From: a virus
Reading direction: 5' to 3' (one strand)
DNA: 31,178 nucleotides
IMG/VR virus record: IMGVR_UViG_3300017917_002411
Coordinates: 1 to 31,178 of that record
In this document: piece by piece, positions 1-31,178 of the stretch
How the letters are laid out: each line of letters begins with the position of its first letter
How positions within the stretch are numbered: the stretch's first letter is position 1
Position numbers and translations under genes: made by a program
Notes under the pieces: model-generated
The model's database searches: none
Seen by the model: the letters and a program-made list of their open reading frames with translations, nothing else
What the model was told of the DNA's origin: nothing

Positions 1-151
1 TAGACAATCAGCAGCCAAGCCTTGCAAGCGTGTAAGGAAGGTTCAGAGACTAGGCGGTGGATGACGCTTCATCCGTAATACGCCACTAGCGTCCGACACT
101 CTTATGAGTGATGATATAGTCCGCTCCCTCTGGCGACAGAGGTTAAAACAG
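1..151 (+). ncRNA. Group I intron in psbA, 3' part (5' part lies outside the window)
   Basis: The conserved group I core elements can be read in order. A Q-like element lies at about 5-17 (AATCAGCAGCC), the R element GTTCAGAGACTA at 41-52, and the S element GATATAGTCC at 113-122. P7 forms between GACTA (48-52) and TAGTC (117-121). P8 can form from GGCG (53-56) and CGCC (81-84), with an inner hairpin 59-64/69-74. A short stem 97-101/106-110 follows. P9 is CCTCTG (127-132) and CAGAGG (137-142), closed by a GCGA tetraloop. The last intron base is the expected terminal G at 151, directly before the psbA reading frame resumes. The interior seen here holds no reading frame, so the intron appears to have no internal endonuclease. 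Known context: psbA introns occur in some Synechococcus myoviruses such as S-PM2. Confidence 0.9.
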
Positions 152-233
152 AAGGAATGCTCACAATTTTCCTCTTGACCTTGCAGCAGCAGAATCTACT
201 CCTGTAGCACTTACTGCTCCAAGTATCGGTTGA
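152..233 (+). CDS. psbA: Photosystem II D1 protein, last exon (partial; 5' exon outside window)
   Basis: The reading frame after the intron encodes the D1 C-terminus RNAHNFPLDLAAAE..., ending in APSIG and a TGA at 231-233. Base 152 completes a split codon, giving Glu of the usual HERNAHNFPLD sequence, so the intron interrupts the Glu codon just before the final 26 residues. This tail includes the region where host D1 is trimmed by CtpA during maturation (after the Ala of LDLAAAE in most D1 proteins). Phage D1 replaces light-damaged host D1 and keeps photosystem II working during infection. Expression of this copy depends on intron splicing. The gene is followed by a strong hairpin terminator. 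Confidence 0.95.
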
Positions 234-252
234 TAAAAACTCAATAGTTTTT

Positions 253-280
253 AAGACCTCCTTTCGGGGGTCTTTTTTTA
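253..280 (+). terminator. Rho-independent terminator after psbA
   Basis: The stem AAGACCTCC (253-261) pairs with GGGGGTCTT (266-274) around a TTTC loop and runs into a T tract. It begins 20 bases after the psbA stop codon and should separate psbA from the endonuclease gene. Confidence 0.9.
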
Positions 281-283
281 TGC

Positions 284-298
284 TATAATGGATAAATA
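284..298 (+). promoter_or_regulatory. Promoter for the endonuclease gene (late-type core plus TATAAT)
   Basis: A TATAAT hexamer (284-289) and an overlapping T4-late-type ATAAATA core (292-298) lie just after the psbA terminator and 22 bases before the next ATG. Either could drive the endonuclease gene independently of psbA. Confidence 0.5.
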
Positions 299-320
299 AA
301 AGTAGTTATTTTTTATCCAT

Positions 321-737
321 ATGTTATATACCTGCACCCAATGCAAAATAGATAAACCAGAAAAAGATTATTATACGAGAAAAGATAGACCGAATGGAAA
401 AGGAAGACTAAGTGAATGTAAGGAATGTATGAAGTCAAGAGTTATGGGTAGGTATAATAAAGACCCTGACTTGGTAAATGATAAAAGAGCCGCTAAACTT
501 TATGGTATTACTTTGGAACAAGTCCAAGAAATGAGGGAACAGAGTAGGGGTATTTGTAGTATTTGTAATAGAGAAGGTAAGCATCATCACAAAAGACTTG
601 TAATAGATCACGACCATAAAACAGGTAAAGTTAGAGGTCTTATTTGTAGCACTTGTAATAGTATGATAGGTTGGTGTGGGGAAGACACACAAACACTACA
701 AAACCTGATAGCGTATCTTAATCAACATAAGCACTAA
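321..737 (+). CDS. Free-standing endonuclease VII-type HNH nuclease, probable psbA homing endonuclease
   Basis: The 138-residue protein has two Cys-pair zinc sites. An N-terminal ribbon uses C5/C8 and C33/C36. The recombination-endonuclease-VII fold has C79/C82 and C109/C112 flanking the DHDH motif (96-99), with N113 as the HNH asparagine. T4 endonuclease VII belongs to this His-Me/HNH family and cuts branched DNA; many phage relatives are homing or nicking enzymes. The gene sits between psbA and psbD, immediately after an intron-bearing psbA. This matches the position of the free-standing homing endonuclease F-CphI reported for cyanophage S-PM2, which cuts intronless psbA. The inference is therefore that this enzyme promotes spread of the intron and/or itself. 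There is no obvious ribosome-binding site; the ATG at 321 is the only reasonable start. Family assignment is firm, homing role likely. Confidence 0.85.
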   Translation: MLYTCTQCKIDKPEKDYYTRKDRPNGKGRLSECKECMKSRVMGRYNKDPDLVNDKRAAKLYGITLEQVQEMREQSRGICSICNREGKHHHKRLVIDHDHKTGKVRGLICSTCNSMIGWCGEDTQTLQNLIAYLNQHKH

Positions 738-769
738 TACTCATTGACCTATTTGTTAAGGAATGTTAA

Positions 770-777
770 GATAAATA
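770..777 (+). promoter_or_regulatory. T4-type late promoter upstream of psbD
   Basis: GATAAATA, one base off the T4 late consensus TATAAATA, lies 22 bases before the psbD start. It suggests a psbD transcript separate from the endonuclease gene. Confidence 0.6.
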
Positions 778-799
778 TGAGAAATAACAAAAGGAGGCT

Positions 800-1861
800 A
801 TGACTTCTTCTACACTTTCACGACCTATTTCACAAAGGGGGTGGTTCGATGTCCTGGATGATTGGCTTAAGAGAGATCGTTTCATATTCGTTGGCTGGTC
901 TGGACTTCTTCTTTTTCCCACTGCTTACCTTGCTCTTGGTGGTTGGCTTACTGGGACAACTTTCGTTACGAGTTGGTACACTCATGGGATTGTATCCTCC
1001 TATCTTGAGGGTGCAAACTTTCTTACTGCGGCAGTTAGTACTCCAGCAGATGTTATGGGTCATTCTCTTCTTCTTCTCTGGGGTCCTGAGGCTCAGGGAG
1101 ATATCGTCAGGTGGTTCCAACTTGGGGGACTCTGGCCTTTTGTGGCGCTCCACGGATCTTTCGCTCTGATTGGATTCATGTTACGTCAGTTTGAGATTGC
1201 TCGCCTGGTCGGTATCAGACCTTACAACGCAATCGCATTCTCTGGTCCTATCGCAGTATTCGTTTCTGTATTCCTGATGTATCCACTGGGACAATCCAGT
1301 TGGTTCTTTGCACCTTCTTTCGGCGTGGCAGCAATCTTCAGGTTCCTTCTATTCCTTCAGGGTTTCCACAACTGGACTCTCAACCCCTTCCATATGATGG
1401 GAGTTGCTGGTATACTAGGTGGAGCATTGCTCTGTGCAATTCACGGAGCAACAGTAGAAAACACACTTTATGAAGATGGTGAACAGTCAAATACATTCAA
1501 AGCATTTGAACCAACTCAGGAAGAGGAGACCTATTCGATGGTTACTGCAAACCGTTACTGGTCTCAGATCTTCGGTATTGCTTTTTCTAATAAGCGTTGG
1601 TTGCATTTCTTTATGCTCTTTGTTCCTGTCATGGGTCTTTGGACTTCCAGTATTGGAATTATTGGTCTTGCTCTTAATCTTAGGGCTTATGACTTTGTAA
1701 GTCAGGAGATTCGTGCCGCTGAGGATCCTGAGTTTGAAACTTTCTATACGAAGAACATTCTTCTAAATGAAGGACTTCGTGCTTGGATGGCACCAGTTGA
1801 TCAACCTCATGAGAACTTTGTGTTCCCAGAAGAGGTTCTACCGAGAGGAAATGCTCTATAA
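800..1861 (+). CDS. psbD: Photosystem II D2 reaction-centre protein
   Basis: This is a full-length D2 protein of 353 residues with five transmembrane helices, which partners D1 in the photosystem II core in the thylakoid membrane. Landmark residues are present, numbered one higher than in usual D2 numbering: H118 (peripheral chlorophyll), Y161 (redox-active TyrD), H198 (P680 ligand), and H215 and H269 (non-haem iron ligands). The [15 protein letters not shown] segment is intact, and the C-terminus ends [12 protein letters not shown]. Nothing suggests inactivation. The AAGGAGG at 791-797 is a strong ribosome-binding site but unusually close to the ATG. A late-type promoter lies upstream and a terminator follows, so it is an independent unit. 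Base composition looks richer in G+C than the AT-rich genes nearby, as expected for a gene taken from a cyanobacterial host. It supports photosynthetic energy supply during infection. Confidence 0.98.
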
Positions 1862-1872
1862 AAAATAAATAG

Positions 1873-1898
1873 AGGAGTTCCACAAGAACTCCTTTTTT
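1873..1898 (+). terminator. Rho-independent terminator after psbD
   Basis: AGGAGTTC (1873-1880) pairs with GAACTCCT (1886-1893), followed by a T run. An ATAAATA sequence at 1865-1871 directly precedes it and could be a late promoter for the small genes downstream, although transcripts would start near or in the hairpin. Confidence 0.85.
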
Positions 1899-1973
1899 AT
1901 GTTCTTCATCCTCATAAGTTTCATACTCTTTGGTTTCTTTATGTTCATAATGTCTGTTACACAGGAACTCTAA
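1899..1973 (+). CDS. Very short hydrophobic peptide (24 residues), tentative
   Basis: An ATG at the end of the psbD terminator opens a 24-codon frame coding an almost wholly hydrophobic segment (FFILISFILFGFFMFIM) followed by SVTQEL. It would make one transmembrane helix. There is no convincing ribosome-binding site and the T tract of the terminator abuts the start, so it may be a chance frame. Small membrane peptides of unknown role are frequent in cyanomyoviruses. Confidence 0.25.
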   Translation: MFFILISFILFGFFMFIMSVTQEL

Positions 1974-2004
1974 GAGTCCTACATAAAGAGGTTGCTTTTT
2001 ACTG

Positions 2005-2166
2005 ATGAAAACACTAACACTCACAGAAGAACAAGTTAAACTTTTAGTAGATGCTGTGTGGATGCGCCAAAGATGTTTTATAGCAGGAGATAAAAGATTC
2101 AGAGAATATGGAGCGATGCTGAACGAACTAATCAAAGATATTGATTATACTCCTTCAAGATTTTAA
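2005..2166 (+). CDS. Small hypothetical protein (53 residues)
   Basis: This frame runs from ATG 2005 to TAA 2164-2166. The peptide begins MKTLTLTEEQVKLLVDAVWM and ends IDYTPSRF; the middle is charged and probably helical. It has no recognised domain. The phage-like codon use, the tight spacing (1 base to the next ATG) and membership of a string of overlapping small genes argue that it is real. An AGAGG at 1986-1990 is rather far from the start. Function unknown. Confidence 0.6.
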   Translation: MKTLTLTEEQVKLLVDAVWMRQRCFIAGDKRFREYGAMLNELIKDIDYTPSRF

Positions 2167-2167
2167 A

Positions 2168-2293
2168 ATGATATCGTCTACCACACCCTATAAACTAGCA
2201 GAGATCATTCGTGATACTTGGCCAGGTCTTTACAGAAAACCAGAACCATCTTATAATGAAGAAAAGGAAATAGAAGATGAACAAGTATCGTGA
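2168..2293 (+). CDS. Small hypothetical protein (41 residues)
   Basis: This frame starts one base after the preceding stop codon and overlaps the next gene by 17 bases, a pattern typical of translational coupling. The peptide has a hydrophobic-basic N-terminal half (KLAEIIRDTWPGLYRKPEP) and an acidic tail (EEKEIEDE). No family is recognised. The tail overlaps the ribosome-binding site of the next gene, GGAAATAGAAG. Confidence 0.5.
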   Translation: MISSTTPYKLAEIIRDTWPGLYRKPEPSYNEEKEIEDEQVS

Positions 2294-2597
2294 TGAGTAT
2301 TTTTCAGTCCTGAATAAAAAGACTGGGAAGAAACTTTTAGATTGTGGCGATGAACAAGACGCACTTGCAATGGTTGCTCTTGATCCACAGAACAGAACTC
2401 ATACTCGCAATAAGTTTCTGATGGGACCTGTTGTAGATGTTGAGATTCCAAAAGCACTACCTACTAATGAGATTATTGTGAATATAGATGGTGGAGTTGG
2501 TGGTTCTTGGATAGAAGTATCTGAAGAAAAATTTGATGAAATGTTTTCCCCCCTAAAACTAAATCAAAGCGATGCTAAAGTTTTCGTACCCCAATGA
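2277..2597 (+). CDS. Hypothetical protein (106 residues)
   Basis: This soluble, acidic protein starts MNKYRDEYFSVLNKKTGKK. It has no cysteine cluster beyond one Cys, no membrane segment, and a glycine-rich stretch NIDGGVGGSWIEVSEE at about 65-80. It overlaps the genes on both sides (17 bases upstream, 26 bases downstream) in the same direction, so the four small genes 2005-2721 likely form one transcript. I do not recognise the family. Confidence 0.75.
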   Translation: MNKYRDEYFSVLNKKTGKKLLDCGDEQDALAMVALDPQNRTHTRNKFLMGPVVDVEIPKALPTNEIIVNIDGGVGGSWIEVSEEKFDEMFSPLKLNQSDAKVFVPQ

Positions 2598-2721
2598 CCC
2601 GCCAGAAGCAAAGTGTCCCTACTGTGGTGAGAAAGGAAAACCTTGTTCTCATGTAGACAGTATGGCAAGGGCATATGCTCGTGGTGCTTGTAAAAAGATA
2701 AATACAAATAAGTCGCAGTAA
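2572..2721 (+). CDS. Small zinc-ribbon-like protein (49 residues)
   Basis: The frame from ATG 2572 to TAA 2719-2721 encodes one likely zinc-binding knuckle. CPYCG gives C15 and C18, and C25 and H27 (or C40) provide further ligands; the rest is basic, with a KKINTNKSQ end. Single small zinc proteins of this kind in T4-like phages often bind nucleic acid or host proteins, but no function is claimed here. It overlaps the preceding gene by 26 bases. A late-promoter core for the HNH gene lies inside its 3' end. Confidence 0.6.
   Translation: MLKFSYPNDPPEAKCPYCGEKGKPCSHVDSMARAYARGACKKINTNKSQ
2697..2704 (+). promoter_or_regulatory. T4-type late promoter before the second HNH gene
   Basis: GATAAATA lies 20 bases before the ATG at 2725 and inside the end of the zinc-ribbon gene. 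Confidence 0.5.
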
Positions 2722-2724
2722 CTT

Positions 2725-3096
2725 ATGGGACCTCTACACTCTCCAAAAGAATACTTGTTTAACTTACATGTAACAAGTTCTGGGGAGGCAAAACGAATAT
2801 GGAGGAAACATATAAAAGAACAGTGGAATCATCAATGCGCTTATTGTGGATCTGACCAGGATCTGACTATCGATCATGTGATTCCACAATGCAAAGGTGG
2901 CGCAGACTTTACAAAAAACGTAGTTTGTTGCTGTAAGAACTGTAATCAGTCAAAAGGACATGACCACTGGAAGTTGTGGTATGTTCAACAAGACTTTTAT
3001 AGTGAAGAACGATTCAATAAAATAGAAGAATGGATGAAACCAGATCCACCTACAAACTTGTTTGCTTATCGTCCAAGAAGGAATAACGCATCTTGA
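2725..3096 (+). CDS. HNH endonuclease
   Basis: This 123-residue protein has a classical HNH domain. C38/C41 and C70/C73 form the structural zinc site; the catalytic DH pair is at 50-51 in TIDHVIP, with N65 and N74 in the expected spacing before the NQSKG signature. Such genes are typical phage homing or restriction-like nucleases, and some single-domain ones act in DNA packaging. It stands alone in front of the structural block with its own late-type promoter and is unrelated in sequence to the nuclease at 321-737. No intron is seen next to it, so any homing would act on an intergenic or neighbouring-gene target. The substrate is unknown. Confidence 0.85.
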   Translation: MGPLHSPKEYLFNLHVTSSGEAKRIWRKHIKEQWNHQCAYCGSDQDLTIDHVIPQCKGGADFTKNVVCCCKNCNQSKGHDHWKLWYVQQDFYSEERFNKIEEWMKPDPPTNLFAYRPRRNNAS

Positions 3097-3103
3097 ATAA
3101 ATA
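3096..3103 (+). promoter_or_regulatory. T4-type late promoter for the fibre block
   Basis: AATAAATA overlaps the stop of the HNH gene and lies 50 bases upstream of the first large structural gene. It resembles the other late-promoter cores in this window. Confidence 0.5.
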
Positions 3104-3109
3104 AAAGAA

Positions 3110-3125
3110 AGCAGTATATACTGCT
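3110..3125 (+). other. Perfect palindrome, 5'-leader hairpin
   Basis: AGCAGTATATACTGCT is a 16-base perfect inverted repeat between a late promoter and the structural gene at 3154. It would sit near the 5' end of the late transcript. Its T content downstream is too low for a convincing terminator; an mRNA-stabilising 5' hairpin is an alternative. Confidence 0.45.
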
Positions 3126-3153
3126 TCTTCTGGTAAATACCGAATGCGAATAG

Positions 3154-5031
3154 ATGGCGACTCCATTTAGAATTAAACGATCTGCTGTACCTGGAAAAAG
3201 ACCTCAGGTTTCAGATTTACAAACAGGGGAACTAGCTCTTAACACATTTGATAATGAACTTTACACGATAAGAGATAGGTTTGCTCAAACTGGAATCGCT
3301 ACAGATGTCGTTCGCGTCGGTTCTGGAGTAACTGTTACTAATATTTTATATGTCACAGCAGACGGAACAGATACAAACACGGGAAAAAAACTTGGAGACG
3401 CAAAAAGAACAATCAAATCAGCTCTCCAATCAGCAACAGAAGGAACTGTTATTAAAGTTAGTGCTGGGACTTATATAGAGGATAATCCTTTAGTTGTTCC
3501 GAAGCAAGTAAGTATTGTTGGAGATTCTCTGAGAGAAGTCACTGTAACTCCACAAAATCAGGGAGATCTTTTTCATATTTCTCCAGGAAACTATATTGCA
3601 GAAATGTCTTTTGTTGGGGTTGCAAATACTGGGGCCATATTTGCATTTAATCCAAATAAACCAGAATATTCTGCACAATCACCTTATATTCAAAACTGTA
3701 CTAATTTCATCTCAAACAGTATAGGGATGAAAATAGATGGAAGACATTCGATAGGACCATTAAAAAGTATGGTTCTAGATTCTTATACGCAGTATAATCA
3801 AAATGGAATCGGCGTATCGATTACTAATGGTGGATATGCTCAGTTAGTTTCCTTATTTACAATTTGTCCAAACATTGCAGTTTATTGTGATACTGGATCT
3901 GCATGTGACTTAACAAACTCCAACTCTTCATTCGGAAACTATGGTTTAATCGCAGATGGTGTTAGTACTAGACAATATACTGGAATTATAAGCGCAACCT
4001 CATCTGTTAATGCCGATACTTTTACTTTAAATTTAAGTACTCCAACGATAGGAGTTCAAACAGCTTCTTATGACCAAAATACTGGTAGAGTAGATATTAC
4101 TACTTCATCAAATCATGGATTTGAAGTTGGTATGGGTATTACGATATCAGGATTGCAGTTTACATGCACATCTGGTCCTGGAATAGTAACTTATCCAAGT
4201 GGAAATAGTGGGTACATATTTTCCGTAGACAGTATATCTTCTCCAAATACATTTAGTGCATATGTTGGTGTTTCTACTTTGGCGCATTATTACCAAAGTG
4301 GTGGAACAGTTGCAAAAAATATTGTTAGACCTTTCGATGGGCAAGTTGTATATTTTGATAACTTATATTATACAGTTAATAGAATCAGAATAACAAATCC
4401 TGGAAGTGGATATAACACTCCACCAACTATTACAATTGCCTCTCCAAGTACGGCGAATGAATGGGGAGTTTCAGCAACTGCGGTTGCCGAAATTTCTAAT
4501 GGGTCCGTAAGTAATATTGAAATTATATCTAGTGGAAGAGGATATACTTCCGTTCCATCAATTACATTTTCCACTCCCGATGTTGGGATAAATACAGCAA
4601 CGGCAATAGTTGAGTTATTACCAACATATTATTCTGTACAAAGTTCGACTCTACCAACTTCTGCTGGAATATGTACGATTACAATCAATGAGAATTTACC
4701 ATATGCAGTTGGTGTTGGAACTACCGTTCCATTTTTTAAACAAAGTAGAATTCTAGCATCTGGACACTCATTTGAATACATTGGTTCTGGAACGGATATT
4801 ACAACTGCTTTACCATTCTCTGGTGGTGTGCCTATTCAAGAAAATGAAGTTGATATGAGAAATGGTGGTCTTGTTGTTTATACTAGCACAGATCAAACTG
4901 GTAACTTTAGAATTGGTGATGGTGTTGCAATTAACCAGGCAACTGGTACTATTTCTGGAAGATTTTATTCAAAAAGTTTATTTTCAACTATGACACCATT
5001 TATTCTAGCATTAGGGGGGGGAGCATTCTAA
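3154..5031 (+). CDS. Virion structural protein, fibre/adhesin with beta-helix-like domain
   Basis: This 625-residue protein opens with a fibre N-terminus widespread in cyanomyoviruses (TPFRIKRSAVPGKRPQVSDL, then GELALNTFDNELYTI), probably the segment that anchors it to the virion. From about residue 65 the sequence YVTADGTDTNTGKKLGDAKR, then TIKSALQSATEGTVIKVSAG, resembles the start of right-handed beta-helix (pectate-lyase-like) domains. Serine-, threonine- and glycine-rich beta repeats continue to about 500. A pair of related segments ITNPGSGYNTPPTITI and IISSGRGYTSVPSITF (about 412-475) looks like an internal duplication. The C-terminal part (about 550-625) is a compact glycine-rich domain. 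It opens the late structural block. Exact virion location is inferred, not seen. Confidence 0.8.
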   Translation: MATPFRIKRSAVPGKRPQVSDLQTGELALNTFDNELYTIRDRFAQTGIATDVVRVGSGVTVTNILYVTADGTDTNTGKKLGDAKRTIKSALQSATEGTVIKVSAGTYIEDNPLVVPKQVSIVGDSLREVTVTPQNQGDLFHISPGNYIAEMSFVGVANTGAIFAFNPNKPEYSAQSPYIQNCTNFISNSIGMKIDGRHSIGPLKSMVLDSYTQYNQNGIGVSITNGGYAQLVSLFTICPNIAVYCDTGSACDLTNSNSSFGNYGLIADGVSTRQYTGIISATSSVNADTFTLNLSTPTIGVQTASYDQNTGRVDITTSSNHGFEVGMGITISGLQFTCTSGPGIVTYPSGNSGYIFSVDSISSPNTFSAYVGVSTLAHYYQSGGTVAKNIVRPFDGQVVYFDNLYYTVNRIRITNPGSGYNTPPTITIASPSTANEWGVSATAVAEISNGSVSNIEIISSGRGYTSVPSITFSTPDVGINTATAIVELLPTYYSVQSSTLPTSAGICTITINENLPYAVGVGTTVPFFKQSRILASGHSFEYIGSGTDITTALPFSGGVPIQENEVDMRNGGLVVYTSTDQTGNFRIGDGVAINQATGTISGRFYSKSLFSTMTPFILALGGGAF

Positions 5032-5032
5032 A

Positions 5033-5374
5033 ATGGCATTACCATTAAATGTATTTAAAACGGTTACAAAAATAGCACCAACAAGTCCAGTTGGAATCTA
5101 TACAGCACCTACTGGATATAGTGGGGTTGTGTTGTTGGCACAAGCAGCAAATATTGGAAATATTGCTCACAATATTTCTTTTTCACATCAAAGAACCATT
5201 TCTGGTATAGCAGTAACAACAGAAATTGTAAAAGATTTTGCAATTCCTGCTAATGATTCTGCAAATTTACTTTTTGGTAGACTGGTTTTAGAGCAGGGTG
5301 ATGTTTTAGTTTTATCTGCTTCTGATAGTAGTAATGTAAAGTTTATTGGAAGCATCTTAGAAACACTTAACTAA
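5033..5374 (+). CDS. Small virion-associated protein (113 residues)
   Basis: The gene begins one base after the preceding stop, implying coupled translation with the beta-helix protein. The protein is beta-rich and lacks charged clusters: a TSPVGIYTAPTGYSGVVLLA segment is followed by a FSHQRTISG stretch and ends GDVLVLSASDSSNVKFIGSI. This pattern resembles small jelly-roll-like phage structural proteins, but no motif decides it. Context makes a tail or fibre accessory role likely. Confidence 0.7.
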   Translation: MALPLNVFKTVTKIAPTSPVGIYTAPTGYSGVVLLAQAANIGNIAHNISFSHQRTISGIAVTTEIVKDFAIPANDSANLLFGRLVLEQGDVLVLSASDSSNVKFIGSILETLN

Positions 5375-5382
5375 TATTACAA

Positions 5383-7899
5383 ATGTCAAAGTTCCTTAGC
5401 GGCAGACAATCTAACCTAAACCTAGGTATTTCTTCATTTACTGCAAATCAAACAGTCTTACAGACTATTGGTAAAGTTGGAATAGGAACTACGACAGCAC
5501 AGCAACATTCTTTATTTGTTGTTGGATCTGCAAATATTACGGATCAACTATACATTGGTGGAGTTACTGTTTCTGGTGGATCATCAATTAGTGCTGATAT
5601 TGATACCAGAAATCTTAATGTAAGTGGAATTGCAACTATTCACACTTTAAATGTTTCCACAAATTTTGATGTTTATGATACTCAGGCAGTTTTTCACAAT
5701 AATGTTCGTATTGATGGAAACTTAAGTATTGGTGGAACTGCTACTACCATCATCGCACAAGATTTAAAAGTACTTGATAAAGAAATTACTCTTGGTATCA
5801 CAACTGATGCTTTTGGTAATGATATTTCGAATGATAATACTGCTAATCATGGTGGTATTGCAATTGCTTCCACTGAAGGTTCTCCACTAGTTGATTTGAT
5901 TCTTGCTGGATATAGTACTACTCCAAGAACCTATAAGCAGTTAATGTGGGTTGCCGCAAACTCTTATGGTATCGGAACAACTGATGCTTGGATGTTTAAC
6001 TATGCCGTTGGTATAGGTTCAACATTAGTTCCAAATGGAGTTAGATTTGCTGTAAAAGAAATACAGTTTACTGATGATACGATTATTACCCCATATTTAA
6101 ATGTAACAAAGGGTCTTAAAGTATCTGGAGTCTCAACGTTTTCTGGGATTTCTACGTTTACTGATGTTCTAGTTGGAGGAGCATCTACATTTGTCGGTGT
6201 TGGTACTTTCCAACATGATCTATATGTCAAAGATACATTATATGCTAATGCATTAAGCATTACTGGTGGATCATCGGTTAGTGCTGATGTTGAAACCAGA
6301 AATCTTAAAGTAACAGGTATCTCTACGTTTTCTGGGATTTCTACGTTTACTGATGTTCTAGTTGGAGGAGCATCTACATTTGTCGGTGTTGGTACTTTTC
6401 AAAGTGATCTTTATGTTGGGCAGAACCTATATGCAAATACATTAAGTATTGTTGGTGGATCATCGGTTGGTGCTGATGTTGAAACCAGAAATCTTAAAGT
6501 AACTGGCATTTCCACATTAGGTATTTCATCGTTCACGGACATTTTAGTTGGTGGAGCATCTACATTTGTCGGTGTTGGTACTTTTCAACATGATCTATAT
6601 GTCAAAGATACATTATATGCTAATGCATTAAGCATTACTGGTGGATCTGCCGTAGGTCTTGACATTCAAACTAGAAATCTTAAAGTAACTGGCATTTCCA
6701 CATTAGGTATTTCATCGTTTACTGATGTTATAGTTAGTGGAATATCAACCTTTGTTGGATTTGCTACATTCAGAGGCAATGTTTCTATTGCAGGAACATT
6801 AGATGTAAATGGTGATATTAACTTTAATGGAAATCTATTCCAAGATAATCAACCATTTGTTGCATCTCGTTGGACTGCTGGTGAAGGAACAGAAATATAT
6901 CGTTTATCAAATGTTGGTATAGGGACGACAAATCCAACACAAGATCTTGACATTGCTGGTGATATAAGAATACGTGGTGGTATATATGATTCTAGTGATT
7001 CTTCTGGACCATTTAACTATGTAATTGCTTCGGATGGTGCTGGTGCTTGGTCTTGGAAACAGATTAATCAAATTGGTGCTGGTACTATCGATGGTATTAG
7101 TGTATATGATGAAGAAACCATTGTGGGATCTGCTGGAAGTATAACTGATATTTACTTTGTTGGAAATAACGTTAGTGTCAATACTCCATTAATTAATTCT
7201 GGAATAGCAACTGTTAAAATTAGTGATACTCCTTCTTTTGATTCATTAAACGTTTCTGGAATAACAACACTCGGAATAACATCGATTACCAATCTGAGTG
7301 TTGGATCGACGACTGGAATTACAACTTCTATATTCTATGGTGATGTTGGTATTAGAACCAATAATACTCAAAATCATGCATTATATGTAAATGGTGATGC
7401 AAATATAACAGGGATTATTAGTGCAACGGCTTATTATGGAAGTGGCATCAACCTTACAGATCTTATTGATACGATTAATATTAGTAAAATTGAAGGTCTT
7501 GAAATAAAAGATGAGGGGTCAATAGTTGGTTCTGGCGCAACTTTTGTAACACTAGATTTTAGAGGTCCTGGTGTAGTTGCAACTGGAATAGGATCAACTG
7601 CATTAATAACAATCAGTGGATCTGGTGGTGGTGGGGAAATCTTCATTCAAGAAGAAGGAGTTCAAGTTGGTGCTGCCGTTACAACCATAAATATTGTAGG
7701 ACCGAGAATCACTGCTGTTAATAGCAGTGTAGGTATTGCAACAATAAGTGTTGATATTGATTATTTCCCTACTGGTGATTATGGTGATTTAACTGGCACT
7801 ACAACTGATGCTTTTGGAGTACCATTATCTTATGCTTTTGATTGTTTGATACAACCACCATACTCATTAACAACCGTTGATCTGCAGGTTTTAACCTAG
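5383..7899 (+). CDS. Long repetitive tail-fibre-like structural protein
   Basis: This protein of 838 residues is built of short beta repeats with recurring phrases such as GISTF, VGIGTT and LNVSGIAT, typical of trimeric phage fibres. Residues 246-433 are three tandem copies of a 62-63-residue unit that are also highly similar as DNA. Around 520-535 the segment SNVGIGTTNPTQDLDIAGDI is a common fibre motif, and a similar VGIGTTTAQQHSLFV occurs near 31-45. The C-terminal 200 residues contain two related blocks, each with EGxxVG(S/A)xxTxxNxxG-type sequence, likely folded knob repeats. The protein probably forms an elongated adhesin on the virion. The start ATG has no strong ribosome-binding site, and the gene follows the small structural protein by 8 bases. 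Confidence 0.8.
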   Translation: MSKFLSGRQSNLNLGISSFTANQTVLQTIGKVGIGTTTAQQHSLFVVGSANITDQLYIGGVTVSGGSSISADIDTRNLNVSGIATIHTLNVSTNFDVYDTQAVFHNNVRIDGNLSIGGTATTIIAQDLKVLDKEITLGITTDAFGNDISNDNTANHGGIAIASTEGSPLVDLILAGYSTTPRTYKQLMWVAANSYGIGTTDAWMFNYAVGIGSTLVPNGVRFAVKEIQFTDDTIITPYLNVTKGLKVSGVSTFSGISTFTDVLVGGASTFVGVGTFQHDLYVKDTLYANALSITGGSSVSADVETRNLKVTGISTFSGISTFTDVLVGGASTFVGVGTFQSDLYVGQNLYANTLSIVGGSSVGADVETRNLKVTGISTLGISSFTDILVGGASTFVGVGTFQHDLYVKDTLYANALSITGGSAVGLDIQTRNLKVTGISTLGISSFTDVIVSGISTFVGFATFRGNVSIAGTLDVNGDINFNGNLFQDNQPFVASRWTAGEGTEIYRLSNVGIGTTNPTQDLDIAGDIRIRGGIYDSSDSSGPFNYVIASDGAGAWSWKQINQIGAGTIDGISVYDEETIVGSAGSITDIYFVGNNVSVNTPLINSGIATVKISDTPSFDSLNVSGITTLGITSITNLSVGSTTGITTSIFYGDVGIRTNNTQNHALYVNGDANITGIISATAYYGSGINLTDLIDTINISKIEGLEIKDEGSIVGSGATFVTLDFRGPGVVATGIGSTALITISGSGGGGEIFIQEEGVQVGAAVTTINIVGPRITAVNSSVGIATISVDIDYFPTGDYGDLTGTTTDAFGVPLSYAFDCLIQPPYSLTTVDLQVLT
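6118..6681 (+). repeat. Three tandem ~189-bp coding repeats in the fibre gene
   Basis: The units are 6118-6306 (189 bp), 6307-6495 (189 bp) and 6496-6681 (186 bp), each starting AAAGT and ending ACCAGAAATCTT or a close variant. Units 1 and 2 are nearly identical over their first ~100 bp. Unit 3 shares an almost exact central stretch with unit 1 (about 6550-6645 versus 6175-6270). A fourth, degenerate copy starts at 6682. The mosaic similarity suggests recombination among repeats. Confidence 0.85.
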
Positions 7900-7906
7900 A
7901 TAAATA
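7899..7906 (+). promoter_or_regulatory. T4-type late promoter before the S74-chaperone fibre gene
   Basis: GATAAATA begins on the last base of the preceding stop codon and lies 16 bases before the ATG at 7922, with a GAGG ribosome-binding site between. Confidence 0.6.
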
Positions 7907-7921
7907 GAGGAAAAAAGTAAA

Positions 7922-9391
7922 ATGCCAACCATAGTTCAGTTTAGAAGGGGAACTCAAACTCAAAATAATAACTTCCAGGGTGCCGATGGAGAACTTTCGG
8001 TAAATACGACATCGAAAAGCTTAAGAGTTCATGACGGATCAACAGTTGGTGGATATGAGCTTGCACTTTCGGATTTGAGTAATGTTACAAGTGCAGTTTT
8101 ACCTTCGTTAAGTATAGGAACTGGTGCAGGAAGCACAGAAGTTATTAGTAGTGGAAGGCAGTTAAAAAATATAACATCTATTGATGCAGGAACAAAAGGA
8201 GTTTTTGCATCTTCTTTGTTAAATGATAGTAGTTTAAATATCGTTACTGGAAATATTAATGCTGGAATTATAACAGCAACAGCAAGACTTAACGTCGGGA
8301 CGGGATTAACCGCACAACCACATGCAACGGGAACGAATGTTAACCTGACAGGAATTTTAACCGCAACATCATTTGGTGGATCTGGAGTTAATCTATCTGG
8401 AGTTGTCACATCAATTGTTGCTGGATCTGGGATTCAGATAGTTACGAGTAATACTGGAATCGTTACTGTAACTGCTACTGGCGGCGGCGGTGGTAGTGGT
8501 GGTGGATTATCAGAAATCCAAGTTAGAAATGAAGATGTTATTGTAGGATCTGCTGGAACTTTTAACTTTAGAAATGATTTTGTTGTAGATAATCCAACAT
8601 CTGCTGGAATAGCAACCGTTTCTCTAAGTACTACAAAGGCATTTAATATTTTGGGGGTAGTACCTACTACTGCGGGTCAAGGATTTATTGGAACAGTTAC
8701 TAGTAGTAAAAGTTTTGGTAATGGTCACTTTTCATATTTTACAGTTGACAATGAACTTAATGTTACCAAAGTATTAAACGTAAGAGAGGCAATTGATTTA
8801 GCAGATTCTGACGTTTTAAGATTTGGTGATAGTGATGATGTTTCATTTTCTTATAATGGAACTTCAAATAGACTTGATTTATCTCTCGGAAATACTGCCG
8901 TAGATTTTGCAATTAAGAATGGTTCTACTGCTTTTGCTGTTTTTAATCGTGCCGATGGAAGACTTGGTATTGGTATTGAATCTCCTACAGAAGCATTGGA
9001 TGTTTCTGGTAATATTAAAGCAAGCCAGACTGTTAGTGCATTAGATTTTAATACAACCTCCGATATCACTTTAAAAACTGATGTAGAAACTATTGCAAGT
9101 GCTTTAGAACTTATTTCTTCTATTCGTGGAGTTAAATTTTCTTGGAAAGAAAATGCAAAACCATCATTGGGTGTTATTGCACAAGAAGTTGAAGAAGTAT
9201 TTCCAGAACTTGTATCTGTTGGTGGAGATCATAAACAAGTTAACTATAATGGTTTGATTGGTGTTTTAGTTGAATCCGTAAAAGAGTTGAGTGGTCAAAT
9301 TGATGATCTTAGAAAACAAAATGAAAATCTTCAAATCCAGATTGATCTTACTGGAAGTGTAATCACTGAAATTATGAATAAACTTTCATAA
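7922..9391 (+). CDS. Tail-fibre protein with C-terminal S74 intramolecular chaperone
   Basis: In this protein of 489 residues the N-terminus (PTIVQFRRGTQTQNNNFQGA, then DGELSVNT) is a virion-attachment motif seen in many phage fibres. The middle is beta-repeat with a poly-Gly hinge at about 184-193. A folded segment (about 300-350) holds RLGIGIESPTEALDVSGNIK. The last 110 residues are a peptidase S74 / intramolecular chaperone autoprocessing domain. It has SDITLK with S380 and K385, the Ser-Lys spacing (+5) of the autocleavage dyad in this family, then GVIAQEVEEVFPELV and a C-terminal coiled coil (about 455-480). The chaperone assembles the trimer, then cleaves itself off before S380. The mature fibre would therefore be about 379 residues. 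Confidence 0.9.
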   Translation: MPTIVQFRRGTQTQNNNFQGADGELSVNTTSKSLRVHDGSTVGGYELALSDLSNVTSAVLPSLSIGTGAGSTEVISSGRQLKNITSIDAGTKGVFASSLLNDSSLNIVTGNINAGIITATARLNVGTGLTAQPHATGTNVNLTGILTATSFGGSGVNLSGVVTSIVAGSGIQIVTSNTGIVTVTATGGGGGSGGGLSEIQVRNEDVIVGSAGTFNFRNDFVVDNPTSAGIATVSLSTTKAFNILGVVPTTAGQGFIGTVTSSKSFGNGHFSYFTVDNELNVTKVLNVREAIDLADSDVLRFGDSDDVSFSYNGTSNRLDLSLGNTAVDFAIKNGSTAFAVFNRADGRLGIGIESPTEALDVSGNIKASQTVSALDFNTTSDITLKTDVETIASALELISSIRGVKFSWKENAKPSLGVIAQEVEEVFPELVSVGGDHKQVNYNGLIGVLVESVKELSGQIDDLRKQNENLQIQIDLTGSVITEIMNKLS

Positions 9392-9395
9392 ATCC

Positions 9396-9402
9396 ATAAA
9401 TA
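9396..9402 (+). promoter_or_regulatory. T4-type late promoter
   Basis: ATAAATA lies 36 bases upstream of the fibre gene at 9438, which also has a GGAGG ribosome-binding site. Confidence 0.5.
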
Positions 9403-9437
9403 ATAAAAGAACTGCCTAGTACTTTGGAGGTACGAAG

Positions 9438-10109
9438 ATGGCTTTAAAAGTCAGTGGAATCACTGTTGTTAATGATTCTAAAGACCTTATAAATGTTAGA
9501 AATATTGACAGTACAGGCATCTCTACACTTGGCCAAACTGTTCATGTTGATAATAGTAGTAGTAATCCAATCATTACGTTTGATGGAAACACTGGGATTA
9601 CATCATCTCCATTAGTTCAATCTAATCGAGTAACAGTTGGATCTGCTATCACTATATCTTCAAATGGATCTACTGTTGGTGGAATCACTGTTTCTGGTAT
9701 TGTTACTGCAAATTCTTATGTTGGATCTGGTTCATCACTAACTGGATTAACTGGAGCATCAGCAGGAACCTATGGTAGTGCATCTCAGGTTGCACAAATC
9801 ACAGTTGATTCGAATAATAGAATCACTAATATTCAAAATGTTAGTATTACTGGTGGTGGTGGAGGAGGAAGTACTACTGAAGGAATAGGAACAGCTCTTT
9901 CTTCTGATGTCAATTCTATCCTAAGCATTATATACAGAACACCAATATCATATACGATTGCAGATAATACAACTGAAATTGTTCAATCTGATCCTGGATC
10001 TAATAATTTTGCATATACTAAACTCGATCAGATTATCGTTGGTAGCGGAGCAGTTCTTGAAATTGCAAATGGAACTACGCTACAGATGAATATTCTTAAT
10101 ATTTTCTAA
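9438..10109 (+). CDS. Short fibre-like structural protein (223 residues)
   Basis: The protein is composed of the same beta-repeat phrases as its neighbours (ALKVSGITVVNDSKDLINVR, GISTLGQT, VGGITVSGIVTANSYVGSG). A poly-Gly hinge lies near 137-141, and a small C-terminal domain ends GAVLEIANGTTLQMNILNIF. The ATG at 9438 is preceded by GGAGG. It could be a short fibre or an adaptor that carries one of the propeller proteins. No chaperone domain is seen. Paralogy with the proteins at 7922 and 10154 is visible in the repeats. Confidence 0.75.
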   Translation: MALKVSGITVVNDSKDLINVRNIDSTGISTLGQTVHVDNSSSNPIITFDGNTGITSSPLVQSNRVTVGSAITISSNGSTVGGITVSGIVTANSYVGSGSSLTGLTGASAGTYGSASQVAQITVDSNNRITNIQNVSITGGGGGGSTTEGIGTALSSDVNSILSIIYRTPISYTIADNTTEIVQSDPGSNNFAYTKLDQIIVGSGAVLEIANGTTLQMNILNIF

Positions 10110-10125
10110 TTAAATTTTATTTCCC

Positions 10126-10132
10126 ATAAATA
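10126..10132 (+). promoter_or_regulatory. T4-type late promoter
   Basis: ATAAATA lies 22 bases upstream of the fibre gene at 10154, which is preceded by an AGGAAG ribosome-binding site. Confidence 0.5.
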
Positions 10133-10153
10133 AAAAAAAGGAAGCAGTAAAAA

Positions 10154-11314
10154 ATGTCTACACTTAGAGTTGATAGTATTACTAGTAGAGCTGGTGGAAC
10201 AGCTCCTAATTTTCCGAATGGTGTTCAGGTAACTGGTGTTGTTACTGCAACAAAGTTTGTTGGAGACGCTTCGGGACTTACTAATATTCCTGCTGCAGGT
10301 AACGCCGCTGCATATGCTAACGTTGCTGGTGTTTCAACCATTACTAATGGGTTGAACTGGAATATGTATGGTGCAACAGTTGGTATTATAACTGCTGCTG
10401 GTTTTGTTGCAACAGGGGCAACTGGTGTACAAGGTATTTGGGGTGGAGAATCAATCGGCACCACTCGTGGTGGAACTGGACAAAGCACATACACCACTGG
10501 AGATATTCTTTACGCTTCTGCAACTAATACATTAACTAAGTTAAGTGTTGGCAGCAATGGTCAAGTTTTAACAGTTAGTTCTGGTGTTCCTACTTGGGCT
10601 GCGGCATCTGGTGGCGGTGGTTCTGGCGCTGGACTCGGATTATTTAATACTGGTATTACAACGAGCGTTGGATATACTATTACTACAACTTTGACTGCAG
10701 GTTTAACTCTACCATCAACTGCGGGAGTTCGTCACATAATTCATTCTATTCATATTTCAAACATTGATGCAAATGGCACTACAGTTAATCTTACTTGCGA
10801 TTTAACTGGAACAAACTACGGTAACCAAAATATTGCCTATCTCATACCCGTTCCTGGACAGTCTTCTGTGGAACTTCTTTCACAACCTAAAGTTATGTAT
10901 CCTAGTGGAACAATCAGATTCCAGGGCAGTAGTAGTTCAACATTGGCTGCACAAATAACTTATGAGACAACTTCTGATACTAATTATTTTGGACAAGGTA
11001 CTGATTTAACCAGCACTAGTGCTACAGATTGCTTTACTGCAACTGGTGGAGCTGGACAATTTGATGCAGTAATACAGAGTATTTTTATATCAAACGTTCA
11101 TGGTGTTTCTGATGGAAGAATAACATTGGAATGGACAGATGCTGCTAATAGTAGGCAAGCTTATTATTCATATAATCTTGTTATACCTGCAGGTGGTTCT
11201 GTTGAAGTTTTAGAAGCTCCAAAACTATTACCAAGATTCCATAAAATAAGAGCCACGGCAAACGTTGCAAATAGAATGGATGTAATAGTTGCTGGAAAAT
11301 ATAAGACTTCATAA
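10154..11314 (+). CDS. Tail-fibre-like structural protein (386 residues)
   Basis: The N-terminus STLRVDSITSRAGGTAPNFP, then NGVQVTGVVTATKFVGDASG, is the standard cyanophage fibre start. Residues ~105-150 contain the widespread phage-fibre segment GTTRGGTGQSTYTTGDILYA, then LSVGSNGQVLTVSSGVPTW. After a Gly-rich linker (about 152-160), two related beta domains (about 165-275 and 275-386) follow. Both carry a phrase of the type I..I.ISN...G and a VELL/VEVLEAPK element, which looks like an internal duplication of a carbohydrate- or receptor-binding head. A late-type promoter and a good ribosome-binding site precede it. Confidence 0.8.
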   Translation: MSTLRVDSITSRAGGTAPNFPNGVQVTGVVTATKFVGDASGLTNIPAAGNAAAYANVAGVSTITNGLNWNMYGATVGIITAAGFVATGATGVQGIWGGESIGTTRGGTGQSTYTTGDILYASATNTLTKLSVGSNGQVLTVSSGVPTWAAASGGGGSGAGLGLFNTGITTSVGYTITTTLTAGLTLPSTAGVRHIIHSIHISNIDANGTTVNLTCDLTGTNYGNQNIAYLIPVPGQSSVELLSQPKVMYPSGTIRFQGSSSSTLAAQITYETTSDTNYFGQGTDLTSTSATDCFTATGGAGQFDAVIQSIFISNVHGVSDGRITLEWTDAANSRQAYYSYNLVIPAGGSVEVLEAPKLLPRFHKIRATANVANRMDVIVAGKYKTS

Positions 11315-11343
11315 TCTTTTATTTTTTTATGTTTTCAACACGT

Positions 11344-11351
11344 TATAAGTA
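11344..11351 (+). promoter_or_regulatory. Variant late promoter before the first propeller gene
   Basis: TATAAGTA matches the T4 late consensus at seven of eight positions and lies 12 bases upstream of the ATG. The AGGGG following it is the ribosome-binding site. Confidence 0.4.
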
Positions 11352-11363
11352 GGGGTTAACACT

Positions 11364-12542
11364 ATGCCATACAGATCTGGGATATGGAGTCTAAATGAAG
11401 TAAAAGATAGAACTTTAGATGGTAACTGGAGAGCAGATTCTATTGTAGGTGAACCTGGATGTTTGCTAGTTTGGGGTGCAAATGAATGTGGACAACTTGG
11501 TGATGGTACTGTAATTCCAAGATCTTCACCGACTCAAGTTCCAGGAACTAACTGGATTTATATTGCCTCTGGTGATAAACATGCTGCTGGTATTAAAGCG
11601 GATGGTAGTTTATGGACATGGGGGGACAATAGTCTTGGACAACTAGGAGATTGTACGGCTTTTCCAAGAAGTTCTCCTGTTCAAGTTCCAGGATCTTGGT
11701 TTTCTGTGGGTGCTGGAGGGCAGCATACCCTTGCTGTTAAATCGGACCAAACTTTATGGTCTTGGGGATCTAATCTTTATGGGCAACTTGGGGATAACTG
11801 CGCCGCTGGAAATCTACCAAGATCTTCACCAGTTCAAATTCCAGGCACTAACTGGAAAAACATTATAGGTGGGTATTATAATTCATATGCAACAACAGTT
11901 ACGGGGCAGTTATATGGGTGGGGATATAACTGCTATGGTCAAGTTGGTGACAATACTGTACTTCCAAGATCTTCACCAGTTCAAATTCCAGGTACTAACT
12001 GGTGCGAAATAGGATCTGGATTTTATCATGCACTTTCTATTAAGGCTGATGGTACTTTGTGGTCTTGGGGCAATAACTATTATGGGCAACTAGGTATTGG
12101 AACTGCTTGCTTTAGTTTTGGTGGTGGTATTCAAGGTGCTGCTCCAGATAGATCATCTCCAGTTCAAGTTCTTGGAGCATGGTTTAAAACTTCTGGATCA
12201 CAAAATAATAGTTATGGAACTGATTGCAATGGAAACTTTTTTGCGTGGGGTCTTAACTCTGTTGGGCAAATGGCTGGCGCCGTAGGATCTGGAGCAAACT
12301 GTGGGTGCCGATGTATTGTTAACGCCGCTTCAACATGTTGGAAAAATGTTGTTGCTGGTGGTGCCAATCACGTTACGATTCTCTCTTGCTGCACTTTGCT
12401 ATATAGTAGTGGAAATAACTCTTGCGGGCAACTGGGTAGTAATAGTTTGGGATGCTCAAACGGTCTTGGTCAGAGAACGTCATTCTCAACTTGGACTACC
12501 ATTGCATCATTTGGTGATAGTACTTATGGCATTAAGTGTTAG
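11364..12542 (+). CDS. RCC1-type seven-repeat beta-propeller, virion-associated adhesin
   Basis: After an N-terminal SGIWSLNEVKDRTLDGNW segment of the kind that starts phage fibre tips, seven RCC1 repeats of about 50 residues each end in WGANECGQLG, WGDNSLGQLG, WGSNLYGQLG, WGYNCYGQVG, WGNNYYGQLG, WGLNSVGQMA and GNNSCGQLG. Most are separated by PRSSPVQVPG-type loops. Seven repeats is the number needed to close a propeller. RCC1 propellers bind proteins or nucleic acid in eukaryotes; in cyanophages they are found beside fibres and probably act as receptor-binding tips. The C-terminal third is rich in cysteine (CGCRC, SCCTLL). This is the only one of the three propellers with the canonical, His-poor repeat consensus. 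Two other propellers follow at 13379 and 16536. Confidence 0.85.
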   Translation: MPYRSGIWSLNEVKDRTLDGNWRADSIVGEPGCLLVWGANECGQLGDGTVIPRSSPTQVPGTNWIYIASGDKHAAGIKADGSLWTWGDNSLGQLGDCTAFPRSSPVQVPGSWFSVGAGGQHTLAVKSDQTLWSWGSNLYGQLGDNCAAGNLPRSSPVQIPGTNWKNIIGGYYNSYATTVTGQLYGWGYNCYGQVGDNTVLPRSSPVQIPGTNWCEIGSGFYHALSIKADGTLWSWGNNYYGQLGIGTACFSFGGGIQGAAPDRSSPVQVLGAWFKTSGSQNNSYGTDCNGNFFAWGLNSVGQMAGAVGSGANCGCRCIVNAASTCWKNVVAGGANHVTILSCCTLLYSSGNNSCGQLGSNSLGCSNGLGQRTSFSTWTTIASFGDSTYGIKC

Positions 12543-12590
12543 TATCAACTAAATACTTATTAAGTAGAACAATCTTCAAGGTAAACAAAG

Positions 12591-13373
12591 ATGAAATATG
12601 TAAAGTTTAAAATGGTTGATTCTGTAACTGGAATTTCCATTGATAAACAGGATTCAGCAAACGGTCATTCTTTACCTAATCTTGGCGTTATTTATGATTT
12701 ATGTCAAAGTTTTGATATGCAATGGTATTATGCCAGAGTAGATGATGATGCTCCATTTGATCCAGAAAATCGTATTTACGAAATAACTTTTGAAGAGTAT
12801 TCCTATGAAATTGGACGTGTAATCTCAGATCTTCAAAGTAAAGCAATCGAAGATGCATATGAGCAAGAGAAAGAGATAAGAAAAGAAACTTTTGGTAAAT
12901 ATCATGAATCTGCTACTACTGCAGGTATTCAGAAATATCAAGAAGCTCTTGATTTCTTAGCAGGCGGTGAAGCATCAGAATCTATTCAAATAGAAGCAAC
13001 TGCTAGAGAAGTTTCTACTTTAGTGCTATCTCAGAGAATCGTTAATAATCATAATAAGTTTAGAGAAACAGATGCTAAATTATCAGGTCTAAGAGGAAAA
13101 ATTGTAGACAGAATACGATCATTTGTTTATGATCCAGAGAATCCATATCAGTCATTTTTAAGTTATTCTCAAACAGAGTATGTTCCTAATGTAAGGATTC
13201 TATCTTCGCTTACTGGAATTGATACACCGACACCTTTAGGTGGTCCAACACCAGACCAAGAAGTTCCCGTTGAAGAACGTCCAGCAAATAGATTAGGACG
13301 TCATGTTCCAGATCTTGTCCGTAGATGGGAATATTTACTTTATACCGAAGAGCAAAATAATACTGAGGAGTAA
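12591..13373 (+). CDS. Hypothetical protein between two propellers (260 residues)
   Basis: The protein has a mixed alpha/beta N-terminal half (VKFKMVDSVTGISIDKQDSA; YYARVDDDAPFDPENRIYEI). A long helical middle follows (about 85-180, EDAYEQEKEIRKETFGKYHE), then a proline-rich linker (TPTPLGGPTPDQEVPVEERP) and a basic end. I do not recognise the family. It lies between two RCC1 propellers on the same strand, 5 bases before the second, so it is probably co-translated and virion-related (adaptor, connector or assembly factor). The ATG is preceded by an AAGG at a normal distance. Confidence 0.7.
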   Translation: MKYVKFKMVDSVTGISIDKQDSANGHSLPNLGVIYDLCQSFDMQWYYARVDDDAPFDPENRIYEITFEEYSYEIGRVISDLQSKAIEDAYEQEKEIRKETFGKYHESATTAGIQKYQEALDFLAGGEASESIQIEATAREVSTLVLSQRIVNNHNKFRETDAKLSGLRGKIVDRIRSFVYDPENPYQSFLSYSQTEYVPNVRILSSLTGIDTPTPLGGPTPDQEVPVEERPANRLGRHVPDLVRRWEYLLYTEEQNNTEE

Positions 13374-13378
13374 TATCA

Positions 13379-14635
13379 ATGAGTAGCATTAATATGCTGT
13401 CAAGGCATAAAAAAGGTCCATGGTCAATCAATGATGTATACGGTAGACTAAATTTTAAATGCTGGGGATATGAAGCGGCTTCTTCTGGATTATATGGTTT
13501 ATATGTGTGGGGTCATAACCCTCATGGCGAATTTGGATATGGTAGATCTGGAGCTCCAGGATCTAGTCATGTACCAGTTTTAGTTGGTGCAGTTGATTGT
13601 TGGTCTGGAACAATGACCATTGATGACATGGTGGGATGTTATTGGTTGATGTCAACAAAAACCGATGGAACGGCATGGGCTTGGGGTTTGAATAATCATG
13701 GTATGTTGGGAAATGGTTCATATTCTCCAGCATCTTCACCATCTCAAATTTCAGGATGTTGGAGATGTGTTTCTGCTGGGTGGTATCATGGAACTGGTGT
13801 TAAATGTGATGGAACCCTTTGGACTTGGGGGGTTAATCCTCATGGACAACTTGGTTTAAACTGTGATGGTGGTAGTGTTGCGACTCCTCAGCAAGTTGGA
13901 TCTGGTACTGATTGGTGTGCAGTTCATGCTGGACATCACCAAACATATGCCGTTAAATGTAATGGTAACTTATTCTCTTGGGGTCATAATGCTCATGGTG
14001 AAATGGGAGATGGGACAACGACTCCGAGAAGTTCACCCGTTCAAATTCCAGGAACTTGGTGCTGTGCCAGAGGTGGAAGTAGAGGAGTTTTTGGAAGAAG
14101 ATCAGATGGATCTCATTTTGCCTGGGGAAATAATCCTTATGGAAATTTAGGTACTAGTAATACCACTAACTATTGTTCTCCAGTATTGTTGCCAGGTTCT
14201 TGGACTCATGTATCAAAAACATCGTCTGGACATTGGCAAACAGCTGGAATTAAAAATGATAATACTCTTTGGGTTTGGGGACATTTACCTGCTGGGGAAC
14301 CTGGCAACTGCACTACTTGTGGTACAATGTCTTCACCACTTCAAGTTGCTGGAACTTGGTGTTGGGCGGGCGCTGGTTATAATGAAATCTTTGGTGTTAA
14401 AACTGATGGAACTCTTTGGGGATGGGGGCAAAATCCACATAGTGAAATTGATATTACAGCAACACCAAGATCTAGCCCACAACAAATTTTAGGAAACACG
14501 TGGAGAGATGTTGCTGCAGGACACTGGTTTGTTGTGGCAAGAACTGATGGTATTTCGCAGAAACAAGAAGGAATATGTTTTGAAACTTATCCTTCGGTTT
14601 GTTATCCATCTTATGGTGTTTGCTGTTATAACTGA
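13379..14635 (+). CDS. RCC1-type seven-repeat beta-propeller, histidine-rich variant
   Basis: In 418 residues the N-terminal HKKGPWSINDVYGRLNFKCW attachment-like segment is followed by seven RCC1-type repeats ending WGHNPHGEFG, WGLNNHGMLG, WGVNPHGQLG, WGHNAHGEMG, WGNNPYGNLG, WGHLPAGEPG and WGQNPHSEID. Compared with the first propeller, the consensus has changed to WGHNPHGE. His residues now recur at matching positions in several blades, and NP dipeptides appear. The C-terminal tail is short and Cys/Tyr-rich (GICFETYPSVCYPSYGVCCY). It is followed after 49 bases by a 2-oxoglutarate oxygenase gene. A receptor-binding role is inferred from family context. Confidence 0.85.
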   Translation: MSSINMLSRHKKGPWSINDVYGRLNFKCWGYEAASSGLYGLYVWGHNPHGEFGYGRSGAPGSSHVPVLVGAVDCWSGTMTIDDMVGCYWLMSTKTDGTAWAWGLNNHGMLGNGSYSPASSPSQISGCWRCVSAGWYHGTGVKCDGTLWTWGVNPHGQLGLNCDGGSVATPQQVGSGTDWCAVHAGHHQTYAVKCNGNLFSWGHNAHGEMGDGTTTPRSSPVQIPGTWCCARGGSRGVFGRRSDGSHFAWGNNPYGNLGTSNTTNYCSPVLLPGSWTHVSKTSSGHWQTAGIKNDNTLWVWGHLPAGEPGNCTTCGTMSSPLQVAGTWCWAGAGYNEIFGVKTDGTLWGWGQNPHSEIDITATPRSSPQQILGNTWRDVAAGHWFVVARTDGISQKQEGICFETYPSVCYPSYGVCCYN

Positions 14636-14684
14636 TACTCTTCTTATTTTTAAAAATATATACTAGGTAATATAAAATTTTTGA

Positions 14685-15284
14685 ATGAATAAAATAAACA
14701 GTCCATATGATTATATTAAAATCATTGCAAATGCAATTCCAGAAGAGCATTTAAAGATATTAAATGACTATGCCCTAAGTGAAAAACACGACACTGCTCC
14801 TGCATTAGTCGGATATGATGAAGATCAAAGTCCAAATCTAAACTATAGAAACACACATTGGATTGTTATACCAAGTGGTTTGAGAGAAAATATACAAGAT
14901 GCTATAATAAGTTTATATGATCGTATTTTAAAACCAATATATGAACGTGAAGTTGTAAAACTAGAACCAGTTCAGATGTTATATTATCCTTTAGGTGGTA
15001 AATACGATATACATAATGATGCCGAAGATTTTATCGATGGCAAACTTGAAAAAGTTGCGGATAGAGATGTTAGTATTATTTGTTATCTTAACGATGACTA
15101 TGAAGGTGGAGAGTTGGAGTTTCCTCTTTTGGGTTTAAAAATAAAACCAAAAAAAGGAACAATCATATCTTTTCCATCATATTACGAATATCCACATAGA
15201 GTTCATCCCGTAACAAAAGGTGAGCGTTTTAGCTTAGTAACTTGGATTGAAACTGATGAAAGAATTTACACAAGAAAAGATTAG
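14685..15284 (+). CDS. 2-oxoglutarate/Fe(II)-dependent oxygenase (prolyl-4-hydroxylase-like)
   Basis: The 199-residue protein has a double-stranded beta-helix core. The iron facial triad is H110-x-D112 (IHNDAED) and H174 (HRVHPV), with R181 (GERFSL) in the position that binds the 2-oxoglutarate carboxylate. The LNDDYEGGELEF signature (135-146) is typical of the P4H-like 2OG-FeII_Oxy_3 family. Members hydroxylate proline or other residues in proteins, or small molecules; such genes are common in T4-like cyanophages with mostly unknown substrates. It lies between the second and third propeller genes, so a virion protein is a natural candidate substrate (inference). The downstream gene overlaps its end by 29 bases in another frame. 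Confidence 0.9.
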   Translation: MNKINSPYDYIKIIANAIPEEHLKILNDYALSEKHDTAPALVGYDEDQSPNLNYRNTHWIVIPSGLRENIQDAIISLYDRILKPIYEREVVKLEPVQMLYYPLGGKYDIHNDAEDFIDGKLEKVADRDVSIICYLNDDYEGGELEFPLLGLKIKPKKGTIISFPSYYEYPHRVHPVTKGERFSLVTWIETDERIYTRKD

Positions 15285-16506
15285 TATTTTAAACAATATT
15301 AATGATAAGGCAAAAGAATTATTTGATCAACATGATTATTCTGGCGCTGCAAAATGTTTCGAACAGATTGATGAGGAAGATTTTCCAGAAGAATTTAAAA
15401 CTAATCTAGCCAGATGCTACTATTATAATCGACAAGCTCCTAAAGCTCTGGAACTTTTGGCATCTTGTAAATCCTTAGATAGTGTAGATGCACAGTTAGA
15501 CGTTGCCATTTATGAAAATGCGATTGGAAATTTTGATTTTGCATTACAAGTTTATGAAACTTTAGATCAGACCGATCCAAGAATCAGATTTAACATTGGA
15601 TGGCATTTAATGAGAAAAGGAAACTTTAAAAAAGCATTCGAACTTTTAGAAGAAGGTTCTAAATGTAGAGCATGGGGTAATGAATATATTCATCTTGAGA
15701 ATGGTAAGATTGATATAAAAAAAAGGTGGCACGGAAATAAAACGCAAACACTTTTATTATTTTTGGAGGGAGGTATTGGTGATTGTCTTATTTTTTTACG
15801 GTGGTCTGATTATCTTAAAACAAAATGTGAAAAACTTATTATTACCGTACCAGAAAAACTTTGTAGATTACTTTCAAATGCTGGATACTATGTTCTTCCC
15901 GATTATTTGATACCAACATTAGAATATGATCATTATGTTCCTGGAATGTCCATTCCTAACTTTATTGATGTTGATCATCCACTGGATAAAGTAACATTAC
16001 CTTACATTCAAAGTATTAGTGAACCATATATTACACGAGGAATGGATATATTGTCTTCTAAGGCAAATAAAAATTTAAAGATCGGAGTTAAATGGATGGG
16101 TAATCCAGAATTTGAACATGATCAGTTTCGGACAATTCCAAGACAGGCATTTTACGATTTAAATCGTTATGGATCTTTGTTTTCTTTGCAACTAGAAGAA
16201 AATGAAGATGATGATCATTTTATTCCATGTAGACATGTAATCAAAGATTGGCAAGATACTTATTCCGTATTTTCTGGTCTTGATTTGTTAGTTACGAGCT
16301 GCACTTCAACTGCTCATTTAGCTGGTGCAATGAATCTACCAACTATAGTTATGGTTCCACTAGTTTGTTATTTTGTTTGGGCAAATGATGATTTACGTTG
16401 GTACGAAAGTGTGACAGTTGTCCGCCAAACTAAATATAATGATTGGAGTGATGCCATAACTAATATGTATAGTTTAGTGGAATCATTTGCGAATAAATAC
16501 AAATAA
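15256..16506 (+). CDS. TPR-glycosyltransferase 9-like fusion protein
   Basis: The N-terminal ~150 residues look like tetratricopeptide repeats (AKELFDQHDYSGAAKCFEQI; TNLARCYYYNRQAPKALELL; GWHLMRKGNFKKAFELLEEG). The C-terminal ~260 residues resemble GT9 (heptosyltransferase-fold, GT-B) domains: FLEGGIGDCLIFLRWSDYL opens the first Rossmann half. GVKWMGNPEFEHDQFRTIP and the LLVTSCTSTAHLAGAMNLPT segment mark the second half. The usual VDTxxAHLAGALG aspartate is replaced here by Cys (SCTST), so activity or donor use may differ. TPR-GT fusions often glycosylate proteins, the TPRs presenting the substrate. The ATG at 15256 is chosen over an upstream TTG at 15247. It lies between two propeller genes. 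Confidence 0.8.
   Translation: MKEFTQEKISILNNINDKAKELFDQHDYSGAAKCFEQIDEEDFPEEFKTNLARCYYYNRQAPKALELLASCKSLDSVDAQLDVAIYENAIGNFDFALQVYETLDQTDPRIRFNIGWHLMRKGNFKKAFELLEEGSKCRAWGNEYIHLENGKIDIKKRWHGNKTQTLLLFLEGGIGDCLIFLRWSDYLKTKCEKLIITVPEKLCRLLSNAGYYVLPDYLIPTLEYDHYVPGMSIPNFIDVDHPLDKVTLPYIQSISEPYITRGMDILSSKANKNLKIGVKWMGNPEFEHDQFRTIPRQAFYDLNRYGSLFSLQLEENEDDDHFIPCRHVIKDWQDTYSVFSGLDLLVTSCTSTAHLAGAMNLPTIVMVPLVCYFVWANDDLRWYESVTVVRQTKYNDWSDAITNMYSLVESFANKYK
16492..16499 (+). promoter_or_regulatory. T4-type late promoter before the third propeller
   Basis: AATAAATA lies in the last codons of the TPR-glycosyltransferase gene, 36 bases before the propeller ATG. An AGGAA ribosome-binding site follows. Confidence 0.5.
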
Positions 16507-16535
16507 GATTAAACGGCACGAAATAGGAACTTAAT

Positions 16536-17891
16536 ATGGCGTTTCAACTACCACCAAAGGCTGGTACATTACCAGGTCCATTTTCGTTAAAGACATCAAA
16601 TAATCTAAACAAGATGTTTGATGCCATTAGTTCTGGTATTAATACGACAGGTGGATATTATAGTGCTGCCGACCCTAATGAAAGTAGAATGTATGTGTGG
16701 GGACATAATACTGGATCAATTCTTGGTGCGGCATTTGGTGAACAACATCCCCATCCAGGATGCTCCTTAGTTCCTATACAAGTTCCAGGATCTAACTGGA
16801 AAAATGTATCTATGGGTAACTGTCGTGTATTTGCGACAAAAACTGATGGAACAGCCTGGACATGGGGAAGTAATCCACATGGAGCTCTCGGAATAGGCGG
16901 TTTTGGCAATCAACTTTCATCACCAACTCAACTACCTGGAACCAACTGGGCAAGGCTTTTTGGATCATGCCATAATGGTTTTGCTGTTAAATGTGATGGA
17001 ACTCTATGGGCATGGGGACATAACGACTGGGGACAACTTGGACAGGGATGTAAAGGAACTCAACAGCTGGCTTCACCAACTCAAATACCAGGTACTAACT
17101 GGAAGATGGTTTCTGCCAACAGACACCATACCATAGGCATTAAATGTGATGGGACGGCATGGACATGGGGAAATAATGGTCACGGAGGACTTGGTGTTTG
17201 TTGCATTGTTTGTCCTTATTTTGGAACTTGTTGTACGCCTGTTTGCTTCTGTCCATCTGTTTGGGCATGTAATAATGGGTGGGTTCCTTGTTGCTCTGAC
17301 TCACTGTGTGTCTGCCCACACTTCAGCTCTCCAATTCAACTTCCAGGTAATAACTGGATTTGTGGTCTTGTTGTAGGCGGTCATACTACTGCTGGTCTTA
17401 AATCTGATGGAACTCTTTGGACATGGGGACATAATCCTCATGGCCAACTAGGATTGAATGATACCACCGAGAGAAATTGTCCAGTTCAAGTTCCTGGATC
17501 TAGTTGGATTGATATTGGTGGTGGTCAGGCACGTATGCACGCCAGAAGAACCGATAATAGTTTATGGGGATGGGGCCATAATCCTCATGGTGAAATGGGT
17601 GATGCAACGACGACACCAAGAAGCTCACCTGTTCAGACATTCTGTTCTGGAACAAACTGGATTAGAATATCTTGTAACATTGATAGCCATCACCAAGCGG
17701 CAACTAAATCCGATGGAACTCTTTGGACATGGGGATATAACCCTCATGGAGAACTAGGACGAGGTGCAACTGGCCCTTGCTGTTGTCCCGTTCAAGTCGG
17801 CGCAGCTACTTCTACATTTTGGACAGATATTAACACAAGTCATCATGGAACTGCGGCGATTGCTTGTGTTCCTTCAAACTATAGCTTATAA
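16536..17891 (+). CDS. RCC1-type seven-repeat beta-propeller with a cysteine-rich insertion
   Basis: In 451 residues the seven repeat ends are WGHNTGSILG, WGSNPHGALG, WGHNDWGQLG, WGNNGHGGLG, WGHNPHGQLG, WGHNPHGEMG and WGYNPHGELG. As in the second propeller, many blades carry His at fixed positions. Between repeats 4 and 5 there is an insertion with 12 cysteines in residues 222-260 (GVCCIVCPYFGTCC... CVCP), very unusual for a phage structural protein. Conserved loops read PGTNW and SSPxQxPG. The N-terminus (PKAGTLPGPFSLKTSNNLNK) differs from the other two propellers. It is preceded by a late promoter and followed by a GT25-like glycosyltransferase after 22 bases. Role: probable virion adhesin. 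Confidence 0.85.
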   Translation: MAFQLPPKAGTLPGPFSLKTSNNLNKMFDAISSGINTTGGYYSAADPNESRMYVWGHNTGSILGAAFGEQHPHPGCSLVPIQVPGSNWKNVSMGNCRVFATKTDGTAWTWGSNPHGALGIGGFGNQLSSPTQLPGTNWARLFGSCHNGFAVKCDGTLWAWGHNDWGQLGQGCKGTQQLASPTQIPGTNWKMVSANRHHTIGIKCDGTAWTWGNNGHGGLGVCCIVCPYFGTCCTPVCFCPSVWACNNGWVPCCSDSLCVCPHFSSPIQLPGNNWICGLVVGGHTTAGLKSDGTLWTWGHNPHGQLGLNDTTERNCPVQVPGSSWIDIGGGQARMHARRTDNSLWGWGHNPHGEMGDATTTPRSSPVQTFCSGTNWIRISCNIDSHHQAATKSDGTLWTWGYNPHGELGRGATGPCCCPVQVGAATSTFWTDINTSHHGTAAIACVPSNYSL

Positions 17892-17913
17892 TATTAGAAA
17901 TATTTTTTAAATA

Positions 17914-18624
17914 ATGGTTGATATTAATAAAAGTTTACATTATTCTTATGATAGGGATGTTGAATCTGCATACATCATTTCCTTGGAAAATAATAAAATA
18001 TCACAAGACTTTACTAAAAGGTGTATAGAATCTTGTGATAAGGTTGGACAAAAATATAAAACTTGGAGTGCTTTTGATGGAACATCTGGAAAAATATCTA
18101 CACCAGAGCATTTAAAAAATAAAGATTACTTAGGTTGGTTAAAACTTTATAATACGTATTTGACCCCAACTCAGGTAGCATGTTTTTTTTCTCACTTTAG
18201 TCTTTGGTGTCATTGTATTGAAATTGATAAACCAATAGTTATTTTGGAACATGACGCCGTTATGGTCGAAAACTATACATTTCACAATGGATATGGTATA
18301 ATAGTGTATCTAGGTTCGCAAGAACAATATACGGGAAGAAGTCCTCTTTATAATGTTCCTCCCCACGCCACAGATTGTGAAGGGCATGTAAGAAGCATAT
18401 GTCGTGCTCATGCATACGCTTTAGATCCAGTGGCATCTAAAAATCTAGTTTCTCACGTTATTCAACATGGAATCTATGAGTCCTTAGATATATACATGCG
18501 GGCAGATTTTTTTCCAATAGTCCAATTTGGTCTCTTTGCATATGATGATCCATACCTATATTCTAAAAATAAATACGAGTCAACCATTCATAAAGATTGG
18601 GGATACGAAACACACTGGAGATAA
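17914..18624 (+). CDS. Glycosyltransferase family 25-like protein
   Basis: The 236-residue protein begins with the GT25 pattern: AYIISLENNKISQDFTKRCI, a WSAFDG element, then TPTQVACFFSHFSLWCHCIE (S/H-rich segment preceding the acidic motif) and IVILEHDAVM. The last, as EHD, takes the place of the usual EDD metal/nucleotide-sugar motif. A C-terminal block (AHAYALDPVASKNLVSHVIQ) matches the part that usually follows. GT25 enzymes add galactose or other sugars to lipooligosaccharide, and eukaryotic relatives glycosylate hydroxylysine in collagen. Together with the nearby oxygenase, a hydroxylate-then-glycosylate scheme is conceivable but unproven. The change from EDD to EHD should be noted for activity. 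Confidence 0.8.
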   Translation: MVDINKSLHYSYDRDVESAYIISLENNKISQDFTKRCIESCDKVGQKYKTWSAFDGTSGKISTPEHLKNKDYLGWLKLYNTYLTPTQVACFFSHFSLWCHCIEIDKPIVILEHDAVMVENYTFHNGYGIIVYLGSQEQYTGRSPLYNVPPHATDCEGHVRSICRAHAYALDPVASKNLVSHVIQHGIYESLDIYMRADFFPIVQFGLFAYDDPYLYSKNKYESTIHKDWGYETHWR

Positions 18625-18630
18625 AAAATT

Positions 18631-19122
18631 ATGACTAAAACATATTCTCTTGATGGAAATATTAAAAAATTAAAGTTATATCATAATCAATTTCAACATG
18701 CAGATTATGATAATGATTTAATCGGCATGTTTGTCATTCTTTTAGATTGGTTAAGAGAAATCAATCAGCAAGCTAAAAGTTTTTCTATTGATTTTCCGAA
18801 AGTTGAGACTCCAGAGTCTTGGCATAAACTAAATCCCCATTTTCCATCTGATGAGATAAGGAAAAATATTAGACATGCAATGTCGGACATTTTTAAAGTT
18901 AATGATGATACATCAAACGAAGAAATCTTAACTTTTGCTCATTCGGTAATTTTTGCAACCGCATTTTTTTATCAAATCTGTCCATATAAGTTGGAAGAAC
19001 TGATGTTTACTAATGAAGAAGTTACGCGAGAAAGTGCGAAACAAATTCTGATGGATGATGGTATGCCAGAAGGATTTATCCGAGAACCTTCATCAAATGA
19101 TTATACATCTCTTTATCTATAA
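18631..19122 (+). CDS. Hypothetical protein (163 residues)
   Basis: This soluble, mostly helical, acidic protein starts MTKTYSLDGNIKKLKLYHNQ and contains NLxIGMF-type hydrophobic helices around 30-45 and 105-125. No catalytic motif or membrane segment is recognised. It begins 6 bases after the GT25-like gene, so it is likely in its operon, and it is followed by a sigma70-like promoter. Function unknown; carrying a role in the sugar module is only suggested by position. Confidence 0.6.
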   Translation: MTKTYSLDGNIKKLKLYHNQFQHADYDNDLIGMFVILLDWLREINQQAKSFSIDFPKVETPESWHKLNPHFPSDEIRKNIRHAMSDIFKVNDDTSNEEILTFAHSVIFATAFFYQICPYKLEELMFTNEEVTRESAKQILMDDGMPEGFIREPSSNDYTSLYL

Positions 19123-19123
19123 C

Positions 19124-19153
19124 TTGTAAAAAAATAGTATATTATGTTATAGT
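19124..19153 (+). promoter_or_regulatory. Sigma70-like promoter at the head of the sugar-nucleotide operon
   Basis: TTGTAA (19124-19129) is followed, 18 bases later, by TATAGT (19148-19153), the nearest hexamer to TATAAT. It lies in the only clear gap (19123-19165) of this stretch and would serve the genes from 19166 on, possibly early or middle in infection. Confidence 0.4.
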
Positions 19154-19165
19154 TGCATCTAAAGA

Positions 19166-19261
19166 ATGTCAAAAGAATATCTTATACATATTGGTACAGA
19201 GGACAAAATTTCATCTGTAAATATTGCAGAACAAATCATTCACGAGTGGAATAGGTTATGA
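19166..19261 (+). CDS. Small hypothetical peptide (31 residues)
   Basis: The frame ATG 19166 to TGA 19259-19261 encodes MSKEYLIHIGTEDKISSVNI plus eleven residues ending HEWNRL. It overlaps the next gene by ATGA, a translational-coupling arrangement, and has the ATG close after a promoter. It may be a leader peptide for the glycosyltransferase gene or a true microprotein. No homology recognised. Confidence 0.4.
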   Translation: MSKEYLIHIGTEDKISSVNIAEQIIHEWNRL

Positions 19262-20259
19262 AAAAAAATACATCATTTTTAATTAGTGGTGGGTCTGGCA
19301 GGGTTATAACTGCTATCCCAGCACTTGAAAAGTTTGCCAGATTAAATCCAGATGATGACTTTAAAGTTTTGGTGCATGGATGGGATATGATGTATTGGAG
19401 TCATCCTCTTTTACAAGAAAAAACTTTTGAGGTAAGTCAGAAAGGAATTTTTGAAAACTACATTAAAAATTATAATCTTGTTTCTCCAGAACCATATCAT
19501 GTATATGGTTATTATAATCAAGAAAAGTCACTTGCAGAAGCTTTTGATGAAATCATTAATAAAACTGATGACCATAGTGATTTAGATAAACCTAATCTAT
19601 ACATCAGTTATGAAGAAACTGCAAGAATAAAATCAAATATTGAATCTTTTAAACAGCAGGTTAATAAAAATAAAATTATTGTTTTTCAACCATTTGGAAG
19701 TGGAGCAAGACTTGAGGATAATCGGTTTATAGATTCTTCTGGAAGAAGTATGTATCCAGAAGATTTTGCAACTCTATGCAAACATCTTTCTCAATATGCT
19801 GGGATTGTTTATTTTGGACCACCAGATTTATTTCAATATTCTGGATGCTCTGATGCATTTTGTCCTCCACCAGCAATGACAGATTTAAGAATGTACATGT
19901 CACTTGTAAATGAGTGTGACTATTTTCTTGGTTGTGATAGTGTCGGCCAACACATGGCACGTGCGTTTGATAAAAAAGGACTCATTTTGATGGGATCTAC
20001 TTTTGAAAAGAATGTATCTTATCCAGACTACTTCAAATTTTATAGAAATAAAAATGTCAGAGTAAAATATAATCCAATCAGAATTGGTGGATTAGATTGT
20101 CAACTTGCAGACAGGACCAACGATGGTGTGATGAAATTTGATGAAACGCAGTTGAAAGAAATTTTTACAATGATTGGAGAAGATTTAAAGGATTCTTATG
20201 GAAAAGCACAAACTATTAGAACCAAACCAAAAAAACTTGCAAGTAACAAAGGATTTTAG
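19258..20259 (+). CDS. GT9-like (heptosyltransferase-fold) glycosyltransferase
   Basis: The 333-residue protein has a GT-B architecture. The N-terminal loop ISGGSGRVITAIPALEKFAR (7-26) resembles the GDxIMATPAL motif of ADP-heptose:LPS heptosyltransferases. A C-terminal domain includes IIVFQPFGSGARLEDNRFID (start of second Rossmann half) and CDYFLGCDSVGQHMARAFDK (about 221-240), which corresponds to the D(T/S)GxxHLAxAxG donor site. Donor may be ADP-heptose or another nucleotide sugar. The last ~60 bases overlap the CxxCxxCC gene. Its place immediately upstream of HldC- and HldA-like genes makes ADP-heptose the leading hypothesis. The acceptor is unknown. Confidence 0.75.
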   Translation: MKKNTSFLISGGSGRVITAIPALEKFARLNPDDDFKVLVHGWDMMYWSHPLLQEKTFEVSQKGIFENYIKNYNLVSPEPYHVYGYYNQEKSLAEAFDEIINKTDDHSDLDKPNLYISYEETARIKSNIESFKQQVNKNKIIVFQPFGSGARLEDNRFIDSSGRSMYPEDFATLCKHLSQYAGIVYFGPPDLFQYSGCSDAFCPPPAMTDLRMYMSLVNECDYFLGCDSVGQHMARAFDKKGLILMGSTFEKNVSYPDYFKFYRNKNVRVKYNPIRIGGLDCQLADRTNDGVMKFDETQLKEIFTMIGEDLKDSYGKAQTIRTKPKKLASNKGF

Positions 20260-20704
20260 AGACTGTGGTTCTTGTACAGAATGCTGTAAAAACTTATACA
20301 TTGAAGATGTATATGGATATACAGTAAAGCCTGGAAATCCATGTTTCTTTTTGTGCAACGAAAAAAAGTGTACGATACATGAAAATAGACCTGATGTTTG
20401 TAGAAATTTTCAATGCGCTTGGTCACAGAGACTTTTGCCAGAGTGGATGAAACCAGATCAGTCTAATATTTTAGTTTGTGTTGAAAGATGGGGTGAGTAT
20501 AAACAGCATCAAATGCTTAGGGTTTTATCAATTGGTGATGGATATGATGTCAAAACTTTTGCTTGGATTCTTGATTTTTGTTTAAACACTAAAACACCTT
20601 TGGCATATGAAGTTCCAGGGACTAAAGGTGAAATTCGTTATCTTGGAGATGCAGAGTTCTTAGAATCTATGCAAAATCAAAAATCTCATGGTAAGTTTTC
20701 TTAA
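20198..20704 (+). CDS. CxxCxxCC (YkgJ-like) cysteine-cluster protein
   Basis: This 168-residue protein has the cluster C23-GS-C26-TE-CC30, then further cysteines in NPCFFLCNEKKCTIHENRP and CRNFQCAW. These fit the YkgJ/FliB-like family (PF03692), thought to bind zinc or iron and, in FliB, to methylate protein lysines. No other domain is visible in the C-terminal half. The start overlaps the glycosyltransferase gene by 62 bases, unusually long, but an AAGGA at a normal distance supports the ATG at 20198. Its location inside a sugar-modification operon suggests a metal-binding partner or modifying enzyme. The next gene overlaps it by one base. Confidence 0.8.
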   Translation: MEKHKLLEPNQKNLQVTKDFRDCGSCTECCKNLYIEDVYGYTVKPGNPCFFLCNEKKCTIHENRPDVCRNFQCAWSQRLLPEWMKPDQSNILVCVERWGEYKQHQMLRVLSIGDGYDVKTFAWILDFCLNTKTPLAYEVPGTKGEIRYLGDAEFLESMQNQKSHGKFS

Positions 20705-21102
20705 TGACTAAAGTTTTTGTAAATGGGACTTTTGATCTCCTTCATCGTGGACACTTAGAACTTTTGAACTATGCCAAAAGTTTAGGGGATTTTTTACTAG
20801 TTGGTATTGATAGTGATGGCAGAGTTTCTGAAAAGAAAGGTCCAACAAGACCTATACATAATCAGGAAGAAAGAAAATTTTTTCTAGAAAATCTTAAATC
20901 AGTTAATGCTGTTGATATCTTTTCTACCGATAATGAGTTAGAAGAAATGATAAAATCTTTTAAACCTAATATAATGGTAGTAGGATCTGATTGGAAAGGT
21001 AAATCTGTGATAGGATCATACTATGCCGCAAAACTTTTATTCTTTGATAGAGTAGGTGATTATGCCACAACAAAAACAATTCAAAGTATTATTAATAGGT
21101 GA
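20704..21102 (+). CDS. HldC-like nucleotidyltransferase (RfaE domain II type)
   Basis: The 132-residue protein has the cytidylyltransferase-fold signatures: GTFDLLHRGHLELL with the HxGH motif, then SEKKGPTRPIHNQEERKFFL, which matches the RfaE domain II consensus around RP(I/V)xxxxER. It ends AAKLLFFDRVGDYATTKTIQ. Such enzymes transfer AMP from ATP to D-glycero-beta-D-manno-heptose 1-phosphate, forming ADP-heptose; the family also includes glycerol-3-phosphate cytidylyltransferases of similar length. The adjacent kinase with the RfaE domain I pattern makes the heptose assignment most likely. The start overlaps the upstream stop (TAATG), and the end overlaps the kinase gene. Confidence 0.8.
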   Translation: MTKVFVNGTFDLLHRGHLELLNYAKSLGDFLLVGIDSDGRVSEKKGPTRPIHNQEERKFFLENLKSVNAVDIFSTDNELEEMIKSFKPNIMVVGSDWKGKSVIGSYYAAKLLFFDRVGDYATTKTIQSIINR

Positions 21103-21820
21103 TAGTTGTATAGATGAATATGTTTATGGTGTAGTTGAAAGATTAAATCCAGAAGCACCCGTTCCCATTTTAAAATATAGGCGAACGGAAAAGAGACAAG
21201 GTATGGCTTGGAATGTCTATAATAATTTGAAAGCATTTGGTTTAGAAGTCTACATGATGACTAATGATGAGAAGATTATAAAAACCAGATATATTGATGA
21301 AAAAACAAATCAACAGATTCTCAGAGTTGATACTGAGAATCATTGTAAACCAATGGAATATGACATTCCAAATGAAAAATACGATGCGGTTGTAATCAGT
21401 GATTACAATAAAGGATTTATAACAAGTTCAAAAATGTTTGAGATTGTTTATAGTATGAAATGTCCAGTTTTTATTGATACTAAAAAAACTTTATTACCAG
21501 AATATAACTGTTACGTTAAAATTAATGAACAAGAATATAATAGACTGGATAATGAGTCTAAGAATAATAAAAACATAATAGTTACTTATGGAGATAAAGG
21601 ATCTGTATATGATGGGAAATCATATCCAGGAGAAAAAGTAAATGTTTATGATGTTGTTGGGGCAGGAGATACTTTTCTCTGTTCCTTAGTTTATTTTTAT
21701 TTAAAATATGGTAGAATAGAAGATGCAATACCTTATGCAAATAAGGCAGCAGCGATTGCTGTTCAAAATCGTGGAACTTACGTATTGACTCAGGATGATA
21801 TAAATGAAATATGTGGTTGA
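21062..21820 (+). CDS. HldA-like PfkB-family sugar kinase (RfaE domain I type), shortened
   Basis: The 252-residue protein reads like the N-terminal kinase domain of HldE: FKVLLIGDSCIDEYVYGVVE, RLNPEAPVPILKYRRTEKRQ, then GMAWNVYNNLKAFG (substrate Gly motif). The catalytic and anion-hole motif is VVGAGDTFLCSLVYF. HldA phosphorylates D-glycero-D-manno-heptose 7-phosphate at C1. It is short for the family (about 310-330 residues): the segment between NLKAFGLEVYMMTND and KTRYIDEKTNQQILRVD is missing about 40 residues compared with usual HldE. An in-frame GTG lies two codons upstream (21056); the ATG at 21062 is preferred for AGG spacing. The gene overlaps the nucleotidyltransferase by 41 bases and the next gene by 17. 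Confidence 0.85.
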   Translation: MPQQKQFKVLLIGDSCIDEYVYGVVERLNPEAPVPILKYRRTEKRQGMAWNVYNNLKAFGLEVYMMTNDEKIIKTRYIDEKTNQQILRVDTENHCKPMEYDIPNEKYDAVVISDYNKGFITSSKMFEIVYSMKCPVFIDTKKTLLPEYNCYVKINEQEYNRLDNESKNNKNIIVTYGDKGSVYDGKSYPGEKVNVYDVVGAGDTFLCSLVYFYLKYGRIEDAIPYANKAAAIAVQNRGTYVLTQDDINEICG

Positions 21821-22121
21821 TATAGACGGTACAATCTGTACAAATACTTTTGGTGATTATGAAAAAGCAGAACCTTTTGTGGAAAGAATCAAAATAATCA
21901 ATGATCTTCATGATCAGGGGCATGAAATATGGTATTTTACTGCAAGAGGTATGAGTAAAAATCCCCCGCCATCTAAAGCTTGTGCCGAGTGGTATTCTCT
22001 CACTAAAAAGCAATTAGATCAGTGGGGTTGTAAATATGATCATCTCTATATGGGTAAACCATCTGCAGATTACTACATAGATGACAAAGCTATTCAATCT
22101 GATTATTTTTTTAAGAACTAA
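21804..22121 (+). CDS. Small HAD-superfamily phosphatase
   Basis: In this 105-residue minimal HAD fold, motif I is DIDGTIC (residues 6-12). Motif II is FTARG (about 45-49), and motif IV is YYIDDKA (about 90-96). Its size and motifs fit the capsule/LPS-biosynthesis phosphatase group. In the ADP-heptose pathway a HAD phosphatase (GmhB) removes the C7 phosphate between the kinase and the nucleotidyltransferase. The motif I aspartates and operon position allow that role here, but GmhB proteins are longer and carry zinc-binding cysteines not seen here. Equivalence is inference. It overlaps the kinase gene by 17 bases and abuts the next gene. An AGGA precedes the start. Confidence 0.75.
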   Translation: MKYVVDIDGTICTNTFGDYEKAEPFVERIKIINDLHDQGHEIWYFTARGMSKNPPPSKACAEWYSLTKKQLDQWGCKYDHLYMGKPSADYYIDDKAIQSDYFFKN

Positions 22122-22766
22122 ATGGAAAACGATATAAAATATTTTAAGACAGATTTATTTCCAACTAGTGTTATAAAAGTCGATTTATCTGAACAGTTTA
22201 CACTCCAAGATCAACACGAGATGATCAAAGATATCGATCACTTGATTGATATTGGAATGATTGAAAATACTGGTTATCATCCGCTTTATCAAACAAAGAT
22301 TATCTTATTTAATGAAGATAGACCAAAAGTTTGGAAAAAATTAAAAGATTCATTTTACAATGCTTGTTATTTTTATTTGCAACAAACTCCAGAATATTGT
22401 GATAAACATACAATAGAAACTTTAAATCCTATTGATTCTCACGCTTGGGCTTTTAAGTCTTGGCATTCTTTAAATCAAAAACAAAATAACAATCCTGTTC
22501 ATACACATTCTCCAGCATACCTTTCTGGAGTTTTCTATTTAAAAATACCAGATAACTATAAAAAAGGAACAGAATTTTTTGATCCAAGAAGTTCGATCCT
22601 AAAAACAAATGGATCGTGTGTACTCGAACCAGATTTATTTTCTTGGATTATTTTTCCAGGATGGCTACCGCACAGAAGTTGTTTGATTGATTCTGAAGAC
22701 CCTAGATATACTATAGCTGCTAATATGTACATATCAGTTTATAGTAATCACAATGAACAAAGGTAA
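22122..22766 (+). CDS. 2-oxoglutarate/Fe(II) oxygenase, TIGR02466-like
   Basis: The 214-residue protein differs from the oxygenase at 14685. It has the TIGR02466-type pattern: H127-T-H129 with SPAYLSGVFYL, then FPGWLPHRS with H184 and PRYTIAANMYI with the Arg expected to hold 2-oxoglutarate. The iron ligands would be H127, H129 (in place of Asp in HxD) and H184. This family is abundant in cyanophages, and its substrates are not established. It follows the HAD gene directly (stop TAA then ATG) and overlaps an upstream ATG of the cupin gene by 14 bases, so it belongs to this operon. It may modify a sugar nucleotide, a small molecule or a protein. Confidence 0.85.
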   Translation: MENDIKYFKTDLFPTSVIKVDLSEQFTLQDQHEMIKDIDHLIDIGMIENTGYHPLYQTKIILFNEDRPKVWKKLKDSFYNACYFYLQQTPEYCDKHTIETLNPIDSHAWAFKSWHSLNQKQNNNPVHTHSPAYLSGVFYLKIPDNYKKGTEFFDPRSSILKTNGSCVLEPDLFSWIIFPGWLPHRSCLIDSEDPRYTIAANMYISVYSNHNEQR

Positions 22767-22770
22767 ACTA

Positions 22771-23127
22771 ATGAATGATGTTAAAATAGTTCCCAAAGGT
22801 TGGGGATTTGAAAAGTGGATCGTGAATAATGAAAAATATTGTGGCAAACTTTTGTTCTTCAATAAAGGTAAAAGATGTTCTTGGCATTATCACAAAATAA
22901 AAGATGAGACTTTTTACTTACAAAGTGGTCTCATCTCTTTATATTATGGGTGGGATGAAGATCTTGCAAAAGCAGAAATCTTAGTTTTAGAACCAGGAGA
23001 TTCTTTTCATATTCCAGTAGGTCTCAAACATCAAATGGTTGCTATGGAAGACTCTGAACTATTTGAGTTTTCGACAGAACATTTTGATTCTGATAGTTAT
23101 AGAGTTATTTCTGGAGATACTCTTTAA
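22771..23127 (+). CDS. Cupin-domain protein, phosphomannose isomerase-like
   Basis: This is a single-domain cupin of 118 residues from the ATG at 22771 (AAAGG lies 7 bases upstream; an in-frame ATG at 22753 is less likely). Cupin motif 1 is CSWHYHKIKDETFYLQSG and motif 2 is LEPGDSFHIPVGLKHQM; both include the metal-binding His pattern. The start KGWGFEKWIVNNEKYCGKLL resembles the beginning of sugar isomerases/epimerases (phosphomannose isomerase type II C-terminal cupin). In this operon it may act as a sugar isomerase or metal-bound binding protein. It ends 23 bases inside the convergent gene on the other strand. Confidence 0.8.
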   Translation: MNDVKIVPKGWGFEKWIVNNEKYCGKLLFFNKGKRCSWHYHKIKDETFYLQSGLISLYYGWDEDLAKAEILVLEPGDSFHIPVGLKHQMVAMEDSELFEFSTEHFDSDSYRVISGDTL

Positions 23128-23893
23128 CTGTTTTGAACTTATAATCTTTTAACCAACTCATATCTGCACAAGTATAAGTTTGGTATTTTCCTTTTAAATA
23201 GTCGGGGAATGGGATATATTCTATCTCACCCCCTTCTTTTTTTGCAACAAGTTCTGCAACTTCTTGAAATGAAATTGGAGAACCTGTTCCAATATCATAT
23301 ATGCCGCTAGGAGCGTTGTTATTGAGTACAATATCTACAACATCGTCTACACAAACAAAATCTCTTACAAACTGATCAGACCCCTCAAAAAGTTTGATTT
23401 TTCCAGTTTCTCTAACTTGTTTTGTAAACTTACTCACTGGACTTGCTTGATCACCTTTGTGATCTTCTCCTTCACCATACACATTGAAGTAACGGAATCC
23501 TTGAATCAAAGGAAACTGATTAATGTTATCTAATACACAGTAATCAATCTGTAGTTTTGATATCGCATATTGATTAAGAGGATTGATCTGCCCCTGTGTA
23601 TTTCCATACACTGAGGCTGACGAAGCATACTTCATAGGGATTTCATATTGCATGGCATATTCTAAAAGGAAAAGAGTAAATGCCACATTGTAATGATAAA
23701 TTGTGCGAATATTTTTTTCCGTCGTTGAAGAGATTGCTCCCTGATGAATAATCAGGGAGATTTTTTGCCAATCATCAAAATCTCTTAAAAATCTATATGC
23801 ATCATTAACATCTAATAGAAGGACATCATGATTAGACAATCGATCGCAAAAGTTTTTTCCAATAAATCCAGAAGATCCTGTTAATAAAATCAT
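23105..23893 (-). CDS. hldD: ADP-L-glycero-D-manno-heptose 6-epimerase (HldD-like)
   Basis: This short-chain-dehydrogenase-fold epimerase has 262 residues. It begins MILLTGSSGFIGKNF (NAD(P)-binding Gly motif) and has the active-site S..YxxxK as SSASVYG and YAISK. The HldD-specific stretch reads FRYFNVYGEGEDHKGDQASP, then VSKFTKQ, LFEGSDQFVRDFVCVDDVV. HldD converts ADP-D-glycero- to ADP-L-glycero-D-manno-heptose. It is shorter than bacterial HldD (about 310), mainly by loss in the N-terminal half. I take the ATG at 23891-23893, because an upstream ATG adds an unlike leader. One base separates it from the halogenase gene, with which it shares the minus-strand operon. The 3' end overlaps the convergent cupin gene by 23 bases. 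Confidence 0.9.
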   Translation of the reverse strand: MILLTGSSGFIGKNFCDRLSNHDVLLLDVNDAYRFLRDFDDWQKISLIIHQGAISSTTEKNIRTIYHYNVAFTLFLLEYAMQYEIPMKYASSASVYGNTQGQINPLNQYAISKLQIDYCVLDNINQFPLIQGFRYFNVYGEGEDHKGDQASPVSKFTKQVRETGKIKLFEGSDQFVRDFVCVDDVVDIVLNNNAPSGIYDIGTGSPISFQEVAELVAKKEGGEIEYIPFPDYLKGKYQTYTCADMSWLKDYKFKTVKEYLQK

Positions 23894-23894
23894 A

Positions 23895-25529
23895 TTAAAA
23901 ATGTTTGTAAAAATTATCGTATAGGTATTGCATTTGAGATGGAGATTCATCCGCAATTTTTTGCCATTCTTTTTGCTTTTCTTCCCACTTAACCATCATC
24001 TCATCAATCGTTCTCTTAGCAGATTCAACACTTGGTCCATATCCATAGAATCCATCATGGACAACATTTTCCATACTAACCACATTGTAGTTTAGACCAT
24101 TTAAAATGCAGTGATTACCAGAACGTAGATTGTGCTCATGAACGTGAGATTTTCTGGCAACAAGTTCTCCAAACTGGTCAACACAATACTGGAGTTCTAC
24201 TGCCTGATTGGTTTGGACATCATCAATCAGATATCCTGCATAAGATCTTTTTCTAACATCTCTCCAGTACTCGGTATCGTCTCTATGTGAAAGAGCATAA
24301 TGAACGGCAACAAACTTACATAGACCATCAAACATTAATCTTGTTGTCGCATTGTATGAATCAATCTCAAACTGATTATAATGATCTCTATCTATGTAAC
24401 TCACTAGTTTCATTAGAAATTCGTGAACGGTGTATAGACCTGTACTTTCCAATGGCTCAATAAACCCAGCAGAAAGACCAATCGCAACTACATTTTTAAC
24501 CCAGGTTTTGCGATGAATTCCAATACGCATGTTAATATCTTTGAACTCAAGATCATCTACGTTTCTGTTTGGATCATAATGACTCATTTTATCTGATTTG
24601 AGGTATCTCTTAAACTCTTCTAGTGCATTTTCTTTTGAGATATACTTATCAGAATAAACATAACCAGTCCCAATCCTTGACCAGAGTGGAATGTTCCAGA
24701 CCCATCCATTTCCTAACGCTATACAGTTGGTATATGGTTCCAGTTCTTTTTCTTTATCAGTATATGGTATTTTTGTTGCCCATGCTTTATTGTTTGGAAT
24801 AAGATGATCGTATGATAGGAAAGGTTCTCCCATTTCTTGCCCTATTAAAAGACTTTTCCATCCAGTACAATCAATAAATAAATCTCCCTGAATAACCCTT
24901 CCATCATCAAGGACAACTTCTTTAACTCCATTTTCATCTGATACGACTCTTTTTACTTCTGCAGGGATGTGCTTAACTCCATTTGGAACACACACATGAT
25001 CTCTTAAAAATATTCCAAACTTAACGGCATCAAAATGATATGCATTTGCGTGAATAAATGTATAATCTTCTAGTTTTCCATCTTCATTTTTGTTTATTTT
25101 GTTATTTTCAATCAGTGGCATGTGTGGATATATTGTTCTGCAATAATCTTCGGCGGGAGTATCTGGATAAAAAACTTTTTTATATTGCCAAGCCTTAGCT
25201 CCAATATCACCAAAAAGTTCTTTAGGAACCCATGGTCTACCAAATGGATAGTGAAAACCGCCAGCATCTTTTTTATAAAAATCGGTAAACTTGATGCTTG
25301 ATTTATACGATGCATCTGTGTATTTGAAAAGAATCTTTTCATCAATACCCATTGCATGTAACCAATAAGTAAAGTATCCTAGAGTGCTTTCTCCTACACC
25401 AACAATAGGAACTTTAGGACTTTCGATAACTGTTATATCTCTTTCTGGAAAAAATCTTTTTAAGGTTGTTGCTGAGAACCAACCAGCGGTGCCACCACCA
25501 ACAACGACAATTTTTTGTGATCTGTACAT
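23895..25529 (-). CDS. Flavin-dependent tryptophan halogenase
   Basis: The protein has 544 residues from the ATG at 25527-25529. The FAD site is VVVGGGTAGW (8-17). The lysine segment YKSSIKFTDFY corresponds to the catalytic Lys of PrnA. The halogenase fingerprint WVWNIPLWSRIGTGYVYSD (WxWxIP) is intact, and the catalytic-Glu region SAGFIEPLESTGLYTVHEF matches the family. The family oxidises a halide with FADH2 and oxygen and chlorinates or brominates tryptophan or an indole-like substrate. Such genes occur in some cyanomyoviruses with unknown substrate. It is transcribed divergently from the glutaredoxin gene, has its own sigma70-like promoter (25558-25586), and is operonic with HldD. A flavin reductase, which it needs, is not encoded here. 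Confidence 0.93.
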   Translation of the reverse strand: MYRSQKIVVVGGGTAGWFSATTLKRFFPERDITVIESPKVPIVGVGESTLGYFTYWLHAMGIDEKILFKYTDASYKSSIKFTDFYKKDAGGFHYPFGRPWVPKELFGDIGAKAWQYKKVFYPDTPAEDYCRTIYPHMPLIENNKINKNEDGKLEDYTFIHANAYHFDAVKFGIFLRDHVCVPNGVKHIPAEVKRVVSDENGVKEVVLDDGRVIQGDLFIDCTGWKSLLIGQEMGEPFLSYDHLIPNNKAWATKIPYTDKEKELEPYTNCIALGNGWVWNIPLWSRIGTGYVYSDKYISKENALEEFKRYLKSDKMSHYDPNRNVDDLEFKDINMRIGIHRKTWVKNVVAIGLSAGFIEPLESTGLYTVHEFLMKLVSYIDRDHYNQFEIDSYNATTRLMFDGLCKFVAVHYALSHRDDTEYWRDVRKRSYAGYLIDDVQTNQAVELQYCVDQFGELVARKSHVHEHNLRSGNHCILNGLNYNVVSMENVVHDGFYGYGPSVESAKRTIDEMMVKWEEKQKEWQKIADESPSQMQYLYDNFYKHF

Positions 25530-25557
25530 AAAGTAATCAGTTTTTGTTTTATGTGTT

Positions 25558-25586
25558 ATAATACTATGTATTCCACTAAAAATCAA
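25558..25586 (-). promoter_or_regulatory. Sigma70-like promoter of the halogenase-hldD operon
   Basis: On the minus strand, TTGATT (25586-25581) and TATTAT (25563-25558) are separated by exactly 17 bases and lie 29 bases upstream of the halogenase ATG. This is close to the bacterial vegetative consensus, so host RNA polymerase could transcribe the operon. Confidence 0.6.
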
Positions 25587-25629
25587 GGGGAAAAAACTTA
25601 AATAAATTAATAAGAGTTTACAAAAATAT

Positions 25630-25866
25630 ATGAACTTTACCGTTTATTCAAAGACAGGTTGTCCATATTGTGATAAGGTCAAAAATGTACTGGACTTGAC
25701 AGAACAGAAGTATGTGATTTATACTCTAGGACAAGACTTTACGCGAGAAGAGTTTTATGCCGAGTTTGGAGAGGGTTCCACTTTTCCACAGGTAATTTGT
25801 AATGATAAGAAATTGGGAGGATCCGTTGACACAATCAAATTCCTCAAGGAAAACCAAATCGTCTGA
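25630..25866 (+). CDS. nrdC: Glutaredoxin
   Basis: In this 78-residue glutaredoxin fold, the active-site motif is C11-P-Y-C14. The cis-proline region is TFPQV (about 52-56), and GGSVDTIKFL forms the glutathione-binding loop. It reduces ribonucleotide reductase and other disulfides; T4 encodes the same activity in nrdC. It opens the conserved T4-like gene block and is divergent from the halogenase. The next frame overlaps its end by 65 bases. Confidence 0.93.
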   Translation: MNFTVYSKTGCPYCDKVKNVLDLTEQKYVIYTLGQDFTREEFYAEFGEGSTFPQVICNDKKLGGSVDTIKFLKENQIV

Positions 25867-26077
25867 TACAAACATAAATAAAAAGGAAGACCACTTTAAC
25901 CGTGGTATTGAACTCATTCTTAATGGGGGTAAAAGAAAGCAGACTCAACCATTCCACATTATCTTTGAGAAGATAGTTTGCTTTCTAAATCGGGAAGTCA
26001 CTATCTATTTTGAATTTTCTTTAAAGACAAGGAAGAAAAAAGTAGTTTCCCGAGGTAAAAGAAATGTTAGCAGTTAG
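25802..26077 (+). CDS. Hypothetical protein (91 residues), start uncertain
   Basis: The C-terminal ~65 residues (EDHFNRGIELILNGGKRKQT... VSRGKRNVSS) look like a real, basic, beta-rich protein in a region with no other gene. The only conventional in-frame start is the ATG at 25802 inside the glutaredoxin gene, giving a 65-base overlap, which is atypical. A late-promoter core ATAAATA (25874-25880) lies inside the frame, so a downstream, non-standard start is possible. It overlaps the next gene by 14 bases. No family recognised. Confidence 0.5.
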   Translation: MIRNWEDPLTQSNSSRKTKSSDTNINKKEDHFNRGIELILNGGKRKQTQPFHIIFEKIVCFLNREVTIYFEFSLKTRKKKVVSRGKRNVSS

Positions 26078-26294
26078 TTTAGTCTTTGGTTCCTTTCTAA
26101 CCGTTTTGTTTCTAATAGTGGGAGTAATGCTAGGTTGGGTGGCAAGAGAATATATGATGAACTATCGGGAGATTCCAAGACCACATCCTGAGATGTTTGA
26201 CAACCAAGGTAATCTTATACCAGATGAAGTAATCGCATTTAATTTTGAAAACTATCATGACTACGACGAAGAAGACGACAGCGACAACGAGTAG
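26064..26294 (+). CDS. Small membrane protein (76 residues)
   Basis: The protein has one strong transmembrane helix (residues about 4-25, VSLVFGSFLTVLFLIVGVML), followed by a WVAREYMMNYREIPRPHPEM segment and an acidic tail (DYDEEDDSDNE). It has a GAGG ribosome-binding site before the ATG. It overlaps the preceding frame by 14 bases and the following one by 38. Orientation is probably N-out or N-in with a cytoplasmic acidic tail; function unknown. Confidence 0.75.
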   Translation: MLAVSLVFGSFLTVLFLIVGVMLGWVAREYMMNYREIPRPHPEMFDNQGNLIPDEVIAFNFENYHDYDEEDDSDNE

Positions 26295-26889
26295 AGTAAA
26301 AACTACCGCAACGAAAAAACCAGCAGCACCAAAAGAAAAGGTTGTTGAAGAATCGATTCCAGAACTTCCTACAAATCCTTTTGTTTTTGAGATTTTAAAT
26401 GCTGCTTCAAGACAAAGAAGTGCTACTAAAAAAGTAGAAGTACTTCAAAAGTATTCACACCCTTGCTTAAAATCACTGTTTATTTGGAACTTTGATGAAA
26501 GTGTGGTCTCTGCACTTCCTCCTGGTGATGTTCCTTATTCTGCAGTGAATGAAATGGATTCCTTTAAAGGAACTCTAAGTGAGAAGATTGCTGATGCAGT
26601 CGATAAGATGGAAGAACTTGGAAGCAACTCTCTTGGATCACAAGATCAAGGACGTTCTTCTATTCGTAAAGAGTATCAAAAGTTTTATAACTTTGTAAAA
26701 GGTGGTAACGATGGACTCAGCTCTCTCCGTAGAGAGACGATGTTTATCAATGTTCTTCAGGGACTTCATCCACTAGAGGCAGAGATTATTTGCCTTGTAA
26801 AAGATAAGAACCTTGAAACAAAGTATAAGATCAGTAAGGACGTTGTTTCTCAAGCATACCCTGATATTATTTGGGGAGGACGTTCGTGA
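26257..26889 (+). CDS. Conserved T4-like phage protein of unknown function (DUF6433-like)
   Basis: The protein has 210 residues from the ATG at 26257 (a TTG at 26245 is also in frame). A low-complexity Thr/Lys/Ala leader (about 1-30) is followed by a compact domain starting LPTNPFVFEILNAASRQRSA, then TKKVEVLQKYSHPCLKSLFI. It ends LHPLEAEIICLVKDKNLETK... The motif FEILNAASxQxSxxKKVEVLQ is shared by a family widespread in T4-like phages. I believe this is DUF6433, from memory; its function is not known to me. Several helices and no enzyme motif are visible. It overlaps the next gene by GTGA. Confidence 0.75.
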   Translation: MTTTKKTTATTSRVKTTATKKPAAPKEKVVEESIPELPTNPFVFEILNAASRQRSATKKVEVLQKYSHPCLKSLFIWNFDESVVSALPPGDVPYSAVNEMDSFKGTLSEKIADAVDKMEELGSNSLGSQDQGRSSIRKEYQKFYNFVKGGNDGLSSLRRETMFINVLQGLHPLEAEIICLVKDKNLETKYKISKDVVSQAYPDIIWGGRS

Positions 26890-27227
26890 GTCAGGTTGTT
26901 GAAAAAACACAGGAAAAGCATATGGACCACTGGACAACATCAGAAAAAGAAACTTGTAAGTCACGATACGGTTGTGACATCATCGTTGAAAATGGTTCAT
27001 ATGTCGAAGTCTGTACTAAGGAAGCCCCAAGAGACGCTTACATTATCAAGTATTTGGTAGATGATAAGATCTGTTTTGATCTGACCAAAGGTAGCAGAAG
27101 CAAGTTATTTGATATGTACTGGGATAAGTTTCGTGACAACCTCAAAAGTATTGACTTTGGATATGGTACAATTAATCCAAAGACCTGGGGTTATCAGGCA
27201 CCCAAAACTAAAAAGCGTAGTAAGTGA
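26886..27227 (+). CDS. Hypothetical protein with GTG start (113 residues)
   Basis: The GTG at 26886 overlaps the previous stop (GTGA) and is preferred to a TTG at 26871 that would enter the previous gene. The protein starts MSQVVEKTQEKHMDHWTTSE and ends with a basic KTKKRSK tail. A middle alpha/beta part includes CDIIVENGSYVEVCTKEAPR and MYWDKFRDNLKSIDFGYGTI. It is not the coactivator 33 (that gene is at 30601). No function recognised. A weak inverted repeat (27230-27236/27249-27255) follows. Confidence 0.7.
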   Translation: MSQVVEKTQEKHMDHWTTSEKETCKSRYGCDIIVENGSYVEVCTKEAPRDAYIIKYLVDDKICFDLTKGSRSKLFDMYWDKFRDNLKSIDFGYGTINPKTWGYQAPKTKKRSK

Positions 27228-27275
27228 TTTACAGTTAAGATTTTATAAAACTGTATCACATTATACAAATAATGA

Positions 27276-27305
27276 TTGCTAAATATCCGCGAAAGGGAGT
27301 ATAAT
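27276..27305 (+). promoter_or_regulatory. Sigma70-like promoter
   Basis: TTGCTA (27276-27281) and a perfect TATAAT (27300-27305) are separated by 18 bases in the gap between two genes. Transcription would start near 27312, upstream of the ATG at 27369. Confidence 0.6.
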
Positions 27306-27368
27306 ACTCCTATCGTTCATCTGGAATACCAGACGGAAGTAAGACAACTCGGAACGGGTCGTTCATCT

Positions 27369-27521
27369 ATGGAAGCACTCATTTTAACTTGCCTTCAGGC
27401 ACAGTTAATTGCTGGGAGAGTTAATAAACAATATATTTCTCTTCAACAAAAGAATGATTTGATTTGGGAACTCAAACAGGTTTCTCCTAAAGAGTGCAAA
27501 ATAGACGCAAAAGTTGACTGA
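27369..27521 (+). CDS. Small hypothetical protein (50 residues)
   Basis: The frame is open from 27276 by a TTG, but that region contains a good promoter. The first ATG after it is at 27369 (MEALILTCLQAQLIAGRVNK), followed by a helical body and an EckIDAKVD-like end. I therefore take 27369 as the start. No clear ribosome-binding site is seen for it (GGAACGGG is 15 bases away), so a longer product cannot be excluded. No family recognised. Confidence 0.5.
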   Translation: MEALILTCLQAQLIAGRVNKQYISLQQKNDLIWELKQVSPKECKIDAKVD

Positions 27522-27563
27522 AGGAACGCCACCTCACCTTAAACAAGTAAAGGAGCAAACCTA

Positions 27564-27695
27564 ATGACAACAGCAACCTATCGTGGTGTTAAGTACAACG
27601 TAGAAGAGCGTAAGCTCAATGTTCTTCAACTGATTAAAGAACAGATTGAAAAAGAACAACGTCGTAAAGCGGCACAACTAGCATCACTCAAATAA
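27564..27695 (+). CDS. DUF4278-like small protein (43 residues)
   Basis: This frame is preceded by a strong AGGAG ribosome-binding site (about 27551-27555). It encodes MTTATYRGVKYNVEERKLNV followed by a long charged helix (QLIKEQIEKEQRRKAAQLAS). The TYRGVKY segment is the signature of the DUF4278 family, short proteins common in cyanobacteria and their phages. A rho-independent terminator follows directly, suggesting high expression as the end of a transcript. Confidence 0.75.
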   Translation: MTTATYRGVKYNVEERKLNVLQLIKEQIEKEQRRKAAQLASLK

Positions 27696-27703
27696 TATTT
27701 TTT

Positions 27704-27728
27704 GGAGGGTTTACACCCTCCTTTTTTT
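27704..27728 (+). terminator. Rho-independent terminator
   Basis: GGAGGG (27704-27709) pairs with CCCTCC (27716-27721) around TTTACA, followed by seven Ts. A TATAAT (27740-27745) lies 12 bases downstream, possibly the next promoter, though a good -35 is not seen. Confidence 0.9.
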
Positions 27729-27766
27729 ATGTTAAAATCTATAATGAGATATTTTAAAAAGTTGTA

Positions 27767-27943
27767 ATGAACAGAGAAGAAAGAATCAGACTCAAATATT
27801 CTCAAGAACTAGCAAATCATTTAACTAAAATGCTCGATAAAGCAACTTCTGGAAGTGTATTCCTTTCTGCCTCAGAAAAGTTAATTTTAATCGATGAGAT
27901 TAATCGTTACTTTGGTCTTCTTATTTGTGAGATAAATGGATAA
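27767..27943 (+). CDS. Small hypothetical protein (58 residues)
   Basis: This frame encodes a probably all-helical peptide (MNREERIRLKYSQELANHLT, then KMLDKATSGSVFLSAS, EKLILIDEINRYFGLLICEI). It overlaps the next small gene by 8 bases (ATAAATGGATAA region). It is typical of the short unannotated genes next to thyX and phoH in cyanomyoviruses. No function recognised. Confidence 0.65.
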   Translation: MNREERIRLKYSQELANHLTKMLDKATSGSVFLSASEKLILIDEINRYFGLLICEING

Positions 27944-28112
27944 AGAAAAACTTAAACTAATAGTCCGCAATCTAGAACTCTTAACCGATTCTTTAAAAGC
28001 GGAAATTTACTCTGATGTTTCTGCATATTCAATACCTGCAGAACCAAAATTAGCACAAAAGCCAGTTTTAGATTACGACGAAATTTTTGATGATGATGGT
28101 TACCCCGACTAG
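27936..28112 (+). CDS. Small hypothetical protein (58 residues)
   Basis: The ATG at 27936 overlaps the previous stop by 8 bases, and the TAG at 28110-28112 overlaps the next gene by 23 bases. The peptide begins MDKEKLKLIVRNLELLTDSL (helical) and ends in an acidic tail ([13 protein letters not shown]). No domain recognised; the chain of overlaps indicates one operon running into thyX. Confidence 0.65.
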   Translation: MDKEKLKLIVRNLELLTDSLKAEIYSDVSAYSIPAEPKLAQKPVLDYDEIFDDDGYPD

Positions 28113-28272
28113 TAAAGTGCGAGAACTTGTAAAACTTTTAGAGCGTCTAGTTAAACAAGAACATTTATATTCTCAAGATAAAATTAAAGAAATGAAATCT
28201 CAACTGCGAACAGTAAAAAAAGAACTCGCAGAACTTGAGGTAAAAACATCAAAAGGATTTGGAAAGAAATGA
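28090..28272 (+). CDS. Small coiled-coil protein (60 residues)
   Basis: The frame starts with three consecutive ATGs (28090, 28093, 28096), and no ribosome-binding site decides between them. The product is a highly charged helix ([40 protein letters not shown]) with heptad-like leucines, and a basic tail TSKGFGKK. The last bases overlap the thyX start by ATGA. It could be a small regulator or scaffold; no family recognised. Confidence 0.65.
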
Positions 28273-28901
28273 CAGTTAAACTTATTTCGGTAACACCAGA
28301 TGCAGAACAAACAATGGCATTTATTGCACGAGTTTCTAATCCTGCGAATCAAGACAACGAAAACTATGCCAAGTTGCTTGCTTATTGTATTAAGCACAAT
28401 CATTGGTCTGTGTTTGAGCAGTCTTCTATGACTCTTGAGATTGAGACAACTCGTGGTATTGCAGCTCAAATACTTCGCCACCGTTCGTTTACGTTTCAAG
28501 AGTTTTCTCAGCGTTATGCTGATTCATCTCTATTGGGTGAAATTCCAGTTCCAGAACTTCGTCGCCAGGATACCAAAAATCGTCAAAACTCTATTGATGA
28601 TCTTTCCGAAGATCTTAAAATGGATCTTTGGTTAAAAATTAATGATCATTTTAAGGAGTCTATGGAACTCTACAAGAAGCTTCTTGATGTGGGAGTAGCA
28701 AAAGAGTGTGCAAGGTTTGTACTGCCCTTAGCAACGCCTACACGCATCTATATGACGGGTTCTTGTAGGAGTTGGATTCACTATATTAATCTTCGTTCGG
28801 CAAACGGCACACAAAAAGAACATATGGATATTGCTCTTGAGTGCAAGCGAGTGTTTTCCGAACAGTTTCCAACAGTTGCGGAAGCTCTTGAATGGATCTA
28901 A
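28269..28901 (+). CDS. thyX: Flavin-dependent thymidylate synthase
   Basis: The 210-residue ThyX carries the hallmark R70-H-R72 followed by S80 and R82 ([14 protein letters not shown]; ThyX motif RHRxxSxxxxSxR allowing phage spacing). The conserved [20 protein letters not shown] region is followed by the SW and NLR elements of the C-terminal half. It makes dTMP from dUMP using reduced FAD and methylenetetrahydrofolate, supplying phage DNA synthesis. Start overlaps the preceding stop (ATGA). Confidence 0.97.
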
Positions 28902-28925
28902 ATAAAATATCTTGATTTTATAACA

Positions 28926-29174
28926 ATGCCAACGTACCCCGTAGTGAATACAAAAACTGGTGAACAGAAAGAAGTGGAAATGAGTATCCACGCCTGGGAC
29001 CAGTGGAAAATGGATAATCCAGACTGGACCCGTGATTGGTCTGATCCCTCTACTTGCCCTTCTCCTGGTGAGGTGGGTGAGTGGAAGGATAAACTTGTTG
29101 CAAAGAATCCTGGATGGAACGACATCTTACATAAAGCATCAAAAGCACCTGGTTCACGTGTAAAGAAAATCTAG
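28926..29174 (+). CDS. Conserved hypothetical protein upstream of phoH (82 residues)
   Basis: The protein begins MPTYPVVNTKTGEQKEVEMS and continues AWDQWKMDNPDWTRDWSDPS. This is the pattern MPTY..xNxxTGexxexxMS...xxxNPxW seen in a small protein family of T4-like phages. The start resembles zinc-ribbon (FmdB-like) proteins but the cysteines are absent, so metal binding is not expected. It ends one base before phoH and is probably cotranscribed with it. A weak late-promoter core (TAAATAAA) lies in the gap after thyX. Confidence 0.75.
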   Translation: MPTYPVVNTKTGEQKEVEMSIHAWDQWKMDNPDWTRDWSDPSTCPSPGEVGEWKDKLVAKNPGWNDILHKASKAPGSRVKKI

Positions 29175-29175
29175 T

Positions 29176-29934
29176 ATGGCAAGAAGAAAAAGAGGCAACA
29201 ATGACCAACCAATCGGAGTTGGTTTGACCGCAAAACAGATGAAGAGGAAAAAACCTCTAAGTTCTGAATATTTGATTGACATTGATCCCCTTACAGATAA
29301 TCAAAGAAAACTCTTTGATTCTTATGCCGATGGTAAGCATATTGTTGCTTATGGTTGTGCTGGAACTGGTAAGACTTTCATTACACTTTATAATGCTCTT
29401 GTAGATGTTCTGGATGAACAATCTCCTTATGAAAGAATCTATTTGGTTCGTTCATTAGTTGCCACAAGAGAAATCGGTTTCCTTCCTGGGTCTCATGAAG
29501 ACAAGGCAGATATTTACCAGATTCCTTATAAGAATATGGTGAAGTATATGTTCCAAATGCCTTCCGATGCAGACTTTGAAATGCTTTATGGCAACTTAAA
29601 GTCACAAGAAACTATTAAGTTTTGGTCAACTTCGTTCCTTCGTGGAACTACACTTGATAACTCTATCATCATCGTTGATGAGTTTCAGAATCTAAACTTT
29701 CACGAACTTGATTCCATCATTACTCGTGTGGGTGAGAATACCAAGATTTGTTTCTGTGGTGATGCTTCTCAGTCTGACTTGCAGAAAACAAATGAGCGTA
29801 ATGGCATTGTAGATTTTATGACAGTCTTGCGTAAAATGCCATCTTTTGATATAATCGAGTTTGGTGTAGACGATATTGTTCGTTCTGGACTTGTTAAAGA
29901 ATACATCCTCGCAAAAATGGAATCAGGTTTTTAA
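29176..29934 (+). CDS. phoH: PhoH-like ATPase
   Basis: The 252-residue PhoH domain protein has Walker A GCAGTGKT (60-67) and Walker B IIIVDEFQN. It also has the family motifs VRSLVATREIGFLPGS and FCGDASQSDL. PhoH is a P-loop ATPase with RNA-helicase-like fold, common in marine phages and linked to phosphate stress in bacteria, but its phage role is not settled. Basic N-terminal extension (RRKRGNNDQPIG, then MKRKKPL). It is cotranscribed with the next gene, which starts on its last base (TAATG). Confidence 0.95.
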   Translation: MARRKRGNNDQPIGVGLTAKQMKRKKPLSSEYLIDIDPLTDNQRKLFDSYADGKHIVAYGCAGTGKTFITLYNALVDVLDEQSPYERIYLVRSLVATREIGFLPGSHEDKADIYQIPYKNMVKYMFQMPSDADFEMLYGNLKSQETIKFWSTSFLRGTTLDNSIIIVDEFQNLNFHELDSIITRVGENTKICFCGDASQSDLQKTNERNGIVDFMTVLRKMPSFDIIEFGVDDIVRSGLVKEYILAKMESGF

Positions 29935-30614
29935 TGTTTAATCATATTGATATTGAACTACCTCAGTTGGAGCGTGAAACCATTGATGGTGTAAGGTATT
30001 ACAAAGTTCCTGACGAAGAAGAACTTCTCCGACTGGTCTCCATTACATCGGTGACCAGTCATTTTAATAAAGAAATCTTTATTAACTGGCGCAAAAAGGT
30101 TGGAGAAGAAGAAGCAGAGCGCATTACAAAAGCGGCAACTAGTCGTGGTACGGATATGCACTCTCTTGTAGAGAACTATCTGTATAACCGTGATCTTCCT
30201 CCAGTTCAACCTCTTTCAGATTTTCTATTCAAGATTGCAAAAACAGAACTAAATCGTATAAATAATATTTACGCCCTTGAAGGGTCCCTATATAGTAAGC
30301 AACTAGGTATTGCTGGGACAGTTGATTGTATTGCCGAATATGACGGCGAGTTAGCTATAATCGACTTTAAGACTTCTAAAAAACCAAAACCACGTGAGTG
30401 GATCGAACACTATTTTGTTCAATGTATGGCATATGGTTGTATGCTATACGAACTAACAGGATTGACTGTTAAAAAACTTGTAATCATTATGGCTTGTGAA
30501 AATGGAGAATGCGTCGTTTATGAAGAAAGAGACAAATCAAAATACATCAAACTCCTCAGCAAATACATTAGAAAGTTTGTTAGAGATAAACTGGAGCTCT
30601 ATGGAACCAAATAA
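29934..30614 (+). CDS. PD-(D/E)XK nuclease, RecB/Cas4-like exonuclease
   Basis: The 226-residue protein has the nuclease motifs H76 (GTDMHSLVENYL), E116 (ALEGSLYSKQLGIAGTVDCI, with D131), and D144-F-K146 (AIIDFKTSKKP). It ends with a QCMAYGCMLYELTG helix, all typical of RecB-like nucleases. No iron-sulfur cysteine cluster is seen, unlike Cas4. Such proteins are conserved in cyanomyoviruses and probably process DNA during recombination or replication. Overlap with phoH is one base and with gene 33 is 14 bases. Confidence 0.88.
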   Translation: MFNHIDIELPQLERETIDGVRYYKVPDEEELLRLVSITSVTSHFNKEIFINWRKKVGEEEAERITKAATSRGTDMHSLVENYLYNRDLPPVQPLSDFLFKIAKTELNRINNIYALEGSLYSKQLGIAGTVDCIAEYDGELAIIDFKTSKKPKPREWIEHYFVQCMAYGCMLYELTGLTVKKLVIIMACENGECVVYEERDKSKYIKLLSKYIRKFVRDKLELYGTK

Positions 30615-30861
30615 AGAACTAGAACAAGCCATCGAGAATAAGTTTCTAACGCCTTCCAAGTTTGCCCTTGAGATTGAAAAGATCGTAGCAGAAGAAAACT
30701 TTAACTACATTGATGCAATTTGTCACTATTGCGAAATCAATAGTCTTGAGGTAGAATCAGTTACGAAACTCATTTCAAAACCTTTGAAAGAGAAACTAAA
30801 GTGGGACGCAACCCGTCTTAACTTTATGAAACGAACTTCGAGAGCAAAACTTCCGCTATGA
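30601..30861 (+). CDS. 33: Late-transcription coactivator (gp33-like)
   Basis: The product has 86 residues from the ATG at 30601, which is preceded by GGAG at a good distance; a longer frame from 30496 would begin inside the nuclease gene and is unlikely. The sequence FALEIEKIVAEENFNYIDAI, then SLEVESVTKLISKPLKEKL, matches T4 gp33 (IEKMVEEFGMSYLEATTAF), and the C-terminus RAKLPL resembles the clamp-binding hydrophobic end. T4 gp33 connects RNA polymerase to the sliding clamp and, with gp55, drives late promoters, which fits the ATAAATA elements seen across this window. Gene 59 follows, as in T4 gene neighbourhoods. Confidence 0.88.
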   Translation: MEPNKELEQAIENKFLTPSKFALEIEKIVAEENFNYIDAICHYCEINSLEVESVTKLISKPLKEKLKWDATRLNFMKRTSRAKLPL

Positions 30862-31178
30862 GTCCTTTTGAGACATACCAAACTTATCTTTCGATGAAAA
30901 GTCATTTTACTAACAGTAAATATGACTTTTTTAAGTATGGAGGCAAATCTAGAGCAACCGTAACTTCATTTAACAAACGCAAGGACAAATACTGGTTCGA
31001 AAAAAGTTCAAGAAAATATTCAGATAAAGAGATAGTAGATTTTTTACTCTCAAACTTTGTATCCGCAGACAACCCACAGAACTTATGGATTGGAGAAATT
31101 ATCAATTCTGGAGAAAGAACATACGCAGATTGGATGCGGAGACAACAGAGTTTGACTTACTTGTTCAAAGAACAATCA
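30858..31178 (+). CDS. 59: Helicase-loader gp59-like protein (partial, continues past window)
   Basis: The ATG at 30858 overlaps the gene 33 stop (ATGA), and the frame is open through 107 codons to the window edge with no stop. The sequence FETYQTYLSMKSHFTNSKYD, then RKDKYWFEKSSRKYSDKEIV and WIGEI, aligns with T4 gp59 (YKLYLMIKQHMNGKYDVIKY; RRDKYFFQKL; DAWIGDI). gp59 loads the gp41 helicase onto gp32-coated single strands at replication forks. T4 gp59 is 217 residues, so about half is present here. Confidence 0.92.
   Translation, partial: MSPFETYQTYLSMKSHFTNSKYDFFKYGGKSRATVTSFNKRKDKYWFEKSSRKYSDKEIVDFLLSNFVSADNPQNLWIGEIINSGERTYADWMRRQQSLTYLFKEQS

Follow-up and report, generated by a model that had tools for sequence, protein, structure and literature searches.

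A cupin as the probable isomerase of a phage ADP-heptose gene module

We analysed a stretch of 31,178 nucleotides of DNA from a marine cyanobacterial virus, referred to here as the window (IMG/VR record IMGVR_UViG_3300017917_002411, positions 1 to 31,178). On its plus strand, a candidate GT9-type heptosyltransferase (19258..20259; phrog_8954, with the PHROG label unknown function) is followed by a protein with a CxxCxxCC zinc/iron-binding domain (20198..20704; Pfam PF03692, E 4e-4, under the cut-off), an HldC-like D,D-heptose-1-phosphate adenylyltransferase (20704..21102), a short-form HldA-like D,D-heptose-7-phosphate kinase (from the ATG at 21062 to 21820), a small HAD phosphatase of the EcbF/BcbF type (21804..22121), a 2OG-Fe(II) oxygenase (22122..22766; PF13759, 2.2e-11) and a cupin (22753..23127). 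An HldD-like ADP-D,D-heptose 6-epimerase gene (23105..23893) lies on the minus strand. A TPR protein is encoded further upstream on the plus strand (15256..16506). The initial annotation had named the GT9-like, HldC-, HldA- and HldD-like, HAD and TPR-glycosyltransferase genes, and all of these open reading frames are present; its list of the cluster, however, left out the cupin and the oxygenase. Close relatives of the oxygenase occur in only four loci, making it an accessory gene that is not conserved with the module, and the PF03692-type protein, found in only four of the loci searched, is likewise not a constant part.

The kinase, nucleotidyltransferase and epimerase had been assigned to the HldA, HldC and HldD families, and these families were indeed the best matches, ahead of ribokinase, TagD and GalE. 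The best NCBIfam match of the kinase was rfaE_dom_I (TIGR02198, 1.8e-43), with ribokinase as the next non-heptose family (1.6e-13), and 13/13 kinase relatives matched TIGR02198, which gave a lower E-value than every other family. Its best solved structure was B. cenocepacia HldA (PDB 4e84, 3.9e-27; next 2.7e-10). The phage kinase has PEAPVP, NQQ..R.D and GAGD in common with HldE and is missing a segment of ~30 residues. Because its score of 148.9 bits lies below the TIGR02198 equivalog cut-off of 345, we call it HldA-like and do not file it as HldA. The nucleotidyltransferase scored 109.6 bits (1.1e-31) against rfaE_dom_II (TIGR02199), below the equivalog cut-off of 181.5, versus 70.7 bits (1.1e-19) against the TagD-type g3p_cytidyltrns family (TIGR01518). 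All 13 of its relatives matched TIGR02199, with a best E-value of 3.4e-38, the lowest of any family, versus 1.8e-24, and their HxGH motif is invariant. These profile scores rule out a ribokinase and a TagD-type enzyme. The epimerase matched heptose_epim (TIGR02197) at 3.3e-66 versus 5.5e-13 for GalE; its N-terminal part is short and its 223.6 bits fall below the equivalog cut-off of 274.6. The equivalents of E. coli HldD S116, Y140, K144 and K178 (the catalytic Ser/Tyr/Lys and the second base, Lys178) are invariant in ten phage proteins, and we know of no role for HldD outside ADP-heptose synthesis.

The small HAD enzyme had been proposed to be GmhB. By profile it belongs to a different family, EcbF/BcbF (TIGR01689, 2.6e-11; 43.5 bits, cut-off 162), with a weak match to another non-GmhB HAD family; PDB 9iqw and 1xpj are solved relatives, and the HAD residues D.D, T, K and DD are conserved. 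GmhB's job, on the other hand, is probably the one it does: a GmhB-like enzyme was found only in loci without the small HAD (p 0.009 in a modest exclusion test). From this test and its linkage to the module, we propose that the small HAD is probably the heptose-1,7-bisphosphate 7-phosphatase. The PHROG label and phage records instead name it 'phosphoheptose isomerase', a role that is ruled out by its HAD phosphatase motifs and lack of SIS similarity, and the annotation is probably wrong.

The isomerase itself was the one step that the initial annotation considered missing. A search for a SIS_2/GmhA gene (SIS fold, PF13580) found none, either in the window or across 12 records of related phages; nine of these records were submitted as complete or nearly complete genomes (175-252 kb). 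The cluster does, however, contain an isomerase-type protein, namely the cupin, which phage annotations call a cysteine dioxygenase. The top Foldseek matches of its predicted structure (pLDDT 95) were the D-lyxose/D-mannose isomerases 7nzo and 2y0o. The cupin fold carries an H, H, E, H metal site (H45, H47, E52 and H93), and K32, K50, E105 and D112 match the lyxose isomerase substrate residues K62, K86, E156 and D163. Seven of the eight isomerase active-site residues (K32, H45, H47, K50, E52, H93 and E105) are invariant in 53 sequences, and the eighth, D112, is D in 39/53 and E in 14/53. Together with the exchange between the cupin and GmhA in cellular genomes described below, this suggests that the cupin is probably a metal-dependent sedoheptulose-7-phosphate isomerase that completes the module.

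The same module is present in P-SSM2, S-SM2, S-SSM7, S-CAM1 and hundreds of uncultivated phages. Among IMG/VR kinase loci flanked by 8 kb of sequence, 39/39 had the kinase, nucleotidyltransferase and cupin genes together, as did 12/12 phage records inspected, so their clustering is not due to chance. Starting from the cupin, 31 of the 35 IMG/VR loci contained the heptose module. In four phage contigs a cupin was present and the kinase was absent within 8 kb, and in one contig the cupin coexists with a GmhA-like SIS gene that scores weakly (37 bits) and adjoins a GHMP kinase gene.

Among cellular genomes, the cupin and GmhA replace one another. GmhA was present in 0/15 archaeal genomes with the cupin versus 29/42 without it (p 1.7e-6, ignoring descent), and in 1/22 Binatia genomes with the cupin versus 56/75 without it (p 2e-9, again ignoring descent). 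Operons of the form cupin-HldD-HldA-GmhB/HldC in archaeal genomes G031 and G042 correspond to GmhA-HldD-HldA-GmhB/HldC in G127 and G191, and the closest neighbour of cupin-bearing G105 in the HldA tree is a genome with GmhA, G210. HldA-cupin fusions occur in five genomes and HldA-GmhA fusions in others, with GmhA at the same C-terminal place; one genome encodes a GmhB-cupin-HldC fusion. On the HldA tree the cupin/GmhA label changes eight times, at least three of which are forced by supported branches. In five genomes, including G031, G042 and G105, the cupin accompanies an equivalog-level HldA. The pattern has exceptions: one Binatia genome has both isomerases, and two archaeal cupin genomes carry a SIS gene of lower score (87 and 117 bits). 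In two archaea and in loci of Planctomycetota and Giovannonibacteria the cupin has no heptose genes nearby, and some members of the family may therefore do something else. Neither isomerase was found in 13/42 archaeal HldA genomes, which probably reflects genome incompleteness in part.

We then considered the transferases. The protein at 19258 had been described as a GT9-like enzyme beside the module. It matches no Pfam family, no transferase was retrieved when its sequence was searched against solved structures, and profile comparison to GT9 reached only 40% probability over 43 columns. Its AlphaFold model (pLDDT 87), by contrast with these sequence comparisons, has the fold of the ADP-heptose-using GT9 heptosyltransferases: the top PDB matches in Foldseek were the GT9 protein 3tov, WaaF 1psw, WaaC 2gt1/2h1h and TibC 4rap/4rb4 (E 7e-10 to 3e-6). 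Going by this predicted fold, the enzyme probably attaches heptose. In 35/58 viral loci a homologue is encoded no more than 9 kb from the kinase, which upholds it as a GT9-type partner of the module. The TPR protein does not hold up as a regular partner, being present in only eight viral loci, always with RCC1-repeat genes. Besides its Pfam TPR match it gave a weak profile match, of 37 columns at 62% probability, to the acceptor-side motif of WaaC/WaaF (GT9), and no solved transferase structure matched its sequence; a GT9-like C-terminal half is possible, and the protein has no established place in the module.

On these grounds the window very probably encodes an ADP-heptose module that starts from sedoheptulose 7-phosphate, much as the initial annotation proposed, with the cupin as isomerase and the GT9-type transferase acting last. 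The cupin would isomerise sedoheptulose 7-phosphate in a seven-carbon version of the conversion of fructose to mannose, the HldA-like kinase would phosphorylate C1, the small HAD enzyme would remove the 7-phosphate, the HldC-like enzyme would add AMP, adenine being the expected base, and the HldD-like enzyme would invert C6. The 19258 enzyme would then move the heptose, most likely onto a protein or glycan of the virion, because the LPS of the host lacks heptose. The initial annotation mentioned such a lack as reported for marine Synechococcus, and according to a review heptose is absent from cyanobacterial LPS, that of the Synechococcus strains WH8102 and CC9311 included (PMC4515613).

Could the phage instead lack an isomerase and use the GmhA of its host, the cupin being an unrelated accessory such as a sugar-nucleotide-modifying or regulatory protein? 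The cysteine dioxygenase annotation and the cupin homologues away from heptose genes would fit this, as would the GmhA-like gene present in a minority of Cyanobiaceae genomes (35/151 at any score, ~11 above 150 bits). Most hosts, however, are without GmhA, the cupin and kinase are inseparable in the 39 phage loci, and the cupin has a full aldose-ketose isomerase active site, takes GmhA's operon position and fusion place, and anticorrelates with it; we consider this explanation unlikely. The cupin does not appear to be host-encoded either: in the sole high-scoring Cyanobiaceae genome, Prochlorococcus AG-409-P03, it lies beside a UvsX-like recombinase gene, and we therefore read that contig as phage. 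It is very unlikely, in our estimation, that the product is a related nucleotide sugar, for example a pentose or hexose made by the same chemistry with diverged enzymes and a shortened kinase. All three Hld-like proteins do score below their equivalog cut-offs, the kinase does have its deletion, and carbamoyltransferase, transketolase-like and pyrophosphorylase-like genes are added in some phage contexts. Yet all four HldD catalytic residues are kept, the HldA family match lies 30 orders of magnitude above the next non-heptose family, the associated transferase is predicted to fold like enzymes that use ADP-heptose, and cellular cupins accompany equivalog-level HldA.

A third alternative concerns the last step only and is compatible with the rest: the pathway might modify the host cell surface, for instance to block superinfection, and not the virion. 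The module does lie within glycosyltransferase and nucleotide-sugar gene clusters in S-SM2, P-TIM68, S-T4 and Sf-CH8. In P-SSM2, S-CAM1, S-CAM3, S-SSM7 and Sf-FS3, by contrast, it lies between or beside tail-fibre, neck or other virion genes; TibC, one of the fold matches of the transferase, is a protein heptosyltransferase; and heptose-free host LPS also argues against it. We rate a host-surface target as less likely than the virion. Returning to the virion as target, we think it likely that the cupin founds an unrecognised family of sedoheptulose-7-phosphate isomerases that has taken the place of GmhA repeatedly, in archaea, in Binatia and in marine phages, and that cyanophages carry a complete pathway of their own to ADP-heptose, starting from a Calvin-cycle intermediate, with a heptosyltransferase that decorates virion proteins.

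If so, heptose synthesis has two unrelated enzymes for its first committed step, the known one, GmhA, being a drug target. The cupin would fill the single gap in the phage pathway, and it would explain how heptose could be made by some archaea and Binatia that have HldA and no GmhA. The question also becomes testable why phages that infect hosts with heptose-free LPS should make activated heptose, and whether virions carry it.

The main claim of the initial annotation, a cyanophage ADP-heptose module, is correct but not new, since publications already cover heptose genes in cyanophage SynMITS9220M01 (PMC7378029) and viral ADP-heptose enzymes that work. Tang et al. 2024 (Science) describe viral enzymes that make ADP-heptose in vitro; as described in PMC11461863 and PMC11573728, their survey gives the phosphatase as absent in viruses and counts the isomerase among the standard enzyme types, and we found no mention of a cupin isomerase. 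The cupin is also unmentioned for SynMITS9220M01 (PMC7378029), and the 'phosphoheptose isomerase' of related phage records is the small HAD, so the wrong gene has probably been given the isomerase function. Searching the literature for a heptose isomerase of the cupin type gave nothing relevant, and as far as we could find it is the isomerase step via the cupin that is new. The phage kinase, nucleotidyltransferase and epimerase belong to the families of the known GmhA/GmhB/Hld-type route and keep their catalytic residues. The phage version differs from that route in having a short kinase encoded apart from the nucleotidyltransferase, the cupin in place of GmhA and, in most phages, the small EcbF/BcbF-type HAD in place of GmhB. 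The transferase resembles TibC and other GT9 heptosyltransferases in predicted fold, with 10-15% identity and no Pfam GT9 match. The cupin, finally, is like the D-lyxose/D-mannose isomerases of Thermofilum (7nzo), B. subtilis (2y0o) and E. coli (3kmh) in its fold, its four metal ligands, the positions of its catalytic Lys, Lys, Glu and Asp and the type of conversion, from ketose to manno-aldose, but it is shorter, shares 18-26% identity with them, lies in another gene neighbourhood and would be expected to act on a seven-carbon sugar phosphate.

The 31,178-base virus record comes from a T4-like cyanophage, judging by its psbD, PhoH, thymidylate synthase ThyX and tail-fibre-like genes; because it is a fragment, the absence of a gene from it alone proves nothing. 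Every open reading frame named in the initial annotation was found at its coordinates, and the main reading, a phage ADP-heptose module, proved right, yet it had already been published in outline (PMC7378029; PMC11461863, PMC11573728). Cyanophage heptose genes were reported in 2020 (PMC7378029). In the account given by PMC11461863 and PMC11573728, Tang et al. (Science 2024) showed that viral, archaeal and eukaryotic heptose enzymes are capable of ADP-heptose synthesis, and reported that viruses lack the phosphatase.

In NCBIfam searches, the nucleotidyltransferase (20704-21102, plus strand) was nearest HldC (rfaE_dom_II, 109.6 bits versus 70.7 for the TagD type), the kinase (21062-21820, plus) nearest HldA (148.9 versus 50.6 for ribokinase) and the epimerase (23893-23105, minus) nearest HldD (223.6 versus 48.4 for GalE). 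These rankings bear out the initial family assignments; since none of the three reaches its curated equivalog cut-off, we keep the names HldC-like, HldA-like and HldD-like. All kinases and nucleotidyltransferases of 13 phage relatives matched the HldA/HldC models, where their best E-values were lowest. PEAPVP, NQQ..R.D and GAGD occur in both the phage kinase and HldE, but the phage kinase lacks a segment of ~30 residues. The equivalents of E. coli HldD S116, Y140, K144 and K178 do not vary among ten phage proteins.

All 12 phage records inspected (P-SSM2, S-SM2, S-SSM7, S-CAM1, S-CAM3, P-TIM68, S-T4, Sf-CH8, Sf-FS3 and three single-cell viruses) carry the nucleotidyltransferase, kinase, small HAD and cupin (22753-23127, plus, in the window), and most also carry the epimerase. 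In IMG/VR, pattern scans confirmed more than 570 matches each for cupin and kinase; among the loci with 8 kb of flank on both sides, the cupin and the nucleotidyltransferase accompany the kinase in 39 of 39 cases, and the kinase accompanies the cupin in 31 of 35. A GmhA-type isomerase had been thought missing from the pathway. The SIS_2 domain of the GmhA family was indeed found in none of the 12 records, so the textbook isomerase is consistently absent and the cupin consistently present; the gap itself probably does not stand, as an isomerase-type cupin is constant in the module. On one viral contig (L057), the cupin coexists with a gene weakly similar to GmhA: at 8856-12527, kinase, nucleotidyltransferase and cupin are followed by a GHMP kinase, this SIS protein and a fusion of a HAD with another nucleotidyltransferase. 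This phage may encode a further heptose-type pathway.

The small HAD protein (21804-22121, plus), initially read as GmhB, is not GmhB: its family match is TIGR01689 (EcbF-BcbF), and its matches among solved structures are 9iqw and 1xpj. Among viral kinase loci, 4 of the 25 that lack the small HAD carry a GmhB-like gene, versus 0 of the 53 that have it (p 0.009), an exclusion that fits the two doing the same job. PHROGs and many phage records label the small HAD 'phosphoheptose isomerase', for which we found no support anywhere in its sequence. The PHROG names phrog_1238 and phrog_7851, which make the small HAD a phosphoheptose isomerase and the isomerase-like cupin a cysteine dioxygenase, look wrong and pass on into RefSeq phage records.

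The surroundings of the module vary. A NodU/Nol-like carbamoyltransferase, absent from the window, regularly lies upstream, often directly (five fetched loci), which suggests a carbamoylated sugar. In S-SM2 and P-TIM68 the module sits in a large sugar cluster, away from tail genes, with transketolase-like and alcohol dehydrogenase genes and, in S-SM2, an aldolase and a pyrophosphorylase-like gene. A flavin-dependent tryptophan halogenase family protein (23895-25586, minus; PF04820, 340 bits) has relatives in 23 loci fetched for the heptose module.

The GT9-like protein at 19258-20259 (plus) had no Pfam match; its predicted structure (pLDDT 87) best matched GT9 enzymes, as initially proposed: Veillonella GT9, WaaF, WaaC (including a complex with an ADP-heptose analogue) and TibC, a protein heptosyltransferase. 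Of the 58 viral loci that extend far enough upstream, 35 have a homologue no more than 9 kb from the kinase. The TPR protein (15256-16506, plus) shows weak GT9 similarity and was found in no more than eight viral loci, always alongside RCC1-repeat genes. Interspersed among three RCC1-repeat proteins of the window (Pfam RCC1, RCC1-like domain; 11364-12542, 13379-14635 and 16536-17891) are a 2OG-Fe(II) oxygenase, the TPR protein and a GT25-family protein; together they look like a separate protein-modification set.

Among 151 Cyanobiaceae genomes, 22 had HldA-like kinases, 35 GmhA-like genes at any score, and only one a high-scoring cupin, on a contig that also has a UvsX-like recombinase gene and is taken to be phage. 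Cupin contigs that look like phage sit in genomes labelled Prochlorococcus (including QCKN01000003.1 of AG-409-P03, the contig with the UvsX-like recombinase), Euryarchaeota, Planctomycetaceae, Rhodobacteraceae and Thaumarchaeota; the other six have phage-like module order. A lack of heptose in Synechococcus LPS is stated for WH8102 and CC9311 in a review (PMC4515613). The phage therefore supplies most hosts with a sugar the cells do not make.

Does the cupin take the place of GmhA? Woesearchaeota-type archaea have complete ADP-heptose operons, with HldA-GmhA, HldA-cupin, GmhB-HldC and GmhB-cupin-HldC fusions. In Woesearchaeota MAGs, a cupin-profile genome scan placed the cupin beside heptose genes or in fusions with them. 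In a set of 237 genomes from this phylum, with thresholds of 100 bits for the cupin and 150 bits for GmhA, GmhA occurred in 0 of 15 HldA-bearing genomes with the cupin versus 29 of 42 without (p 1.7e-6, which ignores descent; completeness varies). Five genomes encode HldA-cupin fusions and others HldA-GmhA, GmhA likewise C-terminal; one encodes GmhB-cupin-HldC. In G031 and G042 the order is cupin-HldD-HldA-GmhB/HldC, versus GmhA-HldD-HldA-GmhB/HldC in G127 and G191, so that the isomerase alone differs; G105 (cupin) and G210 (GmhA) likewise share an operon order but differ in isomerase. Mapping cupin and GmhA onto an HldA tree takes eight changes, of which supported branches force at least three; the two have therefore been exchanged more than once. 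In Binatia, GmhA occurred in 1 of 22 HldA genomes with the cupin versus 56 of 75 without (p 2e-9, ignoring descent and with varying completeness), a contrast that amounts to about one event because the Binatia cupins form one clade. A few genomes have both isomerases, and some cupin relatives stand away from heptose genes. Very probably, the cupin replaces GmhA, an added finding that would complete the phage heptose pathway.

Our literature search, which covered Tang et al. through PMC11461863 and PMC11573728, found no report of a cupin as heptose-pathway isomerase; the family is probably a new, so far undescribed sedoheptulose 7-phosphate isomerase. We regard the explanation as a whole, an ADP-heptose module completed by a cupin isomerase with the acceptor left open, as highly likely.

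The cupin model (pLDDT 95) best matched the D-lyxose/D-mannose isomerases 7nzo and 2y0o, with CapF ranking between them; when only sequence profiles are compared, quercetin dioxygenase cupins come slightly above 7nzo, over a shorter stretch. The conversion of sedoheptulose to D-glycero-D-manno-heptose has fructose to mannose as its six-carbon analogue. Model and sequence together indicate that the cupin is of sugar-isomerase build. The Thermofilum isomerase holds sugar and metal through K62, H75, H77, K86, E88, H143, E156 and D163 (PMC8378251; the 7nzo chain numbering is offset from this by 24, as counted here). The phage cupin is like it at all eight positions: in the HMMER alignment to 7nzo they pair with K32, H45, H47, K50, E52, H93, E105 and D112. 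Among 53 relatives, all of these but D112 are invariant; the D112 position holds Asp in 39 sequences and Glu in 14.
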